Of a stretch of DNA of 64,000 nucleotides, positions 1-64,000 are shown piece after piece. Position 1 is the stretch's first letter. Each line of letters starts with the position of its first letter. Origin of the DNA: Paenarthrobacter sp. PH39-S1 (lineage in GTDB: Bacteria > Actinomycetota > Actinomycetes > Actinomycetales > Micrococcaceae); the NCBI RefSeq assembly GCF_030063245.1, contig NZ_JASISR010000001.1:98178-162177 (forward strand), read 5' to 3'. Below the pieces are notes generated by a model. The model saw nothing but the letters and a program-made list of their open reading frames with translations. It made no database searches and had not been told where the DNA came from. A program made the translations under genes and the position numbers.

Positions 1-96
1 CTCCCGGTAACATCCGGAACCGCCACCGTGTTCACCTTCACCTTCGGAGCCGCCCTCCCTCCCTCCCCTCCCGCACCGCCTCCCCCAACTGAGTAG
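1..96 (+). CDS. Possible C-terminal end of an unidentified gene
   Basis: Reading from base 1 in frame 1, the strand is open until a TAG at 94-96. The deduced tail has a beta-strand-like stretch (SGTATVFTFTFG) followed by a proline-rich end (PPSPPAPPPP). It would converge on the amino-acid ABC operon, and its stop would lie inside the palindromic element at 84-149. Only 31 codons are visible, so no family can be named; a short random open stretch in GC-rich DNA is an equally good explanation. Confidence 0.25.
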   Translation, partial: LPVTSGTATVFTFTFGAALPPSPPAPPPPTE

Positions 97-149
97 CAGA
101 TATGGCACTCAAAACCCGTTTTGGGTGCCATAAGTGCGACTCAGTTGGG
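84..149. repeat. Dispersed palindromic element, copy 1 (hairpin at a 3' end)
   Basis: A 66-base near-perfect inverted repeat. The outer arms are CCCAACTGAGT (84-94) and ACTCAGTTGGG (139-149). The inner arms around TATGGCAC / GTGCCATA and CAAAAC / GTTTTG pair with one wobble. It shares the start CCCAACTNNGTAGCAGATA with the element at 22023-22090, so this is a repeated family and not a private terminator. It lies 4 bases beyond the stop of the ABC ATPase gene (154-954, minus strand) and could act as a bidirectional terminator. Confidence 0.75.
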
Positions 150-153
150 ACGG

Positions 154-954
154 CTAGAATTCGTGCAGCAGACGCTGCACGAACTGCTGGGTTCGCTCCT
201 GTTTGGGTTCCCGCAGAACCTCGGAGGCGGGGCCGCGTTCTACCACGACCCCGCCGTCCATGAAGATCACCTCGTCGGCCATCTGCCGGGCGAAACCCAG
301 CTCGTGGGTGACGATCACCATGGTCCAGCCCTCCTCGGCCAGTTCCTTGATGACGCCCAGGACGTCCCCGACAAGTTCGGGGTCCAAGGCGGACGTTGGC
401 TCGTCAAAGAGCAGCAGCTGCGGCTTGAGGGCCAGGGCACGCACTATTCCGACCCGCTGCTGCTGGCCGCCGGAGAGCTCAAAGGGGTAGGTGTCCTTCT
501 TCTCCAGAAGCCCCACGCGGGCCAGCAGCCGCTCAGCCTCCTCGACGGCCTGAGCCCCGGGCCGCTTTTGAACTTTGATCGGCCCCTCGGTCACGTTCTG
601 CAGGACGGTCATATGCGGAAAGAGGTTGTAATGCTGGAACACCATGGCGCTGCGGTCGCGCAGCGCGGCAATGTCTTTGCGGGAAACTCTGTCTTTGCGG
701 GAAACCTTGGCGCCAAAATCCAGCAGCAGTTGCCCGCTTCCGTTCCCGCTTAGCGCCACCGTGCCGCCGTCGGGCATTTCCAGCCCGTTGAGGCAACGGA
801 GCACGGTGGTCTTGCCCGACCCCGAGGGTCCTATCAGCGCCACCACTTTGCCCTTGGGCACGTCCAGATCGATGCCCCGAAGGACCGCATTGGCGCCAAA
901 CGCCTTGGTCAGGCCCCTGACCTGCAGCACCGGCGCATTTTCAGTGGGCGACAT
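154..954 (-). CDS. Polar amino-acid ABC transporter, ATP-binding protein (GlnQ type)
   Basis: The cytoplasmic ATPase of a PAAT-family importer, 266 aa. It has Walker [10 protein letters not shown] (42-50), a Q-loop near VFQHYNLFP, the signature LSGGQQQR (160-167), Walker B LLLFDEP (180-186) and a switch histidine in VTHELGFA. This is the normal length for GlnQ/ArtP proteins. Its start codon overlaps the end of the permease gene by 14 bp, so the two are translationally coupled in the order SBP - permease - ATPase. An oddity is an in-frame six-residue duplication, [12 protein letters not shown] (84-95), between Walker A and the Q-loop. The substrate is a polar amino acid; which one cannot be read from the sequence. 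Confidence 0.93.
670..705. repeat. 18-bp tandem duplication inside the ABC ATPase gene
   Basis: Two consecutive copies of an 18-bp unit beginning TGTCTTTGCGGGAAAC keep the reading frame and create [12 protein letters not shown]. It is one of many short in-frame tandem duplications in the window. Confidence 0.85.
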
Positions 955-1606
955 AGCGTTCCAATCTCTTTTCGAGCAGCGACTGACCGCTGGAGAGCAC
1001 CAGGCAGATCACCCAGTACACGGCGGCCGCTTCCAGATACAAGGCCATGAATTCCTGGCTGAAGGCGGCCACCTGCTGGGCCTGCCGGAACAGCTCCGTG
1101 ACCAGGATCAGGGACGCCAGCGAGGTGTCCTTCACCAGCGAAATGAAGGTGTTGGACAACGGCGGGACGGAGACTCGGGCGGCCTGCGGCAAAATAATCC
1201 GCACCAGGGCCTGGCCGCGGGACATGCCGATGGTGTGTCCGGCCTCCCACTGGCCCTTGGGTACGGACAGGATCGCGGCCCTGATCACTTCCGCTGCATA
1301 ACCGCCCACATTGAGCGAAAAAGCGATAATCGCACTCGGCCACGGATCCAGTTTGACGCCGATGGTCGGCAGGCCGTAGAAGATCACGAAGAGCTGCACC
1401 AGCAAGGGTGTGCCGCGGATCACCGAAACATAAAAGCGGGCGACGGCGGCAAGCACCACGTTCCTGCTCAGCCGCATGAGTGCCACGATCAGGGCAAGGA
1501 TCAGACCCAGCACAAAGGAGGCAAGCGTGAGCGGGATGGTGCCTTTGATCGCGCCGCCGATGAGCGGGCCCAGCGAGCTCCACACCAAATCCCAATTGAC
1601 ACTCAT
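941..1606 (-). CDS. Polar amino-acid ABC transporter, permease (HisM/GlnP type)
   Basis: A membrane subunit of the same importer, 221 aa, the usual size for this family. It has about five hydrophobic segments; the first ([20 protein letters not shown]) is followed by the conserved [19 protein letters not shown] block. The EAA-loop region that docks the ATPase is visible ([21 protein letters not shown] is split by its conserved glycine). The ATG at 1606 was chosen because the protein then begins one helix before the first membrane segment. It sits 54 bp downstream of the binding-protein gene and overlaps the ATPase gene by 14 bp. Confidence 0.92.
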
Positions 1607-1660
1607 GCATTAGCCTAACGTTGCCCAGGATTCGACCCGTGGTCTGAAAATTTTGTCCGG

Positions 1661-2479
1661 CTATTTGGAAACGTCGGCGCCAAAGTACTTATCTGAAATC
1701 CTGGCGAGCGTGCCGTCGGCCTGCAGATCGGACAGCGCCTTGTCCGTGGCCTTCACCAGTTCCGTGGAGCCCTTGCGGAACGCGAAGGCGTTCTTGGACT
1801 TGTCAGAGGTTTCGGCGGCAATCTTCAAACCCGCGTTCGGGTTGGTCTTGGCGTAATCCAAATACGTCAGCTTGTCATTCACGACGGCGTCAACGCGGCC
1901 CTGGCGCAGCAGGGCGATGGCCTGGGCCCAGCCTTCAACAGCCTGGACATTGGCACCGCTCTGCTGGGCCAGGGTGTAATAGTTGCTGGTCAGTGACTGC
2001 GCGGTGGTCTTGCCTTTCAGGCTGTCGAAGCTGGTAATGGAGCTATCGTCCGACTTGGTGACGATGACTCCGGGCGAGACGGTGTAGGGCGTGGAGAAAT
2101 CGTACTTTGCGCTCCGCTCCGGATTGATGGAAATCTGGTTCGCGATCATGTCGAACCGCTTGGCATCCAGTCCGGCGAAAATTCCGTCGAACTGCGTTTC
2201 CTGGAAGGTTGCCTTCACTCCTAGTTTATCCGCAACCGCCTGGGCGATTTCGACGTCGTAGCCCGTCAGCTTGCCGGAACCGTCCGCATGAAAGGTGAAG
2301 GGTTTGTAGGTGCCCTCGGTGGCAATGATGAGTGCACCCTTGGACTGCACATCGCTCAGGGACGTGTCGGCGCCGCCCGAAGTGCCGGACGCGGAGTTGG
2401 ATCCCGACCCTGTCGAGCAACCCCCCAAAGCCAAGGCAATAGCGGCCAATCCGACCAGGGCAAAGCGGCGACGGTTCAT
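1661..2479 (-). CDS. Polar amino-acid ABC transporter, substrate-binding lipoprotein
   Basis: An extracellular family-3 solute-binding protein, 272 aa. The N-terminus is a lipoprotein signal (MNRRRFALVGLAAIALALGG then C) with lipobox LGGC, followed by a Ser/Gly linker. The mature part shows the family landmarks GALIIATEGTYKPFTF, LTGYDVEIAQAVADKLG and DAVVNDKLTYLDY. It is the first gene of a three-gene minus-strand operon. The 297 bp upstream (2480-2776), shared with the divergent exporter gene, must hold its promoter; I see no clear hairpin or operator there. Confidence 0.93.
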   Translation of the reverse strand: MNRRRFALVGLAAIALALGGCSTGSGSNSASGTSGGADTSLSDVQSKGALIIATEGTYKPFTFHADGSGKLTGYDVEIAQAVADKLGVKATFQETQFDGIFAGLDAKRFDMIANQISINPERSAKYDFSTPYTVSPGVIVTKSDDSSITSFDSLKGKTTAQSLTSNYYTLAQQSGANVQAVEGWAQAIALLRQGRVDAVVNDKLTYLDYAKTNPNAGLKIAAETSDKSKNAFAFRKGSTELVKATDKALSDLQADGTLARISDKYFGADVSK

Positions 2480-2776
2480 GAGGATGTCCTTCTTTCACAT
2501 CGGGCTGGGCGGGAATCTGCCCGCGGACACAGGTTGCGACCTTAGCAGCGTCAACGCGTTTAGGGGGAGGTCTTATTTCCTCAGATGACGCCTCGTTGGC
2601 AAGAAACTGACGGCGACGACGGGCAGACCGGGATTGCGGGCCGCAGTCGGGAAGCCCAATAACGGGAGGGTCTCCTGGCGCGGGCGGGAATGAATCGTTA
2701 CCCGTCAGCGCTCTAGAGGCCCTAGGCTTGATCCGCGGGTACGCCGCGAAGCAGGGCAAAAACCAAAGGATTCACC

Positions 2777-4672
2777 ATGAGTATGGAAGGCGCAGCCTGG
2801 AGCTCGCTTTGGAGCTCGATGCGCTCGGATAAGAGCGGCAGAGGCATTTCGAAGGACACTCCGAGACGCACGCTCGCTTTTGCCAAGCCGTACAGCGGAC
2901 GGCTGGCGGTGTTTGTCGTGCTGTCCGTGGCCTCGGCAATTCTCGCCGTCGCCACGCCACTATTCGCCGGTCGGGTGGTGGACGCCATCGTGGCGCGCGC
3001 CGACGTCCAGATTGTCATCAACCTCGCTCTGCTCATCGCGGCGGTCGCCGTCCTGGACGCCGGCTTTTCCCTGGTGATCCGGTGGATTTCCTCGAATCTG
3101 GGGGAGGGTGTGATCTTGGACCTGCGCACCGCAGTATTCAATCACGTGCAAAAAATGCCCATCGCCTTCTTCACCCGCACCCGCACCGGTGCCTTGGTCA
3201 GCCGGCTCAACAATGACGTCATCGGCGCGCAGCAGGCCTTCAGCGGAACGCTCTCCGGTATCGTCAGCAACTCCGTGGCCCTGGTCCTGACACTGGTGGT
3301 CATGCTGGGTAAATCCTGGCAGGTCACCGTGCTGGCGCTGGTGCTACTGCCGATCTTCCTGATCCCGGCGCGGCGCTTCGGCTCCCGGCTGGCCGGCATG
3401 CGCAAGGAAGCCGCGGACCTGAACGCGGATATGAGCACCCAGATGACGGAACGCTTCTCCGCTCCCGGCGCCACGTTGGTCAAGCTCTTCGGACGGCCCG
3501 CGGATGAATCCCGCGAATTCACCGCACGCGCCAGCCGGGTGCGCGACATCGGCGTTCGGACCGCCGTCATGCAGTTTGTATTCTTCACCGCCCTGATGCT
3601 CGTGTCCTCCCTCGCGCTCGCCCTGGTGTACGGCCTGGGCGGCTACTACGCGATCCGCGGCCAGCTCGCCGCGGGCGACGTCGTCGTCCTGGCTTTGCTG
3701 TTGACCCGGCTTTATGCGCCGCTCACCGCGCTGGCCAACGCCAGGGTGGACATCATGAGCGCGCTGGTCAGCTTCGACCGCGTTTTCGAAATCCTGGACC
3801 TCAAACCGCTGATCACCGAAAAACCCGATGCGCGCGAGGTCCCCCGCGGGCCGGTGGCGGTGGAGTTCGACAATGTACGCTTCGCCTACCCGTCCGCGGA
3901 CAAAGTCTCACTCGCCTCGCTGGAAGCCGTTGCCGTGTTGGATACCCGCGGGGGCGACGAGGTCCTGCACGGCATCAGCTTCCGCGCCGATCCCGGGCAG
4001 ACAATTGCCCTGGTAGGGTCCTCCGGTGCAGGCAAATCGACCATCGCGCAGCTGCTGTCGCGGCTTTACGACGTCGATTCCGGCGCGGTCCGGCTGGCCG
4101 GAATCGACGTCCGCGACATGACCTTTGATACGCTGCGGCAGACGATCGGCATGGTGACGCAGGACGGGCATCTCTTCCACGAATCCATCCGCTCCAACCT
4201 CCGGCTGGCCAAGCCCGATGCCAGCGATGAGCAGATCTGGGAGGCGCTGCGCCGGGCCCGACTGCAAGCCATGATCTCATCCCTGCCCGACGGACTGGAT
4301 ACGGTCGTCGGGGAACGCGGCTACCGGCTGTCCGGTGGCGAGCGTCAGCGCCTGACGATTGCCAGACTGCTGCTGGTGCAACCCGCGGTGGTCATTCTGG
4401 ATGAGGCGACGGCGGCTCTTGACTCCACGAACGAGGCCGCGGTTCAGGCCGCGCTCGGGGAAGCGCTGCAGGACCGGACGGCCATCGTCATTGCCCACCG
4501 GCTTTCCACCATCCGGGCCGCGGACGCGATTTTGGTCATCGAAGCCGGGCAGATTGTGGAACAGGGCACGCACGATGAGCTGCTCCGCGCCCGCGGCCGC
4601 TATGCGGAGCTGCACGACACGCAGTTTGCCCAGGCGGTGGCCGCCGTCGCCGATGCGGAGTCCGGCGTGTAG
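2777..4672 (+). CDS. ABC exporter, fused membrane and ATPase domains
   Basis: A 631-aa half-size type-I ABC exporter. Residues about 30-310 hold the six-helix membrane domain. The C-terminal ATPase has Walker A GSSGAGKST (414-422), signature LSGGERQR, Walker B VVILDEATAALD and the H-loop IVIAHRLS. About 15 extra residues (SLASLEAVAVLDTRGG region) sit between the first ATPase beta strands. It is a single gene, so the active pump is probably a homodimer. The substrate is unknown; lipids, peptides or drugs are all possible. ATG at 2777 is the first ATG of the frame and opens with a hydrophilic N-terminus. Confidence 0.9.
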   Translation: MSMEGAAWSSLWSSMRSDKSGRGISKDTPRRTLAFAKPYSGRLAVFVVLSVASAILAVATPLFAGRVVDAIVARADVQIVINLALLIAAVAVLDAGFSLVIRWISSNLGEGVILDLRTAVFNHVQKMPIAFFTRTRTGALVSRLNNDVIGAQQAFSGTLSGIVSNSVALVLTLVVMLGKSWQVTVLALVLLPIFLIPARRFGSRLAGMRKEAADLNADMSTQMTERFSAPGATLVKLFGRPADESREFTARASRVRDIGVRTAVMQFVFFTALMLVSSLALALVYGLGGYYAIRGQLAAGDVVVLALLLTRLYAPLTALANARVDIMSALVSFDRVFEILDLKPLITEKPDAREVPRGPVAVEFDNVRFAYPSADKVSLASLEAVAVLDTRGGDEVLHGISFRADPGQTIALVGSSGAGKSTIAQLLSRLYDVDSGAVRLAGIDVRDMTFDTLRQTIGMVTQDGHLFHESIRSNLRLAKPDASDEQIWEALRRARLQAMISSLPDGLDTVVGERGYRLSGGERQRLTIARLLLVQPAVVILDEATAALDSTNEAAVQAALGEALQDRTAIVIAHRLSTIRAADAILVIEAGQIVEQGTHDELLRARGRYAELHDTQFAQAVAAVADAESGV

Positions 4673-4777
4673 CCCGGACATCCGGAGTCTGCCTGTTCGT
4701 CAAGCCGCGTCCGGCCGCCGGTCGCTTTGGCCCGCAAGAGTTGCCCGGAGCAGAACACCGACGCAACGAGGGGCACC

Positions 4778-6841
4778 ATGACCAAGCCGCAGCTCAATCT
4801 CCTTCCCATGCTGGGCCACACCCGCGGCAAACGCAGCGCCGTGACCTGCGCACTCAAATGTGACAATGCCTGCGCGAAAGCCGTGTGCAACGAGTCGGAC
4901 AATGGCTACTTCCGGGACATTGCTTCGGCCACCTTCAGCCGCCGTTCGGCGCTGGGCTTCGGCGGCGCCGGCATACTCAGCCTTGCCGCCGTCGCCTTGG
5001 CAGCCTGCGCGCCGCCGTCGGAAGCGGGCGCCGGAACCCGCGCGTCAAAGGGGACGGGCGCCGAGGGACTGGCCTTTGACGCCATCCAACCCGTGGATCT
5101 GACGGTGGATGCCTTCAACGTCCCGACCGGCTATTCCTGGTCGCCGATCATCCGGTGGGGGGACCCACTGTTCGCCGATTCGCCGGACTTCGACCTGGCG
5201 AACCAAAGCGCCGCCGCGCAGGCCCGGCAGTTCGGATACAACAATGATTATCTGGAGATACTGCGCTCGGGCAACGGCAAAAACGCCCTGCTGGTCTGCA
5301 ACCACGAGTACGTCAACCCGGCGATCATGTTCCCGTCCGTGGCCAGTGACGCCGAGGCGCTTGAACGCCGCCGCATCGCCATGGCCGCCCACGGCATGGC
5401 CGTTGTTGAACTGGAGCGCGGAAACACCGGAAAGCCATGGAAATACATTCAGGGCGGCAAACGCAACCGCCGCATCACCGCCCACACGGCGTTTGAACTG
5501 ACCGGACCGCTGGCTGGCTCCAGCTATGTGAAGACCACCGCGGATCCGGGAGGACACACCGTCCTGGGGACCGTCGGCAACTGCTCCGGTGGCAGCACGC
5601 CCTGGGGAACCATCCTCTCCGGTGAGGAAAGCTTCAACGGCTACTTCCGGTGCGCTGCCACCAGCGCGGCGGAGAAGCGGTACGGATTTACGGACAAGGC
5701 GACGACGACCGGCTGGGAGACGCTGGAACCGCGGTGGGATGCCCGCACACCCGGGTATGAAAACGAAATCAACCGCTTTGGCTACATCGTCGAAATCGAT
5801 CCCGACAATCCGGAGTCGACACCGGTCAAACATACCGCCCTGGGCCGGCTCAAGCACGAGGGCGCCAACGTCATTGTTGCCGGCAACGGCCACGTCGCAG
5901 CGTACATGGGCGACGACGAGAAATTCGACTACCTGTACAAGTTCGTCTCCCAGGACACCTACCGGAAGGATGACAAGCAGCACAATATGACGCTTCTGAC
6001 CGCCGGGAACCTGTACGTGGCGCGGTTCACGGGCGACTCCCCGGCCACCGAGATCGACGGTACCGGGAAACTGCCGGCCGATGGCGCCTTCCACGGCTCC
6101 GGCGAGTGGCTGCCGCTGGTCGTGGACGCCAAGAGCGCCGTCGACGCCATGACACTCGAGGAAGTGCTGGTCCACACACGTCTCGCCGCGGACAAGGCCG
6201 GCGCCACCAAGATGGACAGGTGCGAGGACGTGCAGCCCCACCCCGTCACCGGCAGGGTCTACGTCGCGTGCACCAACAATTCGGACCGCGGAAAGCCAGG
6301 AAAAGCCGCTTCTGATGAGACAAATCCGCGCAGCCTGAACCGGGACGGCCACATTGTGGAAATTACCGAGGCGGCGGATGATGCCACGGCAACCACGTTC
6401 AAATGGAGCCTGCTGATGGTATGCGGGGACCCGGCCAAGAACGAATCGGCCTACTTCGCCGGCTACCCCCAGGACAAGGTCTCGCCCATTTCCTGTCCCG
6501 ACAACGTGGCCTTCGACGCGGCTGGCAACCTGTGGATCTCCACCGACGGTGCTCCCAGCGCCATCGGCTATAACGACGGACTGTTCAAGGTAATGCTGGA
6601 GGGAACGGAGCGCGGCCGCGTGCAGCAGTTCCTCTCCGTGCCGCGGGACGCGGAGACCTGCGGCCCGGTGGTGCACGACGACGAGGGGATGGTTTACGTT
6701 GCCGTCCAGCACCCGGGGGAGGAGGGGACATTCGAGGACCAGCACTCGTATTTCCCGGATTACGTAGCCGCCGGCGCCGCCCCCACTGCCGGGCAGGTGC
6801 GGGCCCCGCGTCCTGCCGTGGTCCAGGTCTACCAGGCCTGA
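4778..6841 (+). CDS. PhoX-family (DUF839) secreted phosphatase
   Basis: A 687-aa member of the PhoX/DUF839 family, secreted Ca/Fe-dependent alkaline phosphatases that release phosphate from monoesters. The start at 4778 (MTKPQLNLL) was preferred to an upstream in-frame TTG because it follows a purine-rich GAGGGG. The N-terminus has the actinobacterial PhoX cysteine cluster (Cys24, 28, 32, 37), then a Tat-type SRRSALGF (RR at 55-56) and a lipobox-like LAAC (74-77), so Tat export followed by lipidation is likely. Family blocks seen include NCSGGSTPWGTILSGEE, KHTALGRLKHEGANVI, DRCEDVQPHPVTGRVY and CPDNVAFDAAGNLWISTDG. Its end overlaps the convergent DUF6314 gene by 13 bp. Confidence 0.92.
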   Translation: MTKPQLNLLPMLGHTRGKRSAVTCALKCDNACAKAVCNESDNGYFRDIASATFSRRSALGFGGAGILSLAAVALAACAPPSEAGAGTRASKGTGAEGLAFDAIQPVDLTVDAFNVPTGYSWSPIIRWGDPLFADSPDFDLANQSAAAQARQFGYNNDYLEILRSGNGKNALLVCNHEYVNPAIMFPSVASDAEALERRRIAMAAHGMAVVELERGNTGKPWKYIQGGKRNRRITAHTAFELTGPLAGSSYVKTTADPGGHTVLGTVGNCSGGSTPWGTILSGEESFNGYFRCAATSAAEKRYGFTDKATTTGWETLEPRWDARTPGYENEINRFGYIVEIDPDNPESTPVKHTALGRLKHEGANVIVAGNGHVAAYMGDDEKFDYLYKFVSQDTYRKDDKQHNMTLLTAGNLYVARFTGDSPATEIDGTGKLPADGAFHGSGEWLPLVVDAKSAVDAMTLEEVLVHTRLAADKAGATKMDRCEDVQPHPVTGRVYVACTNNSDRGKPGKAASDETNPRSLNRDGHIVEITEAADDATATTFKWSLLMVCGDPAKNESAYFAGYPQDKVSPISCPDNVAFDAAGNLWISTDGAPSAIGYNDGLFKVMLEGTERGRVQQFLSVPRDAETCGPVVHDDEGMVYVAVQHPGEEGTFEDQHSYFPDYVAAGAAPTAGQVRAPRPAVVQVYQA

Positions 6842-7377
6842 GACGCTGGGGCAGACAGCTGTTCCGCGAGCCGGAACAGCGAGGTGCTCAGCAGCAGATC
6901 CTTGGCGGGCCCCGAGACGTCCCATTCATAGTCAAGCCGCATGGACGAGACGGCCCGGTACGTGACGTTGTAGGTGTCCGGGTGGCATCCATGCCCGGTG
7001 GTCCACCGGCCCGTGGACAGATTCAGGGTGTGAAAGAAGCGTTCATCGGGAAAGTACATGTCCAGGACGGCGGGCTCCGTGGTGGCGTGGAGCAGGTATT
7101 CGCGGGTGGCGGTCCCGGTATGCGTCGGCCAGCTGATGGTGCCGTGTTCGCGCTGCCGCAGGACTTTTGCGGTGCTTGTTTGGCTGGTTGGGCCGCCGGC
7201 GCCCGCGCCCGCGTCCGTGCCGCCGGCGCCCGCGTCCTCGCCGCCGTCGGCCGGCTCAAACAGAACGGTCCCTTGGAACCGTCCCCGCACCCCGGTGGAA
7301 CGGTCCAGCAACGTGCGTTCAACCCGCCAGCTGCCGGCCAGATACGCGCGCAGATCGGTGACGGATACGGTTTCCAC
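6829..7377 (-). CDS. DUF6314 family protein
   Basis: 182 aa, resembling the DUF6314 family of small proteins of unknown function. The recognisable start of the domain, YLAGSWRVERTLLDRSTG, lies at residues 12-29, and a conserved middle part (YLLHATTEPAVLDMYFPDERFFHTL) and C-terminal VSGPAKDLLL follow. The only usable start is the GTG at 7377, directly beside the 3' end of the tRNA-Arg gene on the same strand, with no room for a ribosome-binding site. A low-complexity Gly/Ala-rich insertion (AGAGGTDAGAGAGG) at about 48-61 is encoded by a repetitive GCCGGCGCCCGCG stretch near 7183-7250. Confidence 0.8.
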   Translation of the reverse strand: METVSVTDLRAYLAGSWRVERTLLDRSTGVRGRFQGTVLFEPADGGEDAGAGGTDAGAGAGGPTSQTSTAKVLRQREHGTISWPTHTGTATREYLLHATTEPAVLDMYFPDERFFHTLNLSTGRWTTGHGCHPDTYNVTYRAVSSMRLDYEWDVSGPAKDLLLSTSLFRLAEQLSAPASQAW

Positions 7378-7378
7378 G

Positions 7379-7452
7379 TGCGCGAGGCGGGATTCGAACC
7401 CGCGACCTTCCCTTTAGGAGAGGGATGCTCTATCCTGCTGAGCTACTCACGC
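7379..7452 (-). tRNA. tRNA-Arg, anticodon CCT
   Basis: Read on the minus strand, the acceptor arm GCGTGAG (from 7452) pairs with CTCGCGC (7386-7380), allowing one G-T pair. The anticodon stem TCCCT/AGGGA encloses the loop CTCCTAA with anticodon CCT, which decodes AGG. The T-arm is GCGGG-TTCGAAT-CCCGC. The discriminator base is A (complement of 7379) and CCA is not encoded. The DUF6314 start codon begins one base after the discriminator. Confidence 0.95.
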
Positions 7453-7590
7453 CCGCACCGGCATTTGGAACGCGTCCGCAAACCGGTGCGAAAACTACCT
7501 TACCGGTTCCGGGGCCATGTCTGCGGCCACGGCTAGGGTGAACCTGAAACCAATTTCGTTCCGACGTACCCACCAAGCGTGGCACCAGGA

Positions 7591-7735
7591 ATGGGCACAC
7601 GAGGAATGAGCAGGGCACGAATGAGCACGGCACGAATGAGCAGGGGATGAGCAGGGCACGAATGAGCGGGGCACGAATGAGCACGGCAGTATCGAGCGCG
7701 GCAGGAATGAGGAACCAGGAATGAGTTCAGCAGGG
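7591..7735 (+). repeat. 15-bp tandem repeat carrying ATG codons, upstream of the DUF998 gene
   Basis: About nine degenerate copies of GAATGAGCACGGCAC run up to and include the start of the DUF998 gene. ATG triplets occur at 7591, 7606, 7621, 7636, 7647, 7662, 7677, 7707 and 7721; most are 15 bp apart and so share a frame, broken by one short unit near 7640-7650. The last copy supplies the likely start codon at 7721. A unit of five codons means copy-number change would not shift the frame. Confidence 0.85.
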
Positions 7736-8482
7736 ACGAGCCCGGCCCGGCTTCTGGCCGTGGTTTCAACGGCGCAGCTTGCCCGGACCCGCAGCATTGT
7801 CGGTGCCTTGGCAAAAATCAGTATCCTGCAGTATTTTGTGGCGGAAGCCACGGTCATCGCGGCGTGGGCGGGTCCGCAGCCATACAGCCGCCGCTTCAAC
7901 GTGATCAGTGACCTGGGGGCCGAGCATTGCGGAACATACAGCGGCCGAAACGTGTGTTCGCCGTTGCATCTGCTGATGGACGCGTCGTTTATTGCCCAGG
8001 GCCTGGCGATGATCGTCGGCGCTCTGCTGCTCAGTACCGTCCTGTTCCGGGTGGCCGGTAAACCTGGGCTGCCGCCCGCGCCTCAGCATCCGGGCTGGGC
8101 GGTGGCGATCCGCGTGCTCATCATATTGTCGGGGCTCGGGACCGTCGTGGTTGGGCTGGTTCCGGAGGATGTAATTTTCGGTCTGCACTACGCCGGTGCG
8201 GTCACGTACTTCGTCCCTGGCGGTCTGTCGCTCGTAGCGCTGTGGTGGAGCTGGCGACGGCGGCGGATCGTCAGCGGGTTTCTGCTCCTATGCGGCGTGG
8301 TGTCATTGGTCTCCACCGTCGTCTTCGGGCTGGTTCCGGGCATCGAACGGGGGACTGTGGAGCGGCTGATGGCGTACCCCATCACGATCGGGCTCTCCAC
8401 GGTGGGAGTGGTGGTGGGTCTGGGGTGCCGGCGGGCCCGGGCTGTCCTCAGGAAGCAGACGGCCGGGCGGCAGGCGGTCTAG
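7721..8482 (+). CDS. DUF998 family membrane protein
   Basis: A 253-aa predicted integral membrane protein of the DUF998 family (function unknown). The landmarks are the N-terminal AEATVIAAWAGPQPYSRRFN and ISDLGAEHCGTYSGRNVCSP region, then about five hydrophobic segments (for example ALLLSTVLFRVAG, IRVLIILSGLGTVVVGLVPE, GLSLVALWWSW, FLLLCGVVSLVSTVVFGLVPG). The ATG at 7721 is the last of a tandem series, so the exact start is uncertain. It appears monocistronic. Confidence 0.8.
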   Translation: MSSAGTSPARLLAVVSTAQLARTRSIVGALAKISILQYFVAEATVIAAWAGPQPYSRRFNVISDLGAEHCGTYSGRNVCSPLHLLMDASFIAQGLAMIVGALLLSTVLFRVAGKPGLPPAPQHPGWAVAIRVLIILSGLGTVVVGLVPEDVIFGLHYAGAVTYFVPGGLSLVALWWSWRRRRIVSGFLLLCGVVSLVSTVVFGLVPGIERGTVERLMAYPITIGLSTVGVVVGLGCRRARAVLRKQTAGRQAV

Positions 8483-8573
8483 CTGTATTATTACGGTCGC
8501 TGTCACCATGGCTGAACGGGATCGCTCCACCGAGGGCGGGGCCTGCCTGCGAAATGGGGTCCAAGCCCCGTTC

Positions 8574-9236
8574 TCATTGGTTGGCGCGGGTGATGTCGCC
8601 GGCGGCCGCTTTCGGTTTTTGCATTTTCCGGCGCCGGCCGATGAACAACGCCGCCACACAGGCCAGAAGGGACAGGATCAGCAGTACCCACGACGCAACC
8701 ACCAGGAAGCTGGCCAAGGCGACCTGCCCGACGTCGAGCGTTCCGGCCGAGAGCATGCCATCGACGGCGAAATTCGCCCACAACTGCACGCTTGCAAAGA
8801 GCACCGGGGCGGCCCACAGGGCCCAGCGGACGGGTTTGCGCGCCACGTTCAGTGCAATCATGATCATCGCGCTGAAACCGAAGACCAGCGGGAACAGCGT
8901 CCCGGCGGTTTTGTGCACGTACTGCAGCTGGCCGCGCGCATCGGCGCCCATCGACCCGCGCAGCTGCTGAATATAGGACGGATCGAAACCGCCCGCCAGC
9001 GAATCCGGCATGGCGTGACCGCTGGAGAGCTGCATCATCTGACCCAGCGTGAGCAAGTGGAAGTACCAGAACAAAAACAGGCTGGCAACGGTGCCGGCAA
9101 TCAGAATGAGACTGGCATTTCCCGCGGCCTTGGCCGGTTGCCGGGAGGTGCTCGGATTGACGACGTCGGCGGCCCGGGTTGGAAGGGCTGCGTTTGTGCC
9201 GTGCTTGGCTGCACGCTGCGCGGGGGTTTTGGCCAT
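8574..9236 (-). CDS. Membrane protein of unknown function
   Basis: 220 aa from the ATG at 9236 (MAKTPAQRAAKHG); a longer in-frame start at 9266 lacks support. After a hydrophilic 40-residue N-terminus there are four hydrophobic segments (ASLILIAGTVASLFLFWYFH, TLFPLVFGFSAMIMIALNV, WALWAAPVLFASVQLWANF, VLLILSLLACVAALFIG) and a basic tail. The segment between helices 1 and 2 (about 45 residues, MQLSSGHAMPDSLAGGFD) would face outside. I do not recognise a family. It is transcribed towards the DUF998 gene, with 91 bp between the two stops. Confidence 0.75.
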   Translation of the reverse strand: MAKTPAQRAAKHGTNAALPTRAADVVNPSTSRQPAKAAGNASLILIAGTVASLFLFWYFHLLTLGQMMQLSSGHAMPDSLAGGFDPSYIQQLRGSMGADARGQLQYVHKTAGTLFPLVFGFSAMIMIALNVARKPVRWALWAAPVLFASVQLWANFAVDGMLSAGTLDVGQVALASFLVVASWVLLILSLLACVAALFIGRRRKMQKPKAAAGDITRANQ

Positions 9237-9340
9237 AGGGTCATTATCCACCGTCCGCGGCGGCAACCGTCGGCACTGTCCGGGGTGCTGCGAACCAGCG
9301 GCACGGTGGTCCCGGGTGCCTGGCTCGGTAGGCTGAGTAC

Positions 9341-10207
9341 ATGACGTCCGAATCTGCTTCCAGTGGTATCGATCCCGCGCTGTCGGATATGGCCCTGGCC
9401 GCGGCGCTGGTCCGCCGCGCCGGGCACCTGGCGCACAGTATGCGCTCGGGCGGTCTGCTGGGGGAGCAGAAGACCTCCGTGTCCGACGTCGTCACGGCCG
9501 CGGACCGCGCGGCGGAGAATTTCATCGTGGAGCAGCTGCGCCGCTGCCGTCCAGAGGACGGAATCCTGGGCGAGGAGGGCGCAGCCCACGCGGGGGTAAG
9601 TGGCCGGACCTGGGTGATCGACCCCGTGGATGGGACCTACAACTTTCTCAGCGGCTCCACCTATTGGTGTTCGGCGCTCGCCCTCAAACCCGGCGGCAGC
9701 GGTGGCGGCACGCACAGCGGTGGCGGTACGGGCAGCGACGGTACCGGACCGGATCCGGACGTTCTGTTGGGAGCGATTTACCAGCCGGAGGGGGACAAAC
9801 TCTGGCTGGGCGGCGCGGAGCACCCGGCGACCTTGAACGGCCGGCCGACGTCGCCGCCGTCGAACTCGGCACTGGGCCGGCTGAGCGCGGGAACGTACAT
9901 TCATCCGTCCTGGCTGGTTCAGCCGCAGGCGGCGATGCCCTGGCATGCCGCCGCCGTCCTGCCCGCCACCATCCGGATGCTCGGCTCCGGGTCCTGCGAT
10001 CTGGGCCACGTCGCGGACGGGCAGCTGGGCTGCTGGTTCCAGCACAGTTGCCCGGAGTGGGACTGGCTGCCGGGGAAGGCGATCGTGCTGGCGGGCGGCG
10101 GCGCTACCGCCGTCGTCAGGGTGAACGGCCTGAATTGGTTCATTGCCGGAGGGACGACGGCGGTCCGGGAAGTGGCCGCTGCACTGCGTTCGGTCGCATT
10201 GGGCTGA
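9341..10207 (+). CDS. Inositol monophosphatase family protein
   Basis: A 288-aa member of the Mg-dependent IMPase/FBPase-like phosphatases (inositol phosphate, histidinol phosphate or PAP phosphatases). The active-site motifs are GILGEEG (metal-binding Glu at about 78-79), DPVDGTYNF (94-102) and a C-terminal EWDWLPGKAIV in the position of the family's WD motif. A Gly/Ser/Thr-rich insertion (about 118-138, GGSGGGTHSGGGTGSDGTGP) interrupts the core and has a repetitive code. Histidinol phosphatase (HisN) is a real alternative. The inositol cluster is 6 kb away, so a link is only suggestive. Confidence 0.85.
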   Translation: MTSESASSGIDPALSDMALAAALVRRAGHLAHSMRSGGLLGEQKTSVSDVVTAADRAAENFIVEQLRRCRPEDGILGEEGAAHAGVSGRTWVIDPVDGTYNFLSGSTYWCSALALKPGGSGGGTHSGGGTGSDGTGPDPDVLLGAIYQPEGDKLWLGGAEHPATLNGRPTSPPSNSALGRLSAGTYIHPSWLVQPQAAMPWHAAAVLPATIRMLGSGSCDLGHVADGQLGCWFQHSCPEWDWLPGKAIVLAGGGATAVVRVNGLNWFIAGGTTAVREVAAALRSVALG

Positions 10208-10286
10208 CGGAGCGGCGCCCATCTGACGGCCTACGACCGTTGGTCGACGGTTGTTGTCAGGGGCAGCGCCTAGACTTGGGGTCACC

Positions 10287-12701
10287 ATGGATATGTTGTT
10301 TGACCCCCGCCCCACGCGCCACGCGTCCACCTCCCTTCCCGCGGTTCCGAGCGCCGAGGAACTTCTGGTTGGGCTTAATCCCGAGCAGGACCAGGCGGTC
10401 CGGCACGCCGGTTCTCCGCTGTTGATAGTCGCCGGCGCGGGGTCGGGCAAGACCCGGGTGCTCAGCCACCGGATTGCCTATCTGATCGCCACTGGCCGGG
10501 CTCATCCCGGCCAGATCCTGGCCATTACTTTTACCAATAAGGCCGCGGCCGAGATGCGCGAGCGGATCGGGTCGCTGGTTGGTGAGCGGGCCAAGAGCAT
10601 GTGGATCTCCACGTTCCACTCGTCCTGCGTCCGTATTCTGCGCCGCGAGGCCGGCAACGTCGGGCTGAACTCCAACTTCTCGATTTACGATTCGGCGGAT
10701 TCCCTGCGGCTGATCACGCTGGTGGCCAAGGGACTGGGCCTCGACCCGAAGCGGTTTGTGCCGAAGGCGATCCAGCACAAGATTTCGGCACTCAAAAACG
10801 AGCTCATCGATGACGATGAGTACTCGACCGAGGCCAATCACAACGATCCGTTTGAGCGGGCGGTCGCGGAGGTCTACAACGGCTACACCCAGCGCCTGCG
10901 GCAGGCCAACGCCATGGACTTTGACGATCTGATTGCGCAGACCGTGTACATCTTCCGCGCCTTTCCCGGCGTAGCGGACTACTACCGCCGCCGCTTCCGG
11001 CATGTGCTGGTCGACGAGTACCAGGACACCAACCACGCACAGTATGCCCTGGTCCGGGAGCTGACCATGCCCTTCGACGACGGCGTCCTTGCCCCGGCCC
11101 CGGCTGAACTGACAGTGGTGGGGGATTCGGATCAGTCGATTTACGCCTTCCGTGGCGCCGATATCCGCAACATTGTGGAATTCGCCAAGGACTATCCAGA
11201 CGCGCAGACCATCAAACTGGAGCAGAACTACCGTTCCACCCAGACCATTCTCAGTGCCGCCAACGCGGTGATTTCGCGGAACCCGAACCGGCCGGACAAA
11301 CGGCTCTGGACCGCGGAGGGCGACGGCGAGAAGATCATCGGCTACGTCGCGGAGAACGAGCACGAAGAAGCGCGCTTCATCGCCGAAGAGATTGACCGGC
11401 TGCAGGACGAATCGGAGCTGCGACCCGGCGACGTGGCCATCTTTTACCGCACCAACGCCCAGTCCCGGTCCATAGAGGAAATCCTGATGCGGGTGGGGCT
11501 GCCCTACAAGGTGGTGGGCGGCACCCGGTTTTACGAACGCAAGGAAATCAAGGACGCGCTGGCCTACCTGCGCGTGCTGGTCAATCCGGACGATGATATT
11601 AACCTGCGCCGGATTGTGAACGAGCCCAAGCGCGGCATCGGGGACCGGGCGGAAGGGGCCGTTGCCGCCCTGGCCCAACGGGACCGGACCTCCTTCATGG
11701 CGGCCCTGCGCCGCGCCGAGGAAGCGCCCGCGATGGCGACCAGAAGCGTGAACGCGGTGGCGGGATTTGTGAAGATGATGGACGATCTGGCCGTGGTTGC
11801 TTCCGGTTCCGGCGCGTCGGCGGCGCTGGAGGCAGTGCTGGAGCAGACGGGCTACCTGGCGGGGCTGCGTGCCAGCACCGACCCGCGGGACGAGTCCCGG
11901 GTGGAAAACCTGGCCGAGCTGGTCGCCGTTGTGCGCGAATATGAGCGGGACCATCCGGAGGGAACGCTGGGTGAATTCCTGGAGCAGGTCTCGCTGGTCG
12001 CGGATGCCGACCAGATCCCGGACGCTCCGGGGGGATCCGCGGCGGAGGCGGCCGCTGCCGTGGCGGAGGCCAAGCGCCTGGGCGTGGTCACGCTGATGAC
12101 CCTGCATACCGCCAAGGGGCTGGAATTCCCCGTGGTGTTCCTGACCGGGATGGAACATGGGATTTTCCCGCATTCGCGTTCCGCCGCGGACCCCGGCGAG
12201 CTGGCCGAGGAACGGCGGTTGGCCTACGTCGGCCTGACGCGGGCGCGCAAACGTCTATACCTGACCCGGGCCGAGGTCCGCAGTCTCTGGGGGCAGAGCC
12301 AGTACAACCCGGCGAGCCAGTTCATCGGAGAAGTCCCGGCAGAACTGATCGATTGGAAACGCGAGGGCAATGTCAGGAGCCTGTCCGCGGGTGGCTCCTC
12401 GGATGGCTTCGGAGGAAACCGCTACGGTGGATCCTTCTGGGGTGCCGGCAGCATCGCGGGCGGCCGGGATTCCGGGCTGCTGCCCCCGAGTATCTCCGCG
12501 CGCAGCGCCGCTGGCAGGGTGCAGCCGCAAAAGGAAGTGGTCTCCGTCTCCGTGGGGGACAAGGTCAACCACACGAGCTTCGGCAACGGGACGGTCCTGT
12601 CGGTGGAAGGTTCGGGGGACAAGACCGTGGCCAAGGTGGCGTTCGACGTCGGTGAGAAGCGCCTGCTGCTGCGTTACGCGCCGCTGACCAAGGTTCAGTA
12701 G
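10287..12701 (+). CDS. pcrA: ATP-dependent DNA helicase PcrA (UvrD/Rep family)
   Basis: An 804-aa SF1A 3'-5' helicase for nucleotide excision repair and replication-fork clearance. ATG at 10287 (MDMLFDPRPT) is favoured over an in-frame TTG at 10251. Motifs in order are Q-motif GLNPEQDQAV, Walker A AGAGSGKT (49-56), Ia TFTNKAAAEMRERI, II VDEYQDTN, III GDSDQSIYAFRGAD, IV QNYRST, V TLHTAKGLEFPVVF and VI VGLTRARKRLYL. The C-terminal about 60 residues (GDKVNHTSFGNGTVLSVEG) form the small Tudor-like domain that in PcrA binds RNA polymerase. No oddity is seen. Confidence 0.96.
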   Translation: MDMLFDPRPTRHASTSLPAVPSAEELLVGLNPEQDQAVRHAGSPLLIVAGAGSGKTRVLSHRIAYLIATGRAHPGQILAITFTNKAAAEMRERIGSLVGERAKSMWISTFHSSCVRILRREAGNVGLNSNFSIYDSADSLRLITLVAKGLGLDPKRFVPKAIQHKISALKNELIDDDEYSTEANHNDPFERAVAEVYNGYTQRLRQANAMDFDDLIAQTVYIFRAFPGVADYYRRRFRHVLVDEYQDTNHAQYALVRELTMPFDDGVLAPAPAELTVVGDSDQSIYAFRGADIRNIVEFAKDYPDAQTIKLEQNYRSTQTILSAANAVISRNPNRPDKRLWTAEGDGEKIIGYVAENEHEEARFIAEEIDRLQDESELRPGDVAIFYRTNAQSRSIEEILMRVGLPYKVVGGTRFYERKEIKDALAYLRVLVNPDDDINLRRIVNEPKRGIGDRAEGAVAALAQRDRTSFMAALRRAEEAPAMATRSVNAVAGFVKMMDDLAVVASGSGASAALEAVLEQTGYLAGLRASTDPRDESRVENLAELVAVVREYERDHPEGTLGEFLEQVSLVADADQIPDAPGGSAAEAAAAVAEAKRLGVVTLMTLHTAKGLEFPVVFLTGMEHGIFPHSRSAADPGELAEERRLAYVGLTRARKRLYLTRAEVRSLWGQSQYNPASQFIGEVPAELIDWKREGNVRSLSAGGSSDGFGGNRYGGSFWGAGSIAGGRDSGLLPPSISARSAAGRVQPQKEVVSVSVGDKVNHTSFGNGTVLSVEGSGDKTVAKVAFDVGEKRLLLRYAPLTKVQ

Positions 12702-12919
12702 ACGCGGTACCAAATACCGGCTGGAAGCGCCGTTGATCGGCCCGGCGGGAAATGTGTGCTTGGGCACTAAATGGGTACTCTGTAAGTGGCGGACTCCCCC
12801 CCTGGGCTACAGTTCCAGTGGGGTAGCAGGCCTGTTTTCCCTTGGTGGAAGATCAGAACCCGCGCTCCGCAGTCGCAAGATTGAAATGAACACTACTTCG
12901 AAGTAGAAGGACGCAACCT

Positions 12920-14086
12920 GTGGACCTGTTTGAATATCAGGCGCGCGATATGTTTGAGGCGCACGGTGTACCCGTGCTCGCCGGCATCGTGGCGCACACC
13001 CCGGAAGAGGCAAAGGCAGCAGCCGAGAAGATCGGCGGCGTCACCGTCGTCAAGGCCCAGGTAAAGGTCGGCGGCCGCGGAAAGGCCGGCGGCGTCAAGG
13101 TGGCGAAGACCGCCGATGAGGCGTTCGCTTACGCAACGGACATCCTGGGTATGGACATCAAAGGCCACACCGTCAACACCGTCATGATCGCCCAGGGCGC
13201 GGACATTGCCGAGGAATACTACTTCTCCGTCCTGCTGGACCGGGCCAACCGCAACTACCTGGCCATGTGCTCGGTGGAGGGCGGGATGGAGATCGAAGAG
13301 CTCGCCGTTGAGCGTCCCGATGCGCTGGCCAAGGTGGCTGTGGATCCGGCCGTCGGCATCGACCAGGCCAAGGCCAACGAGATCGTTGAGACCGCCGGAT
13401 TCGCCCCCGAGCTGCGCGAAAGCGTTGCCGCGGCGATCATCAAGCTGTGGGACGTCTTCAAGTCCGAAGATGCCACCCTGGTGGAGGTCAACCCGCTGGT
13501 GCGGACCGGCGCCGGCGAGATCGTGGCGCTGGATGGCAAGGTCTCCCTCGATGAGAACGCCGATTTCCGCCACCCGAAGCACGCGACTCTTGAGGACGCC
13601 GCCGCTGCTGATCCGCTCGAAGCCAAGGCGAAGGCTGCGGGCCTGAACTACGTCAAGCTCGACGGCGAGGTGGGCGTTATCGGCAACGGTGCAGGCCTGG
13701 TCATGTCCACCCTGGATGTTGTTGCCTACGCAGGCGAAAACCACGGCAACGTCAAGCCCGCGAACTTCCTGGACATCGGCGGCGGAGCTTCCGCTGAGGT
13801 CATGGCCGCCGGCCTGGACGTCATCCTTAATGACCCGCAGGTCAAGAGCGTTTTCGTGAACGTCTTCGGCGGCATCACCGCCTGCGACGCCGTGGCCAAG
13901 GGCATCGTCGGTGCACTGGCAGAGCTTGGCGCCAGCGCCAATAAGCCGCTGGTGGTCCGCCTGGACGGAAACAACGTTGAAGAAGGCCGGCGCATCCTGG
14001 CCGACGCCAATCATCCACTGGTGACCCTGGCCGCAACCATGGACGAGGGCGCCGACAAGGCCGCCGAACTCGCCAACGCCCGCTGA
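12920..14086 (+). CDS. sucC: Succinyl-CoA synthetase, beta subunit (ADP-forming)
   Basis: A 388-aa ATP-grasp subunit of the TCA-cycle enzyme that interconverts succinyl-CoA and succinate with ATP synthesis. It begins with a GTG at 12920 preceded by AGAAGGACGCAAC and has the typical [19 protein letters not shown] start. Other landmarks are [26 protein letters not shown] and the C-terminal [16 protein letters not shown] and [12 protein letters not shown] blocks. sucD follows after 22 bp with its own AGGAAGAG ribosome site. Confidence 0.97.
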
Positions 14087-14108
14087 CCGAGAGCCAGGAA
14101 GAGTAACC

Positions 14109-15011
14109 ATGTCTATTTACCTGAACAAAGATTCCAAGGTCATCGTGCAGGGGATCACCGGCGGCGAAGGGACCAAGCACACCGCCCTGATGCTCAAGGC
14201 CGGCACCCAGGTCGTCGGTGGCGTCAACGCGCGCAAGGCCGGAACCGCCGTCGTCCACGGCGACGTTGAACTTCCCGTCTTCGGGTCCGTCGCGGAAGCG
14301 ATCGAGAAGACGGCCGCAGACGTTTCGATTGTCTTCGTCCCGCCGGCGTTCACCAAGGACGCCGTTGTGGAAGCCATTGAAGCCGGCATCGGCCTCGTCG
14401 TCGTCATCACCGAGGGCGTCCCGGTCCAGGACTCCGCCGAGTTCTGGGCGCTGGCGCAGACCAAGGTTGACGCCGATGGTAAGCAGGTCACCCGCATTAT
14501 CGGTCCGAACTGCCCCGGCATCATTACCCCGGGGGAGGCACTGGTGGGCATCACCCCGAACAACATCACGGGCAAGGGCCCGATCGGCCTGGTCTCTAAG
14601 TCCGGAACCCTGACCTACCAGATGATGTACGAACTGCGTGACCTGGGCTTCTCCACCGCGATCGGCATCGGCGGTGACCCGGTCATCGGCACCACCCACA
14701 TCGATGCCCTGGCCGCGTTCGAGGCCGACCCGGAGACCAAGGCCATCGTGATGATCGGCGAAATCGGTGGCGACGCCGAGGAGCGCGCCGCCGAGTTCAT
14801 CAAGGCCAACGTGACCAAGCCCGTCGTCGGCTATGTCGCCGGCTTCACGGCTCCCGAGGGCAAGACGATGGGCCACGCCGGGGCGATCGTCTCCGGCTCC
14901 GCCGGTACCGCGCAGGCCAAGAAGGAAGCTCTCGAAGCCGCCGGGGTGAAGGTCGGCAAGACGCCGTCCGAGACCGCCACGCTGCTGCGCGAGGTTTACG
15001 CGGCGCTCTAA
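14109..15011 (+). CDS. sucD: Succinyl-CoA synthetase, alpha subunit
   Basis: A 300-aa subunit that binds CoA and carries the phosphorylated histidine. It has [17 protein letters not shown] at the N-terminus, the CoA-fold INGPNCPG-like motif (here [13 protein letters not shown]), [12 protein letters not shown], the [10 protein letters not shown] loop and the active-site histidine in [11 protein letters not shown] pronounced hairpin follows 12 bp after the stop, so sucCD probably ends as a two-gene operon. Confidence 0.97.
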
Positions 15012-15022
15012 CCTTCCCAACT

Positions 15023-15072
15023 GATGGGCGGTTGTGCACGGAATCCGCGGATTCCGACCACAACCGCCCATC
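15023..15072 (+). terminator. Long hairpin after sucD
   Basis: The outer arms GATGGGCGGTTGTG (15023-15036) and CACAACCGCCCATC (15059-15072) are perfectly complementary, and the loop itself contains the palindrome GGAATCCGCGGATTCC (15040-15055). It is preceded by TCCCAACT, the same eight bases that open the palindrome at 22023. No T-run follows, so it may be a processed or bidirectional end, not a classical intrinsic terminator. Confidence 0.7.
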
Positions 15073-15113
15073 GCTGTCTTAAGCCTCCCCGCTGTATGTC
15101 TTGGGGGAGGGTC

Positions 15114-15217
15114 GTGGATAGTGTTTCGGCCGTAGGCGCCAGTATTCGCGCTGCCCGGAAGGAAGCAGGACTCACCCAGGAGGATCTGGCCAATCTCGCC
15201 GAGACGTCCGAGAGAAC
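15114..15217 (+). pseudogene. Broken HTH (XRE/HipB-like) regulator fragment
   Basis: From a GTG at 15114, preceded by GGGGGAGG, the frame encodes about 35 residues (VDSVSAVGASIRAARKEAGL then TQEDLANLAETSERT). This is the first half of an XRE-type helix-turn-helix domain, close to HipB antitoxins. It stops being recognisable exactly where the end hairpin of the IS200/IS605-type element begins. I could not find the rest of the domain or a hipA gene on the far side of the element. Confidence 0.6.
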
Positions 15218-15690
15218 CACCTCCTTCAGGGGGTGGATGAATCAGGCATGAGGTGACTTTTGGCTTTGAATATAGTTTTGGACGACGTCCACCGCGGGGC
15301 CCCCGACGGTGCCGCAGTAGTAGGATCTGGCCCAGAAGTTGTTCCCCCACAGGAATCGTTTCACCCGCGGCCGGTGGTCTCGGCGCAGTATCCGGGAGGA
15401 GACGCCTTTCAGGGAGTTAATGAGCTTGGACAGCTCAACTGTCGGCGGGAAATTCACCAGTAGATGCACATGGTCGTCCTCACCGTTGAATTCGACCAGA
15501 CCGCATCCGAAGTCGGCGCACACTTTCTCCATCGTGACCCGGCAGGTCTCCATCATGGCCGCGTCAAAGACACCGTGGCGATACTTTGTCACAAACACCA
15601 AATGGGCGTGGCACTGCCACACGGCGTGTCTGCCGCGTCTGATGTCCGGCTCTTCATCCATCCACCAAGTCTACACACGATATAATTTGG
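15217..15690 (-). mobile_element. IS200/IS605-family insertion element (tnpA only)
   Basis: The unit contains an intact TnpA gene. One subterminal hairpin is seen: CCACCTCC (15217-15224), loop TTCA, GGGGGTGG (15229-15236), one T-G pair. Such end hairpins are the recognition structures of Y1 transposases. The opposite end is estimated at about 15690 from the start of unrelated sequence; no matching hairpin was found there, and no tnpB was recognised. The element borders the broken HTH gene. Boundaries are approximate. Confidence 0.6.
15242..15661 (-). CDS. tnpA: IS200/IS605-family transposase TnpA (Y1 HUH enzyme)
   Basis: A 139-aa single-strand transposase. The HUH metal motif HVH is at 64-66 (DDHVHLLVN), the SYYCGTVGG loop at about 113-121, and the catalytic tyrosine at 130 in NYIQSQ. 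The length and the N-terminal HLVFVTKYRHGVF block match IS200-type TnpA. All catalytic residues are present, so the protein could be active. It lies in a gene-poor scar between the succinyl-CoA synthetase and inositol regions. Confidence 0.93.
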   Translation of the reverse strand: MDEEPDIRRGRHAVWQCHAHLVFVTKYRHGVFDAAMMETCRVTMEKVCADFGCGLVEFNGEDDHVHLLVNFPPTVELSKLINSLKGVSSRILRRDHRPRVKRFLWGNNFWARSYYCGTVGGPAVDVVQNYIQSQKSPHA

Positions 15691-15934
15691 GTGCGGCTCT
15701 TCTGGCGTGATGGTCATGCTGCTCGCGGGATGGGCTGGTTTGGGCATGTCGAGCCTGTCGGCCACGATGTGGCGGCAGGCACCAAAAGTCTGCGGCTGCG
15801 GCCAATGGACTCGCACTGAACGCTGCCACCTCGATCCGTTTGGAGGACCTGCCATTCAGCGGTTCTCCAGCAGGGCGGCGTCCAGTAGAATCCGCTCAGC
15901 TTCCCAAGCCAGCTTTTCCGTCGCCTGTAAGGTG
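15691..15934. other. Gene-poor stretch with no confident gene
   Basis: Between the transposase and the tautomerase promoter no open frame on either strand has a recognisable family or convincing start. A minus-strand frame ends in LAWEAERILLDAALLENR and could be a gene remnant, but I cannot assign it. It is probably degraded sequence associated with the insertion event. Confidence 0.4.
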
Positions 15935-15974
15935 TTGTATGCGACTTCTGACTTTGATAGTATGACAGGACAAA
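15935..15974 (+). promoter_or_regulatory. Promoter and GntR-type operator of the tautomerase gene
   Basis: A -35-like TTGTAT (15935-15940) and -10-like TAGTAT (15958-15963) are separated by 17 bp. The motif TGACAGGACAAA (15963-15974) overlaps the last base of the -10 and follows it. Very similar 12-mers occur at 16473, 16489, 27455, 27657 (minus strand) and 28548, all flanking inositol genes or their GntR regulator, so this is read as an operator of that regulator. Confidence 0.6.
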
Positions 15975-15992
15975 CTATTAAGGGAGCTTGAA

Positions 15993-16406
15993 ATGCCGTT
16001 GGTTCGTATCGATGTTAACGAGGGCCGCAGGGTGGAAGAACTGTCGGCCCTGAGTCGTGCCATCCATGACGCCATCTTGGCTGAATACGGGATTCCCGAA
16101 CGGGATTATTTTCACATTCTGACCGAACATGCGGCCGGACAAATAGTGGCGCAGGATGCAGGTCTGGGATTTGAGCGCACCACCGGCGTGGTGATGATCC
16201 AGATCTTTACCCAATCGGGGCGCTCGCGGACAGCGAAGCAGTCCCTGTTTGCCGCCATCTCCGAGCGGCTGGCCGCGGTCGGTGTCGGTGGCCAGGACGT
16301 GTTCCTGGGCTATGTGGAAAACACTGCGGAGGACTGGTCCTTCGGCTACGGCCGGGCGCAATACATGACCGGGGAGCTTGACGTGCCACGGCCCGCTGAC
16401 GGGTGA
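15993..16406 (+). CDS. Tautomerase family protein
   Basis: A 137-aa member of the tautomerase/MIF superfamily. After removal of Met the N-terminal Pro (MPLVRIDVNEG) would be the catalytic base. Other family features are the helix ELSALSRAIHDAILAEYGIPERDYFHIL and RTTGVVMIQIFTQSGRS. It is longer than 4-oxalocrotonate tautomerase (about 62 aa) and resembles the roughly 130-aa cluster that includes decarboxylase-like tautomerases. ATG follows AAGGGAG. The shared operator motif suggests co-regulation with the iol genes, perhaps to handle an enol/keto intermediate; the substrate is unknown. Confidence 0.85.
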   Translation: MPLVRIDVNEGRRVEELSALSRAIHDAILAEYGIPERDYFHILTEHAAGQIVAQDAGLGFERTTGVVMIQIFTQSGRSRTAKQSLFAAISERLAAVGVGGQDVFLGYVENTAEDWSFGYGRAQYMTGELDVPRPADG

Positions 16407-16472
16407 CTGTCCGGTCTTCGCCGTCCTTCCATCGTTCCGCCACGCCGCCTGCAATTATGCAGGTTGTATATA

Positions 16473-16538
16473 TGTCAGAACAAACTTTTGACAGGACATG
16501 GGATATGGTGCAGAGTGGTTCTTGTGCTCCCGATCACA
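16473..16538 (+). promoter_or_regulatory. Inositol operon control region: two GntR-type boxes and a Crp/GlxR-like site
   Basis: TGTCAGAACAAA (16473-16484) and TGACAGGACATG (16489-16500) are direct repeats 16 bp apart, overlapping and following a TATATAT stretch that could be the -10. Downstream, TGTGCTCCCGATCACA (16523-16538) fits TGTGA-N6-TCACA with one mismatch, as expected for a Crp/GlxR-type regulator. The iolC start is 67 bp further on. The sites imply substrate-specific repression plus a global carbon signal. Confidence 0.6.
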
Positions 16539-16605
16539 AGGATGCGCAGCATTCTGACCCACCTGTTTGAGGCAACGTTCTTCAGTGAAAGGTTCACCGA
16601 TCCCC

Positions 16606-17592
16606 GTGACCCATGAATTACTTACCATCGGCCGCATCAGCGTCGACATCTACCCGAATGACATCGGGGTGGACCTCGAAGACGTCGCCTCGTTCGGCAA
16701 ATACCTGGGCGGCTCGCCGTCCAATGTCGCCGTGGCCGCAGCACGCCACGGCCGCAGGTCCGCCGTCATCACCCGCACCGGCGACGACCCTTTCGGCGCT
16801 TATCTGCATCGTGAACTGCAAAAGTTCAATGTGGACGACCGGTTCGTCTCCTCGGTGCCCGACCTGCTCACGCCGGTCACGTTCTGCGCCATCAAACCGC
16901 CGGATGACTTCCCGCTGTACTTCTACGGCCGTCTTCCCAGCGCCCCCGACTGGCAGATCAGGGCCGAGGAGCTGGACATCGCCGCCGTCAAGGATGCCCG
17001 TATTTTCTGGTCCACGGTCACCGGCCTCAGCCAGGAACCGAGCCGGGGCGCGCACATCGCCGCCCACCAGGCGCGCCCGCGCACCGGCCTAAGCGAAGGT
17101 CAATACACCATCCTCGACCTCGACTACCGTCCCATGTTCTGGGCCTCCGAACAGGAGGCCCGCGAACAGATTGCCAGGATCCTGCCCCAAGTGACCGTGG
17201 CCATCGGCAATGACAAGGAATGCGCCGTCGCCGTGGGGGAAGGCACTCCTGATGAGCAGGCGGACCGCCTGCTGGCAGCGGGGGTTGAGATCGCTGTCGT
17301 CAAGCTGGGTCCGGATGGGGTGATGGCGAAGACCTCCACCGAGCGGGTCGTGTCCGCACCCGTCCCCGTGGAAACGGTGAACGGCCTGGGGGCCGGCGAT
17401 TCCTTTGGCGGCGCGTTCGTGCACGGCCTGCTGTCGGGTTGGCCGTTGGCCCAGGTGCTGGATTACGCCAATGCCTCCGGCGCCATCGTGGCCTCCCGGC
17501 TCTCCTGTGCCGACGCCATGCCCACACCGGAGGAAGTTATTTCGCTGCTGGCCGAACGCGGCCGGCTCGTCCCGGAAGGTGCCACGAAATGA
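16606..17592 (+). CDS. iolC: 5-dehydro-2-deoxygluconokinase (IolC)
   Basis: 328 aa. A PfkB/ribokinase-family kinase that phosphorylates 5-dehydro-2-deoxygluconate in myo-inositol breakdown. It has TIGRISVDIYPNDIGVDLED, the GGSPSNVAVAAARHG substrate site and the C-terminal anion-hole/catalytic motif NGLGAGDSFGGAFVHG. The start is taken as GTG 16606 (VTHELLTIGR) with GAAAGG 13 bases upstream; GTG 16585 and TTG 16567 are alternatives. It overlaps the next gene by 4 bp (ATGA), so they are coupled. Confidence 0.92.
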   Translation: MTHELLTIGRISVDIYPNDIGVDLEDVASFGKYLGGSPSNVAVAAARHGRRSAVITRTGDDPFGAYLHRELQKFNVDDRFVSSVPDLLTPVTFCAIKPPDDFPLYFYGRLPSAPDWQIRAEELDIAAVKDARIFWSTVTGLSQEPSRGAHIAAHQARPRTGLSEGQYTILDLDYRPMFWASEQEAREQIARILPQVTVAIGNDKECAVAVGEGTPDEQADRLLAAGVEIAVVKLGPDGVMAKTSTERVVSAPVPVETVNGLGAGDSFGGAFVHGLLSGWPLAQVLDYANASGAIVASRLSCADAMPTPEEVISLLAERGRLVPEGATK

Positions 17593-18527
17593 GCACAACT
17601 GCAGTATCCGCCGGCGTCGGCGTCGACAAGGACCCGCGCCGCTACGCCCACCTGACGACCATGCGGCTGGAAGACCCGGACGCCATTGCCCGCGCCGCCG
17701 CGGGCCGTCGTCGTCACCCCGGGCTCAAGGCCGGCGTGCAGAGCTTCATCGTTGCCGCCGACCACCCGGCCCGCGGCGCCCTGTCCGTCCGCGGCAACAA
17801 AACCGCCATGGCGGATCGGCGGGATCTGCTGGACCGCCTGCGGATTGCCCTGGACAACCCGGCCGTAGACGGCATCCTGGCGTCCCCGGACATCATGGAT
17901 GACCTGCTGCTGCTGGGCGCCCTTGAGGGGAAACTGGTTTTTGGCTCGATGAACCGCGGTGGCCTGGCCGGTCTGGTCAACGAGTTTGACGACCGTTTCA
18001 CCGGGCACACCGCCGCGGCGCTGAAGGCGCTGGGCGCCGACGGAGGCAAGATGCTCACCCGCATCTGCCTGGACGACCCGGACACGGTGGTGACGCTGGA
18101 GGCCACCGCCCGTGCCATTGATTCGCTGGCCGCGCAGAAGCTGATTGCCATGGTGGAGCCGTTCCTGTCCGTGCGCAAGAACGGCAAGGTCCGCAACGAC
18201 CTGTCCACCGACGCCGTGATCAAGTCCGTCGCCATCGCCTCCGGGCTCGGTTCCACCAGCGCATACACGTGGATGAAACTACCCGTCGTGGCAGATATGG
18301 AACGCGTGCTGGCCGCAACCACCATGCCGACCGTGCTGCTAGGCGGGGACCAGTCCGGCTCCGAGGACGAGGTTTTCGCCAGCTGGCGCGCCGCGCTCGC
18401 CTTGCCCGGTGTCCAGGGCCTGACGGTGGGACGCGCCCTGCTGTACCCTCAGAGCGGCGATGTTGCCGGGACCGTTGCCACTGCCGCGTCGCTGTTGAAC
18501 CGCACATCCGTGAGCACGCAGGAGTAA
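17589..18527 (+). CDS. Cgl0159-family TIM-barrel protein (inositol cluster)
   Basis: 312 aa from ATG 17589. It resembles the (beta/alpha)8 protein family first noted as Cgl0159 in the Corynebacterium glutamicum inositol cluster and related to class-I aldolase-like barrels. Visible blocks are VQSFIVAADHPARGAL, DGILASPDIMDDLLLL, GSMNRGGLAG and TVLLGGDQSGSEDEVF. It may do the aldolase step (IolJ role, cleaving 6-phospho-5-dehydro-2-deoxygluconate), since no other aldolase lies in the cluster; this is inference from context. It is coupled to iolC by an ATGA overlap, with iolD 3 bp downstream. Confidence 0.85.
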   Translation: MSTTAVSAGVGVDKDPRRYAHLTTMRLEDPDAIARAAAGRRRHPGLKAGVQSFIVAADHPARGALSVRGNKTAMADRRDLLDRLRIALDNPAVDGILASPDIMDDLLLLGALEGKLVFGSMNRGGLAGLVNEFDDRFTGHTAAALKALGADGGKMLTRICLDDPDTVVTLEATARAIDSLAAQKLIAMVEPFLSVRKNGKVRNDLSTDAVIKSVAIASGLGSTSAYTWMKLPVVADMERVLAATTMPTVLLGGDQSGSEDEVFASWRAALALPGVQGLTVGRALLYPQSGDVAGTVATAASLLNRTSVSTQE

Positions 18528-18530
18528 ACG

Positions 18531-18575
18531 ATGCCGACACGCATAATGGCGACACGCACAACGCCGACACGCACA
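18531..18575 (+). repeat. 15-bp tandem repeat at the start of iolD
   Basis: Three consecutive 15-bp units (variants of ATGCCGACACGCATA) encode MPTRI-MATRT-TPTRT directly before MTVAQALVEF. Two of the three units start with ATG and the next ATG (18576) follows at once, giving a choice of in-frame starts at 18531, 18546 and 18576. It is the same five-codon architecture as the ATG repeat at 7591-7735. Confidence 0.85.
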
Positions 18576-20504
18576 ATGACCGTGGCGCAGGCCCTGGTGG
18601 AATTCCTGGCCAACCAGTACACCGTGGACCGCGTCGGCACCGAGGAATACCGCGGCCGGCTGATCCCTGGTACGTTCGGTATCTTCGGCCACGGCAACGT
18701 GGCCGGAGTGGGCCAGGCGCTCAGGCAATACCAGCAAAGTGACCCCGAACTGATGCCGTACTACCAGGGCCGGAACGAACAAGCCCAGGTGCACCAGTCC
18801 GTGGGCTATGCCCGGCACACCCGGCGTCGCGCCACCTTCGCCGTGAGCACCTCGATCGGGCCTGGCTCAACCAACATGCTCACCGGTGCGGCCTTGGCCA
18901 CTACGAACCGGCTGCCGGTGCTGCTGCTGCCCAGCGACGCGTTTGCCACCCGCGCCGCGGATCCGGTGCTCCAGCAGCTGGAACGCCCGGACGCCTACGA
19001 TGTCACGGTCAATGACGCGTTCCGCCCGCTGTCGCGTTTCTTTGACCGGGTGTCCCGTCCCGAGCAGCTTTTCTCCGCCCTGTTCGGTGGGCTGCGCGTG
19101 CTCACCGACCCTGCGGACACCGGGGCCGTGACGATCTCGCTGCCGCAGGATGTCCAGGCCGAGGCGTTCGTAGTGCCGGCGGAGTTCCTGGCCGAGCGTG
19201 AGTGGCGCATCCGCCATCCCGAGCCGGAGGACGACGACATCCGCCGGGCCGCCGAGGCCATCCGTGCCGCCAGGAACCCGCTCATCATCGCGGGCGGCGG
19301 CGTCCTATACGCCTACGCCGAAGACGAGCTGGCCAGGTTCGCGGACGCCACCGGAATCCCGGTCGGCAACACGCAGGCCGGCGTCGGCGTGCTGCCCTGG
19401 AACCACCCGCGCTCCCTGGGTGCCATCGGGTCAACAGGAACGACGGCGGCGAACGCCATCGCTGCCGACGCCGACCTGATCATTGGCATCGGCACGCGCT
19501 ATGAAGACTTCACGACGGCGTCCCGTACCGCCTTCCAGAACCCCGACGTGCGCTTCATCAACATCAATGTCGCCCCGCTGGACGCGTATAAGCACGGCAC
19601 ATCGCTGCCGATCGTCGCGGACGCACGCAAAACGCTGGTGAAACTGAACCAGGCCTTGGGCGGTTACCGCGTGGGCGGCGACCTGGAAGCACGGGTTGCG
19701 GAGCAGAAGAAGCGCTGGGATGCCATTGTGGACGACGCGTTCGACACCCGGTTCACGCCGCTGCCGTCGCAGAATGAGATCATTGGCGCCACGAACCGGG
19801 CCATGGATGCCCAGGACGTGGTCATCTGCGCCGCCGGCTCGCTGCCCGGCGACCTGCACAAGATGTGGCGGGTCCGGGACTCCTTCGGCTATCACGTGGA
19901 ATATGCCTACTCCTGCATGGGCTACGAGATTCCCGGCGGTCTCGGTGTCAAGCGTGCCGCGCTGGCGGAGGCGGCCAACGGTGGCACCCGGCGTGACGTC
20001 GTCGTCATGGTCGGAGACGGCTCATACCTGATGATGCACACCGAACTGGTCACCGCCGTGGCGGAAAGAATCAAGCTGATTGTGGTGCTGATCCAAAACC
20101 ACGGGTACGCATCCATCGGGGCCCTGTCCGAACAGCTTGGATCGCAGCGCTTCGGCACCCAATACCGGACGCTGGATGCGGAACATCACACGTTCGACGA
20201 CGGCGAAACCCTGCCGGTCGACCTGGCCCTCAACGCCGAAAGCCTGGGCGTAAAGGTCATCAGGGTGGCCCAGGGCGAACACGTCATCGCGGACCTGGAG
20301 GCGGCCGTCGCGCAGGCCAAGGCAGCACCGGAAGACGGCGGACCGGTCCTCGTGTATGTCGAATCCGACCCGCTCCTGGACGCACCCAGCTCCGAATCGT
20401 GGTGGGACGTGCCAGTCGCGCAGACCTCTACGCTGGAATCAACCCAACGAGCGTTCATCACCTACACCGACCACAAGAACCGCCAGCGCACGCTGCTCGG
20501 CTGA
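18531..20504 (+). CDS. iolD: 3D-(3,5/4)-trihydroxycyclohexane-1,2-dione hydrolase (IolD)
   Basis: A 657-aa ThDP-dependent enzyme that opens the ring of the inositol intermediate to 5-deoxyglucuronate. It is related to acetolactate synthase. Seen are the N-terminal ThDP-binding LVEFLANQYTVDR and IFGHGNVAGVGQAL, a middle GTTAANAIAADADLIIGIG domain and the C-terminal ThDP motif GDGSYLMMHTELVTAVAERIKLIVVLIQN. GGAG is placed well for ATG 18531, but the first 15 residues are repeat-encoded and the ancestral start may be 18576 (642 aa). Confidence 0.94.
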   Translation: MPTRIMATRTTPTRTMTVAQALVEFLANQYTVDRVGTEEYRGRLIPGTFGIFGHGNVAGVGQALRQYQQSDPELMPYYQGRNEQAQVHQSVGYARHTRRRATFAVSTSIGPGSTNMLTGAALATTNRLPVLLLPSDAFATRAADPVLQQLERPDAYDVTVNDAFRPLSRFFDRVSRPEQLFSALFGGLRVLTDPADTGAVTISLPQDVQAEAFVVPAEFLAEREWRIRHPEPEDDDIRRAAEAIRAARNPLIIAGGGVLYAYAEDELARFADATGIPVGNTQAGVGVLPWNHPRSLGAIGSTGTTAANAIAADADLIIGIGTRYEDFTTASRTAFQNPDVRFININVAPLDAYKHGTSLPIVADARKTLVKLNQALGGYRVGGDLEARVAEQKKRWDAIVDDAFDTRFTPLPSQNEIIGATNRAMDAQDVVICAAGSLPGDLHKMWRVRDSFGYHVEYAYSCMGYEIPGGLGVKRAALAEAANGGTRRDVVVMVGDGSYLMMHTELVTAVAERIKLIVVLIQNHGYASIGALSEQLGSQRFGTQYRTLDAEHHTFDDGETLPVDLALNAESLGVKVIRVAQGEHVIADLEAAVAQAKAAPEDGGPVLVYVESDPLLDAPSSESWWDVPVAQTSTLESTQRAFITYTDHKNRQRTLLG

Positions 20505-20520
20505 ACAAGGAAGATCCCTC

Positions 20521-22017
20521 ATGACAAACACGATCAACCACTTCATCAACGGTGTCGAGTCCGCCGGCAGCGGCGACCGCACCCAGCCCGTCTACAACCC
20601 CGCCACGGGTGCCGTCTCCGCCGAGCTGCGGCTGGCCAATAAGGCCGACCTTGACAACGCCGTGGGCATCGCCAAGGCGGCCGGGGAAGTGTGGGGGGAT
20701 TACTCACTGGCCAAGCGAACCACCGTTTTGTTCAGGTTCCGTGAACTCGTCGCCGCCCACGTCGATGAGCTCGCCGAGCTGGTCACGGCCGAGCATGGCA
20801 AGGTGCTTTCCGACGCGAGGGGCGAGATTGGGCGCGGACTGGAGGTCATCGAATTTGCGTGCGGCATCAACCAGCTGCTCAAGGGTGCCTACTCGGACCA
20901 GGCCTCCACCGGCATTGACGTGTTTTCCTTCCGTCAGCCGGTGGGCGTGGTTGCGGGCATCACTCCCTTCAACTTCCCCGTGATGGTGCCGCTGTGGATG
21001 TGCCCGATCGCCATTGCCACCGGCAATGCTTTCATCCTTAAGCCCTCCGAGCGCGACCCGTCCGCCAGCATGCTGCTAGCGAAGTTGTGGACGGAAGCCG
21101 GCCTGCCGAACGGCGTATTCCAGGTTCTGCACGGCGGCAAGGAGACCGTTGACGGTTTGCTGACGCACCCGGATGTGGATGCAATTTCCTTTGTCGGCTC
21201 CACCCCGATCGCCAAGTATGTGCACGAGACCGCCACGGCGCACGGCAAGCGCGTGCAGGCCCTGGGCGGGGCGAAGAACCACGCGATCATCCTGCCCGAC
21301 GCCGACCTTGACAACGCCGCGGACCACCTGTCGGCCGCTGCGTACGGTTCCGCCGGCGAGCGCTGCATGGCGATCTCCGTGGCCGTGGCCGTGGGAGATG
21401 CCGCTGATGCGCTGATCGGCAAGGTCCGGGAACGCGCCGAGGCCATCAAGGTGGCCGAGGGCACAGATCCCGACGCCGACATGGGTCCGCTCATTACCGC
21501 TGCGTCCAAGGCGCGCCTGGTGAAGATTGTCGGCGAGGCAGCCGACGCCGGGGCTACGCTGGTTGTTGATGGCCGCGGGTTCACGGTGCCGGGCAAGGAA
21601 GAGGGCTTCTGGGTTGGCCCGACGCTCCTGGACGGGGTAGCCAGCGACATGACCGCCTACACCGAGGAGATCTTTGGCCCGGTCCTGGCTGTCATGCGGG
21701 TGGACACCGTCGAGGAAGGCATAGCGTTGATCAACGCCAACCCGTACGGAAACGGCACCGCCATCTTCACCTCCTCGGGATCGAACGCGCGCAAGTTCCA
21801 GCGCGGCGTGCACGTGGGCATGATCGGCATCAACGTCCCGGTCCCCGTCCCCGTGGCATACCACTCGTTCGGTGGCTGGAAGAACTCGCTGTTCGGTGAC
21901 AAGCACATCTACGGTGAAGAGGGTGTTGCCTTCTACACCCGCGGCAAGGTTGTCACCTCACGCTGGCCCGAGCCGTCGCACGAGTCCGGCGCATCCTACA
22001 ACTTCCCGTCCAACTGA
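20521..22017 (+). CDS. mmsA: Methylmalonate-semialdehyde dehydrogenase, CoA-acylating (IolA/MmsA)
   Basis: 498 aa. It converts malonate semialdehyde from inositol breakdown to acetyl-CoA with NAD and CoA. ATG 20521 (MTNTINHFINGVE) follows AAGGAAGA. Family blocks are GVVAGITPFNFPVMVPLWM, PSERDPSASMLLAKL, VQALGGAKNHAIILPDAD, GSAGERCMAISVAVAVG (catalytic Cys) and GPVLAVMRVDTVEEGIALIN. The missing general-base Glu (GGAKN in place of ELGGK) is normal for this CoA-dependent subfamily. Its stop lies 5 bp before the palindrome at 22023. Confidence 0.95.
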   Translation: MTNTINHFINGVESAGSGDRTQPVYNPATGAVSAELRLANKADLDNAVGIAKAAGEVWGDYSLAKRTTVLFRFRELVAAHVDELAELVTAEHGKVLSDARGEIGRGLEVIEFACGINQLLKGAYSDQASTGIDVFSFRQPVGVVAGITPFNFPVMVPLWMCPIAIATGNAFILKPSERDPSASMLLAKLWTEAGLPNGVFQVLHGGKETVDGLLTHPDVDAISFVGSTPIAKYVHETATAHGKRVQALGGAKNHAIILPDADLDNAADHLSAAAYGSAGERCMAISVAVAVGDAADALIGKVRERAEAIKVAEGTDPDADMGPLITAASKARLVKIVGEAADAGATLVVDGRGFTVPGKEEGFWVGPTLLDGVASDMTAYTEEIFGPVLAVMRVDTVEEGIALINANPYGNGTAIFTSSGSNARKFQRGVHVGMIGINVPVPVPVAYHSFGGWKNSLFGDKHIYGEEGVAFYTRGKVVTSRWPEPSHESGASYNFPSN

Positions 22018-22022
22018 CCCCC

Positions 22023-22090
22023 TCCCAACTAGGTAGCAGATAACGCACCCAAAACGGCCCAGAAGTGCATTATCTGCTACCTAGTTGGGA
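22023..22090. repeat. Dispersed palindromic element, copy 2
   Basis: A 68-base inverted repeat. The two 26-base arms (22023-22048 and 22065-22090) start and end with TCCCAACTAGGTAGCAG and its complement and differ at one position. It matches copy 1 at 84-149 in CCCAACTNNGTAGCAGATA and in the inner GCAC-CCAAAAC part. It occupies the spot where the 5' part of the next isomerase gene is missing, and as RNA it would form a very stable hairpin after mmsA. Confidence 0.85.
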
Positions 22091-22115
22091 GCAAGGCGAA
22101 GGATCTGATCTCCTC

Positions 22116-22769
22116 ATGAGCGAGCGAGTAAACAAATTGATGGCGGAACTGACCGCCGCCATGGGTGGCGGGAACATCGTCGTCATCCCCGCGATGTGGC
22201 GTGATGACGTCACGGGTGCGGCCGTGGAAAGCGGCGTGCTTTCCGAAGCTGCCTGGCGGGACCTGTTTGCCGGCCACAACAAACTCGGCGAGGTGCTGCT
22301 GACGGACTACGGCCTGAAGCAGCAGTTCCACTCGCATGCGGACTCGCATGTCGGGGCTCAAGCCGACATTGAGCACCTGCTGGCCGAAACGGACCCGGAA
22401 CTGCTGAACCTGTGCCTGGACCCCGGTCACGCCGAATACTGCGGCGCCAGCAGCCTGGAGTTGATCCGCAAGTACCCCGAACGCATCGGCTACCTGCACC
22501 TGAAGCAGATCAACCCGGAGATCCTGGCCAAGGTCAATGCGGACAACATGACCTGGGCGGCGGCCAATCTGGCCGGCGTCATGATCGAGCCGCCCTGCGG
22601 TCTGCCGGATCTGCGGGCCGTAATCGAGGCTGTCGAGGCCCTCGACAAGCCGATCTTTGGCATTGTGGAGCAGGACATGTACCCGGTGGCGTTTGATGTT
22701 CCGATGCCAATTGCCAAGCGCACCCGCGACTACCTGCTCAGCTGTGGCAGCCGCACCATTGTCAACTGA
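22116..22769 (+). pseudogene. N-terminally truncated sugar isomerase/epimerase (IolE/IolI-type TIM barrel)
   Basis: The 217 codons from ATG 22116 match the middle and C-terminal parts of inositol-cluster TIM-barrel isomerases: VVIPAMWRDDVTG, HADSHVGAQADIEHLL, LCLDPGHAEYCGASSLELI, RIGYLHLKQINPEIL and FGIVEQDMYP. Family proteins are about 290-300 aa. The first 70-80 residues, including the first barrel strands and a metal-binding Glu, are absent and the sequence upstream is the palindrome at 22023-22090. The remaining frame is uninterrupted, so the loss may be recent. A complete relative sits at 25537-26409. Confidence 0.75.
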
Positions 22770-22830
22770 TTTTACCGCCGGCGGCACCGCACGGCGCGGC
22801 ACAGCACCTACTCACATGAAGGAAAATGCC

Positions 22831-23844
22831 ATGACTGAAACACTCCGCGTAGCCGTCATTGGGGCAGGACGCATGGGCGCAGACCACATCACCCGGCTGC
22901 AGCACCGCATCACCGGGGCCGAGGTGGCCGCCGTCGTCGATGTGGACCTTGCCCGTGCCCGGGCCTCCATCAAGGACATTCCCGGTGCCGTGGCCCTGGC
23001 CAGCGCCGAAGAGGCTCTGAACTATGGCGACGTCAACGCCGTCCTGATCGCCACCCCCGGATTCCTGCACCAGGAGATCCTGTTCAAGGCGCTGGCGAAG
23101 GACATCCCGATCCTCTGCGAAAAGCCGCTGACCCCCGACGCAGAGAGCTCCTGGCAGGTTGTCCAGGCGGAGGCGAAGCTGGGCCGCAAGCGCATCCAGG
23201 TGGGGTTCATGCGCCGCTTTGACGCCGAGTATGCCGCCCTGGGCGGCATCATCCGCACCCGCGAACTGGGCGAGCTGCTGATGCTCCACCACCAGCACCG
23301 CAATCCCACCACTCCGGCGGGCTTCACCAACGAGATGCTGATCAACGACTCGGTGGTCCACGAGTTCGACGCAATACGTTTCTTCACCGGCGAGGAAATC
23401 ACCTCCGTGCAGGTCCGCCTGGGCAGGGCCACCTCCAACGCCCCGTCCGGTCAGCACGATCCCCAGCATGTGCTCATCGAAACGGAATCCGGCGTGCTGG
23501 CCGACGTGGAAATCTACGTCAACGCCAAATTCGGTTACCAAGTGGCCACGCAGGCCTCCTTCGAGGACGGCATTGTCAGCATTGGCAACGACGCGGGCCT
23601 GTACGTCCGCACCCAGGGACGCTGGGGCGGCACGATCACCCCCGGCTTCGAGGAGCGTTTTGGTGCCGCCTACGATGTCGAGGTCCAGGCCTGGGTGGAC
23701 GCCGCACTGCGTGGCGGGATTGGGGGGCCATCAGCCTGGGATGGCTACGCCACGGCTGCCTGCTGCGAAGCCGGCGTCGAAGCGCAGAAGAACGGCGACA
23801 AGGTCGCCGTTTCCCTCAGGCCGAAGCCGGCCATCTACAACTAG
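22831..23844 (+). CDS. iolG: Gfo/Idh/MocA-family dehydrogenase, probable inositol 2-dehydrogenase
   Basis: 337 aa from ATG 22831, preceded by AAGGAAAA. The N-terminal Rossmann motif is VAVIGAGRMGADHITRL, and the family EKP motif (LCEKPLTPD) carries the Lys thought to be catalytic. RFDAEYAALGG and NDSVVHEFDAIRFFTGEE (substrate-domain His) follow. The location between mmsA and isomerase remnants supports NAD-dependent oxidation of myo-inositol or an isomer. Paralogue of 24496-25518; which one acts on which isomer cannot be told here. Confidence 0.88.
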   Translation: MTETLRVAVIGAGRMGADHITRLQHRITGAEVAAVVDVDLARARASIKDIPGAVALASAEEALNYGDVNAVLIATPGFLHQEILFKALAKDIPILCEKPLTPDAESSWQVVQAEAKLGRKRIQVGFMRRFDAEYAALGGIIRTRELGELLMLHHQHRNPTTPAGFTNEMLINDSVVHEFDAIRFFTGEEITSVQVRLGRATSNAPSGQHDPQHVLIETESGVLADVEIYVNAKFGYQVATQASFEDGIVSIGNDAGLYVRTQGRWGGTITPGFEERFGAAYDVEVQAWVDAALRGGIGGPSAWDGYATAACCEAGVEAQKNGDKVAVSLRPKPAIYN

Positions 23845-23859
23845 AATTGGAGCGATAAG

Positions 23860-24065
23860 CGAATTAAAATTGCGAAAAGGCCGAGGAATCCGAGGGGCGT
23901 TCTACCGCTCCATGGAGGTGCTGCTGCCCATCATGGAGCGTGAAGGCCTCGACCTGCTGATCGACCCGCATCCGGACGCCTTCGTTGTGGAGGGCCTGGC
24001 CGCGATCGGCGTCATCCGCGGGCTGAACTTGAGGAACGTGGGTCTTGCCTATGTGGCCCTCGGCC
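23860..24065 (+). pseudogene. Fragment of an IolH-like sugar isomerase/epimerase
   Basis: Open codons here read AFYRSMEVLLPIMEREGLDL then LIDPHPDAFVVEGLAAIGVI and RGLNLRNVGLAYVA, the middle of a TIM-barrel isomerase of the IolH type. Both ends of the gene are gone: upstream is the iolG-like stop, and downstream the similarity ends abruptly near 24065 and is replaced by unrelated sequence. The fragment covers about a quarter of a normal 290-aa protein and cannot fold as a barrel. Confidence 0.65.
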
Positions 24066-24129
24066 GAACTCGTGGACGGCCGGCCCGCGCGTCCAGTCCA
24101 CCGCGCCAGCGAAGCCATGTAGGTCACCG

Positions 24130-24415
24130 GCGCCCGGACGTCAAGATGATGCTGGACCTTTACCACGCGCAGCTGGGGGAGGGGAATCTGATCGAGTAGT
24201 GCGCTCGTGCCTGCCGTTGATCGGCGAAATCCAGGTGGCGGATGTTCCGGGCCGCTGTGAGCCCGGGACCGGTGAAATCAACTATGCCGCCGTCGCCAGA
24301 GCGCTGACGGAGGCCGCGTACACCGGGACGGTCGGCGTGGAAGCCTGGGCCCAAGGGCGACAGCCACGTGGCTCTGGCGGCCTTCCGGGCGGCATTCACC
24401 CTGGCGGGACCCTAG
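24130..24415 (+). pseudogene. C-terminal remnant of a hydroxypyruvate isomerase (Hyi)-like gene
   Basis: The end of a hydroxypyruvate-isomerase-type protein is spread over more than one frame: VKMMLDLYHAQLGEGNLIE up to a TAG near 24197, then RSCLPLIGEIQVADVPGR and EPGTGEINYAAVARAL on the other side of that stop, GVEAWAQG, and after a second shift DSHVALAAFRAAFTLAGP with a stop at 24413-24415. The first part of the gene is absent. Together with the fragment at 23860 it shows that two adjacent isomerase genes have collapsed into one stretch of about 0.6 kb. Confidence 0.7.
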
Positions 24416-24495
24416 CCTGCCACGCAAAACCAGCCTGCGCCGAAACCAGATCGGTGAGGCCGACTTCATGGCCCGCAACTTTGCAAAGGAACACG

Positions 24496-25518
24496 ATGAA
24501 AGACGTAACTCTCGGCCTCGTAGGAGTTGGGCGCATCGGCGTCATGCACGCCAACAACGTTGCCGCCCTCAACGACGTGATGCATCCCCATGGGATCAAC
24601 GTCAAGCTCAAGCTGACCGACGTGGCCCAGGAACACGCCCGCAGCGTGGCCGCCGGACTTGGGGCGGAATTCCTGACCTCCGTGGACGAGCTCATTGACG
24701 CCGGCGTGGACGGCCTGATCATCGCCACCGGCACCGGCACCCACCCGGACCTGATCAAGGCCGGTGTCGACGCCGGAATCCCGGTCTTCTGCGAGAAGCC
24801 CGTGGGGGTGAACGTCGCAGAGTCGCTGCCGGTGCTCGATTACATCAGCGAAAAGGGCGGCACCGTCCAGATCGGCCACCAGCGCCGCTTTGACGCCGGC
24901 TACCTGGAAGCCAAGCGTGCCTTCGACGCCGGCGAGCTGGGCTGGATCCATTCGCTGCGGGCCACTACCGGGGACATGACTCCGCCGCCGGTGGAATTCC
25001 TGGCCACGTCCGGCGGCCTGTTCCGCGACTGCTCCGTTCACGACTTCGACATCCTGCGCTGGCTGACCGGCCGGGAAATTGTGGAAGTCTACGCCAGGGG
25101 TTCCAACAACGGCGATCCGGCCATCGGCGAGGTCGGCGACGTGGACACGGCGCTCGCGGTTGTCACATTCGACGACGGCACCCTCGCGACAGTCGCGGCC
25201 ACCCGCTACAACGGCGCCGGCCACGATGTCCGGCTGGAGATCCAGGGGTCCAAGGGCTCGCTGGTGGTCGGCCTCGATGAGGAGTCGGCTTTGAAGTCCG
25301 CCGAGGCCGGCATCACCTTCCCCGCCGGTTCCCCATACCTTACCTTTGCCGAACGCTTCGCGGCCGCCTACGTGTCCGAGCTGGCGGCGTTCGTTGAACT
25401 CATCCTCGGCCTGCGCCCGAACCCCTGCACGCCGCGAGATGCCGTGGCTGCCTCCAAGGTGGCCGACGCGGCCCAGGAATCCCTTGAGACCGGCGTCCCG
25501 GTCCGGGTCGCACTCTAG
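24496..25518 (+). CDS. iolG: Inositol 2-dehydrogenase-like protein (Gfo/Idh/MocA family)
   Basis: 340 aa from ATG 24496 with AAAGGA five bases upstream. It has LGLVGVGRIGVMHANNV (Rossmann), VFCEKPVGVN (EKP motif), IGHQRRFDAGYLEAKRAF and FRDCSVHDFDILRWLTGRE. This pattern, with the insertion HPHGINVKLKL after the first helix, is common in actinobacterial inositol clusters. It probably oxidises myo-, D-chiro- or scyllo-inositol to an inosose. The TIM-barrel gene starts 18 bp downstream, so they form one transcript. Confidence 0.9.
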   Translation: MKDVTLGLVGVGRIGVMHANNVAALNDVMHPHGINVKLKLTDVAQEHARSVAAGLGAEFLTSVDELIDAGVDGLIIATGTGTHPDLIKAGVDAGIPVFCEKPVGVNVAESLPVLDYISEKGGTVQIGHQRRFDAGYLEAKRAFDAGELGWIHSLRATTGDMTPPPVEFLATSGGLFRDCSVHDFDILRWLTGREIVEVYARGSNNGDPAIGEVGDVDTALAVVTFDDGTLATVAATRYNGAGHDVRLEIQGSKGSLVVGLDEESALKSAEAGITFPAGSPYLTFAERFAAAYVSELAAFVELILGLRPNPCTPRDAVAASKVADAAQESLETGVPVRVAL

Positions 25519-25536
25519 AACCGGACGGGACAGACC

Positions 25537-26409
25537 ATGACTTCTGCGCTTGCCGGCCAGCTCGCCGCGGCACCCATCTCCTGGGGCGTCTGCGAGGCGG
25601 AAAACTGGGGATACCAGCTCCCTCCGGAACGTGTCCTGCAGGACATGTTGGACCTGGGCATCAGGGCCACCGAGTTTGGACCCACGGGATTCCTCCCTGT
25701 CGAGCCGAAGCCACGTGCCGAAATACTCCGGCGCTACGGACTCACCGCGATCGGCGGGTTTTTCCCGTCGGTGCTGCATCAGGACGGCAGCGACCCCCTG
25801 CCGGCGATCGAGCGTGAGCTTGCCGCCTTTGAGGCCGCCGGGGCCACGGTCCTGGTTCTCTCCGCGGACAGTGGTGCCGCCTCCTATGACGAGAAGCAGG
25901 AGATGACCGCGCAGCAGTGGAAAACCTTCGGCCGCAACCTGGACGAAGCGGTCCGCCGTGCCGCCGACCGCGGCATCACCGCGGTGCTGCACCCGCATGT
26001 CGGCACCATGGTGGAATCTGCAGCCGCCGTCGACCAACTGCTCAACAGCACAGCCGCCAACATCTGCCTCGACACCGGGCACCTGCTGATCGGCGGGACG
26101 AACCCGTTGGATCTCGTCCGCCGCTTTGCCGCGCGGGTGGGTCATGCGCACCTGAAGGACGTCAAGGCGGACCTTGCCGGCCGGGTAGGCCGCGGCGAGC
26201 TGGGCTTCACCGACGGCGTGAAAGCGGGCATGTTCGTGCCGCTGGGCCAGGGTGACTGCGGGATCGCGGAGCTCGTCGCCAGGCTGCAGGCGGTAGATTA
26301 CGCCGGCTGGTACGTCATGGAGCAGGATGCGATCCTGACCGCGCCGCCGGAGGGCCAGGGTCCACTGCGCGGCATCCGCGAGTCCCGGGACTTCCTGCTC
26401 GGCCTGTAG
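25537..26409 (+). CDS. TIM-barrel sugar isomerase/dehydratase, probable inosose dehydratase (IolE-like)
   Basis: 290 aa, complete. Metal-site and barrel landmarks are PISWGVCEAENWGYQLPPER, RATEFGPTGFLP (first-strand Glu), LHPHVGTMVES, CLDTGHLLIGG, HAHLKDVKADLAGRVGRG and GDCGIAEL, then YVMEQDAIL. The HLKD and GD(G/C) patterns agree with IolE, which dehydrates scyllo-inosose. It is the only intact IolE/IolI/IolH-type gene left in the cluster, so it probably carries the dehydratase step. Isomerase (IolI) activity is an alternative. Confidence 0.85.
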   Translation: MTSALAGQLAAAPISWGVCEAENWGYQLPPERVLQDMLDLGIRATEFGPTGFLPVEPKPRAEILRRYGLTAIGGFFPSVLHQDGSDPLPAIERELAAFEAAGATVLVLSADSGAASYDEKQEMTAQQWKTFGRNLDEAVRRAADRGITAVLHPHVGTMVESAAAVDQLLNSTAANICLDTGHLLIGGTNPLDLVRRFAARVGHAHLKDVKADLAGRVGRGELGFTDGVKAGMFVPLGQGDCGIAELVARLQAVDYAGWYVMEQDAILTAPPEGQGPLRGIRESRDFLLGL

Positions 26410-26429
26410 CCAGCAAGGACCGAACTACG

Positions 26430-26493
26430 GACGACGGCGCGTCCTGCGCCGCCGCCGTCGTCCTGCGCCGCTGGTCGAGCTATCGGGACCAGC
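26430..26493. terminator. Convergent terminator region between the TIM-barrel gene and iolB
   Basis: Two hairpins in tandem: GACGACGGCG (26430-26439) with CGCCGTCGTC (26453-26462), and GCTGGTC with GACCAGC (26470-26493). The second resembles the GCTGGTCGAGC-type palindromes repeated in many actinobacterial genomes. The position between two convergent stops suits transcription ending from both sides. Confidence 0.6.
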
Positions 26494-26507
26494 GGGTTTC
26501 GACCGGC

Positions 26508-27407
26508 TCAGCCGCCGAACGGCAGCCGCGGATCGATCTCCGCGCCGTCCCAGGTCTGCCGGATCCAGCCATGGTGCGGGTCATCGCTGATCAGCCATTC
26601 GCGCGCCGGGCCCGAGCCGGCCATCACGTTCAGATAGTAGAGGTCGTAGCCGGGTGCCGCCATGGCCGGCCCGTGCCAGCCGTAGGGCACCAGAATGGTG
26701 TCTCCGGTTCGGACCTCGGCGTTCACATCGATGGGGCGGTCGTCGGAGGCGTAGACGCGCTGGTAGCCGATGGCATCTGCGTCCGCGGGTGCCGGGGAGC
26801 CGGCGGCGACCTGTGTTTCGAAGTAGTAGATTTCCTCAAGTGCGGTCTCGCCGTCCTTCTCCTCATCATGTTTGTGCGGAGGGTAGGAGGACCAATTGCC
26901 GGCCGGGGTCAGGACCTCGCACACGATGAAGCGGTCGGCTTCGAGCGCGGCCGGGGTACCAAAGTTGTGGACCTGGCGCGAGCAGTTGCCGGCCCCGCGG
27001 AGCTCCACCGGAATTTCCGCGGCGGTGACCAGACGGGTGGGGTAGGAACGGCGGGCAGGGGCGGTGGCGACGGCCACGCGACCGCCGCTGGCCGAGCTGA
27101 TTGTCAGGGCCTTCCCGATGCCGGAGTAGAGGACGTCCGACGGGCCGGTGAACACGCTGGCACGGCCGGCCAGCGGGTAGCCGATGCCGTCCACGGTGAC
27201 GGTGAAGGCTCCGTTGAGTGGAACCACAATCCGTTCCTCGCCGGCAGCCGGCATGGTCACGGGGGTGCGGGGTTCCAGCGTCGCCACGTTCAGCCCGGTG
27301 TGCGCCCAGCCCTCAATGTTTGCGGTGGAACCGCTGCTGCCCAGAGAGATGTCCCAATCGCCGTCACGGGCCGAGCCCAGGGGGTATACCCAGTTAGTCA
27401 TAGTCAT
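26508..27407 (-). CDS. iolB: 5-deoxy-glucuronate isomerase (IolB)
   Basis: 299 aa bicupin enzyme converting 5-deoxyglucuronate to 5-dehydro-2-deoxygluconate, the step between IolD and IolC. The start is ATG 27407 (MTMTNWVYPLG), preceded by AAGGAG; an upstream in-frame ATG at 27476 is less likely. The metal-binding C-terminal cupin shows SSYPPHKHDE then LEEIYYFE, and the C-terminal part has VPYGWHGPAMAAPGYDLYYL and MAGSGPAREWLISDDPHHGW. It is transcribed towards the iol operon on its own promoter. Confidence 0.95.
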   Translation of the reverse strand: MTMTNWVYPLGSARDGDWDISLGSSGSTANIEGWAHTGLNVATLEPRTPVTMPAAGEERIVVPLNGAFTVTVDGIGYPLAGRASVFTGPSDVLYSGIGKALTISSASGGRVAVATAPARRSYPTRLVTAAEIPVELRGAGNCSRQVHNFGTPAALEADRFIVCEVLTPAGNWSSYPPHKHDEEKDGETALEEIYYFETQVAAGSPAPADADAIGYQRVYASDDRPIDVNAEVRTGDTILVPYGWHGPAMAAPGYDLYYLNVMAGSGPAREWLISDDPHHGWIRQTWDGAEIDPRLPFGG

Positions 27408-27733
27408 GAGAGGAGCTCCTTCGGTTGTCGTTGGCGGCCTTTCATTCATCTTATTGTCAGCACAAAGAAGCCACAATGATGAATGACGGGAAAGAGGCGG
27501 ACGTCAGACACTTTGCGGCGGTGGCGCCGGAGTCCGGCGCTGGATCAGTTCCGGCGCCGGCCTGTCGGTGGACGGGAGCTCGCCTGCAGGTCCGCGCGTG
27601 CGGCCGGCCGCTGTGTCAGGGGCCACTTTTCGAACCTAGCGAAATTTAGGTCCTATTGTTCAGACAAATAACAAGATTAGACTGTTGGGGGCCCTCAGGG
27701 GGTGGAAAGCCACCAGTCAGCGCCGAAACTGGC
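27408..27733 (-). promoter_or_regulatory. iolB promoter region with two GntR-type operator boxes
   Basis: This 326-bp gene-free stretch holds TGTCAGCACAAA (27455-27466, plus strand) and TGTCTGAACAAT (27668-27657, minus strand), both close to the boxes at 16473 and 16489. A partial TGTCAGGGGCCA lies at 27614. The distance to iolB (48 bp for the proximal box) fits repression. No open frame with family resemblance is seen here. Confidence 0.55.
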
Positions 27734-28474
27734 TTAGCGCTGCACCAACGTCATTTCGAAACTGTACGAGTCTGCCCGATAAACGTGGTGGCCCGTTTCG
27801 ACGCTACGGCCAGTATCATCCGTCGCGGTGCGCTCCATGGTGACCAGGGCGGATCCGACCGGCGTTTCGAGCAGTGGCGCTTGGTAGTCGTCGGCGACCA
27901 TCGCACCGACGCGCTGTGTTGCCAGGCGAAAATTCACACCGCCTCGGCGGAGGATCTCGTAAAGGCCCTGTTCGCGAAGCCGGGGTTCGTCGATGGTCGT
28001 TATGTCGTCGCGGACCCAGTTCTCCATCAGGGCCAGCGGCTTTCCGTCTACCTTTCGCAGGCGTGTGAAATGGTAGACGCTGGCTCCGTCGGGAAGTTGG
28101 AGCGCCTCCTGGGTGGGACTGTCCGCGGTGATGTGGGCGAAGCTGAGGACATCCGTGGTTGGCGTGCTGCCGCGGCTTCTCAGGTCATCGAAAAGGCTGG
28201 ACAGCTCCAGCGGGCGGCGGACCTGGCTGGCGACGACCTGGGTTCCGACGCCACGTTTGCGGACCAGCAGGCCGGAGCGGACCAGCTCGTCCATTGCCTT
28301 GCGCATGGTTGGCCGGGATAAATTGAGCTGCGCCGCCAAGTCGATTTCGTTGTCCAGTTTGCTTCCCGGAGCCAGTTGCCCGCTGTGGATGGCCTCCTCG
28401 ATGCCCTGAACTATTTGGTGGTACAGCGGCACGGGGGAGGAGCGGTCGACGCTGAGGTTGAATTGCTTCGCCAT
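27734..28474 (-). CDS. GntR-family transcriptional regulator with UTRA domain (probable inositol repressor)
   Basis: 246 aa from ATG 28474 (MAKQFNLSVD) with AAGGAAGAG upstream; a longer frame to 28582 is unlikely. The N-terminal winged helix reads PLYHQIVQGIEEAIHSG then LAAQLNLSRPTMRKAMDELV and LLVRKRGVGTQV. The C-terminal UTRA ligand domain has LALMENWVRDD and ATDDTGRSVETGHHVYRADSY. It is placed directly upstream of iolB and the shared boxes recur before the tautomerase gene, iolC, iolB and this gene, so it is the natural candidate for the iol repressor. The inducer would be an inositol intermediate. Confidence 0.88.
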   Translation of the reverse strand: MAKQFNLSVDRSSPVPLYHQIVQGIEEAIHSGQLAPGSKLDNEIDLAAQLNLSRPTMRKAMDELVRSGLLVRKRGVGTQVVASQVRRPLELSSLFDDLRSRGSTPTTDVLSFAHITADSPTQEALQLPDGASVYHFTRLRKVDGKPLALMENWVRDDITTIDEPRLREQGLYEILRRGGVNFRLATQRVGAMVADDYQAPLLETPVGSALVTMERTATDDTGRSVETGHHVYRADSYSFEMTLVQR

Positions 28475-28547
28475 GAGGCTCTTCCTTAATGCTCTACGCG
28501 CACTGAGGGTATGCAACCCGCCACCATCTGCCCGCGTCATGTTCGCT

Positions 28548-28559
28548 TGATAGGACATA
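28548..28559 (+). promoter_or_regulatory. Putative auto-regulatory operator of the GntR gene
   Basis: TGATAGGACATA matches TGACAGGACATG at 16489 in 10 of 12 positions and lies 74 bp upstream of the regulator's start codon. This suggests autoregulation. Confidence 0.45.
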
Positions 28560-28672
28560 GTACGTAGGCTCGATAATAGCATTTCCTCGAGTTGTTACGG
28601 GTAATGCGCCATGTGGAGGCCCGGCGCCCCGGCGGAACGTAGCCACCCGTCGGGGGATAGCCCTGCCCCCGG

Positions 28673-28795
28673 CTGGTCCTCAACCCCAACCCGGACCACA
28701 ACGCCGTCGAAACCACCACCACCACCGGACACACCTACACCTCCACCGCACCGGCACTCCCCGGCACAAGCCATGCGGAAGCAGGCGGGCGCTGA
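28673..28795 (+). pseudogene. Probable C-terminal remnant of a DUF222/HNH endonuclease gene
   Basis: A 40-codon frame ending with TGA at 28793-28795 contains NPNPDHNAVETTTTTGHTY then TSTAPALPGTS. This resembles the tail after the HNH motif in the multi-copy DUF222/HNH proteins of Arthrobacter. A TAG closes the frame just upstream (28658-28660) and no HNH residues are left. The surrounding 28475-28806 holds no other gene; apart from the operator at 28548 I see nothing else there. Confidence 0.4.
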
Positions 28796-28806
28796 CGCCT
28801 TCGCGC

Positions 28807-29610
28807 TCAGCCCTCCGGAGTCGTTCCGCCCAGGCGGCTGGTGATTTTCCGCGCAGCGTCGGCGCAGGCTTCACCAAGCGTGCTGAGCAGGTCCGAGGAA
28901 ACGCGGAACCTCGGGGCGGGTATCAGCACCGCCGCGACGACATTCCCGCGGTGGTCGTACACGGGGGCCGCCACACTGGCCTCGTCCAGTGACGTTTCCC
29001 CGTAATTGGTGGCGTAGCCGCGTACCGATGCGTCTTTGAGCCGGACCAGGTAGGCCTCAAGCCCGGCGTGGTCCATTCCCGGGAAGGTAATGCTGCCGCT
29101 GGTGAGCAGGGCGCGCGCCCGCTCGGCGGGTTCGGAGGCGAGGAACACCTGTATCGAGGAGCTCATGGCATCGTGATAACGGGTACCTAGGGGCGTGGTG
29201 TGTTTGACCTGGTGGCGGCTGGCAATTTGTTCCACACACATGGATTCATTGTTATCCCATACCATCAGCGCGCTGGTTTCGCCTGTACGTTCCGTCAATT
29301 CCCGCAGCACTGGATAGGCGACGCGGCGTTCCTCGAGATCCGCGAGCAGCGGACCGGCGAGGGCGATCAGACCCAGTCCCAGCGTGTAGCGCCGAGTCTC
29401 CGAATCCCGTTGAACCAGGTTCTCCGCCTCCAAGGTCGCCAGCATGCGGGAGACAGTGCTCTTGTGTAACCCTATCCGTGCCGCAATCTCCGTCACACCC
29501 AAGAGCGGCTCGTCCAGCGAAAAACAGCGCAGCACGGCAATGGCATTGACGATGACGGAAGTTCCGCGGGCTTCGCCGCGGGCGGAATCGTCGCTTGAAG
29601 CCGTAGCCAT
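28807..29610 (-). CDS. IclR-family regulator (creatine branch)
   Basis: 267 aa. The N-terminal winged helix is GVTEIAARIGLHKSTVSRML; the C-terminal IclR effector domain has RYTLGLGLIALAGPLLADLE, GETSALMVWDN and VAAPVYDHRGNVVAAVLIP. It lies downstream of MHS transporter - creatinase on the same strand, so it probably controls creatine use. It is a close paralogue of the IclR at 61073, sharing for example VKHT-PLGTRY-type and LHKSTVSR blocks, which suggests duplicated control of the creatine and creatinine branches. Confidence 0.9.
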   Translation of the reverse strand: MATASSDDSARGEARGTSVIVNAIAVLRCFSLDEPLLGVTEIAARIGLHKSTVSRMLATLEAENLVQRDSETRRYTLGLGLIALAGPLLADLEERRVAYPVLRELTERTGETSALMVWDNNESMCVEQIASRHQVKHTTPLGTRYHDAMSSSIQVFLASEPAERARALLTSGSITFPGMDHAGLEAYLVRLKDASVRGYATNYGETSLDEASVAAPVYDHRGNVVAAVLIPAPRFRVSSDLLSTLGEACADAARKITSRLGGTTPEG

Positions 29611-29644
29611 GGGTGCCCTCTCGCATTCTCAGTGGAATTAGCGC

Positions 29645-29680
29645 AATTGTCGGAATTGTCGGAATTGTCGGAATTGTCGG
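29645..29680. repeat. 9-bp tandem repeat before the IclR gene
   Basis: Four perfect copies of AATTGTCGG lie 35-70 bp upstream of the iclR start and run into the palindrome at 29679. Copy-number change would alter the leader or spacing of this gene. Confidence 0.9.
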
Positions 29681-29714
29681 AATACGGTGCCACTAGTGTG
29701 TGGCACCGTATTCC
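29679..29714. terminator. Perfect 15-bp inverted repeat between creatinase and iclR
   Basis: GGAATACGGTGCCAC (29679-29693) and GTGGCACCGTATTCC (29700-29714) are exactly complementary with a 6-base loop. It lies 54 bp after the creatinase stop on the transcribed minus strand but has no T-run. It may be a 3' stabilising hairpin or terminator of the creatinase transcript, or an operator of the adjacent iclR gene. Confidence 0.6.
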
Positions 29715-29767
29715 GCAGCGCCTGAACCGACTGCTTGCTCAGGCACTATGAGACTAAGCTTAGGACC

Positions 29768-31024
29768 TTAGACTCCCACGATATTGTGCTCGGGGCCGAA
29801 CGGGAACTTGGTGATGTTCTCCGCTCCGTCCTCGCCCACAACCAGAATGTCGTGCTCACGGTAACCGCCGGCACCGGGCTGGCCGTCCAACACGGTAATC
29901 ATGGGCTCCATGGAAACCACCATGCCCGGTTCCAGAACGGTGTCGATGTCCTCGCGCAGTTCCAGTCCGGCTTCCCGCCCGTAGTAGTGGCTGAGGACAC
30001 CGAAGGAATGTCCGTAGCCGAAGGTCCTATTGGCCAGCAGGCCGCGGTCTACGTAGATCTCGTTCAGCTCAGCGGCAATGTCCTTGCAGACGGCGCCGGG
30101 CTTGATCAGTTCCAAGCCCCGCTTGTGCACCTCTACGTTGACATTCCACAACTCCAGGGAGCGGGCGTCGGGCTCGCCAAGGAACAAGGTGCGCTCCAGG
30201 GCCGTGTAGTAGCCGCTCGTCATGGGGAAGCAGTTCAACGACAGGATGTCGTGTTCCTGGAGCTTGCGCGTGGTGGCCCAGTTGTGGGCACCGTCCGTGT
30301 TGATCCCGGACTGGAACCACACCCAGGTGTCGCGGATCTCGGAGTTGGGGAAGGTGCGGGCGATCTCGTGCACCATGGCCTCGGTGCCGATCAGCGCCAC
30401 CTCATATTCGGTGATGCCGGCAGTGATGGCGTTGCGGATGGCCTCGCCGCCCAGGTCGCCGATGCGGGCGCCGTGCTTGATGACCGCGATTTCCTCGGCT
30501 GACTTGATCATGCGCTGGCGCATGGCCGCCTGCGCCACGTCCACCAGGGTGGCGTCGGCAAATGCGGCCTGGATCTTGTTGCGGTTATCCAGGGGCAGGG
30601 TGTCGTCCTCGACACCCAGGCGGCGGACGTTGACGCCCCGGGTGCGCAGGGACTCCTGGATGGCGAAGATGTAGTTGTCGCGGCGCCAGTCCGTGTAGAC
30701 AATGTTCTCGCCGTACCCACGGCGCCACGGCATCCCGGCGTCGATGTTCGCGGTGACTGTGACCGTGTCGGTGGGAGTGACCACCATGGCGTAGGAACGG
30801 CCAAAGTAGGTGAACAGGAAGTCGGAGTAGTACTTGATGCTGTGGAAGCTGGTCAGGACGACGGCGTCCAGGTCCTTCGCGGCCATGATCTCCCGGAGGC
30901 CGGCAATGCGGCGCTCGAGTTCGGCGTCGGAAAAGGTCAGCTGGACCTTCTCGCCGTTGTGCAGCACCTTCAGGCGCTCCAGCTCGGCTATTGACGTGAC
31001 GTTCTCGGGAATGGTGGTGCTCAT
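29768..31024 (-). CDS. Creatinase (creatine amidinohydrolase)
   Basis: 418 aa, M24 "pita-bread" fold. It hydrolyses creatine to sarcosine and urea in the cytoplasm. Nearly the whole length resembles characterised creatinases, including SFHSIKYYSDFLFTYFGR, TANIDAGMPWRR, YTDWRRDNYIFAIQ, MIKSAEE, DTWVWFQSGINTDGAHN, SLNCFPMTSGYYTALERT, FGYGHSFGVLSHYYGREAG and VVSMEPMI. It lacks the five metal ligands of aminopeptidase P, as creatinases do. It lies 62 bp downstream of an MHS transporter, presumably the creatine importer. General Xaa-Pro peptidase activity is a less likely alternative. Confidence 0.93.
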   Translation of the reverse strand: MSTTIPENVTSIAELERLKVLHNGEKVQLTFSDAELERRIAGLREIMAAKDLDAVVLTSFHSIKYYSDFLFTYFGRSYAMVVTPTDTVTVTANIDAGMPWRRGYGENIVYTDWRRDNYIFAIQESLRTRGVNVRRLGVEDDTLPLDNRNKIQAAFADATLVDVAQAAMRQRMIKSAEEIAVIKHGARIGDLGGEAIRNAITAGITEYEVALIGTEAMVHEIARTFPNSEIRDTWVWFQSGINTDGAHNWATTRKLQEHDILSLNCFPMTSGYYTALERTLFLGEPDARSLELWNVNVEVHKRGLELIKPGAVCKDIAAELNEIYVDRGLLANRTFGYGHSFGVLSHYYGREAGLELREDIDTVLEPGMVVSMEPMITVLDGQPGAGGYREHDILVVGEDGAENITKFPFGPEHNIVGV

Positions 31025-31086
31025 GGTGTCTCCTTGTTGATATTGCGTTGGTAAAGTGAGGGAAAGTTTGGGGTGGACCTGGGCTG

Positions 31087-32490
31087 TTAGTGCATCAACG
31101 GTGCCTTCGAGGTCTCCTTGGCAAGCGACACGGCGATCAGGGATACGACGGCGGCCGCCATCAGGTACCAGCCTGGTGCCAGGTTGGAGCCGCTGAGCTT
31201 GATGAGCAGTGTCGAGGCGAACAGTGCGGTGCCGCCAAAGAGTGCGTTGGTGAGGTTGAAACTCACGGCGAATCCGCTGTAGCGGATCTTTGTGGGGAAC
31301 AGTTCGGCCAGGAAGCTGGGCAGCGTTCCGTCATTGAGGGTCAGCATCGCGCCCAGCAGGATCTGGACCAAGATGATGACCAGGAAGTTCCCGGTGCCCA
31401 AGAGCAAGAACATCGGAACGGTCAGCACCACGAAGAGGATCGAGGCGGTGATCAGGACCCGTTTCCGGCCGAACCGGTCCGAGGCCAGCCCGGTCAGGAA
31501 GATGAAGCCAATGTAGGTGGCCAGGGCGACCGTGGTGGCCAGGAACGACCCGGAGGAATCCAGGCCGACGACCTCACTGAGGTAGGTGGGCATGTAGCTG
31601 AGAACCACATAGAAGCCGACTGCGTTCAGGACCACTGCACCGATGGCGATCAGGAGCGGACGCCAGTGCTTGCGGAACAAGTCCGTGACGGGGGCCTTGA
31701 TCGCCTCGTCTTCCTTTTCCAGGGCCAGGAATGCCGGGGTGTCCTCGAGCTTGACACGGATGTAGCGGCCGATCAGACCCATCGGGGCGGCAAGCAAGAA
31801 CGGAAGGCGCCAGCCCCAGGAGTTCATTTGGTCCGGGGACAGGGAGACGGAAAGCAGCAACGCGATCAAGGAGCCAAGCAGCAGCCCGGTGGCCGTGCTG
31901 GCGGGCACCACAGCTGCGTAGAGTCCGCGCCGGTTCGCCGGGGCGTACTCCACCAGGAACGCCGAGGCGCCGGCGTATTCACCGGCGGCCGAGAACCCCT
32001 GGACAACGCGCACGAGCAGCAGCAGGATCGGTGCCCAGATGCCAATGATGTTGTAATCGGGGATCAGCGCGATCGCGAAGGTCGCCCCGGACATGATCAA
32101 AATCGACAAGGACAAGGCGTTCTTGCGCCCCACCCGGTCGCCGATGTGCCCCCAAATGAACCCCCCGATGGGGCGGACAAAGAAGGAGATGGCGAACAAG
32201 CCGAACGTCAGCAGCAGTGCGGTCTGCTTGTCCGCCTCCGGAAAGAAGGCGTGCGCTATGGTGACGGCCAGGTATCCGTAGACGGCGTAGTCGAACCATT
32301 CGACGAAGTTGCCGATGAAGCTGGCGCCAATGACCCGCCGCAGGGTGCTCTTGGAAACGCCGGTTCCGTCGTTGGGGCCTTGCTGGCCGCTGAGGGTTGT
32401 CGTCTTGGGGGACAGCGAAGCGAGCCCGGCATTGGGTTCGGTGCCCGGCAAACCGGCGGGCAATGCTACTTCGGGTGTTTCATTAGTCAT
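31087..32490 (-). CDS. MHS-family (MFS) transporter, probable creatine importer
   Basis: 467 aa from ATG 32490 (MTNETPEVALP). It has twelve predicted helices and the metabolite:H+ symporter signature: VIGASFIGNFVEWFDYAVYG (TM1), GHIGDRVGRKNAL loop and GFSAAGEYAGASAFLVEYAP. The ProP/ShiA-type group carries organic acids, betaines and similar solutes. As first gene before creatinase, creatine is the likely substrate. A second MHS member with the same TM1 pattern is at 52913. Confidence 0.88.
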   Translation of the reverse strand: MTNETPEVALPAGLPGTEPNAGLASLSPKTTTLSGQQGPNDGTGVSKSTLRRVIGASFIGNFVEWFDYAVYGYLAVTIAHAFFPEADKQTALLLTFGLFAISFFVRPIGGFIWGHIGDRVGRKNALSLSILIMSGATFAIALIPDYNIIGIWAPILLLLVRVVQGFSAAGEYAGASAFLVEYAPANRRGLYAAVVPASTATGLLLGSLIALLLSVSLSPDQMNSWGWRLPFLLAAPMGLIGRYIRVKLEDTPAFLALEKEDEAIKAPVTDLFRKHWRPLLIAIGAVVLNAVGFYVVLSYMPTYLSEVVGLDSSGSFLATTVALATYIGFIFLTGLASDRFGRKRVLITASILFVVLTVPMFLLLGTGNFLVIILVQILLGAMLTLNDGTLPSFLAELFPTKIRYSGFAVSFNLTNALFGGTALFASTLLIKLSGSNLAPGWYLMAAAVVSLIAVSLAKETSKAPLMH

Positions 32491-32514
32491 AAGAATCCAC
32501 CAAAGGGTTTGGGG

Positions 32515-32566
32515 TTGCAATCATTGCAACGTCGTTGCACCAGCGTACGGCGTGATTCGGATCACG
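32515..32566 (-). promoter_or_regulatory. Control region of the creatine operon
   Basis: Three TTGCAA-type half-sites occur in succession: TTGCAA (32515-32520), TTGCAA (32524-32529) and TTGCAC (32535-32540). The first pair forms TTGCAA-TCA-TTGCAA and the second a perfect TGCAACG-T-CGTTGCA palindrome. Further upstream CGTGATTCGGATCACG (32551-32566) is a perfect GTGA-N6-TCAC box. The half-sites resemble the GTTGCT boxes of the creatinine operons, in keeping with the paralogous IclR proteins. Confidence 0.55.
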
Positions 32567-32724
32567 GTCAAGGGCTTTTCGCAGCGATTACAAGAAAACT
32601 TTGTCCCCGCCGACGATGCCGCGTCCCGGCGCGAAAAAAATCGGTTCGCTCCGGGAATTGCCGTCACCCCAACCGTGTTGCCCCTGCTGCGCCGGTTCTA
32701 CGCAACTGGAGACCGCTGCCGTGC

Positions 32725-33642
32725 CTACCGGAGAACGGCGTCGTTCAGCAAGACACGGTCCTGGCCGGGCTGCGGTCCCGGATGCACCAGACGCCGATGC
32801 CGGTAGATGTCGGCACACACGCTTTGGGCATGGCGTGCAATCTCCTCCAGAGGAGCCACCCACATGCCTTCCAGGCTCTTGACCCGGACGATGAGCTCCT
32901 CCAGCGCCGTCAGCCTGGACGGCCGGCCGGAAATGAACGGATGATTCGTCAGCACAAAGCAGCCTGCACCGGCGTGGGCGCTCTGGGCCTCCAGCAACCA
33001 CATTTCGGTCGCCTTGCGGGGGGATTCGATGACGCCGCTACCGGTCCAACCCGGATAGTAACCGTACTGTTCCCAGTCGTCGAGGGCCCAGTCCACCGGA
33101 ATTTCGATGAGCGAGCCCGCGTCCATCCCTTCGCCGGCAAACGAGTACGGTGCATCCCCGTCCAACAGGCTGGAGTCGTACAGGAAGCCGCGCTCATGCA
33201 GGAGTTTGGTGGTCTGCCAGTTGTATTCCCACCAGGGTGCCCGATAACCGACCGGCCGGACGCCGGCCACCTTGTCCAGTGCCTCCAGCCCCCGGTCCAG
33301 CATGTCAGCCTCCTCCGCGGCAGACATGTCCGTGGTCTTTTCGTGCAGATACCCATGGTGGCCGATCTCGTGCCCTTCATCGACAATCCTGCGGACCATG
33401 TCCGGATACAGCTCGGCGGTAAAGCCGGGGACGAAAAACGTGGCGGATACCTCCTGCCTGTTGAGCATCGCCAAGAGCTTTGGCATGGCGACCAACGGGC
33501 CGTAGCTTTGGTGGGACATAAGGGACATACGGTTCACGAAGCCCGCGTCGTGGGCTATCGCGCCGGATTCCGCGTCGACGTCAAAGGTGAAGGACGCCGC
33601 TGCGCGCTTACCTTTGGGCCATTCAAAGCTGGGTAGTGACAT
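32725..33642 (-). CDS. PuuE/PgdA-like polysaccharide-deacetylase-fold hydrolase
   Basis: 305 aa from ATG 33642 (MSLPSFEWPKG). It is a NodB-fold enzyme: FTFDVDAESGA carries the first metal aspartate, HEIGHHGYLHEKT the two metal histidines, and VGYRAPWWEYN the third motif. This variant is shared by PuuE-type allantoinases and the H. pylori PgdA-like group, which act on small amides and not on chitin. There is no signal peptide, so it acts in the cytoplasm. Its start overlaps the end of the NCS1 permease gene by 20 bp, so both work together, probably opening a cyclic ureide or amide brought in by the permease. Allantoin, a hydantoin or a pyrimidine are candidates. Confidence 0.82.
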   Translation of the reverse strand: MSLPSFEWPKGKRAAASFTFDVDAESGAIAHDAGFVNRMSLMSHQSYGPLVAMPKLLAMLNRQEVSATFFVPGFTAELYPDMVRRIVDEGHEIGHHGYLHEKTTDMSAAEEADMLDRGLEALDKVAGVRPVGYRAPWWEYNWQTTKLLHERGFLYDSSLLDGDAPYSFAGEGMDAGSLIEIPVDWALDDWEQYGYYPGWTGSGVIESPRKATEMWLLEAQSAHAGAGCFVLTNHPFISGRPSRLTALEELIVRVKSLEGMWVAPLEEIARHAQSVCADIYRHRRLVHPGPQPGQDRVLLNDAVLR

Positions 33643-35185
33643 TTTGGTTCTCCTCGGCGATGATGTCGGTGTGGTGCAGGTCCTCCCCGTTGCCGTTGCG
33701 CTCCAGCACATCGGCGTCGGTCAGCGGGGCCCGGATGCCCAATGGAATGCCCGCTGCCAGCCGGGAGCGGAAGCGCGGGTAGCCCAACGCGAAGTAGAGG
33801 ACTGCCGAGGTGACGGTGCCCGCGAGCCAGGAAAAGTCCATGCCGCCCAGCGCCGTGGCGATCGGGCCCTGCAGTGCGGGAATGGCGCCGTACATGCACA
33901 TCCAGGTCATGATGATGCCGGCGAAGAAGGCAATGAAGGCCGCGGGGTTGAATGCCTTCAGATGGGTCTTTTCGGGCGGCAGGAACAGATAGCCGAAGTT
34001 CTTGTGGCGCCGTTCAAAGATGAAGTAATGCACGGCCATGATGCCGCCCCAGGTGGCGACCCAGGCGACGATGGCGATCAGCCACGTATCCAACAATTCG
34101 CCGAAGTTGCGGGCGAACATGAAGCCGATGACTGCCACCATGGACAGCACCCCCACGAGAATGGACAGCTTCTTTCGGGATACCTTGATGTCCAATGCCT
34201 GGACGGCCACGCTGAATGTGTACATATTGATGATGTTCGTGGCAATCGGGCCGTGGATCACCAGCAGGATCACCGGGATGGCAAAGGTGCCGAAGTTCTG
34301 CACGATCAACGCGCCCGGATCGGCGCTGCCGTTTTTCGTCGCCAGGCTGGCCCCGAGAATACCGAGCCACACCACGGGCAGGAACTGGCCCAGTACGCTG
34401 ACGGTAAAGAGTTTCAGCGGACGGATTTTCTTGCTGACGAAGCGCGAATAGTCCGGAGCGTAGGTGAACCAGCCAATACCCCAGCCGATGCCGATGGCTG
34501 TCATGACGCCCGACATGGCCGCAATCCGCGGTGCCCCCGTGAGAATTTCCCCGGGGGGTCCCTGATAGCCCCAGTCGATGTTCAAATGGGTCCACGCGAG
34601 GATGGACATGGCGACCAGCACCACGATGGTGGGCGGCATGGTCCATCGTTCAAATTTGGCGATGGCGTGGTAACCCCGGTAGCAGATGATCACCTGGATG
34701 CTCATGATCACGGCGGCCGTGCTGATCCGCCACCCGAAATTGGCGGCGGCGGGGTCCACCCAGCCGATCAGACCGAACAAGGCCATGACCAGGTCAAGGA
34801 TGATCCAGGTGTTGACGGCTGCCCAGCCGACGGCCACAAGCGCTTGGATGGCCGCGGGGAGATAGGCGCCGCGGCGTCCGAAGGCGCCACGGGAAAGCAG
34901 CATCCCGGTGGCACCGGTCCGCTGGCCCAGAATGACAAAAAAGCCGAAGCCCAGCATGCCGATGAGGTTTCCGGCAATGAGCACGATCAGGGTGTCGGAG
35001 AGCCCGAGGCCCAACTGGATCCCCAAGGCGCCGAGGATCCAGTTGATCGGGGCAACATTGGCGCCGGCCCAGATCCAGAACTGCCCGGACAGCTTCGTTG
35101 TCCGCGCCGATTCGGGCACGGGTTGGAGGATATCTTCTACTTCCTGAGTGACGCTTTCCGATTTCGTCGCCGATCTTTGTTTCAC
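33623..35185 (-). CDS. NCS1-family nucleobase/hydantoin/allantoin permease
   Basis: 520 aa from GTG 35185 (VKQRSATKSE), preceded by GGAAAGAG; the longer frame to 35335 runs through the promoter. About twelve helices are present, with NCS1 marks WIWAGANVAPINWILGALG (TM1), GQRTGATGMLLSRGAFGRRG (TM2-3) and YAPDYSRFV. Relatives carry cytosine (CodB), allantoin (PucI) and hydantoins (Mhp1). With the PuuE-like hydrolase on one side and a PucR regulator plus cytosine/creatinine-type deaminase on the other, the cargo is likely a cyclic ureide, cytosine or creatinine. Confidence 0.9.
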   Translation of the reverse strand: MKQRSATKSESVTQEVEDILQPVPESARTTKLSGQFWIWAGANVAPINWILGALGIQLGLGLSDTLIVLIAGNLIGMLGFGFFVILGQRTGATGMLLSRGAFGRRGAYLPAAIQALVAVGWAAVNTWIILDLVMALFGLIGWVDPAAANFGWRISTAAVIMSIQVIICYRGYHAIAKFERWTMPPTIVVLVAMSILAWTHLNIDWGYQGPPGEILTGAPRIAAMSGVMTAIGIGWGIGWFTYAPDYSRFVSKKIRPLKLFTVSVLGQFLPVVWLGILGASLATKNGSADPGALIVQNFGTFAIPVILLVIHGPIATNIINMYTFSVAVQALDIKVSRKKLSILVGVLSMVAVIGFMFARNFGELLDTWLIAIVAWVATWGGIMAVHYFIFERRHKNFGYLFLPPEKTHLKAFNPAAFIAFFAGIIMTWMCMYGAIPALQGPIATALGGMDFSWLAGTVTSAVLYFALGYPRFRSRLAAGIPLGIRAPLTDADVLERNGNGEDLHHTDIIAEENQNVTTQL

Positions 35186-35405
35186 AGGTTTTCTCTTTCC
35201 GCCGCTGAGTAAAGGAGCCTGCGAGAAGCCTATGTGTGATTGGCACCACATGGTATGGTGCAACTGTCCATGATCAGGGGCGGTTGACATGACACACTGT
35301 CCATCGGTTCTGCGTGAAGGTCGGCTTTTTTGCATCCCGGGGTGCCGGATCGTTGAGTCCGGGCGCCCCAGGATTGTTGTGCCGGATCGTTAAGAAGGGG
35401 ACAGC
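35186..35405. promoter_or_regulatory. Divergent promoter region between NCS1 permease and pucR
   Basis: It contains TGTGATTGGCACCACA (35235-35250), one mismatch from TGTGA-N6-TCACA. There are two sets of direct repeats: ACTGTCCAT at 35263-35271 and 35296-35304 (33 bp apart) and TGCCGGATCGTT at 35343-35354 and 35380-35391 (37 bp apart). A TTGACA at 35284-35289 could be the pucR -35. Direct repeats spaced by about whole helical turns are plausible binding sites for the dimeric PucR protein. Confidence 0.5.
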
Positions 35406-36911
35406 ATGGTGATTCCACTGGCCGAGGTGCTGGAGAGCGATCTTGTCCGGCAGGGCCGGCCACGGGTCCGTGCCGGCCGGGCGATGGTCGCGGTGAACTC
35501 CATTCGTTGGGTCCACTCCAGCGAGGTGCTGCAGATCGCTCCGCTCCTGCGCGGTGAGGAGCTTCTGCTGACGGGAGGATCAGCGCTTTTGGGGCTTAAG
35601 CCGGCGGCGCAGCAGGATTATATACGGCGGCTGGCCGAGCGGCATGTCAGTGCCTTGATCATTGAGACAGCGGGATTGAGCCGTCCGCTGTCGCCGGAAC
35701 TGATTCAGGCCGCCGATGAATCAGCCCTGCCGCTCATCGAGTTTCAATCAGTTGTCCCGTTCGTGGACATTGCCGAAGACATTAACCGACGGATCGTGTC
35801 CCGGCAGATTGCGGTCCTGCAAAGCGCGGACCTTATTGGTCAGCGGTTGATGGCAGGGCTGGCCTCGGGTGCCACCCTGTCTGCGCTTTTGGAGCTCCTG
35901 GCGGAATCGCTGAAAACGCACGTGGCGCTGATCGATCTGCGGGGGGCAGTGCTGGAAACGGCGGGCGAACCGGCGCAACATGCCGACCCTATCGAGGTGG
36001 ATATCTTCATTGGGGGCATTGTGACGGCGAAACTGGCCGTCCAGCGACGGGCCGGAACCGACGCCTCCGTGCTCCGCACCATCGGGGAGCGGCTCAGCGG
36101 AACGTTCGCGCTGGCGTTGTCCCAGCGGCACCAGCCCACGCTGTCCCAGATCGCCGATACAACGTTGATGCGTGCCGTAGTTGACGGCTCCGGGCCGGCG
36201 CAGGTGAAGGAGTATTGCAGGATAGCCGGATTTCCCACCGACCAGCCCGTGCTGATGATGGAGTTCCGGCGGATCGGATTGGCCAATATCCAGGGGGCCG
36301 CGGAACGGGCGGTGCGACGGTGTTGCCCCGGTGTGCGGACGTATCAGGATGCCGGCAACGTCTACGCCCTGATCCCGTTGGGCACCACAGGAACCCGGCA
36401 ACGGCGGGTCAGCATTCTGGTGGCGCTGGAGCAGGAGCTGGCCGAAGCCGCGGTCACCGGGGTCATGGGTCCAACGGTCGTAGACGCCACCTTGGCGCAT
36501 TGGTCGCTGAGCGAGGCCAAACTGGCGCACTCGCTGGGACCGGCGTCTAAGGTTGGCAATAATCTGTGGGACAGCGAAAACTTTGTGGTGGAACGGCTGG
36601 CGGGTGCGCTGCCGGCGCTGACCGTGGGGCGCCTGACTCAGGAATTGGTCGGAGAACTACTGGAGTACGATAAGCGCCGGGGCACCAGCCTGCTGGAAAC
36701 GCTCGACCAATGGTTGGTGGCCGGGTGCAATACGGCGGTCGCGGCCCGCATGCTGTTCCTGGAGCGCCAGTCCATGCACAATCGGCTGACCCGGATTTTC
36801 GAGTTGTTGGGCGGTGATCCGCGCGGCACGGGCAAGATGGCCGGATTGCATCTGGCCGTCCGGCTGGCGACGACCCTGCCACACCACGTCCACGCGTCCA
36901 GGCTGCGCTGA
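35406..36911 (+). CDS. PucR-family transcriptional regulator
   Basis: 501 aa. The N-terminal PucR sensor domain starts MVIPLAEVLESDLVRQGRPR and contains EVLQIAPLLRGEELLLTGGSAL. A GGDEF-like linker follows, and the C-terminal HTH_30 reads LLETLDQWLVAGCNTAVAARM then LFLERQSMHNRLTRIFELLG. The family controls purine, nucleobase and amine catabolism. Divergent from the NCS1-PuuE operon and upstream of the deaminase gene (75 bp), it is the natural regulator of that module. Ribosome site GAAGGGG precedes ATG 35406. Confidence 0.9.
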   Translation: MVIPLAEVLESDLVRQGRPRVRAGRAMVAVNSIRWVHSSEVLQIAPLLRGEELLLTGGSALLGLKPAAQQDYIRRLAERHVSALIIETAGLSRPLSPELIQAADESALPLIEFQSVVPFVDIAEDINRRIVSRQIAVLQSADLIGQRLMAGLASGATLSALLELLAESLKTHVALIDLRGAVLETAGEPAQHADPIEVDIFIGGIVTAKLAVQRRAGTDASVLRTIGERLSGTFALALSQRHQPTLSQIADTTLMRAVVDGSGPAQVKEYCRIAGFPTDQPVLMMEFRRIGLANIQGAAERAVRRCCPGVRTYQDAGNVYALIPLGTTGTRQRRVSILVALEQELAEAAVTGVMGPTVVDATLAHWSLSEAKLAHSLGPASKVGNNLWDSENFVVERLAGALPALTVGRLTQELVGELLEYDKRRGTSLLETLDQWLVAGCNTAVAARMLFLERQSMHNRLTRIFELLGGDPRGTGKMAGLHLAVRLATTLPHHVHASRLR

Positions 36912-36986
36912 TTTACCCGCACCACGAAGTTTCACACCGCAAATTGTTGCACCATGTGCCGACGTGCCATGAACAAGGAGAAGCTG

Positions 36987-37421
36987 ATGACCGATCCCGC
37001 ATTTGAGGCAGCCGTGGCGGCTGCCCTGAAAAGCCTGCGCGAAGGTGGCATTCCGATCGGGGCGGCATTGGCCCGCGACGGGCAAGTCGTCGCATCCGGT
37101 CACAATGAGCGGGTGCAGCGCGGCGACCCGATCGCGCATGGGGAAATGTCAGCCCTGCGGGCCGCGGGGCGGCAGAAAACGTACCGTGATACGGTTCTGT
37201 ACTCCACTCTCGCACCGTGCGCCATGTGCACCGGCACCGTGCTGCAGTTCAAGATTCCACGCGTGGTCGTGGGGGAGGCCCGGACGTTTCCTGGGGAGTT
37301 CGAGCTGCTGCGGTCCCGCGGGGTGGAAGTTGTGGTCCTGGACGATGAGCGCTGCATCGACATGATGCGCAGCTTCCAACGCGACCATCCGGAGCTTTGG
37401 GCCGAGGATATCGGCGAGTAG
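36987..37421 (+). CDS. Cytosine/creatinine deaminase (CDA fold, yeast FCY1 type)
   Basis: 144 aa from ATG 36987 with AAGGAG upstream. The zinc site is HGEMSAL (His and Glu) and LAPCAMCTGTVLQF (two Cys); VVVLDDERCIDMM and the C-terminal WAEDIGE closely follow yeast cytosine deaminase. It removes an exocyclic amino group from cytosine or, in bacteria using creatinine, makes N-methylhydantoin from creatinine. The window has the next two enzymes of that second route (60756 and 55138), so creatinine is an attractive substrate. Cytosine deamination with the NCS1 permease is the plain alternative. Confidence 0.88.
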   Translation: MTDPAFEAAVAAALKSLREGGIPIGAALARDGQVVASGHNERVQRGDPIAHGEMSALRAAGRQKTYRDTVLYSTLAPCAMCTGTVLQFKIPRVVVGEARTFPGEFELLRSRGVEVVVLDDERCIDMMRSFQRDHPELWAEDIGE

Positions 37422-37437
37422 GCCCGGCGGTGCCTGG

Positions 37438-38412
37438 TCATTTCAACCAGCCGTCCACGACGCTGCCGTGCGCATCAACCCATTTCTTGGCTGCGGCGTC
37501 GGGTTTCATGCCGCCTTGAATATCCTTGGCCACGGAGTTCTGGTCCTCGTTGGTCCAGGTGAAGGCCGTGGCCAGTTTCGCCGCCGGCGAGCCGCTGTCG
37601 GCGAGCTTCTTGGAGATGATCTTGTTCAGCTTGTACTGCGGGTAGTCGCACGCGACCTTTTCCGGGTCGGCGTCGCAACCTGGAGTCCAGGCCGGGAGTT
37701 CGACCTTGACCAATGGAACTTCCGAAAGGAACCACTGGGGGTCGTAGAAATAGCCCAGCAGCGGCGTCTTGTTCGCTTCCGCCGTCCGGAACGACTGGAT
37801 GAGCGCAGCTTCGGAGCCGGAGAAGACCACCCTGTAGTTCAGGTCGAGGTTCTTCACCAGCGCTTCGTCGTTGGTCACGAAGGCCGGGTCGCCGTCAAGC
37901 ACCTGCCCCTTGCCCCCGGACTCGGACGTTTTGAACAGGTCCGCGTACTTGTTCAGGTTTTTGCCGTCCGTGATATCGGGATACTTTGCCGCCATCCACG
38001 GCGGTACGTACCAGCCGATGTGGCCCACGTTGCCGGTGGGACCGGCGTCGACGGCGACCTTCTGATCGGTGATGTACTGTTTCGCCAGATCGTCATGGCC
38101 CCAGTTTTCGATGATGACGTCCACCTGGCCGGAGGCGAATCCCTGCCAGGAGATCTGCTCGTTCAGGTTCTTTTCCACCACCGTGCAGCCGAGCTTGTTG
38201 GTGGCCACGTAGTTGTACACCGCCGCATCGGCGGTGTAGCCGACCCAGGCGTTCAAGGCGACGTTGACGGTCCCGCAGTCGGTTTTGGCCACGGCGCCGG
38301 GCGCCGCCTGGTTCACGGCTGCGGCTCCGCAGCCGGTGAGCAGCATGAGCGCTCCGACGGTCGCGGCGGCGGCGGGGAAACTGCGTTTGAGGAGCCCTGC
38401 GGTTCTGGACAT
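37438..38412 (-). CDS. Glycine betaine/choline ABC transporter, substrate-binding lipoprotein (ProX/OpuAC)
   Basis: 324 aa. Lipoprotein signal with lipobox LLTGC (about residues 24-28). The mature protein has the OpuAC pattern: VNVALNAWVGYTADAAVYNY, GFASGQVDVIIENWGH, VGHIGWYVPPWMAAKYPDI and TPLLGYFYDPQWF with conserved Trp residues that box quaternary ammonium groups. It is the last gene of the long minus-strand choline/betaine operon, 101 bp after the permease gene, separated from it by a tandem repeat. Confidence 0.92.
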   Translation of the reverse strand: MSRTAGLLKRSFPAAAATVGALMLLTGCGAAAVNQAAPGAVAKTDCGTVNVALNAWVGYTADAAVYNYVATNKLGCTVVEKNLNEQISWQGFASGQVDVIIENWGHDDLAKQYITDQKVAVDAGPTGNVGHIGWYVPPWMAAKYPDITDGKNLNKYADLFKTSESGGKGQVLDGDPAFVTNDEALVKNLDLNYRVVFSGSEAALIQSFRTAEANKTPLLGYFYDPQWFLSEVPLVKVELPAWTPGCDADPEKVACDYPQYKLNKIISKKLADSGSPAAKLATAFTWTNEDQNSVAKDIQGGMKPDAAAKKWVDAHGSVVDGWLK

Positions 38413-38466
38413 TATTCTCTCTCTTTACGGTGGGGGCGGTACTGCCGGAATGCCATCGGTGGAACT

Positions 38467-38518
38467 GGGGTCGGAATGCCGGGGTCGGCATGCCGGGGGT
38501 CGGAATGCTGGGGTCAGG
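38467..38518. repeat. 14-bp tandem repeat between permease and binding-protein genes
   Basis: About 3.6 copies of GGGGTCGGAATGCC (one unit has an extra G) fill the spacer and touch the permease stop codon. They lie in the 5' leader of the binding-protein gene, where expression relative to the permease could be set. Confidence 0.85.
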
Positions 38519-40538
38519 TCCTTCGGGCACCCGGCTTCCTGCCGGGGGTCGAGGCGGCGGCTTGGGTGATGCGGTCCAGCAGGATACCGAGGAAGACGAT
38601 GGCCAGGCCCGCCGCCAGGCCCTTCCCGAAGACCGAGCTCTGGACGAAGCCCGCGACCACGTCATAGCCCAGACCGCCGGCGCCGACCAGGGCGCCAATG
38701 ACCACCATCGCCAGGACATACATCAGACCCTGGTTGGCGGCCAGCGCAAGCGTTTTCCGAGCCATCGGGAGCTGGACCTTGCTGATGACCTGCCACGGGG
38801 TGGAGCCGCTGGAAACGGCCGCCTCCACCACCGTGGGCGAAATGGCGGCGATGCCGTCGGCGGTGATCTTGATGGCCACCGGAGCGGCGTAAATGATGGC
38901 GGCCACGATGGCGGTGATGCGGGTGGCCCCGAACAATCCGAGGAAGGGAACCAGATAAACAAATGCCGGCATGGTCTGGCCGGCGTCGAGCATCGGCCGC
39001 ATGGCCGCATCTATCCGGCGAGACCGTCCCATCGCCACGCCGAAGACCACGCCCAGCAGCATCACAATCACGGTCGCCAGCAGGGTGCTGGCGAGCGTGA
39101 CCATGGCATCGCTCCATAGGCCCAGGGAGACGATCACGGCCAGGCAAAAGGTGGTCACCGCTGCCAGCTTCCAGCCGCCAATGGCGTAGGCGGCAATGGC
39201 AATCACGACCACCAGGAGATAAAACGGCGTCTCGGTCAACAGCGATTGGAACGGGTTCAGGATGCCAACCGTCACCGACTCGCGAAAGGAGTGGGTCAGG
39301 AAGTACAGATTTGTCTGCAGCCAGCCGCTGGCGGCGGTGACGCCGTCGCTGATGGCCGCCCCCACGTTCAGGCGCGCAGGGAAGACGGCTGCCCACAGTA
39401 CGGTGCGGGAAACCTGCACGATCCCGAGGGTCAGCAGCAGCGTGCCTGCGAGGACGATGTACCGGGCCCGCCCGGAGAGCCTTCTGGCCCGTCGGGCACT
39501 TGGCTCGGCCCGTTGGCTGGCCGCCGTGGTGACGCGGTCCAGTACGATGGCCATCAGGACGATGGCGAGCCCGGCGTTGACGGCAGTGCCCACGTCCAGG
39601 GACTGCAGGGCGACGACGACGACCTGACCCAGTCCCGGGGCGGCGATCAGGGCCGCGATGGTCACCATGGACAATGCGGCCATCGTGCTTTGGTTGATGC
39701 CCATCACAATAGTCCGGCGTGCCATCGGCAGCTGCACGGTGTGCAGCCGCTGCCAGCCGGTGGTGCCCAGCGAATCGGAGGCCTCCTTGGTGTTCTCGGG
39801 GATGCTGCGGATGCCGTGGGACGAAAGCCGGATGACCGGCGGAGCAGCATAGATCACGGTGGCGATGACCGCGGACGCGGGGCCGATCAGAAAGATCAGC
39901 GCCAGCGGGGCCAGGTACACAAACGTGGGCATCGTCTGCATGAAGTCCAGCACCGGCGTGAGGACCTTCTGCACCCGGTTGCTGGTCCCGGCCAGCACAC
40001 CCAATGGAATGCCGACGATCAGTGTCAACAGCACGGCCGTGAGCACCAGGGCAAAGGTATAGGCCGCATCGACGAACAGTCCCTGGATTCCGAAGAACGT
40101 GAAGACGACGGCGGTCAGCAGCGCAACCCTGACGTTGCCGACGGCGAACGCGATCCAGGTCAGCACGGCGACGGTGCCCAGCCAACCCAGGACGGGGATG
40201 ACTTCGCCGGTGGGGCTGGCCGCAAAGAGGGCCATGAAGAAGCCGGCGACCAGCCCGACGGCGCTGCGCAGGGGCGTGAGGATGTACATGAAGACGGGAT
40301 TGCCGTCGCGGTTCTCCGCGATCCAGCCGTTGAACCGGTTAAGGCTCCGGTGCAGGTCCGTCAGCTCCGAGGCCGGCAGAGCCAGTGTGCCGGTTCCCCG
40401 CAGCAACAGGAAGCCGAGCAGCCAGAGGACAGCGGCCGCCAGCAGCAGCCAGGTCCGGCGGCTGACCCGGCGGGCGCCCAGCGAGCCGCGGTCGGGCCGG
40501 GTGGCTGCGGCCGGGCGGTCCCGCAGTAGCGTAGCCAT
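38514..40538 (-). CDS. Glycine betaine/choline ABC transporter, tandem-permease fusion
   Basis: 674 aa, about twice a normal ProW. Two permease domains follow each other: the first has TMPTFVYLAPLALIFLIG and PENTKEASDSLGTTGWQRL (EAA loop, about residues 195-310); the second has AGQTMPAFVYLVPFLGLFG and SPTVVEAAVSSGSTPWQVI (about 490-620). Each would contact one ATPase copy, so one polypeptide may form the whole channel. Its ATG shares one base with the ATPase stop (TGATG). Confidence 0.9.
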   Translation of the reverse strand: MATLLRDRPAAATRPDRGSLGARRVSRRTWLLLAAAVLWLLGFLLLRGTGTLALPASELTDLHRSLNRFNGWIAENRDGNPVFMYILTPLRSAVGLVAGFFMALFAASPTGEVIPVLGWLGTVAVLTWIAFAVGNVRVALLTAVVFTFFGIQGLFVDAAYTFALVLTAVLLTLIVGIPLGVLAGTSNRVQKVLTPVLDFMQTMPTFVYLAPLALIFLIGPASAVIATVIYAAPPVIRLSSHGIRSIPENTKEASDSLGTTGWQRLHTVQLPMARRTIVMGINQSTMAALSMVTIAALIAAPGLGQVVVVALQSLDVGTAVNAGLAIVLMAIVLDRVTTAASQRAEPSARRARRLSGRARYIVLAGTLLLTLGIVQVSRTVLWAAVFPARLNVGAAISDGVTAASGWLQTNLYFLTHSFRESVTVGILNPFQSLLTETPFYLLVVVIAIAAYAIGGWKLAAVTTFCLAVIVSLGLWSDAMVTLASTLLATVIVMLLGVVFGVAMGRSRRIDAAMRPMLDAGQTMPAFVYLVPFLGLFGATRITAIVAAIIYAAPVAIKITADGIAAISPTVVEAAVSSGSTPWQVISKVQLPMARKTLALAANQGLMYVLAMVVIGALVGAGGLGYDVVAGFVQSSVFGKGLAAGLAIVFLGILLDRITQAAASTPGRKPGARRT

Positions 40539-41728
40539 CAGACGACTGCTTCTTTGCTGGCTGCTTTTTTACCGGGTACTTCCTTATTGGGGACAGCCTC
40601 ATTGTCGCGGCTGCCCGGGGCGGGGAAGGCAGCGCCGTGGTTGCCGGAAGTAGGGTTGCCGGAAGTAGGGTTGCCGGAAGCCCGGCCGTCGGACGTATGG
40701 CTGCCGGAGCCGTGGATAACCGACAGGATGGAGTCGCGGTCTATCTGGCCCAGGATAGTTCCGTCGCCGTTGGACACCAGCACCGGAGAGATCGTGCTCA
40801 TCACCACGGGAATGGCATCCCTGATCAACGTCCCCGCGGCCAGTACGGGACCATCATGGGCCGTGCTGGCCGCTACGGTTTTGGTGATCCATTTGAGCGT
40901 CAGGACGTCGGCCCGCGGTACCTCGGAGACGAAGTCAGCGATGTAGCTGTCTGCCGGGGAACCCACCAGTTCGTCACCGGAGCCCACCTGGACCATCTCG
41001 CCGTCGCGCATTATCAGGATCCGGTCACCGAGCTTGAGCGCCTCGGACAGGTCGTGGGTGACGAAGACCATGGTCTTTCCCATCTCCTTGTGCAACCGGA
41101 TCACCTCGGCCTGCATATCGCGGCGGATCAGCGGATCCAAGGCGGAAAACGGTTCGTCAAAGAGGATGGTGTCCGGGTCTCCGGCCAAGGCCCGTCCCAG
41201 TCCGACGCGCTGCTGCATACCGCCGGAGAGCTGGTCGGGATAGTGCTGCTCGTAGCCGGTGAGCCCCACGAGGTCAATGATCTCCTGGGACTTGCTGTAC
41301 CGCTCGTTTTTGGCCGTACCCCGGATCTGCAGGCCATAGGAGACGTTGTCCAGGACCGTGCGGTGCGGGAGCAGGCCGAAATGCTGGAACACCATGGAGA
41401 TCTTGCGCCGGCGCAGCTCGCGCAGCTCCGAGGTGCCGGCCTGAAGCACATCCCTCCCGTCCACCAGTACCTGCCCCGATGTTGGTTCGATCAACCGGGT
41501 GAGGCAGCGGATCAGCGTTGACTTCCCCGACCCGGAAAGCCCCATCACCACGAACACCTCGCCCTTGGCGACGTCGAAATTCATGTTCCGCACGGCCGTC
41601 ACGCAGCCGGTGTTTTCGAGCAGCTCGGCGGAGCTTTGTCCGGACAGCCCGGCATCACCGGGAACCTTTTCACCTCCGGAACCGAAGACTTTCCAGAGAT
41701 TGCGGACCGAAATAACGGGGCTGTTCAT
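40538..41728 (-). CDS. Glycine betaine/choline ABC transporter, ATP-binding protein (ProV)
   Basis: 396 aa from ATG 41728, preceded by AGGAG. Walker [10 protein letters not shown] (63-71), signature [15 protein letters not shown], Walker [17 protein letters not shown]-loop [10 protein letters not shown]. The spacer before the first core strand (residues about 30-45) is typical of ProV/OpuAA. The C-terminus has CBS-like sequence ([20 protein letters not shown]), which in OpuA senses ionic strength. The tail is repeat-encoded ([12 protein letters not shown]; 15-bp units GTTGCCGGAAGTAGG at 40640-40680). It overlaps the aldehyde dehydrogenase gene by 4 bp. Confidence 0.92.
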
Positions 41729-43254
41729 CGCTGTTCTCCTGCCGTCGATGGGTCGAACCAATTGCCGGGACCCGGGTCGATGTTTTGCCAGATGTGCTTT
41801 GTTTCGCGGTACTCCGCGAGGCCGGCCACGCCCAGTTCCCGTCCGTTCCCCGATTGGCCGAAACCGCCCCACTCCGCCTGCGGAACGTAGGGGTGATAAT
41901 CGTTGATCCACACCGTCCCGTGCCGCAGGGCGTCTGCCACCCGTTGGCCGCGGGCACCATCCCGCGTCCAGACCGCGCCCGCGAGCCCGTAGATGGTGTC
42001 ATTGGCCAGGCGGATGGCCTGCTGTTCGGTGCTGAAGGTCTCCACCGTCAGTACCGGGCCAAAGGACTCATCCTGCACCACGCGCATGGTGCTGTGGCAG
42101 CCATCGAGAATGGTCGGCGGGTAGTAGCTTCCGCCGATCAGGCCCGGGTCGTCCGGAATGAATCCGCCGCAGAGCAGCCGGGCGCCTTCGGCCAGGCCGT
42201 CCTGAACATAGGAGTGCACCTTGGCCCGATGCGCGGTGGAGATCAGCGGACCGGTCTGGGCGTTGTCATCAAACGGCCCACCGAGCCGGATCAGCCGTGC
42301 CCGCCGGGTAACCTCGGCTACAAAATCGGCGTGGATCGACTCTTCGATGATGAGCCGCGCACCCGCGGAGCAGACCTGGCCCGAATGCAGGAAAACGGCC
42401 GTCAGCGCGTAGTCGACGGCGGCCTCCAGATCGGCGTCGGCGAACACGACGTTCGGGTTCTTGCCGCCGAGCTCGAGCGCCACGCGCTTCACCGTGGCGG
42501 CCGCGGCCGCCATCAGGAGTTTGCCCGTTGCCAGGCCGCCGGTGAATGAGATCATGTCCACCCGAGGATCGGTGCCCAGTACGGCGCCGACCACCGGTCC
42601 GGAGCCGGTCACCAGATTGGCCACACCGGCAGGAACTCCTGCCTCAGCAAGTGTCTCCATCAGCAGGATAGCGGTCGACGGCGTCAGCTCACTGGGTTTG
42701 AGCACGAACGTGTTCCCTGCCAGCAGGGCCGGTGCCACCTTCCAGGAGGTCTGGAGCAGCGGGTAGTTCCAGGGCGTGATCAGGCCGCAGACGCCGATGG
42801 GCGCATGGACAATCCTGCTGATGGCCCCAGGCTGGCCCGTGTCGATCACGCGGCCGGCGTCCGTGCCGGCGATGCCACCGTAGTACCGGAAGCAGGAAAT
42901 GACATCGTCGATGTCGAATTCGGCTTCGGCATACCGCTTTCCGGTATCCAAGGCCTCCGCCCTGGCATAGGCAGACTTGTCGCGCTCGAGCAGATCCGCA
43001 GTACGCGCCAGGATCCGTCCGCGTTCCTTTTCGGGTGTCGCCGGCCAGCCGCCGTCGTCAAAGCTGTGCCGTGCACTGGCGATGGCTGCTTCGGCGTCGG
43101 CCGTGCTGCCCTCGGCCACGGTGGCGACTGGGGTGCCATCCGCGGGGCAGCTGATGAGCCGAACTCCGCCGCCAACGGATGGCAGCCACGCTCCGCCGGC
43201 ATAGACGCCGCGGGCCAGCTGGACCCCGAGGTCCACGGACTGCGCCGCACTCAT
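41725..43254 (-). CDS. Betaine-aldehyde dehydrogenase (ALDH superfamily)
   Basis: 509 aa NAD(P)-dependent dehydrogenase. Motifs are [53 protein letters not shown] (general base Glu), [15 protein letters not shown] (catalytic Cys) and [12 protein letters not shown]. Position between choline dehydrogenase and the betaine importer, with 4-bp ATGA overlaps on both sides, makes betaine aldehyde the likely substrate and glycine betaine the product. Confidence 0.9.
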
Positions 43255-45068
43255 GATTTCGTCCCGCCGAGGGTGGCAGCCGTTTCCGCCGGTGCCGATT
43301 CCGCCGATGCTGTTTCCGCCGATGCTGTTTCCGCCGGTGCGGGTCCGGGCCCGGGGTGGCGGTAGAAATCTGCGGCCTGGGCCGGCAGCGGAGTCTTCTC
43401 AAGGATCAGGTCGGCCGCCTTCTCGGCGAGCATCATGACGGGTGCATAGATATTGCCGTTGGTCACATATGGCATCGCGGACGCATCGACCACCCGCAGG
43501 CCACCGGTGCCGTGCACCCGCATGGTCAGCGGATCCACGACCGCCATCGGGTCGGATGCCGGTCCCATTTTGGCGGTGCAGGAGGGATGCAGGGCGGTCT
43601 CGGCGTCCCGCGCCACCCACTGAAGGATCTCGTCGTCGGTCTGCACCTTAGGTCCGGGGGAGAGCTCGCCGCCGTCAAACGCTCCCATTGCGGCCTGGCC
43701 CAGAATGTCCCGCGAAATGCGCACGGCCTCAACCCATTCGCGCCTGTCCTGGGCGGTGGAGAGGTAGTTGAACTTCAATGACGGGTGGCGGCACGGATCC
43801 GTGGATTGGATTTTCACGCTGCCGCGGGAATCGGAATACATCGGTCCGATGTGCACCTGGTAGCCGTGTTTGGCAGCGGCTTTCTGCCCGTCGTAGCGCA
43901 CCGCGACGGGTAGGAAGTGGAACATCAGGTTCGGGTACGCGACGTCCTCATTGGAGCGGACAAAACCGCCGCCCTCAAAGTGGTTGGTCGCGGCCGGTCC
44001 GGTTCGGCCCAGCAGCCACTGCAGACCAATGAACGGGTAGCGCCACAGGCTCAGACTCGGCTGCTGGGACACGGGCTGGGTGCAGGCATGCTGGATGTAG
44101 ACCTCTAAATGGTCCTGCAGGTTTTCGCCCACGCCGGGCAGGTCCGCCACGGACGCGATGCCCAGGCGCCGTAGGTGCGCAGCATCGCCCACGCCGGAAA
44201 GCTGCAGCAGCGCCGGCGTGTTGATGGCACCGCCGCACAGGATGATTTCCGCGCCGTGCACGGTGTGCCGCCGCCCGTTCCTGCGGTAGCTGACCGACGT
44301 GGCAACCGTGCCGGTGAAGTTGATTTTTGTGACGAAGGCGCGGGTGAGCACGCTGAGGTTGTCTCGGGTGCGGTTCGGGCGAAGATAGGCCCGCGATGCG
44401 GAGAGCCGCTGTCCTTTGTGCACATTGCGGTCAAAGGGGCCGAACCCTTCCTGCCGGTACCCATTAACATCATTGGTCCGGGGGTAGCCGGCCTGCCGGG
44501 CTGCTTGGAAGAAGGCTTGGAACAGCGGGTTCCGGGCCGGCCCGCGTTCGAGCACCAGTGGCCCGTCGTGTCCGCGCAGCTCGTCGTCCCCGGCCGCAGC
44601 CAGGGCGTTCTCCATCTTCTTGAAATAGGGCAGACAGTGCGCGTAATTCCAGCTTTCCATCCCGGGATCCGCAGCCCAGCGCTCGTAGTCCAAAGGATTG
44701 CCGCGCTGGAAGATCATGCCGTTAATCGAGCTTGACCCGCCCAGCACCTTCCCCCGCGCATGGGCGACCCTCCGGCCGGCCATGCGCGGTTCCGGGTCCG
44801 ATTGGTAGCGCCAGTCATAGAACCGGTTTCCGCTGGGGAAGGTAAGCGCCGCCGGCATTTGGATGAACAGGTCCCAGGGGTAGTCACTGCGGCCGGCCTC
44901 AAGGACCAGGACCGTACGGGTGCCATCGGCGCTGAGCCGGTCGGCCAGCACCGAACCGGCGCTGCCGCCGCCGACAATCACATAGTCATAGCTCACACCG
45001 TCATGCTTCACAGCTTCGTCCTTAACCACACCGTTGTCCTCAACACTGTCGTAGCTCTTGTCCGTCAT
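43251..45068 (-). CDS. betA: Choline dehydrogenase (GMC oxidoreductase, BetA type)
   Basis: 605 aa from ATG 45068 ([11 protein letters not shown]). FAD-binding [13 protein letters not shown] (33-45), GMC signatures [18 protein letters not shown] and [17 protein letters not shown], and the C-terminal active-site HPSCTAKMG and [20 protein letters not shown]. It oxidises choline to betaine aldehyde. The last about 35 residues after the GMC core are low complexity ([20 protein letters not shown]), encoded by 15-bp units GCCGATGCTGTTTCC around 43288-43342. The frame is open far upstream to 45935, but that part is antisense-like and overlaps the dimethylglycine oxidase gene. Confidence 0.9.
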
Positions 45069-45129
45069 GATGCGGGTCTCCTCGTACGGGATGGAAATAA
45101 TCGGGCCGGATGTGGTGAAGTGTGGAACC

Positions 45130-45185
45130 GGTTGCTCGGTTGCTCGGTTGCTCGGTTGCTCGGTTGCTCGGTTGCTCGGTTGCCG
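45130..45185. repeat. 8-bp tandem repeat in the leader of betA
   Basis: Six perfect copies of GGTTGCTC plus a partial seventh fill nearly the whole spacer between the stop of the dimethylglycine oxidase gene (45188) and betA (start 45068). The unit is not a multiple of three, and the array is 62-117 bp upstream of the betA start codon. Confidence 0.95.
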
Positions 45186-45187
45186 TG

Positions 45188-48764
<3,577 letters not shown>

Positions 48765-48839
48765 GATCAACTCCCAAAATACGTTCTCGACATACGTTCC
48801 GGACGGGCAAAGCGTTGCTGGCGGGCGGGGGCGGGGGCA

Positions 48840-49190
48840 TCAGCCGTGACCGTGGAGGCTCAATCCCGGCGGCAGGTTTGGCACCTCACCGGACTCTGCG
48901 ACCATGATGTTCCCGTCAATCACCGACACGGTATGAACACGGACAGGCAACTTGGCCGGAGGAGCGTCTGCGGTACCGGTACGCAGATTGAAGCGGGACG
49001 CGTGCAGCGGACACTCGACCTCGCAGCCTTCCACCCAGCCGTCGGCCAAGGAAGCATCCTGATGCGTGCACGTGTCATCGATGGCAAAAAGTTCTCCATC
49101 CTCCGTGTGGAAGACGGCAATGGGCGGGGTCGTCTCCAGCCGCACGGCATCGCCGGGGGCAAGAGCGCTGAGTGGACATGCTGCATGCAT
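48840..49190 (-). CDS. Rieske [2Fe-2S] ferredoxin of a three-component oxygenase
   Basis: 116 aa from ATG 49190. The Rieske cluster ligands are Cys41 and His43 (CTHQDASLADG) and Cys60 and His63 (CPLHASRFN); the spacing is typical of small NirD/BphA3-like ferredoxins. It would carry electrons from the reductase at 49493 to the oxygenase at 50826, both on the opposite strand. It is the first gene of the long minus-strand operon. Assignment to this oxygenase is by neighbourhood. Confidence 0.9.
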   Translation of the reverse strand: MHAACPLSALAPGDAVRLETTPPIAVFHTEDGELFAIDDTCTHQDASLADGWVEGCEVECPLHASRFNLRTGTADAPPAKLPVRVHTVSVIDGNIMVAESGEVPNLPPGLSLHGHG

Positions 49191-49309
49191 GGGCGAGCCT
49201 CTGTTTCCTATGGAATTCTTTGAGCTATCCGTGCAAACCGCACCCTGCAGGTCATCTCGCCAGGGTCGATCGTTTCGCACTCTGCAACTTAACTCGCATT
49301 ACGGAACAT

Positions 49310-49392
49310 CGTGATTCATCTCACACCGCTTGTCAAGGGGGTCGGGACATTCGGATGGACCCCTTGACAACGCATAGTCCAACGCCCATTCT
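49310..49392. promoter_or_regulatory. Divergent promoter with inverted -35 elements
   Basis: TTGTCAAGGGG (49330-49340) and CCCCTTGACAA (49360-49370) form a perfect 11-bp inverted repeat whose centres are 30 bp apart. Each arm contains a TTGACA: on the plus strand at 49364-49369 followed after 17 bp by CATTCT (49387-49392), on the minus strand at 49336-49331 facing the ferredoxin gene. CGTGATTCATCTCACA (49310-49325) matches TGTGA-N6-TCACA with one change and lies in the ferredoxin-side promoter. This 302-bp stretch holds no gene. Confidence 0.6.
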
Positions 49393-49492
49393 GTTTCACA
49401 TGACGATGTTGGTTGCGCAGGACGCAATATCGGACGTCTCCAAACATTTTTTTCCCTGAGCCACGTTTTTCTTCCCTAAGGAGGGACGGCAC

Positions 49493-50758
49493 ATGACCAC
49501 TATCGCTGTTGTGGGAGCCTCGCTGGCGGGCATCTCCGCTGCACGGGCCCTCAGCGCGCAGGGATACCGCGGCCGCCTCGTGATCATCGGGGACGAAGGC
49601 CGGCGGCCCTATGACCGGCCGCCGCTGTCCAAGAACTTTCTCGCCGGACGGATCACTGCCGCGGACCTGGCGCTGGAATCGGACGATGAGCAGCTGGAAG
49701 CCGAATGGCTGCTTGGTGTCGCGGCAACCGGGCTGGACACGCGGCGACGCGTAATCTCCTGCAGTGACGGCCGCACAGTCGCCTATGACTCGGCCATTAT
49801 TGCCACCGGCTCACGGGCACGGGTGCTGCCGGCTGCCGCGGGATTCGAGAACGTCCACACCCTGCGGACCCTTGAGGATGCGCAGCGTCTGAAGGAGCAG
49901 CTTGTCCCGGGCCGCCGCCTCGTGGTGGTCGGTGCCGGCTTCGTCGGAGCCGAGGTCGCTGCGACGGCCAGAGGCATCGGGATGGACGTCACCTTGATCG
50001 GGTCCGGGGCGTTCCCGCTCAGCGGTCCGCTCGGCATGCAAATGGGCGCCCTGATCGGCCGGCTGCACGAGGACAACGGTGTCAAACTGATCAGCAGCGC
50101 CCGGGTTGCGTCCTTTGTTTGTGAAGACGCGACGGCCGGGAACGGCAGGACGGCCAGCGCCGTCCGGCTGGCCGACGGACGCACGGTGCCGGCCGACGTC
50201 GTCGTGCTCGGCTTGGGCTCGGTGCCGAATACCGATTGGCTCACAGGTTCCGGGTTGGATCTAACTGACGGGATCCGGTGCGATGCGGCCGGCCGGACCG
50301 GTGTCCGCGGCGTCTTTGCCGTGGGCGACTGCGCCGCCTGGTTTGACGACCGATCGGGAGCTTACGAGCGGGACGAACATTGGACCGGAGCCATGGAGCG
50401 GGCCGGCCGCGCCGTGGCTGCACTGCTGGCGGATGCCGCCGCGGCTCATGATGCACCGACCGGTACTGGGCCTGGCGCGCTGGATCTGCCGTACTTCTGG
50501 TCCGACCAATACGGTGCGAGGCTCCAGTTCGCCGGCAGCGCGAGCGACGCCGACAGCGTGGAAATTGAAGCCGGTGACCCCGCCGAACATAGTTTCCTGG
50601 CTGTCTATTACCGTGCCGGGGAAGCGGTCGCCATTTTGGGCGTGAATCAGCCCCGACTATTCACCAGATGGCGTAAGGCCCTCACCGGTGCTACCCCGAA
50701 TAAACGCGTGCCGCCCGGTAGGGAAACCGGAGCGACGTCGCTGAGCCCGGTCTGCTAG
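49493..50758 (+). CDS. FAD-dependent ferredoxin reductase of a Rieske oxygenase system
   Basis: 421 aa, BphA4/rubredoxin-reductase-like. FAD motif TIAVVGASLAGISAARAL (N-terminus), RPPLSKNFLAG, NAD motif LVVVGAGFVGAEVAATARG (about 143-161), and GVFAVGDCAAW for the flavin ribityl site. The C-terminal domain has FWSDQYGARLQFAG. It oxidises NAD(P)H and reduces the Rieske ferredoxin. The oxygenase gene follows after 67 bp. The last about 25 residues are poorly conserved and end in Cys. Confidence 0.92.
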   Translation: MTTIAVVGASLAGISAARALSAQGYRGRLVIIGDEGRRPYDRPPLSKNFLAGRITAADLALESDDEQLEAEWLLGVAATGLDTRRRVISCSDGRTVAYDSAIIATGSRARVLPAAAGFENVHTLRTLEDAQRLKEQLVPGRRLVVVGAGFVGAEVAATARGIGMDVTLIGSGAFPLSGPLGMQMGALIGRLHEDNGVKLISSARVASFVCEDATAGNGRTASAVRLADGRTVPADVVVLGLGSVPNTDWLTGSGLDLTDGIRCDAAGRTGVRGVFAVGDCAAWFDDRSGAYERDEHWTGAMERAGRAVAALLADAAAAHDAPTGTGPGALDLPYFWSDQYGARLQFAGSASDADSVEIEAGDPAEHSFLAVYYRAGEAVAILGVNQPRLFTRWRKALTGATPNKRVPPGRETGATSLSPVC

Positions 50759-50759
50759 C

Positions 50760-50815
50760 CGTCCGCCACTGCTGTTGCCCTCCCGCCACCGCTTTTGTCC
50801 ACCACCGCTGTTGAG
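50760..50815 (+). repeat. Degenerate 17-19-bp repeat in the leader of the Rieske oxygenase gene
   Basis: Three imperfect units (GTCCGCCACTGCTGTTG, a middle CCCGCCACCGCTTTT version, GTCCACCACCGCTGTTG) fill the spacer between the reductase stop and the GAGGAG ribosome site. Confidence 0.6.
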
Positions 50816-50825
50816 GAGTAAAAGA

Positions 50826-51968
50826 ATGACCTCCGAAGTAATTTCTCCGTCCCTGATCCCCACACTGCCGGGACACACCTACGTGGACGAGGACATCTTC
50901 CGCGCGGAGCAGGAACAGATCTTTGAGAAGATGTGGTTTTGCGCCGTGCTGTCCGCTGACCTGGCCAAACCGGGATCCTACAAGACGGTGCAGGTCGGCC
51001 GCGAAAGCGTGCTCATCAACCGCACCCGCAAGGGCGAGGTGCGTGCATTTTTCAACATCTGCCGGCACCGCGGCGTGAAGCTGTGCATGGAGGAAGCAGG
51101 TGTTGCAGGCCGGTCCTTCCAATGCCCGTACCACGCCTGGACGTACGACTTCGAGGGCAAACTCATTGCCGCGCCGAACCTGACAAAGATGCCGGACATT
51201 GACCGCCAGGAGTACGGGCTGGCGAAGGTCGCGGTGCGGGAATTCATGGGCTATGTCTGGGTCTGCCTGGCGGACGAACCGCCGTCCTTCGAGCATGACG
51301 TCATGGGCGCCATCGAGGAACGCCTCGGTGATTTGAAAGCGATCGAGGGGTACGACATTGCCCATCTGAGCCTGGGCCGGCGAATCCGTTATGACGTAAA
51401 GGCCAACTGGAAGCTCATCATAGAGAACTTCATGGAGTGCTACCACTGTGCCACCATCCACCCCGAGCTGACCGAAGTCCTGCCCGAGTTTGCCGACGGA
51501 CTCGCGGCGCAGTACTTCGTGGGGCACGGCGCGGAGTTCGGTGAAGACATCAAGGGCTTTACCGTGGACGGTTCCGAAGGCCTGGAGCGGATTACCGGGA
51601 TCGACGACGACCAGGACCGCCGCTATTACGCCATCACGATCAAGCCTACGGTTTTTGTTAACCTGGTGCCGGATCATGTCATCATCCACCGAATGTTCCC
51701 GTTGGCTGCCGATCACACAATTGTCGAGTGTGACTGGCTGTACCTGCCCAGCGTGGTGGAAAGCGGCCAAGACCTCACCGCTTCCGTCGAGCTGTTCGAC
51801 CGCGTCAACCGGCAGGATTTTGACGCCTGCGAGCGCTGCCAGCCGTCCATGGGATCGCGCATCTATGCCAAGGGCGGTGTTCTGGTGCCGAGCGAACATC
51901 ACATCGCTGCTTTCCACGACTGGGTCACCAGCAGGATCAGCGGCGAGGATGTCCCATCTTCTCGCTGA
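50826..51968 (+). CDS. Rieske non-heme iron oxygenase, probable glycine betaine demethylase
   Basis: 380 aa from ATG 50826, preceded by GAGGAG. Rieske ligands are Cys79/His81 (CRHRG) and Cys100/His103 (CPYHAW). The mononuclear iron site lies in NWKLIIENFMECYHCATIHP (about 193-212). The protein resembles the alpha subunits of quaternary-amine demethylases (GbcA, stachydrine and carnitine groups). With dimethylglycine oxidase, choline oxidation genes and a betaine importer around it, glycine betaine N-demethylation to dimethylglycine plus formaldehyde is the best guess. Another quaternary amine is possible. Confidence 0.87.
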   Translation: MTSEVISPSLIPTLPGHTYVDEDIFRAEQEQIFEKMWFCAVLSADLAKPGSYKTVQVGRESVLINRTRKGEVRAFFNICRHRGVKLCMEEAGVAGRSFQCPYHAWTYDFEGKLIAAPNLTKMPDIDRQEYGLAKVAVREFMGYVWVCLADEPPSFEHDVMGAIEERLGDLKAIEGYDIAHLSLGRRIRYDVKANWKLIIENFMECYHCATIHPELTEVLPEFADGLAAQYFVGHGAEFGEDIKGFTVDGSEGLERITGIDDDQDRRYYAITIKPTVFVNLVPDHVIIHRMFPLAADHTIVECDWLYLPSVVESGQDLTASVELFDRVNRQDFDACERCQPSMGSRIYAKGGVLVPSEHHIAAFHDWVTSRISGEDVPSSR

Positions 51969-52758
51969 TCAACTGTCCGGTCTCCTTGAGCTCAGCAAGG
52001 AGACCGGGGGCTTTTTTGGGGTCAAACCGGAACGCAGGTCCGGAGATGCTCACGGCGGCGATGGCGATGCCGCGGTGGTCCCGCACCGGCACGGCGACGG
52101 CGTTCAGTCCGATCTCCAGCTCGGAATAAGAGGTCGCGTACCCGTCCGCAGCAGCCGCTATGAGCTGCTTTTCCAAGGCCGGACGGGACGTGACGGTACT
52201 GGCCGTCAGGGCAGGGAGCCCGGTTTCCTTCAGGATGCGTCCACGTTCGGCGGTGTCCAGGCAGGCCAGCAGCATCTTGCCGCTGGAGGTCGCGTGCACC
52301 GGCGTCAGGCTGCCCACCCAGTCGGACGTGGCCAGCGTCGACGGGCCCATGGCCTGATCGACATTGACGGCAAAATTCGAGCGCAGGACGGCCAGATTAA
52401 CGGTTTCCTGGAATTTTTCGGCCAGCGCGCGCAGGAAGGGGCGGGCCTCGGCGCCTACGTTCAGCCGCCCGGGGATGGAACTGGCCAGGCGCAGGATGCC
52501 GAAGCCCAGCTGGTATTTGCCGCGTTCGTGGTCCTGCTGGGCCATGTCCCGCGCGTCCAGGGCGCTCAGGAGACGGGAGGCCGTCGATTTGTGGACCCCC
52601 ATTTCTTCCGCGATTTCACTGACGCCGGCGCCGCCGGTGCGTGCCAGGATTTCCAGTACGGTGATGGCCCGGTCCACTGACTGCACCCCGCCCGGGGAGG
52701 AACCATCCAAATCGGTCACGGCTTCGGGTACTGCAGCGGGGGATCTGTCGACAACCAT
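51937..52758 (-). CDS. IclR-family regulator (betaine branch)
   Basis: 273 aa from ATG 52758 (MVVDRSPAAV). Winged helix GVSEIAEEMGVHKSTASRLL, effector domain with GKYQLGFGILRLAS, VHATSSGKMLLACLD, and AVAVPVRDHRGIAIAAVSISGP. It overlaps the 3' end of the convergent Rieske oxygenase gene by 32 bp and contains that gene's intrinsic terminator in its coding sequence. It probably regulates the divergent Rieske/choline promoters at 49.3 kb; this is inference from position. Confidence 0.9.
   Translation of the reverse strand: MVVDRSPAAVPEAVTDLDGSSPGGVQSVDRAITVLEILARTGGAGVSEIAEEMGVHKSTASRLLSALDARDMAQQDHERGKYQLGFGILRLASSIPGRLNVGAEARPFLRALAEKFQETVNLAVLRSNFAVNVDQAMGPSTLATSDWVGSLTPVHATSSGKMLLACLDTAERGRILKETGLPALTASTVTSRPALEKQLIAAAADGYATSYSELEIGLNAVAVPVRDHRGIAIAAVSISGPAFRFDPKKAPGLLAELKETGQLISEKMGHPRR
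51977..52017 (+). terminator. Intrinsic terminator of the reductase-oxygenase operon, inside the iclR gene
   Basis: CCGGTCTCCTTG (51977-51988), loop of seven, CAAGGAGACCGG (51996-52007), then a C/G step and six T (52012-52017). The arms are perfectly complementary. It is a textbook rho-independent terminator for plus-strand transcription, yet it lies within codons of the opposite gene. Confidence 0.85.
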
Positions 52759-52845
52759 AGGATCATGCTCCCAGACTTGGCGCCGGGATGACACGCGTCG
52801 GTCAGCTGGAGCCTCGCATCCGCGGCGCTGATTTCCCTGGCCCAG

Positions 52846-52880
52846 CACCGGAAGACGCCCTGCGGGAGCGTCTTCCGGTG
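52846..52880. terminator. Hairpin after the MHS transporter gene
   Basis: CACCGGAAGACGC (52846-52858) and GCGTCTTCCGGTG (52868-52880) are perfect 13-bp arms with a 9-base loop, 33 bp beyond the transporter stop on the minus strand. No T-run. Confidence 0.7.
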
Positions 52881-52912
52881 CCGTCGCGGCGGGATTTGTG
52901 GGGGTGTGGAAT

Positions 52913-54256
52913 TCAGCGCGCCTTGTTGGATTCCCGACGCAGTTCAGTCGGCTGCTCCTGCAGTGTCCGCTTAGACGTTTCGGGAATCAGGAACGTGGCG
53001 ATCAAAGCGCCGGCAGCGATGATGGTCAGATATACCGCCGGGGCGAGCCTGTTGCCGGTGGTAGCGATCAGGAACGTCGCAACAAACGGAGCCGTGCCCC
53101 CGAAGACGGCGTAGCTGACGTTGTAGGTGATCGCCGAGGCAGTATAGCGAACAGCGGTGGGGAAGACTTCCGAGAGCAGGACCGCGGTGACAACGTTGGC
53201 GGTGACAGCTCCCACGGCGAGGAGGATCTGGCCAAGCAGGGCGTTGCCCACCCCGCCCTGGCTGGCCAGCAGATAGGCGGGGATGGCCAGTCCGCCCAAC
53301 AGCACCGAGGACACCGTCATCATGGTTTTGCGGCCCACCCGGTCACAGACCCGGCCCAGCACCGGGGACAGGACGGCCGCGAAGGCCAGTGCCGCGACAT
53401 TGGTCATCAGCACCTGGTCTGCCGGCAGTTTCACCACTTCGCGCAGGAAGGTGGTCATGTAGGTGGAGAAGGTATAGAAGGACAGCGCGGTGAGGCTGAT
53501 GTAGCCGCCCAGAATCAGCATGGGACGCCACTGCTGGCGCAGGGTCTGTCCCAACGAGGCGTGGATGGCGTCGGTATCGTTGGCGATTTCCTGGAACATC
53601 GGGCTTTCCTGGAGTCGACGCCTGATGTAGAAGGCCACGAGTCCCATCGGGGCGGCCACGAGGAAGGGGATCCGCCAGCCCCAGCCATTCATGGCATTGG
53701 TGCTGAGATTGGCCGTGAGCAGGTAGCACAGCAGGGCCGCGACGGCGAAGGAGCCAAACGTTGCGGCGGGCATCCAGCTGCTGAATCGGGAGCGCTGGTT
53801 GGCCGGGGCATGCTCGATCACATAGGTGACGGCACCGGCGTATTCGCCGCCGGCGGAGAGACCCTGCAGGCTGCGTGCCAGCGTCAGCAACACGGCAGAC
53901 CAGATGCCGATCGTTGCGTAGCTGGGCAGCAGTCCGATCACCATCGTGGCCCCGGACATAAGCAGCACCGTCAGGGCCAGGACGTGTTTGCGCCCGATCC
54001 GGTCGCCAAGCATGCCGAAGAATGCCCCTCCGACCGGGCGCAGGGCAAAGGCGACGGCGAAGACCGCGAATGTCTGCAGCAGGCCGACAATGTGGTCCCC
54101 AGACGGGAAGAAAACCTTGGCGATGATGGGTGCCAGAAAACCGTAGATGGCGAAATCAAACCATTCGACGACGGTACCGGCGGCTGCCGCAATAGTTACC
54201 TTGCGCAGGGTCGCCGGGCTGGACGGAGCTGGCGACGTGGGATGTTGAGATTGCAT
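52913..54256 (-). CDS. MHS-family (MFS) transporter
   Basis: 447 aa from ATG 54256 (MQSQHPTSPAP). Twelve predicted helices; MHS marks are AAAAGTVVEWFDFAIYGFLA (TM1), GMLGDRIGRKHVLAL and QGLSAGGEYAGAVTYVIEHAP. It is downstream of the N-carbamoylsarcosine amidase gene (172 bp, with a strong hairpin between), so it may carry creatinine, a hydantoin, betaine or a carboxylate. It ends with a basic tail after the last helix. Confidence 0.87.
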   Translation of the reverse strand: MQSQHPTSPAPSSPATLRKVTIAAAAGTVVEWFDFAIYGFLAPIIAKVFFPSGDHIVGLLQTFAVFAVAFALRPVGGAFFGMLGDRIGRKHVLALTVLLMSGATMVIGLLPSYATIGIWSAVLLTLARSLQGLSAGGEYAGAVTYVIEHAPANQRSRFSSWMPAATFGSFAVAALLCYLLTANLSTNAMNGWGWRIPFLVAAPMGLVAFYIRRRLQESPMFQEIANDTDAIHASLGQTLRQQWRPMLILGGYISLTALSFYTFSTYMTTFLREVVKLPADQVLMTNVAALAFAAVLSPVLGRVCDRVGRKTMMTVSSVLLGGLAIPAYLLASQGGVGNALLGQILLAVGAVTANVVTAVLLSEVFPTAVRYTASAITYNVSYAVFGGTAPFVATFLIATTGNRLAPAVYLTIIAAGALIATFLIPETSKRTLQEQPTELRRESNKAR

Positions 54257-54368
54257 GGTTTTCTCCCATGGTGGAATGCCTGTTCCGGCGGTGGCATTCG
54301 ATGCCACCGGGTGCCCGGGCAATGCGCTGCCCGTATACGGTTGGGCGGGGTTTAGCCGGTAATCGGAT

Positions 54369-54401
54369 GCGGCCGCCGGAACTGGTGGTTCCGGCGGCCG
54401 C
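54369..54401. terminator. GC-rich hairpin after the N-carbamoylsarcosine amidase gene
   Basis: GCGGCCGCCGGAAC (54369-54382) and GTTCCGGCGGCCGC (54388-54401) form a perfect 14-bp stem with a 5-base loop, 27 bp downstream of the gene's stop. No T-run follows. Confidence 0.75.
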
Positions 54402-54427
54402 AGGGTGAGAGGTGCCGCTGCCTGGCG

Positions 54428-55138
54428 CTACGGGGTGGTGGTCTCGTCGAACTTCGGCAGGTTGTTCAGGTATGCAATGACATTGGAGAGCGGCTCGACG
54501 TCGCCGAACTTGGAGTCGATGTCGAACAGGTTCCAGGCCACGGTACCGGCGACGCGGTCGCCGACGGCTTCGCGGACGACGATCGGGCGGAACCCCTCGG
54601 CGATGGCATCCTCGACGGTGTGGCGAACACACCCGGCGGCGGTGACGCCGGTGACGATGATGGTGTCGATCCGGTTGGCGGTCAGGAATTGCTGCAGGTT
54701 GGTGCCGGGGAAGGCGCTGGCACGCTTCTTGGTGATGACCAGCTCGCCCGGTTCCGGGGCGATGCGGCTGTCAATCTTGACTGCCTCAGATCCTTCTTCC
54801 AGCAGCTCCAGCGGAATCTTGTTGACCCACAGGCCCATGTCGGAGGGCTTGGAGCGGTCCACGATGTCATAGGCGGTGGTGGTGTAGATGACCGGAATGC
54901 CCTTGGCGCGGGCGGCGTCGTTGAGGTCCTGGCAGGCCGGGATGATGGTGTCCATGTTCTCGCAGCTGAACGCATGGCCCTCGCGGGTCCAGGCGTTGGC
55001 CATGTCGATGTGCACGATGGCGGGACGATTACCGTACCCGACGCGACGCTTGAAGCCAAGCTCATGGTACTGCTCGGTGCCTGCGGCGAAGGCCTTCGCG
55101 AGCAGTTCGTTCAGCTGGGCGTTAAGGTCCTGGCTCAT
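54428..55138 (-). CDS. N-carbamoylsarcosine amidase
   Basis: 236 aa isochorismatase-fold cysteine hydrolase that splits N-carbamoylsarcosine into sarcosine, CO2 and ammonia. The nucleophile is Cys170 (TGVTAAGCVRHT), the aspartate Asp45 (VHIDMANAW) and the lysine 137 or 138 (ITKKRASAF); this spacing fits the triad of the Arthrobacter enzyme of known structure. Other blocks (GFKRRVGYGNRPA, TREGHAFSCENMD) also agree. It has its own promoter with the twin operator at 55203-55259. It is the last step of creatinine use through N-methylhydantoin. Confidence 0.94.
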   Translation of the reverse strand: MSQDLNAQLNELLAKAFAAGTEQYHELGFKRRVGYGNRPAIVHIDMANAWTREGHAFSCENMDTIIPACQDLNDAARAKGIPVIYTTTAYDIVDRSKPSDMGLWVNKIPLELLEEGSEAVKIDSRIAPEPGELVITKKRASAFPGTNLQQFLTANRIDTIIVTGVTAAGCVRHTVEDAIAEGFRPIVVREAVGDRVAGTVAWNLFDIDSKFGDVEPLSNVIAYLNNLPKFDETTTP

Positions 55139-55202
55139 GGGGTGACTCCTTTGAATCGGATTTGTGTGACGGGGGACTAACCTGCAAAAGCAGAAGCTGA
55201 GA

Positions 55203-55259
55203 GTGATTTACATCTCTTGACTGTTGCTGTACTACAAATATAGTTGCTAAGCCAGCAAC
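55203..55259 (-). promoter_or_regulatory. Promoter-operator module X (N-carbamoylsarcosine amidase)
   Basis: Read on the minus strand: -35-like TTGTCT, then the palindrome GTTGCTGGCTTAGCAAC (55259-55243) as an exact 17-bp spacer, then -10-like TATATT, then a third half-site AGCAAC (55228-55223). GTTGCT boxes start at 55223 and 55243 on the plus strand, 20 bp apart. GTGA-N6-TCTC (55203-55216) is a weak Crp-like half-match. The same layout is found at 60925-60961. Confidence 0.75.
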
Positions 55260-55363
55260 AGACAAGAGGTTTGCGGTTAAATGTTTTTGGGCCCGAGCTG
55301 CGGAAGGCTGCGGCCCGCATATCGCGGACCGCAGCCATCGTGGTCGGGTTGGCGTCGGTGGAT

Positions 55364-56746
55364 CTAGTCGCTGCGCACCTGGCGCGGATCCACGTTGCGG
55401 GCCCCCAGCAGCAGTATGCCGGCGGCCAGAATGGGCAGGCACCCCCAGTAGAAGGCAGCCGCCGTCCACGACAGTCCGTTGGTCAGGGACACAGTAATGA
55501 GCAGACCGGCAAAGATGGCGCCGACCTGCCCGGCGGCGTTGATGATGGAGCCTCCGGTGGCGCGGGTATGCACCGGAAAGCTCTCGCCGTTGAAGAACAG
55601 CAGGGCCGAGAACGGGCCGATCAGGAAGAAAAGACCCGCGCTGTAGAGCGTGATGATCAACGCGAAACCCCCGTTGGGCGCCAGCAGCATCGCGCTGAAG
55701 GACACGGACGAGAGAATCCAGCCGATGGAAATGGCGTTGCGCCTACCCAGCCGGTCGCCCAGCCAGCCGTGGAAGAGATACCCGGCGAAGGCGGTTGCGT
55801 TGGAGATGATTAAAATCCCCAAGGCACTATCGAACGCTAGGTTCTTGCCGCTGGCCGCGGTCAGCACCGACGTTCCGAGGATCGCGAACGCCAGCACGCC
55901 AAACCAGCTAAGCATGAAGGCGAAGCCGATCACCAGTGTTGACCGCAGCGACTCACCTTTGAAGGCCGAGGCCAGCGGGCTGGCCTTGTCTGAAAGGTCC
56001 ACGCCGACACTGTGGGCGAGCGCCAGTGCCTCCTCGGTCCGTCCTGCGGCCAACAATTTCTCTGCGCCAGCGCGGGCGGTGAACTGCGGGCTCTCCTTCA
56101 GCCACCTGCCGGCAATCACGATAAAGATGGCGGGCACCGCCGCGACAATGAAGCATAGCGCCCACCCGCCGATCGGAAACAGGACATAAATCGAGCCGGC
56201 CGCCAGCACGGAGCCAACAGGCCAGCCGGACTGCACGAGCGAGTAGATAAAGCCGCGCCGGCGCGCCTTGGCCGGATCGGAATACACATGAGCGAACATT
56301 TCGCTCAGATAGGCCGCATTGATGGCCTGCTCCGCGTAGCCCAAGCCGGCCACGGAACGGACCACAATGAGCAGCACAAGGCCGACGCCGGCCACCAGTC
56401 CGATGACCAGTCCCGCGACCGCCGTCAGAATGGACGCGACCGCGGCTCCGACCACTGCAATGAGGATGCCCTTTCGCCGACCGATCTTGTCCACGAGCGG
56501 ACCGACGGCGAACGCCACGAGGGCAGTGCCGGCCGTCACCCAGGTGTTGATTTCCGTGGACTGGGAGGCAGCCCAGCCCAAATCGTGGGCAAGTTTGGGC
56601 AAGAGGTTGCCGAAGAGGACGAAGTCATAGACGGCGAAAGTCCAGGCAAAGAAGCAGATCCAGGTTGCGATGCGCACATCCCTGGTGGTGACGGGGGTTG
56701 GAGCGGATACTACCGAGTTGACGGTGGTTCCGATGGGTGTTTCCAT
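55364..56746 (-). CDS. MFS transporter, sugar/acid-porter type
   Basis: 460 aa, twelve predicted helices. Marks are WICFFAWTFAVYDFVLFGNL (TM1), GPLVDKIGRRKG (loop 2-3) and HGWLGDRLGRRNA (loop 8-9). It is downstream of the hydantoinase gene (137 bp) but a strong terminator lies between, so it may depend on read-through or on a small promoter of its own. The neighbourhood suggests uptake of creatinine, N-methylhydantoin or related cyclic amides. Confidence 0.85.
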   Translation of the reverse strand: METPIGTTVNSVVSAPTPVTTRDVRIATWICFFAWTFAVYDFVLFGNLLPKLAHDLGWAASQSTEINTWVTAGTALVAFAVGPLVDKIGRRKGILIAVVGAAVASILTAVAGLVIGLVAGVGLVLLIVVRSVAGLGYAEQAINAAYLSEMFAHVYSDPAKARRRGFIYSLVQSGWPVGSVLAAGSIYVLFPIGGWALCFIVAAVPAIFIVIAGRWLKESPQFTARAGAEKLLAAGRTEEALALAHSVGVDLSDKASPLASAFKGESLRSTLVIGFAFMLSWFGVLAFAILGTSVLTAASGKNLAFDSALGILIISNATAFAGYLFHGWLGDRLGRRNAISIGWILSSVSFSAMLLAPNGGFALIITLYSAGLFFLIGPFSALLFFNGESFPVHTRATGGSIINAAGQVGAIFAGLLITVSLTNGLSWTAAAFYWGCLPILAAGILLLGARNVDPRQVRSD

Positions 56747-56766
56747 TGACTTTCCTTATCTACTGG

Positions 56767-56801
56767 GGTCAGGTCCGAGGCGTGCGAAGCGGAACCTGAC
56801 C
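56767..56801. other. Short inverted repeat upstream of the MFS gene
   Basis: GGTCAGGT (56767-56774) and ACCTGACC (56794-56801) are complementary, 20 bp before the MFS start. It could be an operator or a leader hairpin. Confidence 0.4.
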
Positions 56802-56810
56802 GGTGGAGGG

Positions 56811-56863
56811 TAAAACGAAGGCGGCCGCGGGCCGGATGCTGCTGCATCCGCCCCACGGCCGCC
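56811..56863 (-). terminator. Intrinsic terminator after the hydantoinase gene
   Basis: On the minus strand the stem GGCGGCCG/CGGCCGCC with inner arms CGGATGC/GCATCCG (56863 down to 56820) is followed by CTTCGTTTTA, a short T-rich tail. It lies 21 bp beyond the stop. Confidence 0.8.
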
Positions 56864-56883
56864 GGGTTTCCGACCGATCCCGC

Positions 56884-59800
56884 TTAGACGATGACCGCTG
56901 CAGCGGTACGCAGCTCTGCCGTACGCAGCTCTGCGGTGCGCCGATCGTCAACCGTCATGGTCGTGACGTTGATGGCGACACCGTAGTCCCTTTCCGCGAG
57001 TTCCACTGTGGTGAACTCGTCCAGAACATCGGAGAGCACCTTCTGCGGATCGCGTCTGAGCGGATCGCCGTACCCGCCGGAGCTGGGGACGGTGATCTGC
57101 AGCGAGTCCCCGGCCTTGAGGTGGCGGGCCGTGACCTTGGACGGCCAGTTTTCCTCGCCGTCGCGGTTGACGTTCTTCACCAGTGAACCGTTGAGTCCCG
57201 GGTAACCGCCGAAGATGCCCCACGGTTCATCGGATTCGTGGCGCTCGCCCTCGCAAGTGACCACGGTGTCCGTCAGGAAGGTGTTTTCCCGCACGATTCC
57301 TATCCCGCCGCGGAATTCTCCCGGCGCGGCGGCCTCGCTGCGCAGCTCGTAGCGGTCGGTGCGCATCGGGAACCGCCATTCCAGTTCCTCGATCGGGTTG
57401 TTGCGCGTATTGGCGATCAGGTTGTCCACCGAGTCGAGCCCGTCGCTGTCCGGTCGTCCACCGTAGGAGCCCTCGTTGACCTCCAGGTAAACCCAGTACT
57501 CCTTGGCTGCTTCGCTCCAGCCCGAGTAGGAAAGGAAGTGGATGTGGGCGGAGTTACCCGCGGTGATCTTCTCCGGCAGGACCGGTGAAAGCGCCCGCAG
57601 CGCAAGATCCACGACGCGCTGGACCTGCGCGAAACGGGCAATGCAGGCTGCCGGATAGTTCGGGTTGAAGATCGTCCCCTTGGGCGCGATCACCTTGATG
57701 GGCTTGAGCATCCCCTCGTTCTGCGGAACGAAGACCGAGTGCGACACCTCATCCAGGAAAATCATCCGGGTGATGAACGCAAAGGCGGAAACCGTGGTGC
57801 CTTCGAACGGACAGTTATAGCCCGTCTCCACCTGCGGGCTCGAACCCGTCAGATCATAGGTGATCTGATCGCCCTCGATGATGACCTTGACCTGGATCGG
57901 CAGCTTCTTGCCGTAGTTCTTGCCGTCATCGTCCAGGTAGCCGACCTCGGTCTCGTAGACTCCGTCCGGCACCTTGGCGATCTCGGCCCGCAGCATCGCC
58001 TCGGAGTAGTTGATCCACTGCTCACCGGCCTGCTTGACCGCTTCCTTCCCATACCGGTTGGTGACATCCAGGAATCGGCTGGTGGCCAGCTCACAGGCGG
58101 CGATCATGGCTTCCAGATCACCGGCATTGTGGGTTGGCGTACGGGTGTTCGCAAGAATGTGCTTGAGCAGCGCTTCCTGACGGACGCCCTTTTCGGCGAT
58201 TTTGACGGCCCGGAAAATCTGCCCCTCGGCCTTGTTGTCCACCAGGTCCACGGCCAGGCCCGGGTAGGCACCGCCGATGTCCAGCAGCTGGCCGGAGGCC
58301 CCGGCAAAACCAATCCGTTCGCCCTCAAAGAAGATCGGCATCACGATCGCCACATCGGGGGAGTGCGTGGCCCCCAGATATGGATCATTGTGCAGGATGA
58401 TGTCACCTTCGTGGATGTCATCGCCCAGCACGCTCATCACGCCGCGGACAATTTTGGGCATCGCACCCATAAACATCGGTGTCGAGTCGGACTCGGCCAG
58501 CACATGGCCGTCGGCATCGAAGATGCCCGCACCAAGGTCCTCCGACTCGCGGATGATGGAGGAATAGGACATCCGGAACAGCACCGAAGCCATCTCCTTG
58601 GCCATCGAATTAAAGGCACCCCCGATGACGCGCATCAGAATCGGCGTGGCCAGTTCGCTGCCGGCGCCCTCCTGGTCTTTCTTCGGGCAGGCGATGACAA
58701 TGTTGCCGTGGTTGTCGATGGTGGCGCTGAACGCCGGCGGCACCACGACCGTGGAGTCATATTGCTCGATCACACACGGGCCATCCAGGCGCTGGCCCGC
58801 GCCGAGCAGTTCCCGGTCGTAGAACGGCGTAGAAAAGAATCCGGGCTTCCCGGCGGCGTCAAAGACGACATCCTGGGTGTCCAGCAGCGCCCGGTCGAGC
58901 CCGCCGGAGGCCCGGCCCAGGATCGGGGCGGGCAGCTCGTCCATGATCCCGATGCCCTCAACACGGATGTTGACGATTTCCACCCGGCCGGTGGCGAAAC
59001 GGTGTCCGTATTCGGTCTCGTGCGCCTGATGGAAGCGCTCCACCAGCTCCTCGAGCCAGGCCTCTGTGATGTCCCCCTCGGGGACTTCGAAGCGGACCTC
59101 GTAACCCTGGCCCTCATAGCGGCCGTCCGCCAGCCGGCGCAGCACCCGGCGGTCCGCCGGGGTCCCATCGGCGGTCAATTGCGTGACGGCGTCGAGGGAC
59201 AGAGAAGCGTACCGGGATTCAAGTCCTGCCCTATCCACATCCGGCAGGGTGTACCGGGCGGTGGCAACGTATTCGTACTTCTGATCCGTGGCGACCAGGC
59301 CCGTGGCGGCGATAATGCCGGGATGCGCGGGGATCAGGACGGTGGGAATGTCCAGCTCGGCCGCGATTTCACAGGCGAACAGGGCTCCGGCCCCGCCACC
59401 GCCGACCAGGGTGAAGTCCCGGGGGTCGTAGCCCCGGCGGACGGAGTTGAGCTCAATGGCCTGGCTCATGCCGAATTTCTGGATCTGCAGGGCGCCCAGC
59501 GCCGCTTCCTCCACGGTCATGCCCAGCTGGCCCGCCACCGTGGACATCGCGGTCCGGGCCAGATCCACGTTCATCTGCATTTCGCCACCGGCAAGGTTGC
59601 GCTTGGCGCGCAGCCGGCCCAACACCACCTGCGCGTCGGTTGACGTGGGCTTCGTACCGCCATGGCCGTAGCAGGCCGGACCAGGCCGGGCGCCCGCGGA
59701 AGCGGGGCCGACCCGGAAGATGCCGCCGTCGTCGACGAAGGCAATCGAACCGCCGCCGGCGCCGATGGTGTCGATATCCACCATGGGGACCATCGCCTGA

Positions 59801-60756
59801 TAATCACCGACCTTGGTGTCCAACAGATGACGCATCCGAAGTTCGCCGCCGGGTGCAACGCCGATGTCCGCCGAGGTGCCGCCGATATCCAGCGTCACGA
59901 CATTGTCGAAGCCGGCCTGCTTGCCCGCCCAGATACCTCCAATAAGGCCGCCCACGGGACCGGACATCAGCAGGTTGACCGGACGCTCACCGGCAACGTC
60001 GATTGGGGTCATACCGCCGGAGGACTGCATCAGCAGTACGTCACGGGTGTAGCCCAGCTCCTTGACCTGGGCGGAAAGCCTGGCCAGGTAGCGGGAGACC
60101 TTCGGCCCCACGTAGGCGTTCAGCGCCGTGGTGGAGAACCGTTCAAATTCACGGTAAAGCGGGACAACCTCGCTGGAGATGGAGAGGAACGCCTCGGGAA
60201 ATTCGTTCTGAATGATTTGTTTGATCCGCTGTTCATGCATCGGGTTCAGGTAAGAGTGCAGCAGACACACCGCGATCGACTCGACGCCGGCATCGCGCAG
60301 CTCGCGCACCCGGACGCGCACCTCGTCCTCGTCCAAGGGGACCAGGATCCCGCCATCTGGAACCGTGATCCGCTCCTTCACGGTGAGACGGTGGCGACGC
60401 TTCACCAGCGGAGAGCTCTGCCAGGGCAGTTCCTGCTGCAGGGAAAAGTTGAAGGGTTTCTTGTGCCGGGCGATGTGCAGGATGTCACGGAAACCCTCCG
60501 TGGTAATCATGCCCACCTCCGCGCCGGTGTGCGTCAGGGCAATATTCGTCGCCACCGTTGTGCCGTGGACCAACTCGTCCACCTGGGACAGTTCGATGCC
60601 GGCCTTGGCTGTCAGCAGGGTCAGGCCATGCAGGACGGCCCGCGACGGGTCGTCCGGCGTTGACGGGACCTTTTCAATGACCACCCGGCCTGTTTCGTCA
60701 TCCGACAGATAGAAATCCGTGAATGTACCGCCAACGTCTACTCCGATGCGCTTCAT
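56884..60756 (-). CDS. N-methylhydantoinase / hydantoinase, HyuA-HyuB fusion (ATP-dependent)
   Basis: 1290 aa from ATG 60756 (MKRIGVDVGG). HyuA-like half (1 to about 690): ATPase DVGGTFTDFYLS, VDELVHGTTVATNIALTHTG, LDIGGTSADIGV, VDIDTIGAGGGSIAFVD. HyuB-like half (about 700-1270): LFRMSYSSIIRESEDLGAG, ILHNDPYLGATHSPDV, YSEAMLRAEIAKVPDG. The fused order and length equal 5-oxoprolinase, a real alternative. With N-carbamoylsarcosine amidase under the same promoter type, ATP-dependent opening of N-methylhydantoin is favoured. The C-terminus is extended by repeat-encoded RTAELRTAELRTA (15-bp units GTACGCAGCTCTGCC at 56906-56935). Confidence 0.88.
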   Translation of the reverse strand: MKRIGVDVGGTFTDFYLSDDETGRVVIEKVPSTPDDPSRAVLHGLTLLTAKAGIELSQVDELVHGTTVATNIALTHTGAEVGMITTEGFRDILHIARHKKPFNFSLQQELPWQSSPLVKRRHRLTVKERITVPDGGILVPLDEDEVRVRVRELRDAGVESIAVCLLHSYLNPMHEQRIKQIIQNEFPEAFLSISSEVVPLYREFERFSTTALNAYVGPKVSRYLARLSAQVKELGYTRDVLLMQSSGGMTPIDVAGERPVNLLMSGPVGGLIGGIWAGKQAGFDNVVTLDIGGTSADIGVAPGGELRMRHLLDTKVGDYQAMVPMVDIDTIGAGGGSIAFVDDGGIFRVGPASAGARPGPACYGHGGTKPTSTDAQVVLGRLRAKRNLAGGEMQMNVDLARTAMSTVAGQLGMTVEEAALGALQIQKFGMSQAIELNSVRRGYDPRDFTLVGGGGAGALFACEIAAELDIPTVLIPAHPGIIAATGLVATDQKYEYVATARYTLPDVDRAGLESRYASLSLDAVTQLTADGTPADRRVLRRLADGRYEGQGYEVRFEVPEGDITEAWLEELVERFHQAHETEYGHRFATGRVEIVNIRVEGIGIMDELPAPILGRASGGLDRALLDTQDVVFDAAGKPGFFSTPFYDRELLGAGQRLDGPCVIEQYDSTVVVPPAFSATIDNHGNIVIACPKKDQEGAGSELATPILMRVIGGAFNSMAKEMASVLFRMSYSSIIRESEDLGAGIFDADGHVLAESDSTPMFMGAMPKIVRGVMSVLGDDIHEGDIILHNDPYLGATHSPDVAIVMPIFFEGERIGFAGASGQLLDIGGAYPGLAVDLVDNKAEGQIFRAVKIAEKGVRQEALLKHILANTRTPTHNAGDLEAMIAACELATSRFLDVTNRYGKEAVKQAGEQWINYSEAMLRAEIAKVPDGVYETEVGYLDDDGKNYGKKLPIQVKVIIEGDQITYDLTGSSPQVETGYNCPFEGTTVSAFAFITRMIFLDEVSHSVFVPQNEGMLKPIKVIAPKGTIFNPNYPAACIARFAQVQRVVDLALRALSPVLPEKITAGNSAHIHFLSYSGWSEAAKEYWVYLEVNEGSYGGRPDSDGLDSVDNLIANTRNNPIEELEWRFPMRTDRYELRSEAAAPGEFRGGIGIVRENTFLTDTVVTCEGERHESDEPWGIFGGYPGLNGSLVKNVNRDGEENWPSKVTARHLKAGDSLQITVPSSGGYGDPLRRDPQKVLSDVLDEFTTVELAERDYGVAINVTTMTVDDRRTAELRTAELRTAAAVIV

Positions 60757-60904
60757 ATTGTTTCCTTTCAGGTTCTGAATGAGAACTGTCTGCTGTGGAA
60801 CGGTCTGCTCCGGAACTGGCTGGAGTTGCTCTCTGGGGGGTGCTGTCATCGGGAGGATCACGCGTGTCACTTGTGCAGTGGCGGTGGGACCCGGCGACCA
60901 AAAA

Positions 60905-60961
60905 GTGATGTAATTCACAGTGCGTTGCTGTAAGTTCAATATAGTTGCTATCTAAGCAACG
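60905..60961 (-). promoter_or_regulatory. Promoter-operator module Y (hydantoinase) and Crp/GlxR-like site
   Basis: GTTGCT boxes start at 60925 and 60945 and AGCAAC is at 60956-60961. Read on the minus strand, GTTGCTTAGATAGCAAC (60961-60945) is followed by -10-like TATATT and the third half-site AGCAAC (60930-60925). AGTGATGTAATTCACA (60905-60920) fits TGTGA-N6-TCACA with one change and lies between the promoter and the gene. The divergent iclR gene starts at 61073. Confidence 0.75.
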
Positions 60962-61072
60962 CCACAAGGGGTATCCGAAGATATTTTCCGGCCGTCCCGT
61001 TCTATGATGGGGAATCACGGTGATTTCGCCGCGGACCGGCCGCCGGGTGCGGGTGTACGTGAGGATGGAACG

Positions 61073-61867
61073 ATGGCAGGAAGGCCACGGCAGAGCGATG
61101 AGCTGCCTCAAGGGGCTGCCGCTTCTCTGCTTAACGGGCTGGGCGTGCTCGAGGCGTTTTCCATCGAGAAGCCGGTGCTCGGGGTAACGGAAATAGCGCA
61201 GAAAGTGAACCTGCACAAAAGTACCGTCTCCCGAATCCTGACGGGACTGGCCACTGCAGGGTATGTGGAGCGCGATGAGGAAACGGGGCGATTTCGTCTG
61301 GGGCTGGGATTGATCGGGCTCTCCGGACCGCTGCTGGCCGAACTCGATGTCCGTCGGGCCGCGCACGCCGAGCTTGAAAGGCTGACCGAACTGACCGGGG
61401 AAACGAGTGCGCTGGCCGTCTGGAACGGCACCGAGGCCGTGGTGGTGGAACAGATTCCCAGCCCGCACCAGGTCAAGCACACCGCGCCCATCGGAACACG
61501 ATACAACCTGTATGAAAGTTCCTCGGTGCGGACTTTCCTGGCAGAACTGCCGTTTGCGACCGCGCAGGGGATGCTGGATCAGGGGCTGATTACCCATTCG
61601 CTGGAATCCGGGCTCGGTAGCGACTACCTGCAGCATCTGACAGAGGTGAAAAAGCAGGGCTACGCCGTCAATGACGGGTATACCACCTTCGAAGAAGTCG
61701 GCATTTCGGCGGTGGTCCGCGACTATCGGGGCGTCGTGGTGGGCTGCATCACGACCTCGGCACCACGATCCCGAACGGGACAGGAGCGGATTTCCCTGCT
61801 GGCGGGCCTTGTCCTGGCTGCCGCCCGGACCGTCTCCACCCGTCTGGGCGGCAGGCTGGCGGGCTGA
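61073..61867 (+). CDS. IclR-family regulator (creatinine branch)
   Basis: 264 aa from ATG 61073 (MAGRPRQSDE), chosen over an ATG at 61004 because GGATGG precedes it. Winged helix GVTEIAQKVNLHKSTVSRIL; effector domain with FRLGLGLIGLSGPLLAELD, GETSALAVWNGTEAVVVEQI, VKHTAPIGTRYNLYESSS and ISAVVRDYRGVVVGCITTSA. Divergent from the hydantoinase gene, with module Y in between, it is the prime candidate to bind modules X and Y. It is a paralogue of the IclR at 28807. Confidence 0.92.
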   Translation: MAGRPRQSDELPQGAAASLLNGLGVLEAFSIEKPVLGVTEIAQKVNLHKSTVSRILTGLATAGYVERDEETGRFRLGLGLIGLSGPLLAELDVRRAAHAELERLTELTGETSALAVWNGTEAVVVEQIPSPHQVKHTAPIGTRYNLYESSSVRTFLAELPFATAQGMLDQGLITHSLESGLGSDYLQHLTEVKKQGYAVNDGYTTFEEVGISAVVRDYRGVVVGCITTSAPRSRTGQERISLLAGLVLAAARTVSTRLGGRLAG

Positions 61868-61896
61868 CCGCGCGGGTGGGTTCCCGCCGGCGGGGC

Positions 61897-62568
61897 TTAC
61901 AGCACGCTGCGGATGGTCTTTTCAAAACTGGCCACGTGCTCCAGTGCCAGTTCGGCGGCCAAGGTGGCGTCGCCGTCGGCTATCGCTTCCAGCAGCCGGA
62001 CGTGTTCGGTGATGTGGCCGCTGACCGAGGGCACCTTATCCAGCACCAGGCACCAGATGCGGGTGGCCAGATTGTCGTATCTGATCAGGGCGTCCTCCAA
62101 ATGCGGGTTGGCGGCTGCCTTGTAGATCAGCCGGTGCACGGTGAGGTCGTAACGCATCAGCTCACGCTGATCCGGCGGTTGGGTGTGCAAGGTGCCGATG
62201 GTAGCTGCCACGGCGCGCAGTTCGGCACGCAGCGCCGGGGTGGCGCGCAGTGCGGCGCGGCGGGCTGCGAGGGGCTCGAGCAGCTGCCGGATCTCCGAGA
62301 CGTCAGCGAGTTCGGTGATATCCACGACGGTGGCAAACGTGCCGCGACGAGGGTACGAGACCACCAGGTGGTCGATTTCCAGTTTTTTCAGCGCCTCGCG
62401 GACCGGCGTGCGCCCCACCCTCAGTTCGCCGGCCAGCTGCGCGTCATTGAGCGGCTCGCCCGGCCTGATCTCCAGCATGATGAGTTTGTCCCGGATCCTC
62501 CGATAAGCGGATTCCGCCAAGGAGAGTTCTTCGGCTTCGGCCGGCGGCATTTCCGGTAAGGCGTTCAC
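61897..62568 (-). CDS. GntR-family regulator, FCD (FadR-type) subgroup
   Basis: 223 aa, GTG start at 62568 with AGGAG seven bases upstream. The winged helix is AYRRIRDKLIMLEIRPGEPL then LAGELRVGRTPVREALKKLE. The C-terminal all-helical FCD domain has the metal/ligand histidines in YDLTVHRLIYKAAANPHLE and SGHITEHVRLLEAIADGD. It is divergent from glyA, and a perfect palindrome lies between, so it probably controls glyA and perhaps itself. Confidence 0.9.
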   Translation of the reverse strand: MNALPEMPPAEAEELSLAESAYRRIRDKLIMLEIRPGEPLNDAQLAGELRVGRTPVREALKKLEIDHLVVSYPRRGTFATVVDITELADVSEIRQLLEPLAARRAALRATPALRAELRAVAATIGTLHTQPPDQRELMRYDLTVHRLIYKAAANPHLEDALIRYDNLATRIWCLVLDKVPSVSGHITEHVRLLEAIADGDATLAAELALEHVASFEKTIRSVL

Positions 62569-62600
62569 GTACGCTCCTGACTGGGTCGGCCGCAGCCCCC

Positions 62601-62652
62601 TTGACTATCTGTGAGATCGATCATAGCATTCAACCAGCACTGATATATCAGT
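62601..62652 (+). promoter_or_regulatory. glyA promoter with Crp-like site and FCD-type operator
   Basis: -35 TTGACT (62601-62606), 17-bp spacer, -10 TAGCAT (62624-62629). Within the spacer TGTGAGATCGATCATA (62610-62625) is one base from TGTGA-N6-TCACA. The perfect 14-bp palindrome ACTGATATATCAGT (62639-62652) lies just after the expected start of transcription, where a bound repressor would block it. Confidence 0.65.
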
Positions 62653-62703
62653 AAATGCAAATCTAATATTTCACCGCATGGCTTTATTTCAAAGGAGAAA
62701 CCG

Positions 62704-64000
62704 ATGGCAGACCTGCTCACCGATCCATTGTCCGAAGTTGACGCCGAAGTCGACCGGGCCATTTCCCTCGAGCTGCTCCGCCAGCAGTCCACTCTGGAGA
62801 TGATCGCATCCGAAAACTTCGCTCCGGCGGCAGTCATGGCCGCGCAGGGATCGGTCCTGACGAACAAATACGCCGAAGGGTATCCCGGCAAGCGCTACTA
62901 CGGCGGCTGCGAGCACGTGGACGTCATCGAGCAGCTGGCCATTGACCGGGTCAAGGCCCTCTTTGGTGCGGAAGCGGCAAATGTCCAGCCGCATTCCGGC
63001 GCGCAGGCCAACGCGGCGGCAATGGCTGCTCTGCTGTCTCCGGGGGACACCATCATGGGCCTGGATCTGGCCCATGGCGGCCACCTCACCCATGGGATGC
63101 GGCTCAATTTCTCCGGAAAACTCTACAACGTGGTTCCGTACCATGTGCGCAAGACGGACCTGCTGGTGGACATGGCGGAGGTGGAGGCGCTGGCGCTCGA
63201 GCACCGTCCGCAGCTGATTGTGGCTGGCTGGTCCGCCTACTCCCGCCAGCTGGATTTTGCCGAATTCCGCCGGATTGCCGATCTGGTGGGCGCCTACCTG
63301 ATGGTGGACATGGCACATTTCGCCGGACTGGTGGCCGCGGGCCTGCACCCGAATCCGGTACCCTACGCTGACGTAGTCACGACGACGACGCACAAAACCT
63401 TGGGCGGCCCCCGCGGCGGCGTGATCCTCAGCAAGCAGACACTGGCCAAGAAGATCAACAGCGCAGTCTTCCCCGGTCAGCAGGGCGGACCGCTGGAGCA
63501 TGTGATTGCTGCCAAGGCCGTGGCCTTCAAGCTCGCCGCAGGTGCGGAATTTGCGGACCGCCAACGGCGTACGCTGGAGGGCGCCGGGATTCTGGCCGAG
63601 CGTTTACTGGCCGAGGACGTCGCGGCCGCCGGGATCTCGGTGGTCACCGGTGGCACGGATGTCCATTTGGTCCTGGTGGATCTGCGGCACTCCGAGCTGG
63701 ACGGGCAGCAGGGTGAAGACCGTCTGCATCGGATCGGCATCACGGTTAACCGCAATGCCGTCCCCTTCGACCCGCGGCCGCCGATGATTTCCTCCGGGCT
63801 GCGGATCGGCACCCCTGCACTGGCAACCCGCGGGTTCGGCGCTGCAGACTTCACCGAGGTGGCGGACATCATTGCCGCGGCGCTGCTCCCCGAATTCGGT
63901 GCCGACGACGAAGCCGCCCTAAGTGCCCGCGTTGCCGCACTGGCTGCCCGGCACCCGCTTTACCCCCATCTGGAGAACGGCGGCGGCTCATCCGCCGTTG
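62704..64000 (+). CDS. glyA: Serine hydroxymethyltransferase, 3' end outside the window
   Basis: At least 432 codons; no stop before base 64000, so only a short C-terminal part is missing. ATG 62704 follows AAAGGAGAAACC. A PLP enzyme converting glycine plus methylene-THF to serine and back. Blocks are [56 protein letters not shown], and the PLP lysine in [13 protein letters not shown] (about residue 231). Placed beside the sarcosine-generating pathways it uses the glycine and C1-folate they make. A housekeeping second glyA elsewhere is likely but not visible. Confidence 0.95.

Follow-up and report, generated by a model that had tools for sequence, protein, structure and literature searches.

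Tandem palindromes over the N-carbamoylsarcosine amidase and N-methylhydantoinase promoters of Paenarthrobacter sp. PH39-S1 are probable operators of a neighboring IclR-family regulator

Tandem palindromes spaced by 18-22 nt have been described for IclR-family regulators of 94 orthologous groups and are regarded as tetramer sites (Suvorova and Gelfand 2021, PMC8222616). Tandem IclR sites are already well known from that work, which also covers the three-box operators of PcaU, PobR and HmgR and cites TtgV, an IclR-family tetramer, with its operator. Hydantoin, creatinine and Arthrobacter are absent from its main text; its supplementary tables may list the regulon. In Corynebacterium glutamicum ATCC 14067, AmtR controls cshA and hyuB (PMC8864220). 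That system resembles the one proposed here in that the same pathway genes fall under one shared regulator, but AmtR is a TetR-family nitrogen regulator and IclR is absent from the main text of that paper. Our literature searches found nothing linking N-carbamoylsarcosine amidohydrolase to IclR, or creatinine to the IclR family and hydantoinase. A search for a regulator or operator of creatinine or sarcosine use in Arthrobacter returned work on arginine production only. By title, nothing concerned GlxR or CRP at such Arthrobacter promoters, and no work on N-methylhydantoinase regulation was among the matches listed.

The window, the whole stretch of 64,000 nucleotides that was analyzed, encodes an N-carbamoylsarcosine amidohydrolase of 236 aa (54428..55138, minus strand; PDB 1nba, 331.6 bits; Pfam Isochorismatase) and, downstream and probably in one operon with it, an MFS transporter of the metabolite/H+ symporter family (52913..54256, minus strand; start codon uncertain). 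An N-methylhydantoinase of 1290 aa with fused HyuA and HyuB parts (56884..60756, minus strand; PDB 7hk5 N-methylhydantoinase, 2133.5 bits; Pfam) is followed by a second MFS transporter gene (55364..56746, minus strand), again probably in the same operon. Divergent from the hydantoinase gene, as the sequence-only reading had stated, lies the gene for the proposed repressor, an IclR-family regulator of 264 aa (61073..61867, plus strand; Pfam HTH_IclR 4e-14, IclR_C 2.3e-24). This protein scored 105 bits against the curated pcaR_pcaU family, below the cut-off of 284.75. The host genome carries a second amidase gene, on another contig, without an operator.

A pattern scan of the window located GTTGCT-N14-GTTGCT-N5-AGCAAC at two places, operator X (55223..55259, minus strand; 37 bp) and operator Y (60924..60960, minus strand) of the same architecture, each with 21/24 consensus bases. 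Operator X lies upstream of the amidase gene and operator Y upstream of the hydantoinase gene. The common architecture that the sequence-only reading had claimed for the two leaders was therefore found where it had been placed, together with the identical stretches GTTGCTGTA and AATATAGTTGCT besides the boxes. In the direction of transcription both modules read GTTGCT-N5-AGCAAC-N14-AGCAAC, a palindrome with an external direct half-site. The earlier claim that a 17-bp palindrome fills the promoter spacer held for palindrome 1, whereas the supposed lone extra half-site proved to be the right-hand arm of another GTTGCT-N5-AGCAAC palindrome. The left arm of palindrome 2 is degenerate and overlaps the -10 hexamer, with 3/6 bases matching in X and Y and 3-5/6 across 54 type A modules (defined below). 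Around 83 sites, a second palindrome peaked at exactly +20 and -20 bp (6.5 and 5.4 out of 12); other offsets averaged 2.9, the next best reaching 4.2. Each operator consists of a pair of 17-bp palindromes spaced by 20 bp, the second of them partly decayed.

This arrangement is like the tandem IclR systems of PMC8222616 in its proposed IclR regulator, its palindrome length (17-18 bp), its outer GTT/AAC and its 20-nt spacing, which falls within the 18-22 nt from centre to centre of tandem IclR operators. Compared by eye with the group 1 consensus of that paper, GKTYCRYW3-4RYGRAMC, the half-sites GTTGCT/AGCAAC fit at 8/12 positions: the outer GTT, C5, G13 and AAC fit and four inner positions differ. 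The palindrome with an external direct half-site is shared with the PcaU, PobR and HmgR operators (PMC8222616). Here, however, the external half-site is part of a second palindrome whose other arm has decayed at the -10 box, the sites overlap the core promoter, and the pathway differs.

Promoter boxes were assigned as consensus matches. In X the likely -35 box (TTGTCT, 55260..55265, minus strand) directly abuts palindrome 1 and is separated by a 17-bp spacer from the likely -10 box (TATATT, 55237..55242, minus strand), whose final three bases also begin the degenerate left arm of palindrome 2. In Y the -35 TTG lies one base farther away, such that the likely -35 box (TTGTGG, 60962..60967, minus strand) would be followed by an 18-bp spacer and a likely -10 box (TATATT, 60938..60943, minus strand) that overlaps the same arm. 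Modules were sorted by their -10 letters into 54 of type A and 20 of type B, with 10 of 84 fitting neither, so counts of the -10 box itself are circular. In type A, which includes X and Y, the operator reaches from the -35/-10 spacer across the -10 box to the presumed start point, and TTG stands exactly 6 bp before it in 45/54 modules. In type B the operator extends from the -10 box downstream. A search of 54300-61500 against Rfam at the gathering threshold returned 0 RNA elements.

The position of the operators over the core promoter fits repression. We propose, with a probability of close to nine in ten, that X and Y are operators of a substrate-released repressor, the 61073 IclR protein, which would control N-methylhydantoinase and the amidase. 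Because the same double palindrome stands in both promoters and is kept beside one regulator gene in relatives, joint switching of the two genes by an ordinary repressor is very probable. The IclR protein would bind each operator as two GTTGCT-N5-AGCAAC palindromes and, given the 20 bp between their centers, would do so as two dimers (a tetramer) on one helix face. A tetramer on neighboring sites, as in TtgV, is what would be expected for this protein by analogy. TtgV is a different regulator with a different function. Without inducer, the bound protein would sit across each promoter from the spacer through the -10 box to the start point, keeping amidase and hydantoinase off, each probably along with its downstream transporter. 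The inducer would be a compound of the pathway, with N-methylhydantoin and N-carbamoylsarcosine the likeliest candidates; it would free IclR and open both operons together. The proposal supplies the N-methylhydantoin pathway with a defined candidate regulator and a candidate operator, and also yields a promoter part that can be tested. Enzymes of this pathway serve in creatinine assays.

The alternative that survives best, although we consider it improbable, is that the 61073 protein is an activator like PcaU or PobR. The palindrome with an external half-site recalls the operators of PcaU, PobR and HmgR (PMC8222616), and certain genes carry a pair of sites with one farther upstream (e.g. loci L059, L156, L159, L160 and L166), which means that some sites do not cover the promoter in use. 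However, with the type A operators, X and Y included, lying over the spacer, -10 box and start point at a fixed TTG offset in 45/54, and the type B operators running from the -10 box onward, a protein bound at either position would be expected to block polymerase.

The repressor reading assigns the boxes to the 61073 protein, and co-occurrence bears on this choice. A 61073-type IclR (at least 51% identity) was present in 35/37 operator-bearing genomes or records. IclR matches with an E-value of 1e-60 or below occurred in 33/33 amidase-bearing genomes of the host family and in 82 others, which were not sorted individually. Helcobacillus has an exact module, but the closest IclR relative in that genome reaches only 41% identity. 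In the tree, the operator-linked IclR clade was poorly supported (0.21), its sister clade having 0.918. Spread of the regulator on plasmids was considered and set aside, with a single PLSDB match (49.6%) at E 1e-50. The GntR/FCD regulator encoded at 61897..62568 (minus strand; Pfam) adjoins the IclR gene in this genome as well as in several relatives and might bind the boxes instead, but at 60% identity or more it occurred in the fetched regions of only 8/37 operator-bearing genomes or records, against 35/37 for IclR. On this co-occurrence we reject it as the box-binder and give it very little credence. Even less can be given to the second IclR-family protein, encoded at 51937..52848 (minus strand; Pfam), near the amidase operon. 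In a sequence search it was 30% identical to the 61073 protein, and in no fetched operator region except the window was there a better match to it than to the 61073 protein; it was rejected on co-occurrence.

Comparison with relatives, counting the tandem motif at 19/24 or more within 400 bp upstream of a gene, bore out the sequence-only expectation that the boxes would be kept. The amidase gene was present in 33/295 host-family genomes (39 genes), and the motif preceded 40/41 amidase genes, 38/39 in the host family and 2/2 in named records. It preceded 29/33 N-methylhydantoinase genes, three of the 33 scoring only 11-15, and 9/29 MFS7 genes. Outside the host family, among 396 genomes of the order, 3/3 further amidase genes carried the motif at 18-21/24, each beside an IclR relative sharing 48-61% identity with the 61073 protein. 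Across 688 kb of loci, which had been chosen for holding pathway genes, 91/96 sites of at least 19/24 lay upstream of pathway or regulator genes, and letter-shuffled sequence (3.4 Mb) held 0 such sites. That the modules are alike merely through recently duplicated or transferred leaders, as the shared stretches outside the boxes and the less diverged type B modules (N5 spacers, 0.75 bits) might suggest, is scarcely credible, because flanks decay while half-sites persist (1.49 bits per base for half-sites, 0.12 for N5 spacers and 0.16 for the 30 bp downstream, counted over the 54 type A modules) and identity among the proteins involved has mostly fallen to 60-80%.

Within the 64-kb window there were two copies of the exact 18-base pattern; 100 dinucleotide shuffles produced none. 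A scan of the whole 4.65-Mb genome for scattered copies gave no exact place besides X and Y. Five further matches were 3/18 positions off, two of them X and Y on the opposite strand; the three elsewhere were no more than the 4 matches of a reversed control pattern. The single palindrome GTTGCT-N5-AGCAAC had 2 exact places and 5 with 1 mismatch, and was not enriched in the genome at up to one mismatch (7 places, 27 for the reversed control). As a family marker it is not diagnostic, being exact in 70/295 genomes: 24/33 with the amidase and 46 of the other 262. Searches with the three-half-site, single-palindrome and type B patterns revealed no convincing further regulon member in the genome (assembly 99.4% complete).

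Since the boxes turned up at no further gene, the label of a creatinine regulon, proposed in the sequence-only reading, is unsupported. Motif scans and a search confined to cytosine-deaminase-like proteins gave no creatinine-converting gene under an operator; the best cytosine-deaminase-like match was far below the cut-off, on a contig without motif matches. In a public genome collection (257 Gb) there were 29 exact module matches, and about 7-8 would be expected by chance for 18 fixed bases if base frequencies are equal. All 7 actinobacterial matches, three of them contigs also within the host-family set, precede amidase (5) or hydantoinase (2) genes. No pathway enzyme gene was seen near the 22 non-actinobacterial matches, several of which have near-identical flanks.

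Two details are new: a CRP/GlxR-like site that abuts the operator, and a sister IclR that shares the recognition-helix core but goes with GTTGCA. The CRP/GlxR consensus is TGTGA-N6-TCACA. The site of Y, TGTGAATTACATCACT (60904..60919, minus strand), lies 4 bp past the operator and matches it at 9/10 bases; that of X (55202..55217, minus strand) is weak, its 7/10 bases falling below the threshold of 8. Counted at 8/10 or more, such a site abuts the operator in 42/54 type A and 0/20 type B modules. The site of Y resembles CRP/GlxR sites in its bases. It differs in its position, immediately past the presumed start point; the 7/10 at X and the lack of such sites in type B are further differences. 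The host genome encodes a 225-aa protein with 248-272 bits to CRP/FNR-family structures. The site would probably add control by carbon supply.

The gene of the sister IclR, the 28807 protein, lies in the same window, and its recognition-helix core is identical to that of the 61073 protein (HKS-SR in the two clades, mostly HKSTVSR). Cross-binding is therefore possible. The sister clade accompanies GTTGCA half-sites, not GTTGCT; with the same helix core, specificity would then be set outside the helix, for example at residue 27. We tentatively suggest, as an idea somewhat less probable than its opposite, a compact promoter with three overwritten controls (palindrome 1 in the spacer, a half-site serving as the -10 box, and a CRP/GlxR-like second block at the start) alongside sister IclR clades that diverged to GTTGCT and GTTGCA. 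A half-site that doubles as the -10 box would mean that promoter strength is traded against repressor affinity. Sister clades with one helix core and one changed half-site base offer a natural experiment on IclR site choice, and residue 27 is Glu in 47/48 members of one clade and Arg in 26/26 of the other.

N-Methylhydantoin is converted to N-carbamoylsarcosine and then to sarcosine by two enzymes, both of which are encoded on the minus strand of the window. The N-carbamoylsarcosine amidohydrolase gene lies at 54428-55138 (PDB 1nba, 331.6 bits) and a fused N-methylhydantoinase gene at 56884-60756 (PDB 7hk5, 2133.5 bits), each followed at its 3' end by an MFS transporter gene on the same strand. 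The same intermediates are named for a Clostridium in the abstract of one report (PMC4417704). The sequence-only reading had proposed that matching promoter-operator modules precede the two genes, and this was borne out by a pattern scan: GTTGCT-N14-GTTGCT-N5-AGCAAC occurs at module X before the amidase gene (55223-55259) and at module Y before the hydantoinase gene (60924-60960), its only two places in the window, while 100 dinucleotide shuffles of the window gave no match. A scan of the whole genome (GCF_030063245.1; 4,649,047 bases, 135 contigs), also proposed there, again returned only X and Y as exact three-box places, with none in unrelated surroundings. Five further matches each carried 3 mismatches in 18 positions, two of them being X and Y on the opposite strand, and the reversed control pattern gave four matches. 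The plain palindrome GTTGCT-N5-AGCAAC had two exact places and five with one mismatch; since its reversed control had 27, the one-mismatch palindrome is not enriched.

The palindrome first described for these modules stands, but the lone extra half-site beside it proved to belong to a second palindrome in tandem. Scoring the flanks of 83 sites whose palindrome matches at least 11/12 placed a second copy at precisely -20 (mean score 6.5/12) and +20 (5.4), against 4.2 at the next best offset and a mean of 2.9 at the other offsets. The 84 distinct modules comprised 54 of type A, including X and Y, 20 of type B and 10 others; because both types were sorted by their -10 letters, the frequency of the -10 box is not evidence in itself. 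Numbering the half-sites in the direction of transcription, type A modules have a TTG box (exactly 6 bp upstream of the operator in 45/54, 7 bp in 3), palindrome 1 as spacer (17 bp in X, 18 bp in Y), a TANNTT -10 box and half-site 4 roughly at the start point. The end of TANNTT is the start of half-site 3, which often reads ATTGNT in place of GTTGCT and reaches at most 5/6; half-site 4 is 6/6 in 47/54. Half-site 2 is also decayed (4/6 or less) in 21/54, chiefly in modules before hydantoinase genes, so that overlap with the -10 box does not account for all of the decay. Type B modules all (20/20) precede amidase genes of 62-65% identity; in these, a TANAGT-like -10 box overlaps the decayed half-site 1, and half-sites 2-4 are nearly intact. 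Information content in type A was 1.49 bits per base in half-sites, 0.12 in N5 spacers, 0.45 in the 20 bp upstream and 0.16 in the 30 bp downstream; the corresponding type B values, from fewer and closer sequences, were 1.78, 0.75, 1.12 and 0.67.

Conservation in relatives, a further check suggested by the sequence-only reading, was also seen. Amidase relatives (E 1e-50 or better) were found at 39 places in 33 of 295 Micrococcaceae genomes. We compared 38 of the family's amidase places, the window and four named records (L042, L050, L059, L067), 43 stretches totalling 688 kb, using a 37-bp motif, GTTGCT-N5-AGCAAC-N3-GTTGCT-N5-AGCAAC, with 24 fixed bases. Scoring covered leaders of at most 400 bp, excluding genes with short alignments, alignments starting past residue 30 or cut leaders. 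The tandem motif reached at least 19/24 before 40/41 amidase genes and 29/33 hydantoinase genes (the other four scored 18 once and 11-15 three times), and before fewer genes of the two MFS transporter groups (MFS7, 9/29; MFS6, 2/30). The sole amidase exception is a second copy in the strain's own genome (65%; contig C78:1975-2634, loci L152 and L216), which lacks any operator. Across the whole loci, 91 of 96 places at this threshold lay within 420 bp upstream of scored genes, a specificity that applies within loci picked for pathway genes, genome-wide specificity covering the strain's own genome only. Among the remaining five, one lay 412 bp upstream of an MFS7 gene in L163 and one before an amidase gene just past the end of L042. 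Shuffling the letters of the loci five times (3.4 Mb in all) produced no such place. One palindrome by itself marks the pathway poorly: exact copies occurred in 70/295 family genomes, 24/33 with the amidase and 46/262 others.

Outside the family, 396 genomes of the order held three amidase genes, all with the tandem motif (21 and 19, 19, and 18 of 24) and an adjoining IclR gene (60, 48 and 61%, respectively). The exact 18-base pattern was found in 29 stretches of a public genome collection. Of the seven actinobacterial stretches, five precede an amidase gene and two a hydantoinase gene, three of the seven (L051, L055, L063) being, judged by their length, contigs already in the family set (G075, G124, G052); no pathway enzyme gene was seen in the 22 non-actinobacterial stretches. 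In a Comamonadaceae stretch (L064 6619-6655) an IclR gene (29% identity) starts some 15 bp past the exact three-box pattern, and in a Puniceicoccaceae stretch (L045 2190-2226) the tandem GTTGCT motif scores a full 24/24 and lies just past a 446-aa ORF, with no pathway gene within the 8 kb examined.

Three neighbouring regulators could be considered for these operators, and their presence was counted within the compared regions of all 37 operator-bearing genomes or records. A second IclR protein (51937-52848, minus strand) belongs to a type seen there in the strain's own genome only, and its leader does not carry the motif at 19/24 (0/1). The GntR/FCD protein (61897-62568, minus strand) has relatives at 60% or more in 8 of 37 operator-bearing genomes or records, and none of eight leaders carries the motif at 19/24. 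The IclR protein at 61073-61867 (plus strand) has relatives at 51% or more in 35 of the 37 within the compared regions, and 23/47 leaders of this gene and its relatives reach 19/24. Of the two without it, G058 has an IclR protein in the operator-linked clade at about the cut-off. Helcobacillus is an unexplained exception to the co-occurrence: its hydantoinase gene is preceded by an exact module (L050 5854-5890), and the best IclR relative in its genome is 41% identical. In a protein tree, operator-linked IclR proteins group together except for one degenerate fragment, at low node support (0.21); the clade of sister IclR proteins has a support of 0.918. Six loci (L153, L155, L157, L158, L161, L163) contain two adjoining operator-linked IclR copies (66-68% / 62-64%) near pathway genes.

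The sister IclR protein in the window (28807-29610) is 48% identical to the 61073 protein. About 3 kb from it, before an MFS transporter gene, lies GTTGCAATCATTGCAACgtcGTTGCA (32514-32539), a putative three-box operator of the form GTTGCA-N5-TGCAAC-N3-GTTGCA. The GTTGCA tandem version reached at least 18/24 in 16 of 20 sister-IclR loci (no place in one shuffled copy), and the GTTGCT version reached 18 in two of these loci and 19 in none. Pathway loci had 96 places at 19 or better for GTTGCT versus 7 for GTTGCA. Recognition helix residues 48-50 and 53-54 are invariant across 48 operator-linked and 26 sister proteins, residue 51 is T (S in 7 sisters) and residue 52 is nearly always V. Given these shared residues, the choice between GTTGCT and GTTGCA may be set elsewhere in the protein. 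Residue 27 is Glu in 47/48 operator-linked and Arg in 26/26 sister proteins.

A second input is suggested by CRP/GlxR-like sites directly 3' of the operators, taken as the best TGTGA-N6-TCACA match in the 50 bp past each operator: 60904-60919 at Y (9/10) and 55202-55217 at X (7/10). At a threshold of 8/10 such sites occurred in 42/54 type A modules, always starting 0-6 bp past the operator, and in 0/20 of type B; shuffled leaders reached 8/10 in 0.9% and 1.1%. With up to one mismatch the strain's genome has 79 places, versus 28 for the reversed pattern. It also encodes a protein close to CRP/FNR-family structures, among them C. glutamicum GlxR and M. tuberculosis CRP. Falling shortly after the presumed start point, the site may act in repression.

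The best supported mechanism, with repression judged from operator position, is that an IclR tetramer would sit on the two palindromes and keep both promoters blocked, to be released by a pathway compound. Some genes have two operator sites (L059, L156, L159, L160, L166). The proposed creatinine/N-methylhydantoin regulon is supported for both N-methylhydantoin pathway genes and unsupported for creatinine, as the strain's genome has no other convincing motif place. In a search for deaminase-like genes the best match, on contig C43, scored 181.9 bits against a cut-off of 438, and C43 has no motif match.

Sections of a survey by Suvorova and Gelfand (PMC8222616) describe tandem palindromes 18-22 nt apart in 94 IclR groups, three-box sites in 32 groups and an external half-site for PcaU, PobR and HmgR. 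Our literature search returned no paper joining N-carbamoylsarcosine amidohydrolase with IclR, or creatinine, 'IclR family' and hydantoinase. The kind of operator is thus known and the member new, and the module pair with its candidate IclR regulator would be an addition to the known tandem-operator IclR regulons, with good comparative support. AmtR is described as controlling the same pathway genes in Corynebacterium glutamicum (PMC8864220), and the main text of that paper does not contain 'IclR'.

Sarcosine from the amidase could enter a choline/glycine betaine/sarcosine gene cluster at 38514-51968, several members of which score below their curated cut-offs. The cluster includes a choline ABC transporter, betaine aldehyde and choline dehydrogenases, a GcvT-domain protein, PurU and glycine betaine monooxygenase-like genes.
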